Under the pieces are notes generated by a model. It was not told the DNA's origin and did no database searches. It saw nothing but the letters and a program-made list of their open reading frames with translations. A DNA stretch of 64,000 nt from Onthophagus taurus (Eukaryota > Arthropoda > Insecta > Coleoptera > Scarabaeidae), in NCBI RefSeq assembly GCF_036711975.1, contig NC_091971.1, forward strand, positions 3,045,501 to 3,109,500. The letters run 5' to 3'. The position numbers were made by a program, and so were the translations under genes. Positions within the stretch are counted from its first letter, which is position 1. The number at the start of each line of letters is the position of its first letter. Shown here piece after piece: positions 1 through 64,000 of the stretch.

Positions 1-558
1 TGAGGTTAAGCCCGGTGCGGCGGCGGTGTTTGGTCGAGAAAACGCGGAGTATGGTAATGTTGAGATATTCAGACTACTAAATGGTATGCGTGGTCTGTTC
101 TTGACCTTCTACCGGTAGATTATAAATACGTATAAATGTATAACGTAGGCATACACTACTTCCTGTTTCATTTCTATTGAACACGTTATTGTGCATTGTG
201 TGATTTATGCACTGCGCATTAACTATTTGCGCATAGACTTTGAAACGGTATCGATTCAGATATAAGTCGAGGTTTATGAATATTTATAATCTATTTACGT
301 GGAAATCAGTTAGTTTTTTTTAAATATTGAACGAACAGGTATGTATGAATGAAAAAAATAATTACAGAATTCTGAATACTGAATTTATTACATAATGTTG
401 TAACAGTTATGTAGGTAAGTAAGATTTTGAGTTAATTTCATTGCTTTATATACAATGGAGCCGTTACACATTTTTTTATTGGTTTATTCGATAGTTTAGC
501 AAAATTGAAGACTTCTATAATTTTTTATTTTTCAAACTGGGCTTTAGCTTTTCCAAAA
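1..558. other. Gene-free left edge
   Basis: I see no supportable coding region. The first 60 bases are GC-rich; the rest is AT-rich with T-runs. It ends at the A-rich edge of the foldback element's left arm. Confidence 0.4.
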
Positions 559-584
559 AAAAAATAATAAAAATTTGAAAAACT

Positions 585-839
585 TTGGAGACGTCACCGT
601 CGTTTCGCAAGCGATTGGTTGAAATAAAAATCAATAAAAGGTGCATGAGCGAGATGCCACGAGAATCTTATGCGCTAGAAGATGAGATACGAACTATGCA
701 CGTTTGTGTCTTCTTGATCTTACACGAAAACCTCGTAAATTTTTTGAATTTAATATTAATTATTGCAAAAATTAAACAATTTTATGATCTAAAAATGTTA
801 CCAATCCTTCTATTTTTACATAGTTTATCGATTTTTTGA
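585..839 (+). other. Foldback-arm ORF, copy 1 (84 aa, unrecognised)
   Basis: An 84-codon frame with a lysine/arginine-rich first third and a hydrophobic second half. It has no recognisable domain. Its only support is conservation as an open frame in both arms (see 4312-4566); near-identity of the arms could keep it open by chance. It may be a fragment of a transposon protein or no protein at all. Confidence 0.25.
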
Positions 840-1809
840 TTTTTTGTTATTCTTCGTTGATTAAGAGTGGTCTCGTGTCGTTAAGAGTGGCGACGATAGC
901 AACAAACCTCCCAGCAACAAACTTTTACCCGTAATTTCCTATTTACTTTCTTAGCTGATATCTTCCTTATAATTAGGGATAGCGAAAAACTAAATGCACC
1001 ACTTGAAAGCTTGAATCTTTCTCTATCTAAAATCGGGTTTTCGTCTGCCGATAAGTTGATATTAAGATCAATAAAAAATGAAGAACACCGCGCTGTACTT
1101 AAAATAGCTCAAAATTACCAAACTTCAAGGCCTTGTGCAATTGTTACGAAACCGAATTTTAAAAAACTGTTATCACAGTCAGAAAGGGCGCTCCTTCAGC
1201 TATCTTAATCCGGGTTTTCGTCGGTCAATATCTATCGGCGTCATGCTTAAATCACCCTTAATGTCCATCCCTACACGCAGAAACGCTTAAGTACTCTTCC
1301 TCTAAACAACTTTCTTATATGAGCAGGAGAAAACTCTAGAACCATATCTATCTTATGGGAAATTTCCTGCTCTTTCTAGTGGTGTATAACACGCGACGAT
1401 CGCGCGCTTGCACAAACACGTTTTGTGCCAAAAACTACTAACGTTGTGGATTTTTCTGTTTCTAGTTAACCCCCATTTGTGACAGAGTCTGTCACGACGA
1501 CCTGAGTGAAAATCATTATAAACGATTTATGGAAAAATCCCTGAAATCGGTCTAAAGATTTAACTTTTGTGCAATTTTTTGGTATAGATTTCAAAATTGT
1601 TCCCTCATTTTTAACCCTTAGCGGCTTTTATAGAGACCACTTGTCAATAAGGTCAAATAGTTGCATTACCATAACTAAATCGTTTCTAAAAACGAAAAAA
1701 TAATTTACCCGTTAAACGGTTTAACGAGTTATGACGCAATCGATATTTTTTTCAAATGGCAATCCCCGATTTTTATTACGGAATACAAAAGAAGATTTTT
1801 TTCTGAATC

Positions 1810-1952
1810 TATACTCTGTTTTTAACCAGGAGGAGTAAACGCGAAAGCCAGATTTACACTAGGAAAAATCACCAGAAAATATCACCAGATATTTTGGCGG
1901 TAAATTTAAATTAATAATTATTCTACTCCTCCTGGTTTAAAAACAGAGTATA
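1810..1952. mobile_element. Short TIR element, 143 bp (MITE type, copy A)
   Basis: It begins TATACTCTGTTTTTAACCAG and ends in the inverted counterpart, CTGGTTTAAAAACAGAGTATA. The first ~105 bp are nearly identical to copy B at 2601-3006, so copy A looks like an internally deleted version. It lies immediately left of the 122-bp tandem array, with copy B on the right. TA-rich ends fit a TA-targeting family, but the duplication cannot be separated from the terminus. Confidence 0.7.
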
Positions 1953-2510
1953 ATTGCCAAAGAAAACTTCAAGGTATAATTAATGTTTGTAAACAAAACT
2001 AACCTTACCTAACATTCCTTCACGCTATAATTGACATTACAAAAGAAAACTTCACGCTATAATTGCCATTACTAATTGCCAAAGAAAACTTCATGGTATA
2101 ATTAATGTTTGTAAACAAAACTAACCTTACCTCACATTCCTTCACGCTATAATTGACATTCTAAAAGAAAACTTCACGCTATAATTGCCATTACAAATTG
2201 CCAAAGAATACTTCATGGTATAATTAATGTTTGTAAACAAAACTAACCTTACCTAACATTCCTTCACGCTATAATTGACATTACAAAAGAAAACTTCACG
2301 CTATAATTGCCATTACAAATTGCCAAAGAATACTTCATGGTATAATTAATGTTTGTAAACAAAACTAACCTTACCGAACATTCCTTCACGCTATAATTGA
2401 CATTATAAAAGAAAACTTCACGCTATAATTGCCATTACTAATTGCCAAAGAATACTTCATGGTATAATTAATGTTTGTAAACAAAACTAACCTTACCTAA
2501 CATTCAACGT
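1953..2510. repeat. Tandem repeat, 122-bp unit, about 4.5 copies
   Basis: The landmark TCATGGTATAATTAATG recurs at about 2091, 2213, 2335 and 2457, exactly 122 bp apart. A diverged first copy (TCAAGGTATAATTAATG) is at about 1970. Within each unit the short phrase TTCACGCTATAATTG occurs twice, so the unit is itself a partial duplication. Copies differ by only a few bases. It lies between the two short TIR elements, suggesting an array that arose inside or between them. Confidence 0.85.
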
Positions 2511-2600
2511 CTGAAGACACAGGGCTAAACCCGAAACTTAAAAATATACAACTTAGCGCAGAATAACAATTAAAACTAGAACTAACACTTGCACTAGAAC
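2511..2600. repeat. Relic of the palindromic CTAGAAC satellite family
   Basis: The phrases GGCTAAACCCGAA and AACTAGAACTAACACT, separated by about 45 bp, match the monomers of the large arrays at 31.0-34.5 and 37.8-39.9 kb. One incomplete, diverged unit is present. Confidence 0.5.
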
Positions 2601-3006
2601 TATACTCTGTTTTTAAACCAGGAGGAGTAAACGCGAAAGTCAGATTTACACTGGGAAAAATCACCAGAAAATATCACTAGATATTTTGGCGGTAAATTTA
2701 AATTATTATTTATTTATTTACTTATTATTGTATTTATTTTCGTTTGTTATCGTCAACACTATACATACAAATTAACATTGAAGTTATGAGTGTATTTATT
2801 TCAAAATATAATAAAAAGGGGTTTAAGAACACAAAATATACAATAATGACACGAAACTGTCGAATTATCAATTACCTAACCTTCAAATTCAAAATCAAAA
2901 TTCAAAATTGCCTGTGTGTGAACCTTCCTCGCATTCAACCAATCACGTGCAAGGTCAATCTGGTGACAAATTTAAAATACTCCTCCTGGTTTAAAAACAG
3001 AGTATA
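2601..3006. mobile_element. Short TIR element, 406 bp (MITE type, copy B)
   Basis: It has the same left terminus as copy A (TATACTCTGTTTTTAAACCA) and the same inverted right terminus (GGTTTAAAAACAGAGTATA). The left ~105 bp match copy A; the interior is longer and AT-rich. An 87-codon open frame inside (2744-3007) runs into the terminal repeat and has no recognisable domain, so I do not call it a gene. Confidence 0.7.
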
Positions 3007-3079
3007 GTACATTCAATATTAATATTGATTTAAACTTTAATTATTTCAAATTTAAATTAATGATAAAAATAGCAGTAGC

Positions 3080-3245
3080 CATGAGTAACTATGGTAACCA
3101 ATAATTTTTAACAATTCCCTGTTTGTCAAAAACTGATTTAGTAGCTTCTTGAGGTGTGGTGGCGCGCCATCTTGTTGGAATAACTACCGTCGGAATTGAG
3201 TTGGGTCAAAATTAGCGGGATGGAAGGAATAGCACAGTTTTCAAA
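3080..3245 (-). pseudogene. Mariner-type transposase relic
   Basis: On the minus strand 3154-3180 reads FQQDGAPPH, the hallmark of the second catalytic-Asp region of mariner/IS630-type transposases. It is followed in frame by LKKLLNQFLTNRELLK and preceded by CYSFHPANFDPTQFRR and a stop codon. No flanking catalytic blocks or terminal repeats are visible, so this is a decayed scrap in the core of the foldback element. The family level (IS630/Tc1/mariner) is established from the motif; the subfamily is not determined. Confidence 0.6.
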
Positions 3246-4311
3246 AATTTAAACATGACTTTCCAGTTAAGGTTTCCTCAAATCTTTTGCGGATATTGGG
3301 TGTGCGCATTTTAATGTCTACAGTAAAGTAACTAAATTTAAAGTCTACTAGTATGTTTACTAGTAACTCTACTAGTATGGGATGTAATCACAAAGTCTCC
3401 TGATTTTTCAGCATATAATACGGTGGTGAGGGAAAAAAGTAGAGTTGCCATTTAAAAAAATAAACTTTTTGAGATACGGAAATTTGACGCACATTTCTGA
3501 CCATCCCGTATAACTTTAATTAATAATTGTTGTTAAATTAAAATGTATAATTGTTATTAAAAGACACCATTAGAAAGAGCAGAAAATTTTCAATAAGATA
3601 GATATGGTTCTAGAGTTTTTTCCTGCTCATATAAGAAAGTTATCGACCCGAACAAGATTTAAGAATGGCTAAAACGTGTGAATTTAGCAGTTTTTAGCAA
3701 AAAATTTACGTGTGCAAGCGCGTGATCGCCGCGTGTTATACATCACTAGAAAGAGCAGGAAATTTCCGATAAGATAGATATATTTCTATAGTTTTCTCCC
3801 TATCAAATAAGAAGGTTGTTTAGAGGAAGAGTATTTAAGCGTTTCTGCGTGTAGGGATGGACATTAAGGGTGATTTAAGCATGACGCCGATAGATATTGA
3901 CCGACGAAAACCCGGATTGAGATAGCTGAAGGAGCGCCCTTTCTGAGTGTGATAACAGTTTTTTAAAATTCGGTTTCGTAACAATTGCATAAGGCCTTGA
4001 GGTTTGATAATTTTGAGCTATTTTAAGTACAGCGCGGTGTTCTTCATTTCTTATTGATCTTAATATCAATAATTATCGGCAGACGAAAACCCGGTTTTAG
4101 ATAGAGAAAGATTTAAGCTTTCAAGTGGTGCATTTAGTTTTTCGCTATCCCTAATTATAAGGAAGATATCAACTAAGAAAGTAGATAGGAAATTACGGGT
4201 AAAAGTTTGTTGCTGGGAGGTTTGTTGCTATCGTCGCACGGGTAATATCTTCTCCCTTTCGGTTTCCTGTAGACACGAGACCACTCTTAATCAACGAAGA
4301 ATAACAAAAAA

Positions 4312-4566
4312 TCAAAAAATCGATAAACTATGTAAAAATAGAAGGATTGGTAACATTTTTAGATCATAAAATTGTTTAATTTTTGCAATAATTAATATTA
4401 AAATCAAAAAATTTACGAGGTTTTCGTGTAAGATCAAGAAGACACAAACGTGCATGGTTCGTATCTCATCTTCTAGCGCATAAGATTCTCGTGGCATCTC
4501 GCTCATGCACCTTTTATTGATTTTTATTTCAACCAATCGCTTGCGAAACGACGGTGACGTCTCCAA
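4312..4566 (-). other. Foldback-arm ORF, copy 2 (84 aa, unrecognised)
   Basis: Inverted counterpart of the frame at 585-839, same length, differing at one residue by my reading. See that entry for the caveat that arm homogenisation could explain its openness. Confidence 0.25.
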
Positions 4567-4599
4567 AGTTTTTCAATTTTTTATTATTTATCTTATCGG

Positions 4600-4760
4600 T
4601 TTTAGATAGAGAAAGATTCAAGCTTTCAAGTGGTGCATTTAGTTTTTCGCTATCCCTAATTATAAGGAAGATATCAGCTAAGACAGTAGATAGGAAATTA
4701 CGGGTAAAAGTTTGTTGCTGGGAGGTTTGTTGCTATTGTCGCACGGGTGAAGATATTGAC
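4600..4760. repeat. Direct duplicate of foldback arm segment
   Basis: The segment from GTTTTAGATAGAGAAAG to GTTGCTGGGAGGTTTGTTGC closely repeats 4095-4245 in the same orientation, and matches the left arm at about 890-1045 inverted. It shows that arm material extended or duplicated beyond the element's right edge. Confidence 0.7.
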
Positions 4761-7700
4761 GCATCTAATATTGTTAAGAATAAAATTTGCTACAATAATC
4801 CTTGCGTAAATATATTTCAAACAAATGAGCAAATTGTTAAATCACATGTATTACATTAAGATTGTACTATACCGGGTTAACATAAGATACTTATTGAGAT
4901 AGATTGAGTATCATTAGTTAAAAAAATAGTTCGTTAGATACACCAAAATGATCTATTCATTTTTTGTAGGTAAATAATACAATGTTGTGTTATAGCTTGA
5001 TTAAGTGGGTTTAATAAATTTAATCGTTACCTATTTTAGTCTACCACTGTGATTCTCTACAGGACATCAAAACGTCACATCAAGAAGGACATCAAGTGAA
5101 TATCTACGGAATGCAGTCAGACAATTCTCTTATTAGCTCAACGTTAAGAAGCGAAGTAGGAGGAAGGAATGTCCGGCAAACTCCCTCACAACTAGATCTC
5201 GCGCCAACTACCTATCTCCATCGCTTTAATGGTACACGTAATAAATTATGTACTCCTAGTAAACAGTTAGCAATTAAAGAAGCATTTTTCAAGCGGGAAT
5301 TCGAAAGTTTACTTTTATTTCGTTTTATGTAATCTGTCCCCGGAAAGGGCACGTGTTACACCTGTCAAAGGTAGACTTGTTTTTTCATTATGGTGTAATG
5401 TAGAATTTCGTTCATGGTTGCGCGCACACGTTCGGGACATTAAGCGCGGGCAAAAAAAGTAAGGTGCAAGGAAGGACCATGCGATCAACCAACCCGAACT
5501 ATTTTACTTCCGATACAAACTTCCGTATTGTACATATGTGCACCTGTCTTCCTTCGCATTATTCCAATTTGATTGTTTGATATTGTTTGTGAATATTAAC
5601 GGTTAAAGAAATGATTTTAGTTGGAGATGAAAAATATACTTGTTACTTGTTGCTAAGGAGAAGAGAAGTCTTCTTCGTTTTCGATGCTGGTGGTGGTACG
5701 ATGGTAGTTATTTGCCAAAATCCAAAATAAATCATCCTGCACGGTGATTTACGAAGACACTGACTGTTAATGCCGGGGCCGTGGCCGAGTGGAACTCGGT
5801 GAGCGAGTGAATCACGGTCGAGAGTTGTCCTCGTGAACGGGAGAAAGACTTTTTGGACGGCGGCTTATGCGGGAGGAACGGCAGACAGGAGCGGCCTAAG
5901 TTCAGAACGATGTTGCACTTAACGAGACATCGTGGTCCAAAGATAGTATAAGATGCAAGTGATGCTCTTAACCTAATTACATCTAGAGCTAACAACTTAC
6001 AAAGAAAAATAAATACTTTTTTTAAACAATACAAATTGTAACATCTTCAACGATATAAATACAAAAGTATAACTCGATTTCTCTTCTGATTCTTATTAGT
6101 CATAGTATTTATTCGACACATGTTGAATGTGGGTATAAAACATGATTCGGCAAGTTAAGACATTGTGTACTGAAACTTATTACGGTACTGGTTATAAGAA
6201 GAGAGTTTTTCGTCTCCGTTGGCCCGGCATCGGTTCGGTTTTTCGTGTAATCTTTTTACCATGGCATAAAACGAAACAATGCGTCCGGCCGACGAACGCG
6301 CGGTTAAATGTTTTACGAGTTGCCGGTTTGTCCACCCGGCTTATACAAAAGGACGCGAAGCTTTTCTGGCGGCGCGGGTGAGTCGAAAGCTCTTCGCCGA
6401 TGTGGCCCAGAGCGGTCAGCAGGTTACGACTTCCTAGATCGTAAATAATGTCGAAAAATAAAATTTTGACCCAAATAACGCCAGCAGTAAAGTTCTTTTT
6501 ACAGGCGGCCCGACGATTTACGGCTACTATTAACGTTGGTTTTAATAAACGTACCCGAACAATTGACTGCCAAAATTGGCAACACGTCCCGGTTTCAAAC
6601 CTATATAATCCAGCCAATAACAATTATACCGTTAAATAATTAAATAAACCAAAAAAAAATAGATTAAAAACTTTAAAAGATTGAGTTTAACACTTTTATG
6701 ATGGTACTAAAAAAATCATTTTGACAGCGAAGGTGAATTTGCTTCATTAAGGTTTAATTTGATAAAGTTGCAAAATTATTTTGTGTCAATTAATGTTATG
6801 ATTATTGCAATTAATCATACTCATATTAAGTAAGTACAATGATATTTTCATCGTGAAAGTTGCAAAGTTTAAAACTGTCACCAATAAATCTTCCGGCATA
6901 AATTATTTCATTTCAACTTAAAATTTAGCAATTTTTCTTTGGTGGTATGGCCGTTGAGGATTTTGTCGTTTTAAACCTTAATACAATTACACCGGGAGCA
7001 CATTTATCACAATATATTTAGTCTTTAGGCTAAGTACGAATCTGTCACAGTAGGCCTTAATCGCTTTAAGCCACCAAAGCCACAAGAGACACGTCCAGAG
7101 GACCCCGAAGCCATCTAGAGGCCGCGCGCGGTGGCGATTTATTGATATTGCATTCTCGGTGCCTCGGGAGGACGTTTTTATTTAATATTGCCCATCGCAT
7201 TACCGTTAAATCAAACGGATTTATCCCTTTTCTTTTTCTCTCTCGTCCCGAGGAACGGCCTCGGTTCGTTGGCTAACCTGCTTTCTCGGACCAAAGTACG
7301 GCTGAAGACCATTGTCCAAATTCGCGATGCTCACTAATTCCGCATTACCGGTTGTTCTGTGTACGATTCCTTAATCAACCGTCCATTGTAAACGTTACGG
7401 CCCGGACGGCGATAATTGAGGATAACGACCTGTGTAATGATTGTTTATTACCCATTGGGAATGGTGGAAATGTTCAATCGATGACGTAGTGTTCACCAAA
7501 AAATAAATATGATCCACTCATACACGCTGAATGAATGGAATGATTTCATATGAATTATTCATGAAATGATTTGTTAAATTTATTTCTTGGAAAATCTTTT
7601 AAACACAACAACAAATAAAGAAAATAAAAATATTATGTAAAAAAAAACACACACAAGGATAAATGAAGGTTAATACCTTATATTGAAATCGCTCCACATT

Positions 7701-8135
7701 TTCACCTCCGTTAAGTAAACAATGTAACAAAGAACAATTTCGTTCTCTATTCGGATAAATCGTGACCGGAGCGAGGCGATCCGCCAATTACTTACACTGG
7801 TTTGTGGGACAGAAACGCGGGCTACAACAGCCGAGGGGCAGTAAAAATGAAAGACTTTTACAGCCTGCCGTAATTTAATTTCAGAAACTGTTAACATACT
7901 TACACGGACAATAAGGTTTACCCAATTTGTGAACAATAACCGGTCGTTACAGTTTTCCCGCTACCGTACCCGACTTTTTATCTCTTTTTTTGCACTGACG
8001 ACCCGACGTTTACGACCCGGTGCCCCTTTCGTTTCTTTCCGCACTTAGTACAGGAAGATCGTTGTAAAAGAAAACAGGAAACCTACAACTACAATTGAAA
8101 TTAGAAATAGAGACATAGAAACAGTAAAAATCAAA
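4761..8135. other. Gene-free stretch with GC-richer blocks
   Basis: Scattered short open frames on both strands (for example 5096-5332, 5732-6034, 6192-6623) have no recognisable domains, and some overlap in antisense. GC-richer blocks at about 5750-5900, 6200-6430 and 7040-7420 stand out from the AT-rich background. They could be regulatory DNA or untranslated exons of a gene outside the window; the sequence alone does not decide this. Confidence 0.35.
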
Positions 8136-8139
8136 GTTC

Positions 8140-8395
8140 AAATAATGATAAGTTATGTTGTTTTAGGGCTAGATTGAACTGCTTTAAGGTTCGATTACTT
8201 TGTAGTTGAGTTCTTTTAAAATAAAGTTATTTTGCTTTAGGATTAGATTCGGTTTCGATTATGATTCGATTAAGTTGCTTTATGGCTGATTTGGCTTGCT
8301 TTGTTGCTGAGTTGATTTATAGTTGAGTTACTTGTGCTTGAGGTACTTTGAGGTCGAGTTGTTTTGGTGTTTGATTAGGATTAGGTTATTTTGTG
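8140..8395. repeat. Degenerate G/T-rich minisatellite (GAGTTGCTTTG-like)
   Basis: The plus strand is poor in C and built of loose variants of GAGTTGCTTTGNGGTTGA, such as GATTAAGTTGCTTTATGGCT and GATTTGGCTTGCTTTGTTGC. The pattern resumes right of the inserted hAT element at about 11085-11100 (TGAGTTGAGTTGCTTTAG). The complementary pattern fills 23690-24220. Confidence 0.5.
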
Positions 8396-8829
8396 TTCTG
8401 AAAGCAGACTTTTTTACTTTAAGTAGTTTACTGCCAGTACTTTCAAATTGTAGGTACTTAATACTTGTACTTTCAGTATTTAGCTTAAAATGTACTCGAT
8501 ACTTGCTACTTGTTTGACATAACAAGTACTTCAAAAACTATTTGTTTACTCCAAGTAGTTTATCTACTTCCAGTACTTTCAATAGTAAGTAAAGTAACAA
8601 TTTTTTAAAGTTTTTTTATACCTAACATTTATCATCATACGTATATTAGTTATATACTTAACAGTGGTAGTTTATACTTTATCATTAACCATTCACTACA
8701 TAGTGTTTGATTCATTCTTAATTCCCATCCCATCTCTTTACTATTTCAAAATTTAAATTATGCAAAATAATTCGCAGTTTGTATTTTTGATGTTTCAATA
8801 AGTTTTGATAGTTGCGATCAGATGATCAT

Positions 8830-9160
8830 AGACTTGATAAACTTTTGTCGGTACAACAGCAGATATATAGTCTTGTAAGAAGAGAAATTTCATCGGAGTA
8901 ACTTGTCATTGGATTGTTATCGATTTGAAGGAACACATTCATATGATAGAATTGCAGAAATTTTAGACGATATTTATAAGGCATATGATCTTGATGGAAA
9001 AATTCTAGCCACAATTACTGACAATGGGTCAAATTTCGTTAAGTGTTTCAAGAATTTGGAGTTTATGCGGATAAAGAAACTGAAGAAAATAATATAAAAC
9101 AGGTGTCTGAAACGATCGAAACTGGGCATTAAAATGTAGCCGAAGAAACTGAAATTGTTT
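8830..9160 (+). pseudogene. hAT transposase fragment
   Basis: A frame at 8903-9097 contains DGKILATITDNGSNFVKCF, a pattern typical of the catalytic core of ZBED-like hAT transposases (the TDNGSNFVKAF block), preceded by SYDRIAEILDDIYKAYD. Just upstream, in another frame, GVTCHWI resembles the preceding hAT block, so at least one frameshift separates them. Only about 80 of the usual 600 or more residues are present. It lies inside the hAT element defined by the TCTGAAAG duplication. Confidence 0.75.
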
Positions 9161-9318
9161 CAGATTAAGAGAGTACTTAAACGAGTAATTATTTTGTACT
9201 GGGTACTTGAAATTTTAGTTTCAAGTAAAATTACTTATTACTCCAAGTACTTTTTAAAAATACTTGTTACTTAGTACTTGAAATACTTGTTGCGATAGGC
9301 ACAACGCCAACTCTAGCA

Positions 9319-10799
9319 ATGGAGGTTCTGCTTGGCCTATCTCCTCTGCATTTGCATATAGAGAAAGTGGCTAGAACAACCATTTACAGATTTAAGCAAT
9401 ATGCTCAAAACTGTTCCGACATGTCCTACCAATGGGCTGCGGAAGACATTATAAGCACTGATACTGTGCTATCAATGCCGTCAGATTTGGCGGTATCACT
9501 ATCAGTGATTAATGCTCGATACCAGATTGTACTGCCTGAGCGGCAGTCCTGGATCGAAAATGAAAATTCTCTGGTTCCGGCAGACATTTGCTTGTACAGG
9601 GTGTCCAAATTTCGATGGGTTTGCAGGGTATCTCAGTTATTATGAAAGATAGAAAGTTGCGGCTTTCGCGAACCTGAGCTACTTTTTTGTGAAACTTACA
9701 ATGACGCAAACCAAATTTTCATAGCCCTCTTCGTTTTTGATATACAGAGAGTGTTTCAAAATTAACGATTTTCAGACAGCTCCTGTATCCCGGCTATCCG
9801 GAAACGTAAAAACGGGTTCTAATAGATTTTTTCACGTAGAATCCAATGGTGCACGTAGAATTTTTCTAGTCATCACGGTTTTTGAGTTATAAAGAGTTAA
9901 GTATTTTAGAAGTTGAGTATTTAGTATTTGAGTTGTGTTTATAACTCAAAAACCGTGATGACTAGAAAAATTCTACGTGCACCATTGGATTCCACGTGAA
10001 AAAATCTATTAGAGCCCGTTTTTACTTTTTTACTAAGTTTCCGGATAGCCGAGATACAGGAGGTGTCTGAAAATCGTAAATTTCAAACACTCCCTGTATA
10101 TCAAAAACGAAAAGGGCTATGAAAATTTGGTTTGCGCCATTGTAAGTTTCACAAAAAAGTAGCTCAGGTTCGCGAAAGCCGCAACTTTCTATCTTTCATA
10201 ATAAATGAGATACCCTGCAAACCCATCGAAATTTGGACACCCTGTACACAGATGGATCAAAAACGCCTGAAGGGGTAGGAGCAGGAGTATACTGCCAGAC
10301 ACCTCGAATTAAGCAAGCCTACAGCCTGGGTACGTACTGTACTGTATTCCAGGCGGAAGTATTTGCTATTGACATGGGTGCTAAAATCCTTCTTGAAAGA
10401 GAGGTGAAGAACATGACAGTACGAATTTTCTCAGACAGTCAAGCCGCTCTCCAGGCGCTGCAAGCCGTGAAAACGGTGTCGGCTCTGGTTAATGATTGTA
10501 AGAGAACATTAAACACACTGAGTTGTGATAACAGAGTCTCTCTGATCTGGGTCCCGAGTCACTCTGGGGTTGCTGGCAATGAAGCGGCAGATAAGCTAGC
10601 ACGAGATGGCAGTGCTGAAGCGTTTGTGGGACCGGAACCAGCAGTTGGTGTATCATTTGCGATGGCCAAATATAGGATTGGACTGTGGGCTGAAGAGAGA
10701 CTTCGCCTACTGTGGACCAGTTCTCCTGGAATGAGACATGCTAAGGTGTTTATTAACATCGCCACTGTTAAACCCGGGAAACACTGTCAAAAGATCTGA
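9319..10799 (+). pseudogene. Non-LTR retrotransposon ORF2 remnant, RNase H domain
   Basis: Residual polyprotein of the retroelement, split by a foldback insertion. The first part (9319-9596) covers the end of the reverse transcriptase and linker. The second part (from 10245) gives RNase H: YTDGSK with the first catalytic Asp, FQAEVFAID with the Glu, FSDSQAALQAL with the second Asp, then WVPSHSGVAGNEAADKLA with the His and last Asp. So all four expected catalytic positions are present. The two parts are in the same frame once the insertion and one TA copy are discounted. After 10799 the reading continues only after a frameshift (LSPSKVLMFVKSIGLHGE). 5' truncation leaves no complete reverse transcriptase. 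Confidence 0.85.
9595..10246. mobile_element. Palindromic foldback MITE, 648 bp, TA target duplication
   Basis: The element 9597-10244 begins CAGGGTGTCCAAATTTCGAT and ends with the inverse, finishing GGACACCCTG. It is an almost complete palindrome: arms of roughly 300 bp around a short loop near 9900-9940. TA at 9595-9596 and 10245-10246 is the target duplication. It interrupts the codons between ADICL and YTDGSK of the host retroelement. A possible relative ending CACCCTGTAC lies at about 44820. Confidence 0.9.
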
Positions 10800-11025
10800 A
10801 TGACCTTTCGCCGAGCAAGGTATTAATGTTCGTAAAGAGCATTGGACTGCACGGTGAAATTTGATAACGATATCTATCGGGGTACAATAGATCCTTAGGG
10901 TCGCGGTGCAAGGTTGGTTGGTCTGCCTACCCGATATGTATTCTATGTAATGTAATGTAATGTAGTACTTGAAGTAAAAATAATTAATAACGCTACTTGT
11001 ACTGGCAACCTACTGTGTCTGAAAG

Positions 11026-11942
11026 CAACCTACTGAGGTTTTCTTCGTTTTAAGCTTTATTTCTGTATGTTAGCTTTCTCTTGAGTTGAGTTGCTTTAGT
11101 ATTTCATTATTGTGATTTACAAAGAAGAGCTCTTCAAGATGTGGTTCCATAACATTACCAGTAATTTACAATTCTAGAGAGTTCTATGTTTAAAGTCTCT
11201 TTGTTTTAAAACCCTCTCTTCAATCACAACGAACCTTAGGAAGATAAGTTATAATAAAATCTCATTAATCTAGGTGAAAGTTAGTTTTATCAAAAGACAT
11301 GTGTTTTTCGCAAATTTGATATTAAAATTTCATTGAATCAAACGAAAATTAAGAGCAAAATGAACTAACTGGCTAAAATCTAGATGTCTCTTCTAATACT
11401 CGAACACATATTAATGTCAGTTAAGATGATATATAAGATACTAAATTATGACAGAAATTAAGTAAATATAAAAAGAACTTGTTATTCTTGGTTATTGTAT
11501 TTTTCGTTACATCAGCTTTGAAAATAGATCGTTGACCGTAACAATTTGCTGCAAGGTGCGCCAAGAACTTAGTGACACACACCATATGCTGAAAAGCACT
11601 AGACCATCGAGTAACTTCCTTCCTTCTTCCGTTGCTGACCTGCGACTCGTGGCGTACACACGTTCAAGTCAAAGCGGTTAAGGTAATTTACCAAAGTGCA
11701 CGGTGATGAGCTCTGTTAAGCACCCGCTTATAGTGGCACGTGCCATCGTAATTATGTATTAAAGTAATGACTTGGTACCATTAACATTTGTAACAGGTTA
11801 AAAGTGCACGTCTAACCGAAAAAATAACGTTTGTAACTTTATAAAAATCACTACGTTATTGTGAATAATAAACAACTTTGTTTATTATTGACAGAACATC
11901 AAATATATTTGATAGTACAGAATAAGATATAAAAAATTAATC
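11026..11942. other. Upstream region of the SLC6-family gene
   Basis: No coding frame is visible. The left part continues the degenerate TGAGTTGCTTTAG minisatellite interrupted by the hAT insertion. A moderately GC-richer stretch at 11540-11760 precedes the start codon at 11943. It could hold the promoter, but I recognise no specific motif. Confidence 0.35.
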
Positions 11943-14352
11943 ATGTCTGGTACGCATAGAAGAAGTGGGCCGAAATTAGGTTCAGATGTGGAATCAAGTA
12001 GTACGATATATGAGGACACAAGTGTTATATCCTCAGGTTCCGCTTTATATGCGAAACCCAAAAAGGTTATTTCTAAAAAATTCAATTATAAATAATTTTT
12101 TAATTCATTTAATTTTAGTTTGGGACGGGGATTTTTTTTAAATGGTCTTCACCGAAAGATTTTCTTTTATTTATGTTTGTGTGCACATTAAATACATGGT
12201 GTTTTGAAGTGCTTACAAGTAATTTTGGTCCCGAGGATCCCGACAGTGCGTTATTAACAACTTAAAAACAATAAGCGTTAATAACCTTTTTTTAGCTCCA
12301 AATATAATGATGTACTTTTTAATATTTTTTATAGTTGGTTTACCGTTGGTTTATATGCAAGTGTCCATCGGGCAATACACTCAACGGGGTGTGTTGTTCA
12401 TAAAAGAAATAAGCCCAATTGTACACGGTACCGCTTATACAACTCTATTAACTAACTTAGCACATAGTATTAAATTGGCTACAAATATGGGTGTGACGTT
12501 AATATATATGTTATCATCACTAAAGAGTAATGCGCCATGGCTTCAATGTCCCGAAGCACTTGACTGTTGGAATGGTTCACATCCTTGCCAACAAGATTGT
12601 TTGAATGCCCATATAGCATCCGCGAAATTTTATTATATGTAAATGTTATTCTTGTCACTTTTAAAATTTATATAAATTATTTTAGTATAATGCACTCAGG
12701 ATATATCCCCGATTTTGCTAGTGGGGTTTTATGGATGATCAAAAAACTGCTTCCAATATCTTGCTGTTGGTTTCTACTTATAGTATGTCTTGGTTATTCA
12801 AAAATTAGCTACAGAAAGGTGAAATATTAAATCGAAAAGTATATAATAAAACATGGTTATTTATTTTTAGCTGATAACTATTATGCTTTTTATAGTAGGT
12901 GTTTTATTTGGTGTTGTATTTGCAGCACCTTTGTTAACACATGGAGGCATAAAATTTTCTGAATACTTAATTAAGATGTCAATGAAACAATTCGTGTCCA
13001 AAGGCGCATGGGCTGTAACATTTGTCCAATCATTTCGGGTATTAAATTTAGGAAGAGGATTACATATAACAACAGGAACATTTTTAGCACCGAAAGCTCA
13101 TTCCGCTCTTCTTTCAATTGGAGTTACCGTAATAGTGTATGCGGTAATAATAATTATGAGCTGTCTTGCGTTTACTAGTTATTATGTATTATTCACATTT
13201 GGGCATACCACTGAATTAGGTCTGATAACATTGTGGGAATTTTCATCAACTGAAGTTGTTTTAGTAGCAGTTCCCCAATCGTTGGAATTTATGAGTAAGT
13301 GAAAATTAAAAAATTACTCATTTTTTCCAATTTTCTTTAGATATGCCTCAATTTTGGAGTTTTAACTTTTTCGCATGTTGTTTATTAATGAACATGAACT
13401 GTTTAATAGTAAACATCATTATATTAGAGAAATGTTTTACCGATTCCAATCCCAAATTACAAAAATATCGAGTTTATACTACGTTAGTAGTGGCTACGTT
13501 AATATTTGTGATGGGCATATTGGGCAATAAAGATTATGTAAATAAATAAAATTATATTTAGAGATTCAAATAATTTATTTTTTTTAAATATTTTTAGACA
13601 ACAACAGCAACTGCTGTTATTTTGTACAGAGTAGCTGAATTATGCGAGATAATCAATATAACAATTCTTGTCGTGGCTGTTTGTGTTCTGCACGGCGTGC
13701 AAACGTTCTGCGATGATTTGCATTTTATGACTGGATTCCCTGTAACGCGTTCGTGGAAAGTTGCTTGGTATTTAATGCCAGTTATATATATTGTATGATT
13801 ATTTTAATATATTTTTAACAAAAATTAATTTAATTTTTTTTAGATTTTGTGCGCTGTATCAGTACAGCACTATTACAACGAAAAAATGGGTTTTAAATTT
13901 AACATGGCGCACAAGAGGACGATTTTAATTTGTGGTGCAGTGTTTTTATCGCCAATTTTTTTATTTGCCTTCTACGAAATATGGCAATATATGAAGAAAA
14001 AGGTAAGGTTATAAAATTTCAAAATGTAACAAGTAATATTAAAAAACTTCAATTTATTGTAGAACTTAGTGGGGTTATTTAAAAGTACAGAACTTTATGG
14101 ATCCCAAGATCCCGAAGAAAGGCATTTAAGAAACGTTTATAACCCTAGAACTGAAATAAAATCAAAAAGAAAAAATGATTCCTGCAGACATCGTTGTTTA
14201 ATTAATAACAGAGTAAGTTACTTTTATATTTATTTTGTTGTTTTAAATATTTTTTTTAGGCATATCAAAAAGCAGTTAATGATGAAAAACGAGAAGCCCA
14301 ACAAGGATACGATCATGAAAGTCACTTTAGCGAAGAAATTCAACTCAATTAA
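11943..14352 (+). CDS. Divergent SLC6 (sodium:neurotransmitter symporter) family protein, 10 exons, 638 aa
   Basis: Exons: 11943-12065, 12119-12218, 12296-12638, 12686-12818, 12871-13294, 13341-13537, 13598-13792, 13844-14002, 14063-14212, 14260-14352. All have GT-AG borders and the phases close on one stop. The fold is SLC6-like: KWSSPKDFLLF leads into TM1, VGLPLVYMQVSIGQYTQRG matches TM2, the large loop has cysteines (CPEALDCWNGSHPC), and QTFCDDLHFMTGF matches the late RFYDNIEDMIG block. Length fits the family. However, TM1 reads LNTWCFEV (65-72) where family members have GNVWRFPY, so the gate Arg is Cys. TM6 reads QSFRVLNLG (286-294) instead of QxFFSLSxG. TM8 reads MNMNCLI (391-397) where LDSQF is expected. 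This argues against ordinary Na+-coupled transport; a receptor-like or other role is inference. The donor of exon 2 (GTAATT) is the least certain border. Confidence 0.85.
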
Positions 14353-16646
14353 TATGAAATTATCGTTAATATTTAGGTTGTTCTTTTCGTTTCTTAAAGA
14401 TTTAAATTTCAATTTGGTATCATAGGTTAAATCAATTCTGAACAGACAGGTCAGGTATTGGGTGCATTTCATAGTCAAATAGACTACCGGTTATATTACC
14501 TATTCATACGCTAGACACGAATTCATGTTTAACAATGTGACAAATGGAAATCCTGTCCGATTTGTAAAAAGACCTGCTTTTTCCATTCACAGTAGGTAAC
14601 TATCTCGGTCTGGTTCTTAAATACAAACATTTTAAATTTAAATTTTTTCTTTACCTTGTAAGCTTTCTATAGTTTTATACCAAAAATTCTACAATTTTGA
14701 AAGATATAGAACAGGTGAAAAAAAATATTAATGTATGTAATTAATTTTTATGATTCCGTTAGTTAAAATTCTTGAAATACCACGAGGTCTTTGTCTTCGG
14801 TTAAATCCTGGGTCGGATCTCACCGACACGGCACCTAACAACAGTAAGTCACGATCAAGAGCAAATTCCGGCGAGCAATCGATCCACAAACGCCATAACG
14901 CCTCTCGGGCTCTTTTGCTTTTTAGATCCGAAACTTAGAGGCCATAAATCTGGTCCCCGTTCGGCCGGAACCTCGCTGGTATTTTTCTTTCTACAACGAT
15001 CGGGAGAGACCCCTCGCACTTTACCAACTGACACAACCGTCTCAACGAAGACGTCGTGAACTAGTTCACGAAATCTCGTACCACCTCGTCGTCGTGATCT
15101 AACGCCGTGGGATTAACGCGGCTGCGAATCCGGTGACGTCACGAAATCGTCGTCGTGATCGCTCAAGGGATCCTTCTTTTTCTCTAGTTAAACCACACAA
15201 TTCCGATCATAATAATTGGAAATACCAACATAAAAATAAACTTACATGGGCACTCAGTTTAAAGTACCATAGAATTTAACAGTTCTTTATAGCCTCTTGT
15301 ACCAGGATTCGAATGGAATCGAAGACAACAGGTTGATGGAGTAAATAGTAAATGGAAGACGGTGGTTCTCGGTGGCCCTGCAAGGTAACCGAAGTCGCAT
15401 TGGGATGCGGGTTCGTGTAAATGGAGTTCTGCGGAGGACCGTTTGCAGGTGGATCGAACTATTGGACCCGTTGGACCCGCATGGTCGTGTTGGATGACGG
15501 TCGCATTCCGAGAGGGTCAAGAACGTGGTGGCACTGACGGCGACGATGCTCGTGAAAATTCCGACAATGACAACGATGGTTTTAAATTATCATTTCGAAT
15601 TGAGATTTAAGATATCTTTTTCTTCTTAGTATGAGCTACCATATAATTTTGAATACAAAAGAAAAAGAACTCAAACAAATAGTTGACTGAAAAAGAAAAC
15701 CAATTACTAAATGGAAATGGTCAAACTCAGCCCATATAAAGAAATGAACAAAAGTATTATTGTTTTGAATAAAATATTATTACACTGCGTGGGGTTGGAA
15801 GAATTCAAGTATAACGTGTGTGTTACCGCGCACGGATGGGACAGGTGACAGATGGCACGCGCTTTCGTTCACTACCGTGTCCAACACGTGCCAGCCACAG
15901 TTCCTGTCGTATGCAGGCATGCGTGCAATCACTACCGTTAATAACAATCGACACCACGTGGAAATTTAACGGCAATATTATGAAAATTTCAGCAATAAAC
16001 AACATCTTAATATCACCCCAAAAATATAGAAGAAATGAATACAATTCCAATTCATTTAGCTTTTTATTAAAAATTTACTTAAAATTAACATGAAGCAGAA
16101 ATATAAAAAAAATATGATTTATAACTTTGGAGTATTACAATTTTGTAAAGCTAGAATTATATAGATGGTGACAGTTGGTCGCGTGGCATATTTTATTAAT
16201 TCGTATTCTGTTCTAACGAATTTTCATGCTTGCTTGGTTGTGATGAGCAACAGTTGGCCCAATGCAGGTACACAAAGTCGTTGGGGAAATTGCATAAACA
16301 CAAGATGTATAAGGAACGTGTATTTATGATTCACTTTGTTAAAAATTGATTATTGTATTACAAAATAAAAGAACAGGATGTATATGGATATGTTCAAAAT
16401 CACATTTTAGAATTTCAAATGATTTAAATGCAAATTTTGTTATGTCTATAAACTTTTGTTGTCTGGCAACTAAAACATGCTTTAAACACAGCTTGAATGA
16501 GAAATTAAATATCTAAAACAATAAATTTGGTAATAATTGGTGAAGAAATTGAACCTCAAAAGTGGCATTAAAAAGAAGTGGTTTTAATGGCCAAATATCA
16601 AACTTACTTTAGTTTATGAAGAGCTACCGAAACAGAAGACAAAAAA
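14353..16646. other. Gene-free stretch downstream of the SLC6-family gene
   Basis: No gene is supported. A GC-richer block at about 14770-15190, and another at 15300-15560, carry short open frames (14750-14938; 15287-15520 minus) without recognisable domains. The rest is AT-rich. Confidence 0.35.
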
Positions 16647-17510
16647 AACAGTGAGCTTGAGAGATAGTAAAAAAGCCATTCTCTGGAAGGAAATGGTGGA
16701 TTACTCACCAATTCGGACTTCACACCTCTACAACACATTTTTACGAAGAAATATCTCACCCACTCAAGTTCCACAGAAGTAGAGGTAAAAAGCAGCCTTA
16801 AAATTTACACTGATGGTTCAAGTAGACGAAAAGGAGCTGGAGCCGGAGTCTTCTCGTACGATTTATTAGTTATTGTCAGATTCAACTTGGAAGGTAAGAC
16901 TTTCACAATTTACACTGACAGTAGACAAGTTATTTTAGCCCTGAGTAGAATAACAATTACCTCAGGACTTGTTATGGGTTGTCATCTGATATTGAAAAAG
17001 GCCGCAGTGCATAACTGTGTTATACTTCAATGGGTAAAAGGACACTCGACTTGTTCAGGTAACAAGCACGCTGATAGGCTTGCCAAAAGGGTTGGGTTGG
17101 GTTGGGTCGCCTGAACCGATAATCGTCCCGTCCTTATCAACTCAGATTGAGATAATTAAAGATTTTAACGTGTCACTGTAAGATAAACAAGCATCTTTAT
17201 AACCTTAAGCTTGCTGTTAGTCCTTTCTGTCGCTTTTGTGAAGAGAGCGAGGAGACGGTTCGACACATCTTCTGTGATTGCCCCACTCTGCAAGAACTCA
17301 GAAAAAGAGACTTCGGAGAGAAATGGCACGGATGGCATCAGGAACACACCTCTGAGCTGTACCCTAGCTTTCGGAAATTCCTTAGGCTGGTTGATGTAGC
17401 CAGAGAGAGTGCAGGAGGATGTACAAGGGGCCCGTTGGTTCCTAAGTGCTATATGCGGAAACATATCCTCCTCTTTCCTACATACATACATACATACAAC
17501 AGTGAGCTTG
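16647..17510 (+). mobile_element. 5'-truncated R1-like non-LTR retrotransposon with 13-bp TSD
   Basis: AACAGTGAGCTTG occurs at 16647-16659 and 17498-17510. Between them lies an RNase H remnant: KIYTDGSSRRKGAGAGVF, then TIYTDSRQVILAL, then LQWVKGHSTCSGNKHADRLA. It is followed in another frame by a zinc-knuckle, CRFCEESEETVRHIFCDCP (about 17222-17280). The 3' end is a CATA simple-repeat tail at 17481-17497. The RNase H/zinc-knuckle order and repeat tail are typical of R1-type elements. The intervening frameshift and stop make it dead. Confidence 0.8.
16800..17450 (+). pseudogene. R1-like ORF2 C-terminus (RNase H and zinc knuckle), broken
   Basis: RNase H is readable from about 16800 to 17114, ending at a stop. 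The downstream CX2C...H...C knuckle is recovered in a different frame (about 17190-17400) as HLYNLKLAVSPFCRFCEE and continues to LVDVARESAGG. Catalytic residues of RNase H (the Asp of YTDGS, Asp of TDSRQ, His of GHST, Asp of HADRL) are visible, but the expected central Glu block is partly missing, suggesting an internal deletion. Confidence 0.75.
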
Positions 17511-20096
17511 CAAAATAAGAATTCCTTTTTGCTGGATATAATTAGTACTCGAAAAACCAAATTGTAATTCTAATGGTTTTAAATTAATTCCAAGTTAATT
17601 CAACTTTCAAAAAATCTAGAAGTAAATGGAACCCTGAGCAATTTGAGTTTCGGAATAATTTCGGCATAATTCTGCGTTCGAGTATTTCCAAAAAATATTT
17701 CTTGAACGACAACCAAGCATTACTTTGAATTCCTGACATTGTTTCGATGAACTTTTTATCTTTAACAAGGTGGTGAATCTGTGGACCATTAAAAACACTA
17801 GCCTTTACCTTTTCAAGTGACAGGCTGTTTTGTACTTTCGCATTTCCAAAAAGGATAAACAGGCACAGAGATTTCAGCTGAATAAGATACTGGGCCTATA
17901 GCTGGAACCAGGATAAATGAATTAGGATGGTAAATTAGGATACGCAAACACACTGCTCTCAACAGACTATTTACACACTTTGTTTGTTGGCAAAATCCCG
18001 AATACCAACTTTCACTTGATAATAAGGAAAATATGACAAATGTAATAACAAAACTATAACTTATTACCAGAGCTGTGACGTTGTCGGGCAACTCATTGGC
18101 GGCTCGTCGCCTTACGGTAGAGACTCGGGCCACATGGACCACATCACCCCACATATAGTATACCACGCCACTGGTTGAGTTTTAGTCAGACTATCGGCCA
18201 AACACGTATTGAACGCTGCACCGCAGAGAACCCCCCAAATTTTACATGGGCCAGCATTCAACCAGTATCGTTGCGGCACAACGATGTGCTCGACAGAAGC
18301 ATGTTACTACTACGCTATAACCCGTTCACTGCTCTATACAGATGGTGACATCAACAGCCCGAAACGTCGTGGCTCTGCTTATTACATATGAATCTAATGT
18401 ATGCCAAGTTCTAATCATATGGAATGTTTTATCCCTCTATCAAGATATTCATTAAAAATATCTGCCAGGGCTTCTATGGTAATATATAGACCGTTCATTA
18501 AAAGTTCAACAAAAATGTTTTCAGACCTAAGGGCTTTACCATTTTCATTACTTTTAACGATTTCTTTATTTCACTGTTTCTTATACCTTCAACGTCAATA
18601 TTACCATCTATTTGTACCACATATATTCCTTCCATGAATTTTAGCCAGTCTTCTGTAAGCAGTTATTATAATATAATTCAACATGCATAGTTCATTTACT
18701 CAAAAACTCTGAATCTACTAGTAATAATATAAAACTTTTAATAAATAAAGCAATATGTATTATTTTATAAAATAAAATATAATAAATTCCGCATCTAAAA
18801 GATAAGTACCTTAACGGCTATAAATAATAGAAACGTATTGCAAAGTGTGACCGGCACGTGCTATAAGATACGGATTAAGCTCGAGCGGTCCGCCCGAATG
18901 CGTGGATTAGCAATGACTATTTTTCTAACCGACTGTGTGGTCGTGTTCCGTTAGTTTTTGCGTATAGATTTGCCAGGTCGACTTGAAAAGCCGTGCTCAC
19001 TTACACCTGACTTGATCGCGTTCTCATTACAGTTTATTACACCAGTCCAATATCATCGCTTGAGTTGACGTCCCACTATAATACTTCTATACCAATCTTT
19101 CCGGTTCGTTGACCAACCAAACATCCAAGAACAAGTTAATAAATTGATCTCCTGAAAATTCAACATTTTAATTATTTTATTGATTATTGTAAATGATTAA
19201 TAAACACACATTTTAGAAAGGAATTGATTGAGAATAGTAGATGGGTTAATAAAATATCTCTTGAGATAGTAAATGTGGTAGTACATAGAGTGGTAACCAC
19301 GGAAGCGTGAAATTCAATATCAATTCGAGAGATCCTCGCAGTCGGCTATCTTGTGTCAAACATGATTAAATCTTTTAGATGTGGCCACAAGTTCATGCAC
19401 GCCATGTGCCATCCACACCGCTCTCGCATATCACGTTACAACGAGCGTTCATTTTTAATGTGCTTTTTTTTAATTCATAAAAGCCTAACGAAAAAGTGTG
19501 AAATCCACACCCGGTCGACGACGGAGTTACTATACACCTGATTAATTCGCTTATTCTGCACTATTTGTCAAGTGCTTTTACCCACAGTCAAAGACCGAAT
19601 ATGTATGTTAAAAGAACGATTAAGAATTCTATTACATAAAATGAAATGTGATTTAATTCAATCAGTTAAGTTAACTAGAACATACATTTGAAATGCAAAA
19701 ACTGACATAACGATGTCTATTAGTGATAGTACCTGTTTGTAGGGAGCGAGGTAAAAACTATGCGAATCCACTTAGCATCGTATGCGTGGACCAGGAAGTT
19801 ATTGATGTCACTTTTAAAACAATCAGTAAAACGCATCTCTCGGAGCGGCCTCCGCTTCATCCTTGTCTATGTTTGCGTGTGGTCTGTCACATAACGACAC
19901 TCGGCATTTCAGGAGCCGAAATAAATTACGATCACTTTGCCCGACACACGATAAATTCGTTGATAAATTACGGTGAAAACGAGATGCAAATTGATATCGT
20001 GCTCTTTTACGTTCCGATGTTGGATAATGGCTTTCGCAATCGAGGAAAAGATTAACTTACTAAGGTTCTACGAGGAAATGTTTTAATAAATCGTGT
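17511..20096. other. Gene-free stretch between retroelement and gustatory receptor
   Basis: No gene is supported. A GC-richer block at about 18070-18380 and another at 18840-19120 have only short frames. A 110-codon open frame at 19723-20055 lies close to the 3' end of the receptor gene but has no recognisable features. Confidence 0.35.
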
Positions 20097-21670
20097 TTAA
20101 TAAATTGTGCCATTATTTATAGTCAAAGTTTGACTCGGAGGTTTCAAAGAAAATTGTAGAATTACTGTTAAATAAGCTAATTCTGAAAACATTATCTACA
20201 AAGAATAATGAAATTTATATTTTGTAACATATATTAATTAATAATGATACCTTTGGTATTAATTTGCTTGTTACTGTTAAAAATGTTGTTTTAATTTCAA
20301 TGCTTCTATACTCAAATAATAACATAGTTATTTCAATCTGCAAATTAATAAATTAAAAGATGTCTAAATATAGTAAAACCTCGATATAACCGTGGCTTTA
20401 TTTTATGGCATTAAAACTAGAACTAACACTAGTACTAAAACTAACACTGGAGCTAGAACTAAAAACATTCGGGTTTATCCGCATGTCTCTTAAGACGGCT
20501 AAACCCGCATGTTTCTAGTTATAGGTCTAGTGTTAGTTCTAATGCTAGTTTTATTTGTTGTTAAGTGTTAGATTGAAATTTTAACAAGATTAGTTATATC
20601 GAGGTTCTACAGTATTCAATAAGTCTTATTACCAAATCTATTTCTTCTCGAGTAACTTTTGATAGAGGGTATCGATATAAATACGGTAAAATATTATTTG
20701 TCTAAAAATAAAATAACAATATCATCGATGTCTTAAATGAAATAATTACCTTTGCAATATTATTATCGATGGAATTTATAGAAATATATGTTATTAAAAT
20801 AAATATCACCACTACAAACCCATACCACGAATAATAATCCGGAAATGAAGTTCCATTCATCACTTTTATAATTGTTACGGACGCAATAAACAATAATTCC
20901 GTTGCTAAACACAAAATATAAACCCATATAAGTTGAGAAAATAAATTAACTGAATATTCGCATTGTCTGATAATGATTTTTCTCATAATCAATAGATTTC
21001 GAAGATTATTTTTTAACGTTATTCTAACGTTAACTGATAATCTCTTCTCTAATATATCGATTACATCAGAAGTGTAAGACTTAATGGCGATCGAATTTAA
21101 ATTAATTATCAGCATTAAACTAAATATAATCATTGCGTTTATTGCACCATTTAATATTCCCAATATTATTATAAAATTTCTATTCAAAACGCAAAATGCA
21201 ACACCGGAAAATACGATGAAAATTATCACCATTGAAAACCACACCGCGTATTTTCGTGCCATCTCAGCAATCTCCCAACTGATTATATCTCCACACATTC
21301 GTGTAATGATTGTGTTAATCTTGTATAAATTATCCATTAAGGTTCTCGAAGATTTAGTAATTAGTAATAGATACAAAGACATTAAAGTAGATTGTAACCC
21401 AAATAATATTATTGCCATTTCAAGGTAGGCGTCGAAGTTGAGTAAATTGAAATAATCATCCTGAAACGATAATTTTAAATAAACAGCGCTTACTATTTGT
21501 ATTGATGATAGGATTATAGCTGTTAAGATAGAACATTTCGAAATTTTAAATCCAACTTCGGGAGTTTCGCACGATTTTATGGAAGGAAGTGGTAATAAAA
21601 AACTTGCTACGAATAGAAATGATTTAAAAGCGCAATACCAACAATGATGATTAAATCTTTTTAGTATCAT
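20097..21670 (-). CDS. Gustatory receptor-like 7TM protein (7tm_7), 4 exons, 391 aa
   Basis: Minus-strand exons: 21670-20750, 20701-20633, 20337-20251, 20195-20097. All introns are GT-AG and phase 0, and the model closes on a stop. Exon 1 encodes 307 residues with about six hydrophobic segments. The short C-terminal exons give the YRYPLSK segment and, in the last exon, ELAYLTVILQF, matching the TYhhhhhQF signature of the last helix of insect gustatory receptors. Exons 2 and 3 have exactly the same sizes (69 and 87 bp) as the paralogue at 29309-30599, and both proteins share an N-terminal CWYCA motif. Length is normal for the family (about 350-450 aa). Function: ligand-gated cation channel of taste neurons, ligand unknown. 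Intron 2 holds a TIR transposon copy. I see no defect. Confidence 0.9.
20369..20614. mobile_element. Single-unit TIR element carrying the palindromic satellite, TA duplication
   Basis: Element 20371-20612 starts TAGTAAAACCTCGATATAAC and ends with the inverse TATATCGAGGTTCTACAG, flanked by TA on both sides. Its interior is one monomer of the AACTAGAACTAACACT...GGCTAAACCC hairpin. It lies wholly within intron 2 of the gustatory receptor gene. It shows the basic, unamplified form of the elements that contain the two large arrays. Confidence 0.85.
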
Positions 21671-21874
21671 ATTGCAATAAAGTTTTAAAATAAGGATTGA
21701 TGTTAATAAGTTTGAGTAACTGAGTAGTGTGATAAAAATTGAATTGAATTATTTTATATATTTAAAGAAATTTATTGATTATGAATTATAATGTAATATT
21801 TAAAGTGTTTATTTAATGTCATTGAGTTGAATTATAAATTGTATTTGTTTTGTAAATTCGAAAGTTTCTAATCT

Positions 21875-22110
21875 AGGTTTAGTGTTAGTTCTAGTGGCAG
21901 TGATAGTATAAAACTAGAACTAACACTAGACCTAGAATTAAAAACATTTGGATTTAGCCGCACGTCTCTAAAGACGGCTAAACCCGAGTGTTCCTAGTTC
22001 TAGGTCTAGTGTTAGTTCTAATTTTACACCAACACTATCACTACAGTAGTGTAAGAATGCCGGTTCTAGAGCGGAAGTTGCTCCTGCGGTGACGTCACGT
22101 CTCAATGTAT
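21875..22110. repeat. Single copy of the palindromic CTAGAAC satellite unit with flanks
   Basis: GGTTTAGTGTTAGTTCTAG ... AACTAGAACTAACACTAGAC ... GGCTAAACCCGAG ... TAGTGTTAGTTCTAA forms one hairpin monomer plus part of a second. The right flank contains GTGACGTCAC, resembling the flanks of the large arrays (GTGACGTCA). No clear CAGTAAAACC terminus is visible here. Confidence 0.7.
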
Positions 22111-23685
22111 TAGGTATAGGGGGGGATACCAACCAAAGTTTGGGGGAAAAAAAATTAGGTTGGTATTAAAAGTAACTAGAGATCTAGGGATTTTTAGAAA
22201 ATTAAATAGAAAAATTTAAATACAATGGCGCCACCTAGATTTGAGTGGTGTAAGTAGGACTGAGTTATGCGCACTCTGGTGTGTGGTGGATAAATAAAAC
22301 ACAAAATTAATAAATAAAAATTAATATTATATTTATTTTAAAACACAATTTCTTTTCTTCAAATTTTTTTTTACCATCAACCCTAATATATTTAAACATA
22401 TTAAAGACACTGAACCTCTGATGATCGAAGATGCATCTTTCATCGCTGTGGTTGTTGTAGGTTGATCTTGTTTTGCGGAGGTTCCTCCTCCTTTCTTAAG
22501 ATTTTTAACTTTAAAACTTACTTTAGGATCTGTCTTCAACCGGAGTAGTTGATAATGAAAATTATTTATTTTTCGAATATCAGCTGGAGATGATGCTAAT
22601 GTAGTATGTAGTAGTAGTAATCTCTAAGGTTTCAGCTGAAGGTGATGCAGTAATTGCTACGGTTGTTTGTCCGTTCTAACGAGGTGTATTATATCGACGT
22701 TACAATTTGAACAATTAAATGTTATATTTTTCGTTATGATTATAGTTATTATTTTCAAAGTGCTTCCGAACCTTACGATCTGTGATAAGAAAGCCATATT
22801 AAGTTCCTATGCTCGTTATCTTTTAAGTTACGTCAATCCCGGTCAATATGTTCGAGGAACTAAAGCTAAACGGCTCTTTTAACGACCTGTGAGGTGGTCG
22901 GTTATCGTGACTTCAGCTACTTATCGCCTCGTAGTACCTTATGAGTATATAACGTCCATGGCGAAGAGTTAAATGTTATCTTTATCTATTAGTAGCCTAC
23001 GTATTTTCACCGTACAAAATATCTATTTCGTCTTTATTCGTATTGTGGCGATATAAATAATTTTTTATTCTTTAATAAATTTCGGTCGTGGACGAGCGAT
23101 AACAATGCAATTGAGAGGCGAATCCTTTTCGCGTCACCGCATCCCCCGAAAGTGTCGACAATTATCTTAACGACCTGTAATGACACATGTGAAGTGCACG
23201 TGCTGTGCCCAGTAGAGAAACAGTATTTTATGTGATGGTACGGTGATCGTGCCCTTTTGTTCCAGGAAATTAGCCTTCTGTTCCCTGCCCATGTTATTGT
23301 TATTATTCGAGTAAGTCACGCTTGGCGAAGAAAATAGCTTTTCTTTATCTTCAAATATAATACTTCGTCTGTGCACGGTAGCATGAGTTAAAGGTATGAG
23401 ATTTCACCTCTTCTTGTGGGTGCGCCAAGGATGTGACTAACTTGTTATTACCAATTGTTATGCCGTTGTATGGTTTTATTATTGTTTCTTTTTTTTTCTC
23501 ATTTTTTTTTTTAATTTGTAAGAGGTGGTTTTAAAACGTTTAATTACATCGGTATGTTTGTAAATGTCAAATAGAATGTACTTGAACTAATCGTTTAACG
23601 CTAATTCATTTCCAGTGTAATTGACACGTTCGAAAAGTTCTAACATCAATTTATGAAGATTATTTAGTTGATACAATCACAAAGC
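22111..23685. other. Gene-free stretch
   Basis: No gene is supported. The short frames (for example 22333-22539 minus, 22667-22882) show no recognisable domain. AT-rich, with a moderately GC-richer patch at 23080-23260. Confidence 0.35.
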
Positions 23686-23689
23686 AAAC

Positions 23690-24220
23690 AATTCTAACAC
23701 TAACTTAACCACAACGTCATTCAACTTAAAAATAAGCCAATCTAACTCCAAATACCTTAACTAAAACGTAACCCAACACAGATACAATTCAACCCAATCT
23801 CAAAGCAACTCAACCAAAGTGTAATCCAGCAATCTTAATCCCAATGCTACTAATAAAATGCCTTCGGCATAAAATAGCCAAATTTGAAAACAAGGCAACA
23901 TCAAAACAATGTAGCCAATAAACAACAAACAATGTCAAAGCAAAATAACCCAACCCCAAAGCAATACTAGCCAATATAATAATAAAGCGGCTCAACTACA
24001 ATGCAACCCAAGTTTATTGAAAGCCAGTTCAACCTCAAAACAATTTGTCTATAATGTAAGATAACTCCCAATGAAGCCAACCTGAAAACAACTGAACCGA
24101 TACCGATAACGATCCAATTCCAAAGCAGTTCAACTCAATCTTCAAGCATATCAACTATGTATAAAGTAGCCCAAGTCCAAAAAGTGCCAATTCAACTTCG
24201 AAGTAAGCTGACAAAAGAGA
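23690..24220. repeat. Degenerate C/A-rich minisatellite (complement of the 8.1-kb one)
   Basis: The plus strand is strikingly poor in G and composed of variants of CCAAAGCAACTCAACC (for example CAAAGCAACTCAACCAAAG, CCAAAGCAGTTCAACTCAA). It is the reverse-complement pattern of 8140-8395. The unit is too degenerate to give a fixed period by eye. Confidence 0.55.
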
Positions 24221-27200
24221 AGGCAGAAACTTGAAGAACTATCTATATATAATTTTAGTCTTTTCAATATGGATTTTAATGTGTTAATAAAAAATGGGAA
24301 AAAAATATGGGGGTTCTAAAAAACGGAAAAAAAATTTATATATTTGTGCAACTTGGTAAATTTATTGCTATTTTGAAAACTGATACGTCTCGGTTGAGTG
24401 ATTTATTCGCGGACCACACAGTCTCGCAGGTTAATAATTCACTTCGACGAAGAGAAAAGCATTGTCAGTATGCTATTCAGCGAAATAGTAGAAGGATATA
24501 GGGGCGTAGAATAAGGAAACCCGTAAAAATTAAAATCGTACCACCCACGGCAAACATCTCTCGGCCGTCCATTCAGAGTCCTTTACCTATAATGCCTACA
24601 CGAGAAGAACGAAAGCAGAAAAAATAATAACAGACAAAACAAGTGATCTACACCGTTCTCGTTCGTTCGAGGGGGTCAGGTGCACCGCGCCATATTCTCT
24701 AGAGAAACTCAGGTTACAGAGTTCTCATTGTGTCCAGACCCAGCGGACATGTTTGAACATCTGAACGCCGCCGGTTGTGTCTCTTTTGTTATCAATGGGT
24801 AGCCGCTCTCCATTCACTTGTTTAAACACTTTTTCTGGTTGTGTACCGCGTCCTTTCCTTTCTATATAGGTACCTTTGTGTAAAGAACAGAAAAAAGTAA
24901 ACCGATGCAAAAAAGAACGAAGCGTAGGTGTTTTGGCAGGTAGAGATTTCAAACGTTCCTTGAATGGAACCACTTCAGAAACCATTGTGAACGGTTGTAA
25001 AACTATAATCTGTGTGAACTGGAATTGAATTAAAATGTCACAGTTTTTCTTAAAAATGGACATTAATTTCTTTAAGTGAGTTGTTAAATAGAAATTCTAT
25101 CTAAATTGAAAAGAAAAAGCAATTAATAAAAAAACCAATAATACTTTTATAACACAACAGACGGTGAGGTTAGTCAATTGAAACCTCAAATTAAAAGCGT
25201 TGAACAATCGTGTTTACAGTCAAATAGACATACACCCATCAAAAAAGAACGCACCATGTGGAGTCAGTCCCCTATTTTTGGCTTCAACGAGAATTAGAGA
25301 ACCGAACAGATGACACCATGGTTGGGTTGGTGGTGAAGTCGTCGTCTCATCTGAGATGCTTATCGAAAATCTACCCGCATACAGTCAACTACTACTGTAT
25401 AGTTGTGTACAAGTGGACAGAACGGACATTATTACAAAACAAACGTAGAACCCGCGTAGTAGAGTCACACATGTCACCGGCACATTTCCATTTCAGAATG
25501 TAGAGAAAGGGTTGGGGGTTGTTAGCTTATCTGTCGTTTTGGCGTCTGGTGGTGTGGTCTTTATGCGACCCATTAAGGGTGGTGTCGATCTGTCGTCGAG
25601 ATACGGAATTATTTTTGGGGGTTGAATTGAGGGTTTAATTTATCGTTATTGGAAACGACTACGATCGTAGAGATTATCATGTGGGTACGATACTTGTCTT
25701 AAATCTTGTTCCCTCATTTGTATACTTTATGTAACTACCATGTAAGAAAATTGTATACATGATTTAAATAAAATTGGAAATAAGTCATTCTTAACTTTAA
25801 CCTTGTTTCATACTCTGTTAATTTATTTCGTTCACTTATCTATAGCGATTCACGTTGGAATATTTACTGTTCTTACTTACCTTTAAGAAAAAGGTCAACA
25901 AGAAGTCTTTTAATTAACATTCTACATCGTGTAGATACCGATTACACGACCTTTTCAAGTATTATAGTTAATTTAGTCTGATGAAATGCAACATGGAAGT
26001 AATTCGATTTAAGATTATTCGTATGTTAATGAAATGAGTAATTTCGTACATCATATTTATTTCGTTTCCATATAAGGAAAAATTTCCGATTAACTCTTTA
26101 AGATAATGTTGATCTAAGAAACTATTAATTTTCGATTTGTTTATCAATTTTTTGTGTCAAAGTGAAAAGCCTTAAAAGCGAAAATGGCAGTGTCACGTAC
26201 CAGTGAGATAATTGCCATCATCTGTTAGCTACACCCACCATCAAATCGTGCGGAATTCCACCATATGCGCCCAACAAAAACAACACCTCCCGCTCGACCT
26301 GTGGAAAGACGACAGAAAGAAATAAAGAAAGAAACACCGCCGGCTATCTTCTCGGAGATAACAACAGGTGTCACCCAATTACCACGCCGCTTTCTGGCCA
26401 TCAGCTTCATTCGTCCCCAGGTAAACCCAGAAAAGACAAAGATAAGACGAAAAACAATAAAGCACCTAGTCGGGTAAAAACCTACGCCAACTCCAACAAC
26501 TGTTGTTCTCATCCAATTTTCAGGGCACAACAGATGACGTCGGAGTATAGCACGTGACGACATTATATTGCCATGACCAATTTTCGGGTTTTCGTAGGGT
26601 GGCCTAATTAAATGCTGCTGACCCGTGCCATCTATTAGGCGGAACCCACTCTGTCTTTCCGGACTTGAAAAATGGTCGAAATTGGGTAGATCTACCCGGT
26701 AGTGGCTACTTTCGAAGTTAGTTTCGAACGTTTGTCGGCTGCTACAGTAATCATTAGGAAATACACAGAGGAAATGATGAGTATCGTCCACTGTTTAAGG
26801 GGATGTAACACGAAAACAGGTAGGAGAAAGCATACGAACCAGATCGCATGCGAGCACTATGGGCTACACGCATGATATATGAGGGTCATTCGTTACTTTT
26901 AACTGAATTTAGATTAATTTTTAGTACCTGGGGGGCGGAATTCTATTATAACAAACGAAAGTGTTACGTGGAACTGAATGCAAAAAGTGTAATAGGGTAC
27001 AACAGCTGTGAGAAGAGAACTTTTTCATAAAAAAAATTTTTTCTCTCAGCAAGTGTTTCATTACGGCCACATTTGTCATTTAAGTTTCATTGTGTTCTAA
27101 ACACGTATGTACACGTTCATATACTACATCATGGTAAAGTTACGCCATACTAATATTATAAAACAACACGGTCCGGCGGCAATGGTTGGTCGATTTAATA

Positions 27201-27845
27201 CAGAACGCAGGTTAACGGTTCGTTATCTAGATGGTGGCACGTGTCCGTTTTTTAAAGGATCAAGGAACGGTGGCGCGACACTTCTAATACTTAATGCAAA
27301 TGTTTAGTGTTACCGTCAACTATTTCTCCGGTGAAAAAAGATTAGCCGTGCGTACAAGACGGTTTGCTAAAGCACGAAGGTGGGTAGGTTACGCTAAAGA
27401 CAGATACAGGGACATAAATAACGGGGTATTTGTTTTGCGCCGGTTGTCGGTTTCAGGACTTGACATTGTCCGGAAATCGAACGCGCCGGTTGGTATACTG
27501 TACAGGGTATTATAAATGAAAACGATTTATAATTTTGTAAACGGTCAGCGTTGTACTTTGAAATCGAACTGTGAATAGAAAGTGCAAGTTTCACGATTTA
27601 AATTCTAGTCTTTGTTTATTATTTTAACTTGGTGCAGTTTAGAATTAATTTTTTCTTTCAACATTTGGTATTTCAATCTTCAATATTTCACTTAACGCAA
27701 GACTAAGATGTTAAAATGAGATTTTGATATCTGATGTCATTTTAATGTCAAAAATAATTTGCAACCCTTTCAACAGTATCTGGAACTGCAATAATTAATT
27801 CTTCTTCTTTTTTCTCTCTTCCTCAGCGTATAGTCTTCCCTTGAA
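24221..27845. other. Gene-free stretch
   Basis: No gene is supported. The longest open frames (24725-25063 minus, 112 codons; 26225-26791 minus, 188 codons) lack recognisable domains. The second sits in a GC-richer block (about 26220-26830) that is open in several frames, as expected where stop codons are rare. Confidence 0.35.
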
Positions 27846-27849
27846 TGCC

Positions 27850-28235
27850 CTGTGCTTTGGCATCCATGCAGGACACCTATGTATTCACAAAAATGCTATT
27901 AAGCTCTTCTCGAATACGGTTGTTTCGTATTCTGTCCCATCGTGTCTTTCCTGCAACCCTCCGGAGAAGTTACTGTTGTCCCTTCTATTTCTGGTCCAGC
28001 TTTCGCTGCCATAAGTAAGTATAGGTTCAATGAGTGCTTTGTAAACTTGTCTTGGCTTTCCAGCTTACTTCATCCTTTTCAAAGCCTTAGTAGCTTTGTC
28101 CACTCTGTTCCTGTCCTCTTCATTAATTTCTTCAGTCTAGTGGATTGTCGTGCCCAGATATTGATAGCTGTTGAGATCCACCTGTTCTTCTTCTCTCTTG
28201 TGGGCAATATGCCTCATTAATGTCATTGCAAAGCT
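27850..28235 (-). pseudogene. RTE-like reverse transcriptase C-terminal remnant
   Basis: The minus strand reads EEQVDLNSYQYLGTTIH, stop, EEDRNRVDKATKALKRMK, stop, then PRQVYKALIEPILTYGSESW. This series (YLG, NRVxKAxxA, VYKxxxxPxLTYGxExW) matches the thumb/connection region of RTE-type non-LTR retrotransposons. At least two stops and a likely frameshift further on make it dead. Neither end of an element is recognisable. Confidence 0.8.
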
Positions 28236-29308
28236 ATACTCCAGAATACTATAGAGGTACGTAAGGACTTGCATTGAGGAAGAACTGGGTGATAAGTAGG
28301 AGCTTTCAGACCAGGACAACAAACATAAATGTATCTAAGTACACCAAGTTTAATTAACTGTAATTTATTGAGGTTATGTTGTATTAAAAATATTTAGCAC
28401 CATAATAAACACTTAATTATAAGAAGATTAATACGAGGAGATATAGTACTTATAAATCTTACATCATCTGTTATTTACAATTTAAAAAAACACAAAATTG
28501 TAGATTTTGTAACCGTATAATCTATCTTAATTTACAATTCGATATTCTAACATCTCTTCCACATCAATTGATACAGTACGGGACCAGCGAAATCTCAGCA
28601 CGACTTTGATGGTGTTCACAATAGATCACCGTTAGTATGACATCAACAGAAAATCAATTAGGACTCGGAGCCATTAGTAGATTGACAAAAAAATAATCTA
28701 ATCCGTACATATTTTTTGATTTTATTTTTGTTTCAACTAATCTGTATGTTATAAGATCGAAAAAAACGATTGTTGGAGTTTTGAAATAATAATATTTAAT
28801 AATAAATTAAGTATGTGATCAAGAATTTAGTTAGATTTGATCTAGATCTGATTCGATGTATTCGTATTGTTATTTATTATGCGAAGAAGTTGCTTGGTGT
28901 GTGGTCTGTTGTACGAAAAAGAAGGTCGTCGATGTTCGGGCAACAAAGATAGCGACGAATCGGAAATGTACTATTGAAAATTAGATTTCGTGGTTTTGTG
29001 TTCGCCCGACTTTTTTATTTACCGTTCTACTAACAGTAATTTTTCTTAATGGTTCTGGTTATTTTCAATATGTCACCCTTATCATTATCTTTGTACCAAT
29101 TTTTAAAACAAACAAAAAAATAACCCTGTACAAACCACTTAAATGTTCATTAAGAAGCATTATTACATATCTAATACGAAGGTATCGTTTAATAAATCAA
29201 CTTAATGACGTTTAAATTATCCACAAGTTTTTAGTCTTTATAAAAGAAACGAAAAAATACGCTTCAGCTTTAGTTTAACTAGAGCTTTTGTCGCAATTAT
29301 TTAAAAAA
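28236..29308. other. Gene-free upstream region of the second gustatory receptor
   Basis: AT-rich, no supportable coding frame. Several T- and A-runs lie just before the start codon at 29309. Confidence 0.35.
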
Positions 29309-30599
29309 ATGATTTTACTTAATAAAAATCATACTTGTTGGTATTGTGCGAATAAAAAAAAAGTAATGTTCATGGGAGTGTTAACAGGTTCGATACATTT
29401 CTCGTTATCGTGTAAAGATATAGAACCGAAATTTAAAAATATTTTATTTATGAGATTAATTTCAACTTTTTTGGCTCTTATGCATCTAATTTCGGCTATT
29501 TATTCAATGTATTTTGTTATCAAAAATTCCAGTCTTCTGGATTCTAACACATACACTACTACTCTTCCTGTTGTAGTGTTATTGAAATCTGGATTGATTC
29601 AGTTAAATATTACTTGGACTGATACTGCCATAATGTACGTTAAAAATATATTTCAATTACATCATATTGTTGATAATACGTGCAAAGAAATAAATATTCA
29701 GAACGTTACAAACAAAATAAGCAATTATATTAATATTGCTTTTGTGGCTAGTATTACAGCCGGATTATTAGGAATCTTTTTCGGGATTACTTGTACTGAT
29801 TTTAACATCATATTATTTACAATTGGAGTGATAAATAGTATAACCCATCCTTTTGTTATTACATTTGCTTTTAATACATACTTATTTTATTTGGTGCATA
29901 TTTCTGAAAATGTTATCCTAGTTTTGGAAAGAAGGCGAAGATACAATAATTCCATTACGGTTAAAAATCGTTTACGTGATTATTTAATATTAAGAAGAAT
30001 GATTAAGAAAGGATGCGAATTTGTTAGCCACGCTTATGGAGTTCCAATTTCTTTGTATGCAATTGGAATTTCAATGGAGGGCATGAATTTGGCATTTATA
30101 GTAATTCTTGGTCTTATATTGAATATGTTTGTGCTTCAATTATGTTTGTATATTTTTCAATTTCTGGTACTTATGGCATTATGAGAGTAGCAAAGAATGG
30201 TTCTAAGGTCAGTTTAATTTTCATCATTTTTTTTTAATTTACTAAAAACATTTGTTTTATTAGGCAGATGAAATTTTAAGTTATTTGTTACGTTATCCGA
30301 TATCTAAACTTAGTAAAGATGAAAGAAATTTGGTAATCATTTTATTTATAACAAAATATAAGTTTTAATATTTATTTATTTTAGATTGAAACAGTAATGG
30401 TTTTAATAATCCACCAAAAAGTTAAATTGAAAGCATTATTTGTTACGGTAACACCAAAATTATATACTGAGGTACTTTATATAATAGTAAAATAATTTCG
30501 TTAATAATTGTAACTTAATTTTAGATTTTAAGCGCTGTTTTTACATATTTCATTATTGCTGTACAATTTTATATAGCAGCATATAATAAACAACCATAA
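29309..30599 (+). pseudogene. Gustatory receptor-like gene with one frameshift, 4 exons
   Basis: Exons: 29309-30207, 30264-30332, 30385-30471, 30525-30599. Splice sites are all GT-AG and the last three exons are phase 0, as in the paralogue at 20097-21670. The start at ATG 29309 is chosen because it gives the same N-terminus (MIL...N-H-x-CWYCA). The last exon carries VFTYFIIAVQF, the gustatory receptor TYhhhhhQF signature. Exon 1 is 899 nt, one short of a multiple of three. The upstream frame ends at a stop at 30182, while the frame that fits the donor (FSISGTYGIMRVAKNGSK) is one base behind. The break lies between about 30095 and 30165, in the sixth helix. With one base restored the protein would be about 376 aa. 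It could be a recent pseudogene, a segregating null allele or a sequencing error. Confidence 0.8.
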
Positions 30600-30931
30600 T
30601 AAATTAAATAATACATTGCACACATTTTAAAATGAACACTTATTCTTAGTAAAATTTGAGCACTTTTTAAATAATTTATTTAACACAAGTTCCTAAAAAT
30701 AAAGATCTTAAAAATATTTTTGTTAGTTAATTAATAATACGTTTTCTTATACCTTGCTTATAACCGAAAGTACAAAAAAAAATGGCAATCTGCAATACAG
30801 TAAAAGTAGGTAAGGAAGAAACTTTATCATTACAGTAAAAGTGGCAACCAGCGTTTTTGATGACATTTATAAATAAGTGAAAATAGTTGTCAATTCAAAA
30901 AATATTTTAAACTTTGTTTGGATTATAAATA

Positions 30932-31054
30932 CAGTAAAATGAGTTATAGCCAAAAGTCCGTTATAAAGGGCGTAAGAATCTAAAACTGCTTCATCCTGGG
31001 AGCAGGCGCACAGCTCGAAGGCCCGTTCGTGACGTCAGCGCTGATTAACTATTA
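30932..31054. mobile_element. Left terminus of the TIR element carrying satellite array 1
   Basis: TA at 30930-30931 is followed by CAGTAAAATGAGTTATAGCC, like the CAGTAAAACCTCGAT terminus of the elements at 20.4 and 40.2 kb. Further in, GCTCGAAGGCCCGTTCGTGA at about 31012-31031 is the exact inverse of the flank of array 2 at 40062-40084. The matching right end of this copy is not visible beyond 34472. Confidence 0.65.
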
Positions 31055-34000
31055 AAACTAGAACTAACACTAGACTTAGAACTAGAAACATTCGGGTTTA
31101 GCCGCAAGTCTTTCAAGACGGCTAAACCCGAATGATTCTAGTTCTAGGTTTTGTGTTAGTTCTAGTGATAGTGCTAGTGAAAAACTAGAACTAACACTAG
31201 ACTGAGAACTAGAAACATTCAGGTTTAGCCGTGCGTCTCTCAAGACGGCTAAACCCGAATGATTCTAGTTCTAGGTGTTGTATTAGCTCTAGTGATAGTG
31301 CTAGTGAAAAACTAGAACTAACACTAAACCGAGAACTAGAAACATTCGGATTTAGCCGTGAGTCTCTCAAGACGGCTAAACCCGAATGATTCTAGTTCTA
31401 GGTCTTGTCTTAGTTCCAGTGATAGTGTCAGTGTAAAACTAGAACTAACATTAGGCCTAGAACTAGAAACATTCGGATTTAGCCGCACGTCTCTCAAGAC
31501 GGCTAAACCCGAATGATTCTAGTTCTAGGTGTTGTGTTAGTTCTAGTGATAGTGCTAGTGAAAAACTAGAACTAACACTAGACTGAGAACTAGAAACATT
31601 CGGATTTAGCCGCACGTCTCTCAAGACGGCTAAACCCGAATGATTCTAGTTCTAGGTGTTGTATTAGTTCTAGTGATAGTGCTAGTGAAAAACTAGAACT
31701 AACACTAGACTGAGAACTAGAAACATTCAGGTTTAGCCGTGAGTCTCTCAAGACGGCTAAACCCGAATGATTCTAGTTCTAGGTCTTGTCTTAGTTCCAG
31801 TGATAGTGCCAGTGTAAAACTAGAACTAACATTAGGCCTAGAACTAGAAACATTCGGATTTAGCCGCACGTCTCTCAAGACGGCTAAACCCGAATGATTC
31901 TAGTTCTAGGTGTTGTGTTAGTTCTAGTGATAGTGCTAGTGTAAAACTAGAACTAACATTAGACCGAGAACTAGAAACATTCAGGTTTAGCCGTGAGTCT
32001 CTCAAGACGGCTAAACCCGAATGATTCTAGTTCTAGGTCTTGTCTTAGTTCCAGTGATAGTGCCAGTGTAAAACTAGAACTAACATTAGGCCTAGAACTA
32101 GAAACATTCGGATTTAGCCGCACGTCTCTCAAGACGGCTAAACCCGAATGATTCTAGTTCTAGGTGTTGTGTTAGTTCTAGTGATAGTGCTAGTGTAAAA
32201 CTAGAACTAACATTAGACCGAGAACTAGAAACATTCGGATTTAGCCGCACGTCTCTCAAGACGGCTAAACCCGAATGATTCTAGTTCTAGGTCTTGTCTT
32301 AGTTCCAGTGATAGTGTAAAACTAGAACTAACATTAGACCTAGAACTAGAAAGATTCAGGTTTAGCCGTGCGTCTCTCAAGACGGCTAAACCCGAATGAT
32401 TCTAGTTCTAGGTTTTGTGTTACTTCTAGTGATAGTACTAGTGTTAAACTAGAACTAACACTAAACCGAGAACTAGAAACATTCGGATTTAGCCGCACGT
32501 CTCTCAAGACGGCTAAACCCGAATGATTCTAGTTGTAGGTTTTGTGTTAGTTCTAGTGATAGTACTAGTGTAAAACTAGAACTAACACTAGATCGAGAAC
32601 TAGAAACATTCGGATTTAGCCGCACGTCTCTCAAGACGGCTAAACCCGAATGATTCTAGTTCTAGGTCTTGTCTTAGTTCCAGTGATAGTGTAAAACTAG
32701 AACTAACATTAGACCTAGAACTAGAAACATTCGGGTTTAGCCGCAAGTCTTTCAAGACGGCTAAACCCGAATGATTCTAGTTCTAGGTCTTGTGTTAGTT
32801 CTAGTGATAGTGCTAGTGTAAAACTAGAACTAACACTAGACCGAGAACTAGAAACATTTGGGTTTAGCCGCACGTCTCTCAAGACGGCTAAACCCGAATG
32901 ATTCTAGTTCTAGGTTTTGTCTTAGTTCCAGTGATAGTGCCAGTGTAAAACTAGAACTAACATTAGACCTAGAACTAGAAACATTCGGATTTAGCCGCAC
33001 GTCTCTCAAGACGGCTAAACCCGAATGATGCTAGTTCTAGGTGTTGAGTTAGTTCTAGTGGTAGTGCTAGTGTAAAACTAGAACTAACATTAGACCGAGA
33101 ACTAGAAACATTCGGATTTAGCCGCACGTCTCTCAAGACGGCTAAACCCGAATGATTCTAGTTCTAGGTTTTGTGTTAGTTCTAGTGATAGTACTAGTGT
33201 AAAACTAGAACTAAAACTAGACTGAGAACTAGAAACATTCGGATTTAGCCGCACGTCCCTCAAGACGGCTAAACCCGAATGATTCTAGTTGTAGGTCTTG
33301 TCTTAGTTCCAGTGATAGTGCCAGTGTAAAACTAGAACTAACACTAGACCGAGAACTAGAAACATTTGGGTTTAGCCGCACGTCTCTCAAGACGGCTAAA
33401 CCCGAATGATTCTAGTTCTAGGTGTTGTGTTAGTTCTAGTGATAGTGCCAGTGAAAAACTAGAACTAACACTAGACTGAGAACTAGAAACATTCAGGTTT
33501 AGCCGTGCGTCTCTCAAGACGGCTAAACCCGAATGATTCTAGTTCTAGGTTTTGTCTTAGTTCCAGTGATAGTGCCAGTGTAAAACTAGAACTAACATTA
33601 GACCTAGAACTAGAAACATTCGGATTTAGCCGCACGTCTCTCAAGACGGCTAAACCCGAATGATTCTAGTTCTAGGTGTTGTGTTAGTTCTAGTGATAGT
33701 GCTAGTGTAAAACTAGAACTAACATTAGACCGAGAACTAGAAATATTCGGATTTAGCCGCACGTCTCTCAAGACGGCTAAACCCGAATGATTCTAGTTCT
33801 AGGTCTTGTCTTAGTTCCAGTGATAGTGTAAAACTAGAACTAACATTAGACCTAGAACTAGAAAGATTCAGGTTTAGCCGTGCGTCTCTCAAGACGGCTA
33901 AACCCGAATGATTCTAGTTCTAGGTTTTATGTTAGTTCTAGTGATAGTACTAGTGTAAAACTAGAACTAACACTAAACCGAGAACTAGAAACATTCGGAT

Positions 34001-34472
34001 TTAGCCGCACGTCTCTCAAGACGGCTAAACCCGAATGATTCTAGTTGTAGGTTTTGTGTTAGTTCTAGTGATAGTACTAGTGTAAAACTAGAACTAACAC
34101 TAGATCGAGAACTAGAAACATTCGGATTTAGCCGCAAGTCTTTCAAGACGGCTAAACCCGAATGATTCTAGTTCTAGGTCTTGTCTTAGTTCCAGTGATA
34201 GTGAAAAACTAGAACTAACACTAGACTGAGAACTAGAAACATTCAGGTTTAGCCGCACGTCTCTCAAGACGGCTAAACCCGAATGATGCTAGTTCTAGTG
34301 AGAGTGCTAGTGCAATACTAGAACTAACACTAGACCAAGAACTAGAAACATTCGGATTTAGCCGCACGTCTCTCAAGACGGCTAAACCCGAATGTTTCTA
34401 GTTCTAGATCTAGTGTTAGTTCTAGTTTTAATTGTGATTCAGTGCTGAATGTTTCTAGTTCTAGGTCTATTT
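31055..34472. repeat. Palindromic satellite array 1, about 127-bp unit, about 27 copies
   Basis: Each unit has a left arm (AACTAGAACTAACACTAGAC..., then CATTCGGATTTAGCC), a core (GCACGTCTCTCAAGAC or variants), and a right arm that is nearly the inverse of the left (GGCTAAACCCGAATG, ATTCTAGTTCTAGG, GTGTTAGTTCTAG). The right-arm landmark recurs at 31121, 31248 and 31375, 127 bp apart. Units differ at many diagnostic bases (CATTC/GATTC; GCACG/GTGAG/GTGCG), and blocks of variants recur at about 1.51 kb. No coding frame crosses it. Confidence 0.95.
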
Positions 34473-37400
34473 ATTACTTTCTATTAGTTTTTTTTTAATT
34501 GATTATATATTATTGCAAAATTTTTCATTTAAAAATATTTTGATTGTAAATCTTGAGTGAAGATGACCAGGAAGAGTTAAAATACACTTGATGGAAGCAA
34601 TCAAGTGATTCCACGCCCACGAGGGCGTCATATCTCACATTGGCGTTTCGACAGGTTGAGGCATTAACTACTCCCAACACTTAAGATAAAGAGAACAGAT
34701 AGTTGTTGTGGCGCGATGTGGGTAGCGGGTTATTCAAAAAATTCGTTTTTTTTACATCCTTTTCTTTTCCACGGAAAAAAACAAAAAAGGAAAATTACCT
34801 CAAAAAAAAACAAAATATATTCTTATTCAATCTAAATGACAAATTCCAACGCTTCTTTCATCGGGCTGGTGTAATTTCGAATCCAGCACGTGCCTCATTC
34901 TATATCTCGTTTCTTCCTTTCTCGCACATTTGGCGCCGTATAAAAATTCCCAGACCGTGTTTACTTTCTAAAAGGACTTGGAGTTAAATTAAATTATCAG
35001 ACGAAAAATAAAAAGAGGGATACTAGTGTAGTGTTTAAAGTTTAAAGTAAAGGATTTATTTTTATTAAAAAAAAAATAGTAATTTGTTTCGGGTGGACCG
35101 ACAGTGATAGATCATCGCGATCTGAAATATTTGTCCGAACTGTTCCGAGTTAAATTGTGTGATGGCGCGTGCCGTGGAAGACTACTGTTAAAGACAAATG
35201 ATCGAACGTCGCCGTACGGTACTCATAAAATTTAATTATATAATCGTAACTCCGGCTATTTTCGAGTAACCCCGCTGAGAATTTTAGACAAATCAGAACT
35301 CTTGGAGCGTTATTTATGTTCGTGTCTTACGAATAAAGTGCTTTCTTGCCAACTGAACCTCTACAACAGGTTAATATCAAGAAACAGGTTCATAAAACTT
35401 TAATCTTTTGATACTCTTTTTGATGATGTCAACTAAAATTTTTAAGAACCTATAGAATATTTTGATCAAATTCACTTCATTAAAAAAATTTATTATAAAT
35501 CACCCTACAAGGAAAGCTTTAAAATTCATGTAGATATCTATTACTTTAATTCCTTAACATGTAATACCGTTAAAACCCCGCAAACAAAATCCGCTTAGGC
35601 ACCGATTTACCAAAATAACAGGATGACAGGACAAAATTCCAACCAGCCAGCAACTTACCACGGTTCTCCCCAACAAATACTCTTATGCCAAGAAAGATAT
35701 CTCGCCGAATGAGTTCTCCTGTAAAATTATTCAAATCCATCGCTTCACCTTCTTGCTCTCTTCTTGTCCATCTGTCTTGCTCTGCGCCTTTTTTTTGTTC
35801 TTCAGCAGCAAAGTCTCTTCGCTGGCGATCTCTTCCTACTTCATCATTCGAACACGGCTCGTATCTTCTCCTCTACCGGTTCGATTTGTGCTCCGTTGCT
35901 TGGTCTAAGAGCGAAACGGTGTTTTTGAGCTAATATGGTCACGCGGTAGCCGCACAACGACGCCTTCTAAAGGTATCCATATGGATGCCGTACGCGCTCC
36001 ATGCGACGTCTCAGGCCAAATCAGATACCGGACTCGTGTACAATACTTAATCTACGCTATCAACTCAGGAGATCTGACCTCTACCAACCTGCTAGAACTC
36101 TTAAGGATGTTTATTGAATATTAATACACCTTGTGATTTTCAACTTAGCTACTTATCTTTTTGTAACGTGTAAATGAAATATAAAATGAAATATAAAGAA
36201 AAACGGATATGTACAATATTAAAAAGTCAATTAAATAGTATAATATACATAGTGTATATAGTATAATATACTCTATCGATCTATTAAATTTTTTATATTT
36301 TTATTTTGAATTCATGTATGTATGCATTGAATCATTTCAATCATAATTAAAGAGCTCAGCGAATACCGGCCACCGCAGTTGTACCCGGACGGTCATTAAT
36401 ACAGCCCGCGAAGACAGATATGTATCTGTAGACTGAAATTGCTACTGGACTCTGCGTCCACCGACAGTTGACTGCTGTGACAAATGACAGATCGTACGGT
36501 TTTTAATTGCTCTCGTGCTCCGTGAAGACTCCGGAGCAACAGCAACCGCTCCGGATTTACACAAACACCGAGACCCGGAGAGAGACAGAAACCTATATAT
36601 TACACTTAAGTCTTCCGAACCGAACGACGATCGCATATTTCTAGCGCATCCAACAAGTATCATAAGATCCTAAGCAGTGTGTATTCGAAGAGAAGAAGAA
36701 GTTAAGCCGAGGAGTGTAACCAGTGATGTGTGTTCCAATCTGGTAAAGTGCGATCTTTAAGCTGACTTGACAACTTGGACTTCTTCGTATCGTATTTCAA
36801 AATACTATTAAGCCTAGGTGGGCTTTTAATAATAATTAGATATAATTTTCGGGACAACGAAAGACTTGATATAATTTATGGCTATAATGGGTCTTCGAGA
36901 AGACTTCACGGTGTCTTCGAGCGGATGTGAACTACAATTGACGTGCTTGAAAAAGACGTGCTTATTTAACGCTAGGTAAAACACAATGTGTTGACTTGAC
37001 GTACTTACATAAAAACCAACCATGCATGGATAATATTAATTAAATGAGAAAAACTTGAATTACGTTCTATAGATAATTATAAAGGTTAAAAATTATCTTA
37101 AATGTTATATATTAAAATTTTTTGTAAATTTAAAAGGTTAAAATTAAAAGTGTTTAGTAAAATTTCGTGGGAACTTATGTGTACCATATAAGTGACTTAC
37201 TTCTTATAGAAATATCTTTAATAAAGAAGATCTTTAAGATGTTTTCATCGCGTGAAACGTTTCGGTCACCTCGGTTCCTTTCACGCCTATCCATCCATTG
37301 TACCAAAGAATTCGGTTTTTTCGAGGTGACACATGCTTTGAAGCTTTTGAAAGAGTCGCACCTGATTATTCCACATCGACTTTCGTGTGTCGACATAATC

Positions 37401-37793
37401 TAGCGTCTGAGAGATTAAAATCTATTTAAAAAAGAAAACCCTTCTTGATTCGAATAAGAATAATAATTTTATTTTTTTCGATTTTAAACACTCTTTGGAA
37501 TACGTCGGTACTAATTAAAAATAAATCCGTTTAAAAATAATTTTGAGATGACGTCGTTTCGAACATAATATTTCGAAACGGTCAATTAAATTTACCGGCT
37601 GCACCTTATTAAAGAAGTTGGCAATTTATCTGTCTTCTGTAGTGATGAGTCACACTACAGAAGCTGCACACAATGAGGCGCTTTTAACCGGCCATTATAA
37701 TACAATACACCTCGGTGGGTGCGGTTCAATTATTGTTATTAAAATTTTATTAGAAAAGTAAGCCGCCGGAACAACTTGTTTGCATTGAATATA
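34473..37793. other. Gene-free stretch between the satellite arrays
   Basis: No gene is supported. GC-richer blocks at about 35640-36080 and 36355-36760 contain only short frames (35685-35933; 36442-36663 minus) without domains. The second block is purine-rich at its end (about 36690-36720) and could be an untranslated first exon of a gene outside the window, which I cannot test here. Confidence 0.35.
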
Positions 37794-40180
37794 TAGTAAA
37801 ACCTCGATATAGTGGACAAAAGTTCTAGGTATAGTGTTAGTTCTAGTTTTAATTGTTATTCAGTGCTAGGTTGTTGTATGTTATTATTGAACTAACACTA
37901 GACCTACAACTAGAAACATTCGGTAATGGAATAAAATAATAGATATAGTGTTAGTTCTACATAGTAACAGTGCTACTGCAAAATTAGAACTAACACTATA
38001 CCTAGCACTAGAATCATTTGGGTTTAGCCGCACGTCTCTAAAGACGGCTAAACCCGAATGATTCTAGTTCTAGGTATAGTGTTAGTTCCATATAGTAACA
38101 GTGGTAGTGTAAAACTAGAACTAACACTAGACCTAGAACTAGAATCATTCGGGTTTAGCCGTCTTTAGAGACGTGCGGCTAAACCCAAATGATTCTAGTT
38201 CTAGGTATAGTGTTAGTTCCATATAGTAAAAGTGGTAGTGTAAAACTAGAACTAACAGTAGACCTAGAACTAGAATCATTCGGGTTTAGCCGTCTTTAGA
38301 GACGTGCGGCTAAACCCAAATGATTCTAGTTCTAGGTATAGTGTTAGTTCCATATAGTAACAGTGGTAGTGTAAAACTAGAACTAACACTACACCTAGAA
38401 CTAGAATCATTCGGGTTTAGCCGTCTTTAGAGACGTGCGGCTAAACCCAAATGATTCTAGTTCTAGGTATAGTGTTAGTTCCATATAGTAACAGTGGTAG
38501 TGTAAAACTAGAACTAACACTAGACCTAGAACTAGAATCATTCGGGTTTAGCCGTCTTTAGAGACGTGCGGCTAAACCCAAATGATTCTAGTTCTAGGTA
38601 TAGTGTTAGTTCCATATAGTAACAGTGGTAGTGTAAAACTAGAACTAACACTAAACCTAGAACTAGAATCATTCGGGTTTAGCCGTCTTTAGAGACGTGC
38701 GGCTAAACCCAAATGATTCTAGTTCTAGGTATAGTGTTAGTTCCATATAGTAACAATGGTAGTGTAAAACTAGAACTAACACTAGACCTAGAACTAGAAT
38801 CATTCGGGTTTAGCCGTCTTTAGAGACGTGCGGCTAAACCCAAATGATTCTAGTTCTAGGTATAGTGTTAGTTCCATATAGTAACAGTGGTAGTGTAAAA
38901 CTAGAACTAACACTAGACCTAGAATTAGAATCATTCGGGTTTAGCCGTCTTTAGAGACGTGCGGCTAAACCCAAATGATTCTAGTTCTAGGTATAGTGTT
39001 AGTTCCATATAGTAACAGTGGTAGTGTAAAACTAGAACTAACACTAGACCTAGAACTAGAATCATTCGGGTTTAGCCGTCTTTAGAGACGTGCGGCTAAA
39101 CCCAAATGATTCTAGTTCTAGGTATAGTGTTAGTTCCATATAGTAACAGTGGTAGTGTAAAACTAGAACTAACACTAGACCTAGAACTAGAATCATTCGG
39201 GTTTAGCCGTCTTTAGAGACGTGCGGCTAAACCCAAATGATTCTAGTTCTAGGTATAGTGTTAGTTCCATATAGTAACAGTGGTAGTGTAAAACTAGAAC
39301 TAACACTAGACCTAGAACTAGAATCATTCGGGTTTAGCCGTCTTTAGAGACGTGCGGCTAAACCCAAATGATTCTAGTTCTAGGTATAGTGTTAGTTCCA
39401 TATAGTAACAGTGGTAGTGTAAAACTAGAACTAACACTAGACCTAGAACTAGAATCATTCGGGTTTAGCCGTCTTTAGAGACGTGCGGCTAAACCCAAAT
39501 GATTCTAGTTCTAGGTATAGTGTTAGTTCCATATAGTAACAGTGGTAGTGTAAAACTAGAACTAACACTAGACCTAGAACTAGAATCATTCGGGTTTAGC
39601 CGTCTTTAGAGACGTGCGGCTAAACCCAAATGATTCTAGTTCTAGGTATAGTGTTAGTTCCATATAGTAACAGTGGTAGTGTAAAACTAGAACTAACACT
39701 AGACCTAGAACTAGAATCATTCGGGTTTAGCCGTCTTTAGAGACGTGCGGCTAAACCCAAATGATTCTAGTTCTAGGTATAGTGTTAGTTCCATATAGTA
39801 ACAGTGGTAGTGTAAAACTAGAACTAACACTAGACCTAGAACTAGAATCATTCGGGTTTAGCCGTCTTTAGAGACGTGCGGCTAAACCCAAATGATTCTA
39901 GTTCTAGGTCTAGTTTTACTTCAATGAAAAATATATGTACAACAATCTGACGCTGAATAACAATTAAAACAGCTAGCTTAGTGTGTACTTTATTTTACTT
40001 CAAAAAAGTATTTAACATTTGCTAAATCAAAATGTGAAATAGTAGTTGCCTACCCCTGCGTGACGTCACGAACGGGCCTTCGAGCTATACACTTGTTCCC
40101 GGGTTCATTTTTGTGTGTATTAAAATTAAACCACTCCCTTCCCCGTATTAATATAACGCATTAATCGAGGTTTTACTGTA
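37792..40180. mobile_element. TIR element carrying satellite array 2, TA duplication
   Basis: Left end 37794 reads TAGTAAAACCTCGATATAG; right end finishes AATCGAGGTTTTACTG at 40178. TA lies on both sides. The termini match the 242-bp single-unit copy in the gustatory receptor intron. The unique right flank (40047-40140) contains GTGACGTCACGAACGGGCC, inverse to the left flank of array 1. The terminal motif and TA target resemble pogo/Tc1-mariner-type elements; that assignment is inference, since no transposase is present. Confidence 0.85.
37820..39915. repeat. Palindromic satellite array 2, 131-bp unit, about 15 copies
   Basis: Same hairpin family as array 1 but with a 131-bp period: ACGTGCGGCTAAACCCAAAT recurs at 38171, 38302, 38433 and 38564 and on to 39874, giving 14 units. 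These are almost identical to one another, in contrast to array 1. The core is in the opposite orientation (GTCTTTAGAGACGTGC). The first unit (about 37985-38100) still has the array-1 orientation (GCACGTCTCTAAAGAC), so the orientation switches inside the array. A partial unit lies at the left edge. Confidence 0.95.
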
Positions 40181-41992
40181 TATTAATTTCTGGCAAAAAA
40201 ATCCTAATAAGTATTTCATAGAAACAATATTAAGATTTATAAGCCTGGTTTACTTTACATAATACAACTCCCATCCTACCATCATTAAGACAAACATCTC
40301 GGTTTTACGATCTCAATCCGTCGCGAAAGGGGTTTTCTCTTTCTCTCTTTCTCGTCGTAGCAATAACGCGGCAATAATAATGCCCCATTACTACTGTTCC
40401 GGGGAGCGGTAGCGGTCTCGCAGCGGGGTCTCCGTATTCATGCCTTCATTTGCTAACTTATTATTGCACTTAGCAGCGTCGAATTTTTAGAGATCGCCGG
40501 GTTGGATTGCTCGCGTTGAATTTATTCGATTATGACGGGGCGAAGAATGGTCGCCCGCGCGTGTTCCTATAGAGCCGAAGAAGAAGAGGAAGAACATAGA
40601 TGGGGCCCCAAAGCACGACAGGACGTGCCACGCCGATATAATCTAAGAAATGCCATGTCCAGTGTATGTGCGCTTCTTGTATATGGACCGAAGAACTAAA
40701 CTCCGGTTCTCTCTTCTGCGCTGGATGTTATTATGGTGGAACCCTAGGTATTATCTTGATTTGTATAATGGATAGACATTAGTAGTACGTGTGTTAAATT
40801 ATGATTGACTGCCAATGGTAATTAACTCCGACTTTTCATTTGACCCAATACTTTTGAAACATCCTGTAACTTTTACGTCGTTGAAAGCTTTAAAAAATGA
40901 TACTTTTATTACTTTAATAAAGATTGGAGAGTTGAAGAAGATCTTGATTTACTGTTATCGAAAAAGAAATAAAAGATAAAATTGAAAAGCAAACAACGGG
41001 TTAGCAGGCGAGGCGGTTAATCGTTTCTTTCGGGACACCCGCTACGAGATAATAACGTCGAAGGTGCAATCTGCCGATTGGTTATTAATTGTGGGAAGTC
41101 GAATTTCCGGGAAAATAATGCGCCCGGCGTCCCCACAAAAGACCATGATTTACCGCACGCTATTATAAAAGGTATTAAGGAGCGTATACGCGAAAAGGAT
41201 TCCTACGTGCACGTCCAATTATTTCTACAAATTATACGGCGATTTTTTATTTTAATAATCCAATATTTATGAGTGTATTTTTCATTTTAATGGCTCATCC
41301 TGAAAATATCAATTTATTTCAGATATTACAAAAAAGTTCGTTGTAAACATCACCATAATATCACACACACTTAAACCAACCTATATTAAGCAATTCCAAA
41401 GAAATTATCGCATTATTTAAAAAAAAAATAAATTAAATTTAAAATTTTGAATGTGACATAACGAATTTGCGCCATCTATTAGAAACCGGATCAATTAAAA
41501 TTTTTAATCCTAAAATAACTTGTAGAATTACAAAAATTCATTTAATTAAAAAAAAAAAATAATAACTCATCATTCTTAATCATTATTTTTAGGAAATAAT
41601 AAACAAAAAAAGAGCTTTATTAAATATTAAAAAAAATTAAATAAAATTGCGCCACCTACAAAATGATATATAAATTAAAATGTTTGAGTTAAAAAAAACT
41701 ATAATAACACAATATCGTTTTTACGAATAAATTTCAAAATTTTATTATTATTTATTAATTTAAATACTTAATTTATTTTAATATTTCTTCTCAATTTTTA
41801 AATAATTAATTTATTTTTATTTAATTATTAACTTCACCGCGAGATGTCACCCCACGCGTCATTAAAACGTCACTAAATGTAACTCACCTCAATACCAAGC
41901 CGTTCTATTTTGCTCTAAATAAGAGGTTATCCGAAAGTGTGTTATAAGTTATAAGTAATCTTTATAAAATACGAATTAAAATTAATCCCAAG
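40181..41992. other. Gene-free stretch with a GC-rich block, then eIF4A3 5' flank
   Basis: 40310-40640 is CpG-rich for this window and contains AT-type homeodomain-like cores (TTTATTCGATTA), so it is a candidate regulatory block; this is inference. 41280-41840 is very AT-rich. The last 150 bp before 41993 form the 5' flank of the eIF4A3 ORF; no TATA box or initiator can be singled out. Confidence 0.35.
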
Positions 41993-43198
41993 ATGTCTAA
42001 ACGCGCGCAAAGTGAAGCTTTTGAGGATTTATCGAACGTAGAGTTCGAAACGAGCGAAGATGTCGATGTGGTTGATAAATTCAAGAATATGAACCTTCGG
42101 GAAGAACTCATGCGTGGAATCTTCGCGTATGGCTTCGAGAAACCATCAGCAATTCAACAAAGAGCTATTAAACCGATTATAAAGGGACGAGATGTGATTG
42201 CTCAAGCACAATCCGGTACAGGTAAAACAGCTACGTTTTCGATAGCTATACTACAATCTTTGGATTTTACAATGAGAGAAACTCAAGTTTTGTGTTTATC
42301 ACCAACTAGAGAACTTGCAGTTCAAATACAAAAGGTAATCTTAGCGTTGGGTGATTTTATGAATGTTCAATGTCACGCTTGTATCGGAGGCACCAATTTA
42401 GGTGAGGATATCAGGAAATTAGATTACGGTCAACACGTTGTTAGTGGAACCCCTGGAAGAGTTTATGATATGATTCGTCGTAGAGCTTTACGTACTCGAG
42501 CTGTTAAAATGCTTGTGTTAGACGAAGCCGATGAGATGCTTAATAAAGGATTTAAAGAACAAATTTACGATGTATACAGATTTTTACCTCCATCAACTCA
42601 AGTTGTACTTATTTCCGCCACACTCCCCCATGAAATTTTAGAGATAACCTCAAAATTTATGACCGATCCTATTCGTATTTTGGTAAAACGTGATGAATTG
42701 ACTTTAGAAGGAATAAAACAGTTCTTTGTTGCTGTTGAACGAGAAGAATGGAAATTTGATACACTTTGCGATTTGTATGATACTTTAACCATCACACAAG
42801 CTGTTATTTTTTGCAATACAAAACGTAAGGTTGATTGGTTAACTGAAAAAATGCGCGAAGCTAACTTTACAGTAAGTTCAATGCATGGAGATATGCCCCA
42901 AAAGGAACGTGATAATATCATGAAGGAGTTTCGTTCTGGGCAAAGTCGAGTTTTAATTACTACAGATGTTTGGGCAAGAGGAATTGATGTCCAACAAGTT
43001 AGTTTGGTTATTAATTATGATTTACCTAATAATCGTGAATTGTATATTCATCGTATTGGACGTTCAGGAAGATTTGGGCGAAAAGGTGTCGCAATTAATT
43101 TCGTTAAATCAGATGATATTAGGATATTGAGAGATATTGAACAGTATTATTCTACACAAATTGACGAAATGCCCATGAATGTTGCAGATCTTATTTAA
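41993..43198 (+). CDS. eIF4A3: Eukaryotic initiation factor 4A-III (DEAD-box RNA helicase, exon-junction core), intronless, 401 aa
   Basis: A single open frame covers the whole protein. Motifs: Q-motif region [13 protein letters not shown] (47-59), Walker A AQSGTGKT (72-79), PTREL (104-108), GG and TPGR (132-133, 153-156), DEAD (177-180), SAT (208-210), the ARGID block (328-332) and HRIGRSGR (353-360). It ends [11 protein letters not shown], the conserved eIF4A3 C-terminus, and the N-terminal [11 protein letters not shown] is the eIF4A3-specific variant rather than eIF4A1/2. Role from the family: clamps spliced mRNA 20-24 nt upstream of exon junctions with Mago, Y14 and Barentsz, and acts in nonsense-mediated decay and mRNA localisation. 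AATAAA lies near 43315. The frame is intact; either the native gene lacks introns in this lineage or this is an intact retrocopy. Confidence 0.97.
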
Positions 43199-43404
43199 AT
43201 TTAGATATATATTAAATAATGTATTTTCTATGATAAAAAATTGATTAATGTAAATTTCTACTTTTTGGTTAGGTTATTCTTTTAAGTTATGGACTCTATC
43301 TTTTTTCATCTTAAATAAATAGCTTTTTTGTTCAAAAATAACAAATAAATTTAATAGAAAAAAAGTTTTAATTCTTTTTCTTAACCTAAAAAAATAATTA
43401 TAGC

Positions 43405-45775
43405 TAGGGTTGCCAACTTTTTTATATTTTAGAGGAGTTTCCTCTATTTAACAGGCTATCTCCTCCCTTCTCTAATTTCTTTAATCCTCCTCTATGAAGA
43501 AAATGATACAAATATAGGCGAGAACCAGAAAATTAAAACCACCACTAATAAGTTAAAGTATAAATCTCACTGAAGTTAAATCTGAAAAGTGATCTAACAC
43601 ATACAAAAATGGCTAAAACCTTCTAAAATTAATGATGAATATGCTCAGTGTACTCTAAGTACTAAAGATTTCTCTATTAAAAGTCAAGAATTAGCTTCCC
43701 TAAGTAATTAAGTGTATAAGAAGTAAATTAACCTACACTATACAGATGTGTCAAATGTGTGGAATATAGCCAATAACTTCGCCATTTGTGGTTTTAAAGA
43801 AAAATGTTTCAAATAAATTTTTTTTTATTAATTGTGGCGGCTAATCTAAGCAATTTTGTATATAGATAAGTTAAATTAAATCATCATATTTTTGGTTAAG
43901 GTACCTGTGGTCTTGCGTTGAATACGTCATGTCGAGACACCTGTATATTGTATATCCATCATTAATTTGTGACAAAAAGTATTGGAAATTCTTCAAATGT
44001 TGAAAGTGCACGTGCGTTTTTTAAACTCTGGTTTTTGAAGATCAAAGATCAAAATCAATTAATTTATATTTTTCTTCGTTTACATTTATTATTAAATGAC
44101 TTAATAAATTATTGATAGATGGCGCTCATATACATTTTTTTAATTCAAATAAACATAGCAAGATTTGTTTGTATTCAAAAATTTTCTGAAGTGTCAAATT
44201 AAAAATCCTGTTTTTTAAGATGGATTACGAAAATTACAAAAAGTTTAACATGTTAAAATGTGGCATATTAGAAAATAAAGTAAATTTTATATAAATTTTT
44301 AGTAGAATAATTTTTAGTTATAGTACCGTAATTTATAGGAAACTGTAAATTTAATTTCTTTGACGACACAAAAAAAAATTATTTTTAGCTTTATTCTAAA
44401 ACAATAAGAAGTAGACCTATATAACCCCATATTTTTGTAATCAGAAAAAAATAACGAATTTAATAAGCGAATAATCAGTGGGTGTTTTCATTTAAAAAAA
44501 CGAAAATTGTCATAATATCTAGAAATCTAAAACCCAAACAGTTTTTTTGATTACGTCATCAAATTCTCTGTAAAAAAGTGTCCATATAATGTCTTAGTTA
44601 TAATACTCCACTTATAATAATAACCAAGATAATTGCACTTGTTGGTTTGACGATATTTTCAATTTTGGCCTCTGGGGGAAAAGTAGAAGACGATAGCGCT
44701 TTGAGGTTTTTGGCATTAACAGTTTCTCGAAAAACGAGATCATGACATGTAAGCTAGTTTTTTTCTAGCTCTTATAGTTTCGGAGATAGTCTATTCGAAC
44801 ATCGAATTTGAACCACCCTGTACAGACAATAACAATTAAATATTCATATTTTTAGGTAAAACAGCATGAATTCATATATGAATTAACAAAAATTCATATC
44901 ATACAATCAAGAGTGGCAGTAAATAACAAGTTTCTGCACACCAAATCATTCACCAGAAGAAGATAATGTGGCTGCAAATGAATTAGGATTATCACATTAT
45001 ATCATAACATATAACACAATTTGTCATAAGATATACTTAATAGCTTCGAGTGTGGCATAAAAGTGCTCAAGCATATTTTTAATAGTGGTAGTGAGAAAAG
45101 TTTAATAACTAAGCTGCATTTAGGCTTGATTTCTTGGTCTAAATGCTAAAAAGATAGTTCTTGTTGCGTTACAAAATAAATTTGATTCTGTGCAAATTGA
45201 TACCTCCAATGTAGAAAACAAGAGAAAACTTGAAAGAAATGTTTGAATTTTACAAAGCTTCATATCAAGAGATACTACATCATGTTACCACCAGGTGGTT
45301 AAGTTTGTACCTTGCTGCAGAAAGAATTTTAAAATCGTGGCACCTTTGCTCTCTTTCTTCAGAAACATGAGAGATTGTCCCAATAAAATGAAAATACGCC
45401 GGAAAATGAAATCTTGCTATTTTGTGAAATTTTTCTTAAAATATTTTATGATGCTATACTGACATTAGAAAGTAATAAAATATTAGATGATATTAGATGA
45501 TAATTTTAAAAATAGTAATAACTCCTGTAAATGGACTACTATTTTAAGTAAAACACAAGATCTGTCAAATATTTCACAAATTCTTGCGCTGATTTAGTAA
45601 AGTCAAAATTACTCATAACTTTTAATTATGATTTGACATGTTAACAGTTTTATAACTGTATAAAAAATAATAAATTATGAATAATAATGAAATTTGAAAA
45701 AGTTTTTTAATTTCCTATATGTTTTTTAAGAATCTCCACTATAAGTAGTTACATTAATTTTTAAAAATGGCAACC
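43405..45775 (+). mobile_element. Decayed hAT-type element with transposase scraps
   Basis: The edges read TAGGGTTGCCAAC (about 43406) and the inverse GGCAACCTA (about 45769-45777), resembling hAT termini. Scraps in between: NDEYAQCTLSTKDFSI (about 43632-43679), like the N-terminal zinc-binding block of C2H2/hAT-type transposases, and FYKASYQEILHHVTTRWLSL with LAAERILKSWH (45248-45345), like the hAT block ending xxxTRWLSL. No frame longer than about 60 codons remains. No clear 8-bp duplication was found, so the edges are provisional. Confidence 0.55.
44640..44825. repeat. Possible MITE end (CAGGGTG type) inside the hAT relic
   Basis: The segment ends TTTGAACCACCCTGTACAG, which on the minus strand starts CTGTACAGGGTGGTTCAAAT, like the CAGGGTG terminus of the palindromic MITE at 9597-10244. 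The partner terminus was not found, so it may be a truncated or solo copy. Confidence 0.35.
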
Positions 45776-45777
45776 TA

Positions 45778-46079
45778 ATTATTATAACTAACATAATAAT
45801 CACCTGTATATTAATTTAATTTTCCTAATTAAATTTAAGATTTAACGTTCTAAATATATTATACATAATTATTTTTAAATAAATATAATTTATTTAAACC
45901 TTTTTGCTGTTGTATTTTGTATTACTCATTCTTAAAAATCCCACACAACCTAACCTAAATTTCTCATGGATTTTTAGATGTAGGCAATTCTTCCTTTCCT
46001 TTTATAGTGAAACAAACATGTTAGTGAAGTGTAGTTGATAATTACTCATCAAATCTAAAAGAAAATAATTCTTAAGAGA
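45778..46079. other. EOGT 5' flank
   Basis: AT-rich, no coding frame. It lies directly upstream of the EOGT start codon and probably contains its promoter and 5' UTR; no motif singled out. Confidence 0.35.
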
Positions 46080-49000
46080 ATGTTCAATGTTAATTTATTA
46101 ACTTTTTTATTACCCCTTTCATTCACCCCATTTTCTTTATCTTTTAATTACACCGAAATTAATTTACCTGATGAACACTTACAGTATTATTTCTCAAGAT
46201 ACCCAAAAATTAATGAAGAATGCGATCGTGATCCAAATTGTCCTTATAAAGAGTTTTTAGCAACGAATAAATGTTGGGGTTATGAATACAATTGTAAGAG
46301 AACAAACAGATATTCAGAACCGATTTGTTTGGGGGATCATAAAGGATGGGTGAAAACAAAAGGGGACCAAATCGACACGTTTTACACCCAAGCTGATTTT
46401 GGTTACATTAAAGCTCAATTAGAAGAATTAAAAGTTTATTGTGAACCACTTTTCGCTGACGATAGCTCTTTAGAATGTTCAGATAACTTAAGATTTTGTC
46501 GAGGAAGAAATATTATGATTAATTTTACTTCATTAGCAGCAAGAAATGATCCTATTAGGTATAAAATGGATGTTTTAGGGGACGGTGATATAGGTTAGTT
46601 TTATTTTTATGTTGAAAATTCATAATTTTATATTTTTATCTTTATAAATAGGGGGTTATTGCAATTTTTATAAAGAAAAGCTGAAGAAACAATTAGATCA
46701 TATGAGCCCATTACAAAGTTGGGCCCCTGAAATTAAAAACTTTAAACAACTACAACAAAAACCAATACAAAACAACGATTGTGATGTTATTATAGAAAAA
46801 CCAACTTTTATCATGAAAATTGATGCAAGTAAGTGATACAACCTAAAATGAATCTAATAATAATAATTTTTAATTTAGCAGTTAATATGTATCATCATTT
46901 TTGTGATTTTTTGAATCTCTATGCTTCGATACATTTAAATTCAACCAGATTTGATGATTTTACCACAAATACAAACATTTTAATCTGGGAAACATTTTCT
47001 TATCGCTCTGCTTTTGAATCGACGTTTGAAGCTTTTACAACGAATCAAATTTGGGATTTAAAAACGTTTCGTGGTGATACAGTCTGTTTTAAAAACATAG
47101 TTTTTCCTTTATTACCTCGAATGATTTTTGGATTATACTACAACACCCCAATTATTTATGGATGCGAACGTAGCGGTTTATTTCACGCATTTTCCAAATT
47201 CATTTTGCACAGATTAAACGTTCCTTTATATAAACGTAAAAATGATAAAGTTAGAATCACATTTTTATCAAGAGATACAACTTATCGAAAGATAAATAAC
47301 GAAAATGAATTAATTAAGGCATTGGAAAATATTGAAGAGTATGAAGTGAGGAAGGTTGTTTATAATCGAAATATTGAGTTTAAGAAGCAATTGGAGATTA
47401 GTAGGAATTCGGACGTTTTTATTGGTATTCATGGAGCAGGGCTAACACATTTGATGTTTCTACCAGATTGGGCAGCTATTTTTGAAATGTAAATATTAAA
47501 TAATTTACTTAAATTACTAAATTGAAATGTTTATAAATTACTTTTAGATATAATTGTGAAGATCCAAATTGCTACAAAGATTTGGCAAGGTTAAGAGGTG
47601 TTAAATATTTCACGTGGGAAAATCAAGATAAATTAATTCAACAGGATGAGGTAAAATATTAAAAAAAAATCATTCGCTTCTATTGAGGAGGAAAATATAA
47701 CTTTTCCAAGGTTGGCGCATTTGTATGAATTGACATCTGCTTTGGTGAATAACTTTGAGTTAGTTCTTCAGAAGTTTTAATAAGATTCAAGTTTACTCCA
47801 TGAACCTCAAAAAAACATTTTTTCTAATCAAGTTGACATTTTCAACTCCAAAATGACATTTCCTATTATGAAATTGTCATCTTAAACTTCAAAATGATAT
47901 GAAATTGTTGTTTTAATTTTTAAAATACTATTTCCTACTTTTAAAATGCCATTATAAACTTTAAAACGACATTTTTTATTATCAAGTTGACATCTTAAAC
48001 TTTAAAATGACATTGACGTTTTAAATGTCAAAATAACATTTCTTATTCTCAAGCAGCCTTCATGAACCTCAAAATAACATTTTTTCTGATCAAGTTGACA
48101 TTTTCAACTCCAAAATGACATATCCTATTATGAAGTTGTCATCTCAACCTTCAAAATGATATCAAATTGTTGTTTTAAACTTTAAAATACTATTTCCTAC
48201 TTTTAAAATGTCATTATGAACTTTAAAACGACATTTTTTTAATATCAAGTTGATATCTTAAACTTTAAAATGACTGTCACATTTGACATTGACGTTTTAA
48301 ATATGAAAATAACATTTCTTATTCTCAAGCAGCCTTCATGAACCTCAAAATAACATTTCCTATTATGAAGTTGTCATCTCAAACTTCAAAATGATATGAA
48401 ATTGTTGTTTTAAACTTTATAATGATATTTCCTACTTTTTAAACTTTTAAACGTCATTATGAACTTTAAAACGACAGTGTCATATTTGACATTGACGTTT
48501 TAAACATCAAAATAACATTTTCTCTAATCAAGTTAACATTTTCAACTCCAAAATGACATTTCCTATTATGAAGTTGTCATCTTAAACTTCAAAATGATAT
48601 GAAATTGGTGTTTTAAACTTTAAAATACTATTTCCTACTTTTAAAATGTCATTATGAACTTTAAAACGACATTTTTTAATATCAAGTTGACATCTTAAAC
48701 TTTAAAATGACATTGTCACATTTGACATTGACATTTTAAATGTCAAAATAACATTTCTTATTCTCAAACAGCCTTCATGAACCTCAAAATAACATTTTTT
48801 CTGATCAAGTTGACATTTTGAACTCCAAAATGACATATCCTATTATGAAGTTGTCATCTCAAACTTCAAAATGATATCAAATTGTTGTTTTAAACTTTAA
48901 AATACTATTTCCTACTTTTAAAATGTCATTATGAACTTTAAAACGACACTTTTTATTATCAAGTTGATATCTTAAACTTTAAAACGACTGTTATATTTGA

Positions 49001-52000
49001 CATTGACGTTTTAAATATGAAAATAACAATTCTTATTCTCAAGCAGCCTTCATGAACCTCAAAATAAAATTTCCTATTATGAAGTTGTCATCTCAAACTT
49101 CAAAATGATATGAAATTGTTGTTTTAAACTTTATAATGATATTTCCTACTTTTAAAACGTCATTATGAACTTTAAAACGACAGTCATATTTGACATTGAC
49201 GTTTCCAACATCAAAATAACATTTTCTCTAATCAAGTTGACATTTTCAACTTCAAAATGACGTTGCCTATTATGAAGTTGTCATCTTAAACTTCAAAATG
49301 ATATGAAATTGTTATTTTAAACTTTAAAATACTATTTCCTACTTTTAAAATGTCATTATGAACTTTAAAACGACATTTTTTTAATATCAAGTTGATATCT
49401 TAAACTTTAAAATGACTGTCACATTTGACATTGACGTTTTAAATATGAAAATAACATTTCTTATTCTCAAGCAGCCTTCATGAACCTCAAAATAACATTT
49501 CCTATTATGAAGTTGTCATCTCAAACTTCAAAATGATATGAAATTGTTGTTTTAAACTTTATAATGATATTTCCTACTTTTTAAACTTTTAAACGTCATT
49601 ATGAACTTTAAAACGACAGTGTCATATTTGACATTGACGTTTTAAACATCAAAATAACATTTTCTCTAATCAAGTTAACATTTTCAACTCCAAAATGACA
49701 TTTCCTATTATGAAGTTGTCATCTTAAACTTCAAAATGATATGAAATTGGTGTTTTAAACTTTAAAATACTATTTCCTACTTTTAAAATGTCATTATGAA
49801 CTTTAAAACGACATTTTTTAATATCAAGTTGACATCTTAAACTTTAAAATGACATTGTCACATTTGACATTGACATTTTAAATGTCAAAATAACATTTCT
49901 TATTCTCAAACAGCCTTCATGAACCTCAAAATAACATTTTTTCTGATCAAGTTGACATTTTGAACTCCAAAATGACATATCCTATTATGAAGTTGTCATC
50001 TCAAACTTCAAAATGATATCAAATTGTTGTTTTAAACTTTAAAATACTATTTCCTACTTTTAAAATGTCATTATGAACTTTAAAACGACACTTTTTATTA
50101 TCAAGTTGATATCTTAAACTTTAAAACGACTGTTATATTTGACATTGACGTTTTAAATATGAAAATAACAATTCTTATTCTCAAGCAGCCTTCATGAACC
50201 TCAAAATAAAATTTCCTATTATGAAGTTGTCATCTCAAACTTCAAAATGATATGAAATTGTTGTTTTAAACTTTATAATGATATTTCCTACTTTTAAAAC
50301 GTCATTATGAACTTTAAAACGACAGTCATATTTGACATTGACGTTTCCAACATCAAAATAACATTTTCTCTAATCAAGTTGACATTTTCAACTTCAAAAT
50401 GACGTTGCCTATTATGAAGTTGTCATCTTAAACTTCAAAATGATATGAAATTGTTATTTTAAACTTTAAAATACTATTTCCTACTTTTAAAATGTCATTA
50501 TGAACTTTAAAACGACAGTCATATTTGACATTGACGTTTCCAACATCAAAATAACATTTTCTCTAATCAAGTTGACATTTTCAACTTCAAAATGACGTTG
50601 CCTATTATGAAGTTGTCATCTTAAACTTCAAAATGATATGAAATTGTTATTTTAAACTTTAAAATACTATTTCCTACTTTTAAAATGTCATTATGAACTT
50701 TAAAACGACATTTTTTATTATCAAGTTGACATCTTAAATTTTAAAATGACATTGTCACATTTGAGATTCTCAAGCATTCTTCATGAACCTCAAAATAACA
50801 TTTTCAACTACAAAATGACATTTCCTATTATGATGTTGTCATCTGAAACTTCAAAATGATATGAAATTGTTGTTTTAAACTTTAGAATGACATTTCCTAC
50901 TTTTTAAAACGTCATTATCAACTTTAAAACGACATTTTCTTATTTGACATTGACGTTTTAAACATCAAAATAACATTTCTCAATAACGACATACCTCAAT
51001 GTTATCTGAGTCTTGTGTTAGTTCTAGTGATAGTGCTAGTGTAAAACTAGAACTGAGACCAGACCTAGAACTTTTAGTTCAATAAAAATATGCAACATAG
51101 TGATATTTTATGCTAACTAGCGCTACCTACCACCTAGCTAAAAGACTAATAGTTAAAACAAACAATTATGGCATTAAATAGTGATTTGACCAAAGATTTG
51201 AAATGTAAATCAAGTAAAGGACTTTGCTGCAAAAAAGTGCAGAAAAATTAATCTTTAAATCTGCTGTGAAGTGATATTATTACAAAAGTTGTGAAAGATT
51301 CACAACTTTTCATTTCTTTACGTCGGAGATTTTACAGAAAATTAAAAAGGAGTTGTTACTTCTTCTTCCTCAGCCTGTACTCACCCATTGTTGGAGATAA
51401 CCCTCTTCCAAAGGCTCCATTTATGCCTGTCTTGCTGTTATTATCCATTCTTTCCCCGCCACATCCTTCACATCATCGGTTCACCTCGTTTCCGGCCTTT
51501 CTGCACTTCTACTAGTTTTTTGTGTCCATTTTTCTGTTTTCTCAGTGTCACTGTCATTTATGTTTTTCTGCGAATGTTGCTATTTCTAATCTTCTCTCTC
51601 AGAGTGACTACCAGCATTACTTTGGGTTACACCAAGTTGTTCTGCAGTATTCGTTGTCAAGGCTATGGTTTTAATTCGGTAGATATTGACAGTATGAAGT
51701 ATATATAAGTTAAATCTCTCTTTTATAATCTTAAGCTTGTGATTCCAGACTTCGTAGCACCAGCTAATTATCAATATGATACATTTTTCATTCTATTATG
51801 GAGTGCTATGTTTTGGAATACTGCACAACCTCCATTTTTAGATATTGAGTAGTTTTTTAAATCTTAATTTTGTAGTAACAAAATTCTTATTCCGGTTCTT
51901 AAATACCATAGACTTTACAGAAGTTCAATTTTCTTAAATATAATCTTTCATTACGTCATAGCCCTGGTGATCAACAGAAGATATGTTTTAATAGCCGTTT

Positions 52001-52604
52001 TAAGAGAGGTACAGCTAAACGGAATGTTTCTAGTTCTAGTGTTAGTATTAGTCTAGTTTTATTTGTTATTCCGCGCTAGATTATTGTGTATTTTTATTGA
52101 GCTATAATGGAGACTGCTTTTCCCGTTTTAATTCGTGATATCGAGGTTTTAGTGTAAAGTCAAATTATATTGACATGTTGCGTTTTATGTGGGACAAAGT
52201 AAGTAATTAAATTCGTAACTACAGTTTAACTACTTAAAATCCTCTCTGGTTTTAAAACTTCCGGTAAAAAATAGCTTGGAAAAATTACAACTGTGTAAAC
52301 GTGAGTTTTCAGAGTATAGTGAATAAAATATACTTTTTAGGGTAAACATCCTGAAGGTGGAGCCCACGCTAAATTTACAAATTACTCCTTCGATAAAACC
52401 GAATTTTTAAGGTTGGTTAAAAAAGCTACAGATCATGTAAAGTCACATAGAAAATTTACCGAATTTATTGAGAAATCAAGTAAAAAGTCTCAAAAAGGTG
52501 ATAAGACGACGGTTGATGTATTTGATAAGAACGAAGAAACTCAAATCAGGGATCAAGAGGATGAACAAACTGACGATAAGAAAGATATACACGACGAATT
52601 ATAA
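46080..52604 (+). CDS. EOGT: EGF-domain-specific O-GlcNAc transferase (EOGT), 5 exons, 555 aa
   Basis: Exons: 46080-46593, 46652-46828, 46879-47488, 47548-47650, 52341-52604; phases close on one stop. The N-terminus is a signal peptide (hydrophobic [15 protein letters not shown]). Family blocks of the GT61 fold follow: [57 protein letters not shown] (exon 3), [20 protein letters not shown], and [20 protein letters not shown] with [12 protein letters not shown] in exons 4-5. The protein ends HDEL, the ER-retention signal seen in EOGT. Known role: transfers GlcNAc from UDP-GlcNAc to Ser/Thr of extracellular EGF repeats (Notch, Dumpy) in the ER lumen. Odd features: a charged, lysine/aspartate-rich insert of about 45 residues before HDEL, and a 4.7-kb last intron filled with minisatellite. 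Convergent with PIG-W. Confidence 0.95.
47760..50990. repeat. Minisatellite array in EOGT intron 4
   Basis: Built from variants of 30-45-bp phrases such as CAAAATGACATTTCCTATTA, TGAAGTTGTCATCT, TTAAAACGACATTTTTTATT and ATTTGACATTGACGTTTTAA. The landmark CAGCCTTCATGAACCTCAAA recurs at about 48053, 48329, 48768, 49044, 49471, 49910 and 50186, with spacings of 276, 439, 276, 427, 439 and 276, so larger blocks are reiterated. The whole lies inside one intron and does not disturb the splice sites. A reverse-complement relative fills an intron of the phospholipase gene at 59.4-61.2 kb. Confidence 0.9.
51000..51080. repeat. Partial palindromic CTAGAAC satellite unit in EOGT intron
   Basis: CTTGTGTTAGTTCTAGTGAT and TGTAAAACTAGAACTGAGAC are the joint between two monomers of the array-1 type, with the GGCTAAACCC core missing. 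It sits directly at the right edge of the intronic minisatellite. Confidence 0.7.
51990..52157. mobile_element. Right-end fragment of the CAGTAAAACC TIR element
   Basis: It contains a degraded unit (ACAGCTAAACGGAATGTTTC, then CTAGTTCTAGTGTTAG), a flank (TTATTCCGCGCTAGATTATT) and the terminus GATATCGAGGTTTTAGTGTA. The left half was not found. It lies within EOGT intron 4, about 180 bp before the last exon. Confidence 0.6.
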
Positions 52605-53122
52605 ATGAAAAAACGTAACTAATAATTTTAATGGAAAATATCAAAATCTTAAACTTAATTCTTTTTAATACACTTTTTTTTGCAAATTAATGTTTTTTTT
52701 TTATCAAAATCAAGTTCCTTAAAGTCAATTAAATTATTTTGAAACGACAAGAAATTGTGAATCAGAAATTTTTGGAAATATTTTGTAAAATAAATCATTA
52801 TAAACTTGAGGATTAAATCAGGATGAGTAAACATTAGATAATTTTAGGTAACTAAATAAAATTAATCTTAAATAAAAATTAAATAATTTTATTTTTAGTA
52901 CAACAATTAGTAATAAATATGAATTTATTACATTAAATGTTAATATAAAAAAATATCACAATTTTCCATAATAAAAAAACCCTTTAGTGCACATTGATTT
53001 ATTAAAATCCTTGTTAATATTAAGATATTAGAGTAATGAACAATCCTTTTAAAACGAATCAACACTGAACAAGTTTTTATTTGGTTTAATTTAGTTTTAG
53101 TAAAAGGGTTTTATTAAAAATT
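52605..53122. terminator. Convergent 3' ends of EOGT and PIG-W
   Basis: About 520 bp between the two stop codons. AATAAA on the plus strand (about 52789) and TTTATT, that is AATAAA on the minus strand (about 53075 and 52993), are plausible polyadenylation signals for EOGT and PIG-W respectively; if used as such, the 3' UTRs would be close or overlapping. Confidence 0.4.
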
Positions 53123-54487
53123 TTAAACAAGATTTGATTTGGTACCTTTTAAACTTTCTTTACTACTTAACTTATAAATAATAACTTTTAAATTAACTTG
53201 TACTTTATAAAGATAATAAACAACAACACAATTAACCATCATGTAAACGACCAAAATTAAAAAACTATTTCGCGTACTTATAACAAGCGTTTCAAAGGTC
53301 ATATTAACAAATCCCGTTAATAAATTGGCAACAAGAAAAAATAACAATCCATTATAATTAATTATATCGAAAATAAATGGAACATGAACTAATTTGCGGA
53401 AATTAAATTTCTTATAAAAAAATTCCTGTATAATTTCGTTTAAATAAAATAAACCCGTCATCATCACCCCAATACTGAGTATCCAAAAACAATAAGCACT
53501 ATTCGCTAAACGCCGTGAAAGAAAAAATTTCCACTCCAAAACGAACGTTATTAGAAATAACAATAATGTGGAAACGAATAATTTTAAGAATAACCCGGTC
53601 TTCGAACGGATTTCACTTTCTTTTAAGTTTAATAAAATCCCCATGAATAAAGACAAAAAGTATAAACCAACAAATCCAAGCGAAGAAACGATACCTTCAC
53701 GGTTAGCATCAATAAAATTATCTCTCGGCTTATCCCCAAAAACGTAATCAGATACCCCGTGTTGTAAAATAAACTCGTGAAGAAATAAAATAATGATACC
53801 AGTTGCTAAACTAAATTTTGGCTTAACAAAATGCAATACTAAAGAACTCAAAATCCTCGTCGCGGCTAACGTCATAAAAAAATTCCAATGTTTACCATAC
53901 TCAGTAACAGAAACGCTATAATCGGTTAACGTAGTTGAAATATACCGACCTACTCCTAAAATAATTAATGGCAAAGCATCAATTAAAGTTTTTTTTAAGG
54001 AATTTGTGTACCCTTTAATTTCCGGTGCAACGATTGCATTCGCAAAAACAAATAATCCAACCCCCACATCCATTAAACTATACCCGTATTTAAACGTTTT
54101 TTTAAACTGTTTAGGGAACAACTTAAAATCGACAGCTAAAATAGCTATAACGGTAATTAAATTAATTGTGGATCGGACGTTCGTTATAAACGGTTTGTTA
54201 CCGTTATCGATGTTATTTTTATGACCAGCCTTATTCTCTTCAGTTACACTAGCTAAAATTATAACCAGCAAACTTAAAAATACGCAACAAAACAATACTT
54301 CTTTTATAAAAGGAAAGAATAAGGTTACGTTTAAAATGTGAGGTAGAACGATGATCAGAAATTCCAGAAAAATCCATTTCGGAGATTTTTCACTATTGTA
54401 GATTGTCGATAAAGTTGTCGAAATAAATACGAGGAAAATACTTGGTATTATTACACTAAGAATTTCCGATGGACTGCTTTCTGTCAT
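53123..54487 (-). CDS. PIGW: GPI inositol acyltransferase PIG-W (GWT1 family), 454 aa
   Basis: One coding exon with about 12 hydrophobic segments. Family blocks: FPKQFKKTFKYGYSLMDVGVG (124-144), ILGVGRYISTTLTDYSVSV followed by TEYGKHWNFF, and NREGIVSSLGFVGLYF. These are the most conserved loops of PIG-W/Gwt1. Known role: adds a fatty acyl chain to the inositol of GlcN-PI in the ER membrane during GPI-anchor synthesis. The start is taken at 54487 (MTESSPSEIL) rather than 54529 because the intervening sequence is a splice acceptor (polypyrimidine, TATAG at about 54498), implying a 5' UTR intron. Length is slightly below the human protein (about 500 aa). Upstream on the same strand, 163 bp away, is the 233-aa ORF, possibly on the same transcript. 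Confidence 0.95.
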   Translation of the reverse strand: MTESSPSEILSVIIPSIFLVFISTTLSTIYNSEKSPKWIFLEFLIIVLPHILNVTLFFPFIKEVLFCCVFLSLLVIILASVTEENKAGHKNNIDNGNKPFITNVRSTINLITVIAILAVDFKLFPKQFKKTFKYGYSLMDVGVGLFVFANAIVAPEIKGYTNSLKKTLIDALPLIILGVGRYISTTLTDYSVSVTEYGKHWNFFMTLAATRILSSLVLHFVKPKFSLATGIIILFLHEFILQHGVSDYVFGDKPRDNFIDANREGIVSSLGFVGLYFLSLFMGILLNLKESEIRSKTGLFLKLFVSTLLLFLITFVLEWKFFLSRRLANSAYCFWILSIGVMMTGLFYLNEIIQEFFYKKFNFRKLVHVPFIFDIINYNGLLFFLVANLLTGFVNMTFETLVISTRNSFLILVVYMMVNCVVVYYLYKVQVNLKVIIYKLSSKESLKGTKSNLV

Positions 54488-54650
54488 TTTTGAACGTCTA
54501 TAAAAAAATAAATAAATAAAAATAACCAAACGAAATGAAACGATTAAAATGGATTTTGAGGTTAGGTCTATTTTCGAATTAAAAAAATAATGAAATAAAA
54601 AAAAATAGTACCTACATTAAGAACTACGTGTAAAACGTATATTCACTGCA

Positions 54651-55352
54651 TCACTCTTGAGGTCTTTTCGGTTTTTTTAAGTATCGTCGAAAGAAAATCG
54701 ACAATTTTCCAGCGAAATTTAAACGTCGCCGTTTCACGGGAACTATGTAAATACCTTCTTTATCGACACCGCCTATCAACTGACGTCCGCTTTGAACGCT
54801 CTCATCGCTGGATGAAATTTTTGAAGATAACGATAAATCCACGCTTTCATTTCGCTGATTAGGTTCCCAAGATGATAGAGGTACTAAATATTCGACTTGC
54901 TCCTTTGATTTAGTCGGATGTAAACATTGTTTCGATGATTTTACCAATGTAACCAAATTAACCAAGGAAGGACTCTCCCCCAAATGCCTACCATCACCCG
55001 GAATCGCTTTATCGTGCATATCCCAATTATTTTCAAACGCTTTTAATTGAGAACTTTCCCTTTTTACTCGAACGACGGTAATTTCGGAGTCCGTAGGCCC
55101 AATACTGATGTAATTATTATCCCTGTCGGTTATATCACCTTCAATATTCAATCTAGTCTCGTCTGGGATGAAATTCCTTTCGTCCAACATCCCTCGCGGG
55201 GTTGAATACGCGTATCTTGCTGTTCCTTGAGCATTTGGACCTTTCGATAGGTTTGAATGTATGTTATATTCCCCATTTTTCTTTCTTGCGTCGATTATAT
55301 CTTCGATATACTTTTTTTCTTCGTTATATTGCAATTGGTATACATTATTCAT
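54651..55352 (-). CDS. Unrecognised 233-aa protein, possible first cistron with PIG-W
   Basis: A single-exon open frame in AT-rich DNA, from ATG 55352 to TGA 54651. I do not recognise the family. The protein is polar and probably largely disordered: charged N-terminus (NEEKKYIEDIIDARKK), serine-rich middle (SLSSKISSSDESVQS) and a strongly basic C-terminus (PVKRRRLNFAGKL, then FFRRYLKKPKR) with no membrane segment or signal peptide. Its composition, complexity and length argue for a real coding region. It diverges from TBC1D20 across 405 bp, which likely holds a shared promoter. After the stop, a GT donor (GTAGGT at 54615, or GTACTA at 54611) faces the acceptor before PIG-W, so the two ORFs may be on one spliced mRNA. 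Confidence 0.65.
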   Translation of the reverse strand: MNNVYQLQYNEEKKYIEDIIDARKKNGEYNIHSNLSKGPNAQGTARYAYSTPRGMLDERNFIPDETRLNIEGDITDRDNNYISIGPTDSEITVVRVKRESSQLKAFENNWDMHDKAIPGDGRHLGESPSLVNLVTLVKSSKQCLHPTKSKEQVEYLVPLSSWEPNQRNESVDLSLSSKISSSDESVQSGRQLIGGVDKEGIYIVPVKRRRLNFAGKLSIFFRRYLKKPKRPQE

Positions 55353-55757
55353 TGTATTTCACGGTTTAATTTATATTTTAGCAATAAATTTCGATTTTTT
55401 TAAAAACAAATCTTGACTTTACTACCAATTTGACAAGTACAAAAAAATTAAACAACACAAATTATAAAATAATTAAATTTTGAATGTAATATTTAAATCA
55501 TATTTAAAGAAATACTATATTATTAATCTTTATTAAGTTGTATCGATTTATACTTATTATTATTTTAAAAAATTTGATAAAAGTGAAAGTATAAATATGT
55601 TGGTATGACTGATTGTCATAAAAAAATCATTTAGTGGGAGAAGGATAATGTCATTTCTGACGTTTCTTTGTAAATAAAGCTAAAAAAACATAAAATCGTG
55701 TTTTTTTTACGGTAAGTGCAAGTAATGTGTTTGAATTGTTGAATAAATCGTTGAAAA
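55353..55757. promoter_or_regulatory. Divergent intergenic region, likely bidirectional promoter
   Basis: 405 bp between the start codons of the minus-strand 233-aa ORF and plus-strand TBC1D20. AT-rich with no obvious TATA box. Its promoter role is inferred from the head-to-head layout only. Confidence 0.5.
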
Positions 55758-57173
55758 ATGGAAGAAAACTCGGAATTTGAACAAATCGAGGCCGATTCCC
55801 TAATGAATAATATCGGTCATTCGATCGACGATCAAGAGAAGGATATGGATACAAGATCGGAATTAAAATTCGATGAGTATAAAGAATCTGAAGAGGAAAC
55901 GGTTAAAAGAAGAGAAATCGAAAAGGCTTTACAAACAAACTCGTTCAGTTTAAATGTATGGAAGAAATTTGCTGTTCAAAAGCACGGATTAATTAATGGT
56001 AAATTAATCGTAAATATATTTATTCTTGCAAAATTTTTATTGTTTTCTTTTAGATGAATTAAGAAGGAAAATTTGGCCTTTACTTTTAGAAGTTGATACT
56101 GACCTAACAGAGGTCGTTCCATCTTTAGAGGAACTATCAACTCATAAAGAATATGATCAAGTTGTTTTAGATGTAAATAGGTCATTAAAAAGGTTTCCAC
56201 CAGGTATAAATTTGCTTGTTAATGCTTAAAGAATGTTTATGTTGCTTATTAGTCACGCTCTGATAATAATAATGACTCATATTAATACTTTCTAATACAT
56301 TTTGAAATAATTAATTAATTATTTATTTATTTTAGGCATTCCATATAAACAAAGATTAGCCCTTCAAGACCAATTAACAATCCTAATATTAAGAGTAATC
56401 ATGAAATATCCTGATTTACGATACTATCAAGTGTGTATTAAATGAAATTGTTTAATTAATTATTTAAATTGATTTTGTAGGGTTATCATGATGTAGCGAT
56501 AACATTTTTATTAGTAGTCGGTGAAGTAGTCGCATTTAGAATAATGGAAGTCTTAAGCACAGAACATTTACGTGAATGTATGGAACCAACAATGGAAAAA
56601 ACCTCGTATCGCCTCAATTATATTTATGCAATGATTCAAAATGCTGATAAACAGTTGCATGATTATATGGACAGGTAAAATTAATTAAAATTAATGTTAT
56701 TAATTATTAAATTTGATTTGTTTAGAGCCGGTGTTGGAACAATGTTTGCTTTACCCTGGTTTTTAACCTGGTTTGGTCATTCCTTAAATCAATACAAAGA
56801 TGTAGTGCGATTATACGATTTTTTTTTGGCAAGTCCTCCATTGATGCCCTTATATGTTGCCGCTGCTTTGGTTATTTATAGGCGAAAAGAGATTTTGTAT
56901 GAACCGTGTGATATGGCGAGCATTCATTGTTTGTTATCACAAATCCCTGACAATTTGGATTTCGAACAAATTTTAATTTCTGCTGCTAAATATTACAAGA
57001 GTTATCCGCCTGAGAGGTTGGAGAAGGATGTCAAAAAGAGGATACAAAGAGAGTATGTACCGGGTAGTTTTAATAAATTTTTGTACAAATTAGTTGGGTT
57101 TTTGAAGGGGTTGTTTACATTGAGGTTTATTGGAAGGTTGTTTATCATTAGATCGAAAGTAAAAACGTTTTAA
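55758..57173 (+). CDS. TBC1D20: TBC1 domain family member 20 (Rab GTPase-activating protein), 5 exons, 375 aa
   Basis: Exons: 55758-55998, 56054-56203, 56336-56430, 56481-56674, 56726-57173; total 1128 nt, in phase. The TBC domain is clear: DELRRKIWPLLL (from about 81), IPYKQRLALQDQLTILILR with the arginine-finger Arg near 150, then YYQGYHDVAITFLLVVGE with the glutamine-finger Gln162. The family-specific TBC1D20 blocks follow: AGVGTMFALPWFLTWFGHSL, VVRLYDFFLASPPLMPLYVA, and CDMASIHCLLSQIP. Known role: ER/Golgi GAP for Rab1 and Rab2. The C-terminus has a weakly hydrophobic, basic segment (FLYKLVGFLKGLFTLRFIG) where family members have a tail anchor. AATAAA at about 57229 supports an end here; an alternative splice to the exon at 57769 is possible. 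Confidence 0.93.
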
Positions 57174-57768
57174 TTGGATTTATTTTTTATTTGTGATTTT
57201 TGTAGTTGATTTTTTTTTAATTGGTTGAATAAAGAGAATATTTTTTTATGAGGAAACTTTTGGTAAACTTTCTAAATTTACTTATCAATTGATTTCCTAT
57301 TTTCGTCATGGACTTTTTCATCTTCGTATTTGGTTCAATTTTTAGACATTTTCCACATTTAAAAAGTTCTTTTTTACTAAAAAAAAAACTAAATAAGTAC
57401 TACTTAATTAGCACTCACCTTTATTTTATTTGCGTTATTTCTCCATTTATTTAAATAACTTAAAATGTATTAAGAATATTTCTAGAACATCTTCTCTAAA
57501 GACATAATTAAATGATAATAACCATGAAATTGGGAGTCACAACAAAATTGGAAACACGATAAGCGATTAATTAGTTGTGAATAAATATTCCATGTAGTTA
57601 GAAAAATAATCTTATGACCCAATTCATTGAATCTTTGTTAAATAAGAAACATTTTTTGCAATAAAAAAATAACCTTGACATCGGAGATAAACTCCAAGTA
57701 CATTTAATTTTTATTTCAAAAACATGTTTTTGTAACCAATTTTTTTATCGTACTTTTTAAAATTTTAG
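57174..57768. other. Downstream of TBC1D20; intron or intergenic
   Basis: AT-rich, with a polyadenylation-type AATAAA near 57229 and, at the right edge, a polypyrimidine tract and AG acceptor at 57767-57768. No complete coding exon was found that could be the start of the 57769 exon. Confidence 0.4.
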
Positions 57769-57979
57769 ATTGGATCAGCGCAAAAAGGAGGAACGTTTAA
57801 GAAACGCACGAAATCGAAAACCCAACGACAATTGGATTCGAATTCACAATTACGTCCCTCATTGGTTAATGCTTCACTACAGGAATAAATATGGGATTCT
57901 TTTCGCCACTGCCACAGTTTTAATTGGAATTTACGCCTATTTGAAAGCAACGGAAAAGGATTTCAGTCTTTTTAAGTAA
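57769..57979 (+). CDS. Orphan terminal exon: basic region plus tail-anchor-like segment
   Basis: After an AG acceptor, the frame from 57770 reads LDQRKKEERLRNARNRKPND, then NWIRIHNYVPHWLMLHYRNK, a hydrophobic stretch (YGILFATATVLIGIYAYLK) and a short tail ending SLFK before a stop at 57977. It needs two bases from an upstream exon (phase 2). I do not recognise the protein. One option is an alternative last exon of TBC1D20, whose vertebrate homologue ends in a single hydrophobic anchor; phase-2 GT donors exist in TBC1D20 exon 5 (for example before GTTTATT and GTTGTTTAT). The other option is a small separate membrane protein whose first exon I did not find. Confidence 0.45.
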
Positions 57980-58716
57980 GTATGTTACTCTTTGAATTAA
58001 TTTTTTTAATTGAAAAAATTTATGGAATTATTTCGGGAATTGTTTTATTGAGGTCTTGGACGTCATGACAATTACCGGTTTCCGCTTCCGTCAAACAAAT
58101 GCTTCACCAGCGATTTTACACGTGTTTTTAAAGAAACAAACTTGGGTAATAAACGTCCTCACCCCATATTAACATGTTATCGTTTTGATTAATTATTTAG
58201 TTTGGTGTTAAAAAAAAATAAGATTAGAGAGCATTTACAAGCGTATTTTTGTAAAAAGCTAATGTTGCTATAAAAAAAGTGTCTTTATTGTAAATAGGCG
58301 AAGCTGTATACCGTGGATATTTATTTATTAGTCTTGTTTTTCTTTGCAGGTGATAGGCTTTAAGTTCTAAATGAGATTGTTTACTTTTTTTGTGATACTA
58401 CTCTAAAAGTTAAGTTGCTAATCTTTTTTTACTACTTTTAAATGTAAGTTAAAGCGATAAGTAGATGTGACAGCATAAGATTAATTAGGAAGTAAGATGA
58501 GCCAAAGTATATTTGAAAATATTATGTTATTTTTTAGTGTTTAAAGAGAAAATAAATATTATATGAGGAAGGTTGAATAAATTAAAAAGCTTGTTTTGAT
58601 TTAAGGTTTATTTACATATCACATATCTCAAATTAAAAACATAATTACATATACTTGGAAAGACACTAGGAAGCTTTTTTGTTCGAAAATTCACACACAA
58701 CGAGATCATTTCAACT
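57980..58716. terminator. Convergent 3' region
   Basis: No coding frame. AATAAA on the plus strand at about 58550 and AATAAA on the minus strand (TTTATT at about 58607) are plausible polyadenylation signals for the orphan exon and the phospholipase gene. Confidence 0.4.
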
Positions 58717-61700
58717 CTAAATCGTATTTACTAAATTAGCTATATATTGAAGTACATTTGGATTACTTAATATACTCATATGGTCAACTTTTGGTAGTGG
58801 TCTCGCGTAAACTCGTTGTTTTTGTTGTTTAACCCACGACATGCACCCTTCTAAGGATCGCCTATTCACCGTTCCATCACCATCGCCATTTACAAATGAT
58901 GGAGTGTCATAAAATTTACCTGGCTTATAAATTAATCTAAAAAATATTTGTAAATAAATTTAAAAAATTTAATATCCTTGAAAATTTACTTTTCCACAGT
59001 TGGAACATCGGTACCATACAAACAATGCACCTCAACTCCTGGAGCTCCTAAACTTAAACTATGAGGTTGAGTGTCTTTGTACATTTCCCATCCATCAGGA
59101 TAATCGACGTCACTAGAAAATTAATAATTCAAAATCAATAAAAGCAGTAATTTTGAAAAATAATAGTTACATAAAGTATTCTTCAATGTTAGCTAAAGTA
59201 TAATTCTTTATATCAGTTTCTACAAGGACTTCGTCTTTTTGCCAAAAATGTGATGATGGCATTAACCATGCTAAACTGGGATTAGTAATTTGTTCTTGTT
59301 TCATTGTTCTTTGGTTTAATACGTAGGAACCCAAATCATCGCCTAAAAATAAGATAAATCATGAATAAAAGCTATTTTTTGGCGGGAGTTTTAACATAAT
59401 ATCATATTATAATATGATTATCACTTTAAAGTTTAAAACAATTTCATATTTTGAAGTTTAAGATGACAACTTCATAATAGAAATTGTCATTTTGGAGTTG
59501 AAAATGTCAACTTGATTAGAAAAAATGTTATTTTGAGGTTTATAAAGTCTGCTTGAGAATAAGAAATGTAATTTTGATATTTAAAACGTTAATGTCAAAT
59601 GTTACAATGTCATTTTAAAGTTTAAAATGTCAACTTGATAATAAAAAATGTCGTTTTAAAGTTCATAATGACATTTTAAAAGTAGGAAATATCATTTTAA
59701 AGTTTAAAACAGCAATTTTATATCATTTTGAAGTTTAACATGACAACTTCATAATAGGAAGTGTCATTTTGGAGTTGAAAATGTCAACTTGATTAGAAAA
59801 AAATATCCTTTTGAGGTTCAGAAAGTAAACTTGTGAATAAGAAATGTTATTTTGATGTTTAAAACGTCAATGTCAAACGTAACAATGTCATTTTAAAGTT
59901 TAAGATGTCAACTTGATAATAAAAAATGTCAACTTGATTAGAAAAAATGTTATTTTGAGGTTCAGGATGTCAACTTGCGAATAAGATATGTTACTTTGAT
60001 GTTTAAAACGTCTATGTCAAATATGACTGCCATTTTATAGTTTAAAATGTTAACTTCATAATAAAAAATTTCGTTTTAAAGTTCATAATGACGTTTTAAA
60101 AGTAGGAAATATCATTTTAAAGTTTAAAACAACAATTTCATACCATTTTGAAGTTTAAGATGACAACTTTATGATAGGAAATGTCATTTTGGAGTTGAAA
60201 ATGTCAACTTGATTAGAAAAAATGTTATTTTGAGGTTCATAAAGTCTGCTTGAGAATAAGAAATGTTATTTTGATATTTAAAACGTCAATGTCAAATGTG
60301 ACAATGTCATTTTAAAGTTTAAGACGTCAACTTGATTAGAAAAAATGTAATTCTGATGTTTAAAACGTCAATGTCAAATAGACAATGTCATTCTAAAGTT
60401 TAAAGTGTCAACTTCATAATAAAAAAAAACAACAATTTCATATTATTTTCAAGTTTAAGATGACAACTTCATAATAGGAAATGTCATTTTGGAGTTGAAA
60501 ATGTCAACTTGATTAGAAAAAATGTTATTTTGAGGTTCAGGCTGTCAACTTGCGAATAAAAAATATTACTTTGATGTTTAAAACGTCTGTCAAATATGAC
60601 AATGTCATTTTATAGTTTAAAATGTCAACTTCATAATAAAAAATGTCGTTTTAAAGTTCATCATAACAATTTAAAAGTAGGAAATATTATTTTAAAATTT
60701 AAAACAACAAGTTCATATCATTTTGAAGTTTAAGATGACAACTTCATGATAGAAAATGTCATTTTGGGGTTGAAAATGTCAACTTGATCAGAAAAAATGT
60801 TATTTTGAGGTTCATAAAGTCTGCTTGAGAATAAGAAATGTTATTTTGATATTTAAAAAGGTCAATGTCAAATGTGACAATGTCATTTTAAAGTTTAAGA
60901 TGTCAACTTGATTAGAAAAAATATTATTTTGAGGTTCAGGATGTCAACTTGCGAATAAGAAATGTTACTTTGATTTTTAAAACGTCTATGTCAAATATGA
61001 TGTCATTTTATAGTTTAAAATGTCAACTTCATAATAAAAAATGTTTAAAAAGTTTATAATAACATTTTAAAAGTAGGAAATATCATGTTAAAGTTTAAAA
61101 CAATAATTTCATATCATTTTGAAGTTTAAGATGACAACTTCATGACAGGAAATGTCATTTTGGAGTTGAAAATGTCAACTTGATTAGAAAAAATGTTATT
61201 TTGAGGTTCATGAAGTCAACTTGAGTCCTCATAACGACAAAATAACGCTTCAATTTGAAAATACTACTCCAAATTAAAAAATAGCACGACTATTTCGTTT
61301 CCTTTTTAGTCGGTTCAGTGATTTCTGGTTCTTTTTGGTATAAAAGTTAAAAGAGTTTTCTGTTTCTAAATAGAACTATTTTTTTTAAAGTGGATTTAAA
61401 ATACTTACCTATAGCATAAACTTTAACAGCTTTAACAGATCCACCCCAAGCACCACTTAAAGCCACCAATGACTTAATGTACTTGTCCTTCCAAGATTGC
61501 TTTTGCATATTCAAAAAGTATTGTGTCATCGGCCCACCCATTGAGTGGGCCAATAATATCACTGAAGTTTGATTATTTTCATTGTAAGTTTTTTCAATCA
61601 GATCTTTAAGTTGTATAAAATAATCCTGGTTTTCATCTGAAATTAATTTAAATCATCATAAATAAGCATATATTTGGTTTTTAATATCATGTTGATAAAC

Positions 61701-62384
61701 ACGTGTCAAGGACTCATGTTAACGAATAAAAAATTATCGGTGTTTAAACACATTTTAAAGCAAAATAAATATTTTAAAAGTTAATGAATTCTTGTTTAAT
61801 CTAGAACCAATAAAGCCTGAGAAACAAAGAAAATAATTTTTCTAATATTAATCATGATAAGATAATCTAAATTTATTAATAATTATCTGTACACATTTTT
61901 CTTATTTATACTTACTTGGTGCTTTCCTAAAATCGTAGGGCGCACCTTTCAAAGTAACATTCCGAACATGGCCCAAACCAACTAATTCGTTAGCTATATC
62001 CTTAAAATAAGCTCCGGAAGAAGCATGACTAGGATCCAACCACTCCACAGTTTCCGTCCCTCCAAATCCTGGAATTCTAATATCTACCCCAGGAGTATTT
62101 TCAGTTTTACGCGTTTCGTTATTGTAAACCAATTTAATATTGTCAATCCAACAATCGATTACAACAGGAACCAAAAGCTCCAAATTTAACCAAATATTAA
62201 AATAATCAGTGCTAGTTTTGCCACAAATATAATGAACGGCCGATGATTTGTTTAATTTAGCTTCTACCTGAGATCCACCATCACCTGGGACGAAAATAAA
62301 CGGATGAAAAACTCCGTATGATGTTTTTATAAAAAATAACAATAATAAACTGATGAAAACTTTGAGGTTATGTTTAACTATCAT
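58717..62384 (-). CDS. PLA2G15: Lysosomal phospholipase A2/LCAT-like acyltransferase (group XV type), 5 exons, 403 aa
   Basis: Minus-strand exons: 62384-61916, 61636-61409, 59342-59171, 59112-58990, 58936-58717; all GT-AG, 1212 nt in phase. The N-terminus is a signal peptide (VFISLLLLFFIKTSYG). The mature start HPFIFVPGDGGSQVEAKL is the conserved LCAT/PLA2G15 strand. The catalytic triad is visible: Ser188 in AHSMGG, Asp351 in NGDGDGTVN, His383 in KVDHMSIL. Other family blocks are WKDKYIKSLVALSGAWGGSV and GVEVHCLYGTDVPT. Length agrees with the human enzyme (412 aa). Known role: hydrolyses or transacylates phospholipids in acidic compartments. The 2.1-kb second intron is packed with minisatellite; the other introns are short. 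The call to PLA2G15 rather than plasma LCAT rests on overall pattern and on insects lacking plasma lipoprotein LCAT. Confidence 0.93.
59396..61230. repeat. Minisatellite array in the phospholipase intron 2 (inverse of the EOGT array)
   Basis: Repeated phrases such as TGTCATTTTGGAGTTGAAAA, TGTCAACTTGATTAGAAAAA, TTATTTTGAGGTTCATAAAG and AAGTAGGAAATATCATTTTA are the reverse complements of those in EOGT intron 4 (for example TTTTGAGGTTCATGAA versus TTCATGAACCTCAAAA). On the plus strand the two arrays are inverted; relative to transcription both genes carry it in the same sense. Copies are more diverged than in EOGT. Confidence 0.9.
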
Positions 62385-64000
62385 TATTTTTTAACTGTCT
62401 TATTATTGAAGTTTTTACACTATACTTATTGAAAGTCGAGAAATGCAGTGAGAGTTACTCAGATATTATTTGGCTTATCACTAAAATGAAACTCGAAACA
62501 TGTTGATTACGTATATTTGTTTTTCTTTGTTTGGTTCAAATAATTCAATTTTATTGCGCATGCGCTAGATCACCCAATTTTTTTTTAATTATTATTATAT
62601 TACAACATTTATGTGACTTGTTTTCATCTAATGACGTTAATTAAAAAGAAACTCGTGTAATTTCATAAATATTGTTTATTAAATAAACTAGAGGAGAACT
62701 AAAATAAAGTTTCACTGTTTGGGGTTAGCTTGGAAAACTAAAGATAAGATTCTTCAAGCTGTGGGGACATCACCAGCTAACCAATTACTTTTAGCCCCCA
62801 TAATATTAATATTTATAAATACATAACCTAATTTATCAGAGAATTTCTGCTACCAACCTTGAAATTCGAAATATGTTAAATTATTTTTTTATGGAAAACT
62901 TTTCTATACGCTAAAAAACGATTAGTTTCGTCCTATCTTATTCAGAAAAAATCAAAGTTTCTTATTTTGTACTTTTTAAGACGCTTTATTTGCTTATTAA
63001 AGAAAATTATTAGTTTTTCAAAACGAAATGTGCCGAAAAAAGTATTTGAGTTGGTAATGGAATTGATTAAATGTCACTAAGTTTAAATATTTTTTTTTAA
63101 ATTGCTTTTTATTCATATTAATTACATTATATACTACTATTATATTCATTTTTTGTTATTAATTGTTATTTATTTATTTCTTTGTTAATTGCGTTGCAAC
63201 ATAATTTCAAAAGTTAGATATTTTTCAGATTTAGTACCTTTATTTTTTTTTAAATTGGTTACGCTATGAAATTGACAACATCCATTTGAGGTTATTTAGT
63301 TTTTATTTTCAAAAATAATTAATATTTTGCAATCAAAACGAGTGAAAAACAAGAAGAATCAACCATAGACAAGTTAAAAAGGACGTTTAAGAAAAATCCC
63401 CCGACATAACTCAAATATCATCTCAAATCGGATGATGAATCTCATTCTAGTTTTAATTTTATTTCGACCTAAAAGGTAATATAACCCAAAATTACTATTT
63501 TAATTTACTTACATTTTCTCCAAATATGTTTTTGATGCTAGTTTATTATGTTTTTTCACTTTCAATCCTTTCTTTAATCCAATGTTTGCGATTAATCTCT
63601 ACGTGTTTTATTTTTTGCAACTTGTAAAGCAAATACACCAGGAAGTTATTCTGTTGCTGATGTTTACTCGGAACGTTTTGTTAATCAAAATGAATCAATC
63701 GAAAAAACAGCAATTATAAGAATATTCCTGATTTATTGCATTAAACAAGATATGTTTATTTAAAACAGACATGGAAAAAAATCTTTAAAATGAGCCTAAT
63801 GAAAGGGTTTCTATAAAGTCAATATATACTATATTCCATACATAATGGGCACCTTGTATTTACCCAGAATTTTAGTGCATTTTCCACTGATATGTCGTAA
63901 AAGGAAATCGGTGTTAGTAATGCAACCTTAATTGATGGTTAAACCATCAAATGGTAATCCAATGACATTATATAAAGTCATTAACCAAAAATACTACTTA
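62385..64000. other. Gene-free right edge
   Basis: It includes the upstream flank of the phospholipase gene (about 62385-62600) and then AT-rich DNA with long T-runs. I see no coding frame, RNA gene or repeat array up to the window end. Confidence 0.4.

Follow-up and report, generated by a model that had tools for sequence, protein, structure and literature searches.

Among described cases of satellite DNA seeded by transposons, the closest precedents for the repeats analyzed here are miDNA4, Xstir and Tetris, as far as the available descriptions reach. miDNA4 is a Tc1/mariner MITE of Xenopus tropicalis with an internal satellite (PMC12628747, PMC9659126). As proposed for the beetle elements described below, it is a non-autonomous element of the Tc1/mariner type that carries either one monomer or an array of variable size, and arrays lacking ends are thought to descend from it (PMC12628747, PMC9659126). 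However, the portion of its description available mentions no palindromic monomers, no two nested end families and no core inversions. The Xstir and Xmix MITEs of Xenopus exist side by side as MITEs, as tandem arrays and as composites, with a stem-and-loop model proposed for their expansion (PMC12628747); this likeness is one of description in the excerpts available.

Tetris (TIR-220) of Drosophila virilis is a Foldback-like, non-autonomous element whose internal repeats built satellite arrays, and its unit number varies between allelic copies (PMC4079207). In Tetris the repeats are located within long terminal repeats, and target duplications measure 8-10 bp, according to the sections available (PMC4079207), whereas the units of the Onthophagus taurus elements are interior and near-palindromic, and the flank is TA. 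The very long TIRs with internal direct repeats that mark Foldback elements of the Tetris type were not seen; in array 2 (see below) the tandem units are interior and near-palindromic, and the ends are of different subtypes. The transposon-like TCAST elements of Tribolium castaneum are also dispersed, hairpin-forming inverted repeats of satellite monomers, but they comprise roughly one monomer with an inverted part added, some copies have a 3-bp duplication (ACT), and no internal array is described in the available part of the source (PMC3411249). Compared to known transposon-seeded satellites, the repeated flipping of unit parts in O. taurus is an unusual twist. A search of literature full text found no paper that matched the arm sequence, a weak sign of absence. 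Viral contigs gave no match to three unit or terminus patterns, nor did another collection of genome contigs to a core pattern; insect-type DNA is not expected in either, so these negatives carry no information on relatives.

The window, a stretch of 64,000 nucleotides of O. taurus DNA, contains two tandem arrays. Array 1 (31053..34407, + strand) has 27 units of ~127 bp (some of 121 or 109 bp) with P cores throughout and alpha linkers. Array 2 (37940..39922, + strand) has 15 units of 131 bp, in which core 1 is P and the following 14 are M. These unit counts come from the core pattern. TRF places array 1 at 31053-34298 (period 127, 25.7 copies, 91% match), continued by a call of 109-bp period at 34194-34407, and array 2 at 37940-39922 (period 131, 15.1 copies, 98% match). 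The unit arms measure ~44-50 bp, and the spacer between them is usually 16 bases. In four monomers, self-complementarity is 56-79 compared to shuffle means of 15.8-16.4 and a shuffle maximum of 31 (200 dinucleotide-preserving shuffles per monomer), and DNA folding energy is -30 to -45 kcal/mol compared to shuffle means of about -9 to -11 (100 shuffles each). The original prediction of two arrays of near-palindromic ~127-131-bp monomers, with arms of about 50 bp around a 16-base core, agrees with TRF, core pattern, shuffle tests and the measured arms and spacers.

Linkers are more alike within arrays than between them. Inside array 2, mean linker identity is 99.1% (13 linkers). Mean identity of beta linkers is 0.959 within arrays compared to 0.784 between, that of gamma linkers is 0.990 compared to 0.872 (78 of the 79 within-array pairs being from array 2), and that of alpha linkers is 0.905 compared to 0.873. 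This difference, clear for two linker types and slight for alpha, fits local expansion.

The tandem, head-to-tail arrangement is that of classical satellite DNA, but the arrays of the sample and the window are short rather than long and heterochromatic. In 20 sampled stretches of one contig (C1), 36 arrays have a median of 4.5 and a maximum of 18 units, and the window reaches 27. Tandem, near-palindromic units could belong to a satellite of the centromere or heterochromatin type, and published (peri)centromeric satellites of beetles include some that have dyad symmetries and change orientation inside an array, as seen in the available part of the source (PMC13081366). However, the arrays sampled on C1 are short, their flanks past ~300 bp are seldom common to different sites, and the window arrays sit among genes, with a DEAD-box helicase frame 1.8 kb away, all of which makes such a role extremely improbable. 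The unit does not appear to match the CENP-B box, and a CENP-B-box reading was dropped.

The strong predicted stems also suggest a chain of stems that is transcribed and folds as a functional RNA or gives rise to hairpin small RNAs. Arm co-variation was compared with one unit from each of 48 arrays, 218 of 236 units being kept (those with >16 arm mismatches or incomplete arms were dropped). Own arms differ at 6.46 of 44 nt compared to 6.82 with the arms of other arrays (permutation p ~0.017), and averaged over 300 random picks the values are 6.89 and 7.15. This effect points toward pairing, but it is tiny. Moreover, between arrays the mismatches number 6.42 for left-left, 6.47 for right-right and 6.82 for left-right, leaving no evident compensating changes, and stem mismatches typical of alpha and gamma units recur, by eye, from unit to unit uncorrected. 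Rfam at gathering threshold gave no match over 20300-41000. Because arm co-variation is weak, an RNA function is unsupported, and it is very unlikely. The small-RNA and centromere ideas, originally offered as speculation, found no support.

Two intact elements in the window have CAGTAAAACCTCGAT-type inverted termini and TA on each side. One is a single-unit element of 242 bp (20371-20612; 20369..20614 with flanking TA), and the other encloses array 2 (37794-40178; 37792..40180 with flanking TA); both had been delimited in this way by the original prediction. Their termini have 1-2 mismatches in 15 (1 and 2 in the 242-bp element), except for the right end of the array 2 element, which is exact. 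This right end is of the Aii type, while the left end follows the Aiii model over 30 bp. The 242-bp element folds nearly end to end (self-complementarity 102, shuffle mean 26.7), and the longest stop-free stretch is 42 aa in this element and 60 aa in the array 2 element. As in MITEs, the 242-bp element is short, non-coding and TIR-bounded, and hundreds of termini occur in the genome. The TA target duplication of IS630-Tc1-mariner DNA transposons is also present, as read from the TA flanks of filled sites.

Array 1 has a damaged left end (30930..31061, + strand), where TA-CAGTAAAA is followed by Aii-type subterminal sequence with GAAGGCCCGTTCGTGACGTC. This end reads TA-CAGTAAAATGAG... and so lacks the conserved CCTCGAT part, and the right side of the array yielded no terminus. 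The proposal that both arrays lie inside TIR copies therefore holds for the bounded array 2 element, but array 1 retains only its damaged left terminus. The inverted flanks attributed to both arrays are indeed common to them, with GAAGGCCCGTTCGTGACGTC at 31017 (+) and 40062 (-) with 0 mismatches.

The exact 15-mer of the A terminus occurs 560 times (271 + 289) in the 291-Mb genome, with 0 matches to the reversed-pattern control, and the 24-mer with up to 3 mismatches occurs 1069 + 1044 times (control 1). TA directly precedes 28 of 30 sampled A termini. Inverted termini at both ends are found at 20371-20612, at 37794-40178 and at one sampled locus (L039), while most sampled arrays have one end or none. 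On C1, exact A termini are scarcely paired: among 100 listed, neighbors less than 10 kb apart comprise 4 convergent, 1 divergent and 3 same-direction cases.

Satellite lies on the inner side of these termini. At least 40 bp of it occurs in the inner 1.5 kb at 22 of 30 sampled termini and in the outer 1.5 kb at 0 of 30 (Fisher p = 8e-10), and it begins 37-409 bp from the terminus in 21 of the 22 and at 1247 bp in one. All sampled loci are from C1 and are the first matches listed, not a random draw. Among 36 unit-anchored arrays, recognized ends were seen at both sides of 4, at one side of 15 and at neither side of 17, 3 of these 17 being at the edge of the fetched stretch. The Ai end model, which gave 163 matches compared to 1 in a reversed-sequence control, also matched an internal segment of many arrays, and matches without a terminus were excluded from this tally.

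The same units are carried by family A (TACAGTAAAACCTCGATATAACGG) and by a second end family, B (TACAGTGAATTTCAC... / TACCGGGAATTTCATATAACTCGC...). B ends number 628 and 571 genome-wide (controls 0), and TA precedes 12 of 12 B-v and 5 of 6 B-iv termini in the sampled loci (up to 5 mismatches). An A-in-B junction occurs at 260 places genome-wide (control 0) and at 11 of 30 sampled A termini. The position of the A end at a fixed internal site of the B end suggests that nesting of one family within the other preceded multiplication. A relic of such a composite end, with an A(i) terminus directly inside a B-v end, lies at 52043..52205 (- strand) of the window. The satellite carriers do not look like one clean element, but like at least two end families.

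The end tally bears on whether the transposon or the satellite came first. Arrays existing mainly without TIRs were named in the original prediction as refuting the element-to-satellite model. Judged by A ends alone, this sample shows just that, but with B ends included, 19 of 36 arrays have some end, and such a majority is no longer clear. If a dispersed near-palindromic tandem repeat had been captured by A and B transposons, many arrays would never have had ends. The 17 arrays without recognized ends, the same units in two end families and the excess of half-unit sites (~22,500 in the 291-Mb genome) over A termini (~2,100) are consistent with this, and capture of a tandem repeat has been proposed for the miDNA4 ancestor in the part of that work available (PMC12628747). 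However, the unit looks native to the element, because the single-unit copy in the window folds over nearly its whole length; in 21 of 22 cases units start within 409 bp of the terminus; and the single fixed site at which A and B ends are joined argues against independent captures. A satellite-first origin is unlikely.

The repeats are probably non-autonomous TA-inserting transposons whose palindromic interior expanded locally into satellite, with two end families and in-place inversions. The originally predicted step from TIR element to satellite is favored by the association of termini and satellite, by local homogeneity and by the coexistence of forms with one and many units, while few paired ends and the second end family count against a simple single-element form of it. 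Against the explanation as a whole stand the 17 of 36 end-less arrays, with only 4 that have both ends, the A termini that are not clearly paired and the slight homogeneity of alpha linkers.

The transposons would be cut-and-paste elements of the TA-inserting (IS630-Tc1-mariner) kind, with non-coding intact copies in the window and a near-palindromic interior, presumably mobilized in trans by a transposase. When the coordinates of 21 PF03184 and 25 PF13358 matches on C1 were compared with the listed termini, none of these matches fell within an A element. The nearest PF03184 match is separated from a listed exact terminus by 6.6 kb, and the nearest PF13358 match lies 2.2 kb from a terminus, on its outer side. 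Scoring covered the best 150 of ~1,700 candidates in each family and may have missed a linked transposase. Once an element had inserted, its interior unit of ~127-131 bp would have grown in place into a short tandem array, and this at many sites, probably through unequal exchange or replication slippage aided by the hairpin-forming arms, and some arrays may later have lost or outgrown one or both transposon ends. One genome would then offer insertions at different stages, ranging from one unit to 27 in an array, and with long reads from several individuals the element-to-satellite step, and the role of the palindromes in it, become directly countable.

Repeated inversions have changed the relative orientation of the two palindromic centers of the unit. 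Within array 2, the 50-bp core stem of unit 1 (38013..38062) is identical to the reverse complement of the matching stretch in each of the next 14 units, and the linkers on both sides of this flipped core keep their direction. The opposite orientation predicted for the two arrays applies to the unit core (except array 2 unit 1) and the GC-rich flank, but the linker has the same direction in both. The center of the beta linker has 95% identity to the reverse complement of the alpha linker center, compared to 74% directly. Neighboring cores face opposite ways in 16 of 125 intervals of 60-140 bp, and across the genome each of the two linker-core phases is frequent (1152 and 980 exact-pattern matches, controls 0). 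Because core and linker are both palindromic, exchange between arms may have inverted either one in place more than once, giving rise to two relative phases. That the palindromic centers are frequently inverting switches, with arm-to-arm flips as part of array expansion, is a more tentative and somewhat doubtful idea, under which both phases should be about equally common genome-wide. Stem mismatches and the asymmetric spacer provide natural markers of such in-place inversions.

Longer element copies reach kilobases, and frames of 90-200 aa lie behind some termini, with no tie to the element established. In the window, a lone satellite unit without recognized ends occupies 21879..22021, with a P-type core at 21951, and a degenerate piece of a unit with an associated Ai internal segment lies at 2520..2592 (+ strand).

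The satellite of the window is best accounted for by a group of TA-inserting, non-autonomous elements with a near-palindromic interior. Judging by its genes, the window (G000:C6:3045501-3109500) appears to be of animal, probably insect, origin. As predicted, two tandem arrays are present, array 1 at 31053 to ~34407 (27 units, mostly 127 bp, 91% match) and array 2 at 37940-39922 (15 units, 131 bp, 98% match). Each unit comprises a core, which holds a spacer, and a linker. The expected near-palindromic structure is also borne out, self-complementarity being far greater than in shuffled sequence. The arms agree at 43 of 44 consensus positions (48 arrays), and the spacer is asymmetric and usually 16 bases long. 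Co-variation between the arms is very weak, and Rfam gives no match at gathering threshold in window 20300-41000.

Array 2 lies within an element (37794-40178) that, like a single-unit element of 242 bp (20371-20612), has CAGTAAAACCTCGAT-type termini with 0-2 mismatches at both ends and adjoining TA; the longest stop-free stretch in either is at most 60 aa. The original prediction placed both arrays inside such terminal inverted repeat copies, which holds for array 2 only. Array 1 is not an intact copy, because its left side keeps only a remnant end, TA-CAGTAAAA with Aii-type subterminal sequence after it, and no recognisable end was found on its right side. The arrays were further said to share flanks, and one motif does occur at the left side of array 1 and the right side of array 2, with 390 matches in the genome (up to 3 mismatches; reversed-pattern control, 0).

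These termini, termed A ends, fall into three subtypes (i, ii and iii), which by our reading diverge just interior to the common terminus. Some A termini also have frames of 90-200 aa behind them, which may or may not be part of the element. In the 290.8-Mb assembly (33 contigs), the exact 15-mer A terminus has 271 + 289 matches (reversed control, 0), and a 24-mer with up to 3 mismatches has 1069 + 1044 (control, 1). For the half-unit 29-mer, with at most 2 mismatches allowed, there are 11,200 + 11,279 matches (control, 0), or ~19,500 units and ~0.85% of the genome at 1.15 matches per unit, an estimate that is rough since the ratio derives partly from loci picked by the same pattern.

Among the first 30 A termini listed, all on contig C1, satellite homology (at least 40 bp, within 1.5 kb) was found inside the terminus in 22 and outside in none, and TA preceded 28. 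Among 100 exact A termini listed on C1, neighbours less than 10 kb apart were convergent in 4 cases, divergent in 1 and same-direction in 3, with no clear excess of pairing. The converse sample comprised twenty 10-kb stretches of C1, from the first clusters among the unit matches listed, and contained 36 arrays, single units included (median 4.5, maximum 18 units). By our reading, 4 of these are bounded by ends on either side, 15 have an end on a single side and 17 have none, 3 of this last group being at a stretch edge; an automatic tally that also counted an internal segment was set aside. Counted as ends were B ends (described below; a few matches short), A matches with or nearly with the terminus, and Aii or Aiii terminal segments. 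Flanks more than ~300 bp from an array are rarely common to different loci, neighbouring arrays excepted, so the arrays are separate insertions or truncated remnants of such.

Many arrays without A ends bear ends of a second family, B, of the types TACAGTGAATTTCACTTAA... (v) and TACCGGGAATTTCATATAACTCGC... (iv), with 628 and 571 genome matches, respectively (controls, 0). In the loci analysed, TA precedes 12/12 B-v and 5/6 B-iv termini. An A(i) terminus occurs at a fixed site within the B-v end (..AATATAATTTGACATTA/CAGTAAAACC..) in 11 of the 30 sampled A termini and at 260 sites genome-wide, with a relic in the window at 52043-52205. The two families are therefore in part a composite, and counting A termini overstates how many free A elements there are. 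At G000:C5:2771999-2773444, on contig C5 of this genome, three exact B-iv ends in one direction are spaced 704-710 bp apart, which may reflect an entire B element repeated in tandem.

The arrays were predicted to be in opposite orientation. This is true of the core spacers, which face one way (P) in array 1 and the other (M) in array 2 save its first unit, but not of the linkers, which run the same way in both. Between like-facing cores (109 intervals), the linkers are of types alpha (55), beta (28), gamma (21) and other (5), and the beta centre, relative to the core, is the reverse complement of alpha (95%, versus 74% directly). Neighbouring cores are opposite-facing in 16 of 125 intervals (60-140 bp). 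Within array 2, the segment 38013-38062 (50 bp) is an exact reverse complement of its counterpart in every one of the 14 later units; it keeps the stem mismatch and lies between linkers unchanged in direction. At L009, a locus on C1, a single core is likewise reversed between two equally directed gamma linkers. The two core-linker phases have 1152 and 980 exact-pattern genome matches, a near equality that is only indicative as the patterns differ in strictness, and amplification copies in these counts are not independent events.

Mean linker identity within versus between arrays is 0.905 versus 0.873 for alpha, a small difference, 0.959 versus 0.784 for beta, and 0.990 versus 0.872 for gamma, where 78 of 79 within-array pairs come from array 2. 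Some units of different arrays are 97-99% alike. On the best account, the near-palindromic interior expands in place to form short arrays and also inverts in place, presumably by exchange through its own arms, and the elements would be mobilised in trans.

Transposase profiles were scored for the best 150 of 1691 PF03184 (DDE_1) and the best 150 of 1708 PF13358 (DDE_3) candidates, and compared with termini on C1. The closest of 21 C1 matches to PF03184 is 6.6 kb from a listed exact A terminus, and the closest of 25 to PF13358 is 2.2 kb away, on the outer side. Separately, 17 places among the best 150 of 1708 for PF13358 score an identical 72.7 bits (15 in 363-aa frames), which suggests a recently multiplied Tc1-like element. 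Five PF03184 matches with E-values of 8.6e-44 each (C2:30609949, C5:11386986, C6:27078903, C8:19312728 and C11:9877943; 3/5 in 578-aa frames) suggest a recently multiplied pogo-like element. Twelve PF13358 matches at G000:C8:13.54-14.20 Mb, all on the minus strand, at 57-61 bits and mostly 36-65 kb apart, are perhaps a segmental tandem amplification.

Transposon-borne satellites of this general kind are already known. Passages of a review treat miDNA4 and Xstir (PMC12628747), and further cases appear in parts of PMC9659126, with Tetris in PMC4079207 and the transposon-like TCAST elements in PMC3411249. Satellite arrays of Tribolium madens show orientation changes and large dyad symmetries, in that case in multi-megabase regions (PMC13081366). 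In the portions of the open-licence literature covered, no description was found of end families nested one in another or of repeatedly inverted cores within a transposon-borne satellite; this family of sequences may already have an entry in another catalogue.

Several other features lie in the window. A 122-bp tandem repeat (1951-2505; 4.5 copies, 96% match) adjoins a degenerate satellite-unit fragment (2520-2592). Another AT-rich repeat, of ~41-bp period with higher orders of 193-203 bp and 396 bp, occurs at 47833-50937 and 59448-61225, ~8.5 kb apart, with consensuses that by eye are mutually reverse complementary. Two long hydrophobic frames, at 20702-21748 (-) and 29279-30184 (+), share a CWYCA motif, have no Pfam match and are possibly paralogous receptor-like genes. 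An uninterrupted DEAD-box helicase frame of 416 aa (PF00270, PF00271) lies at 41948-43198 (+), 1.8 kb from the array 2 element.
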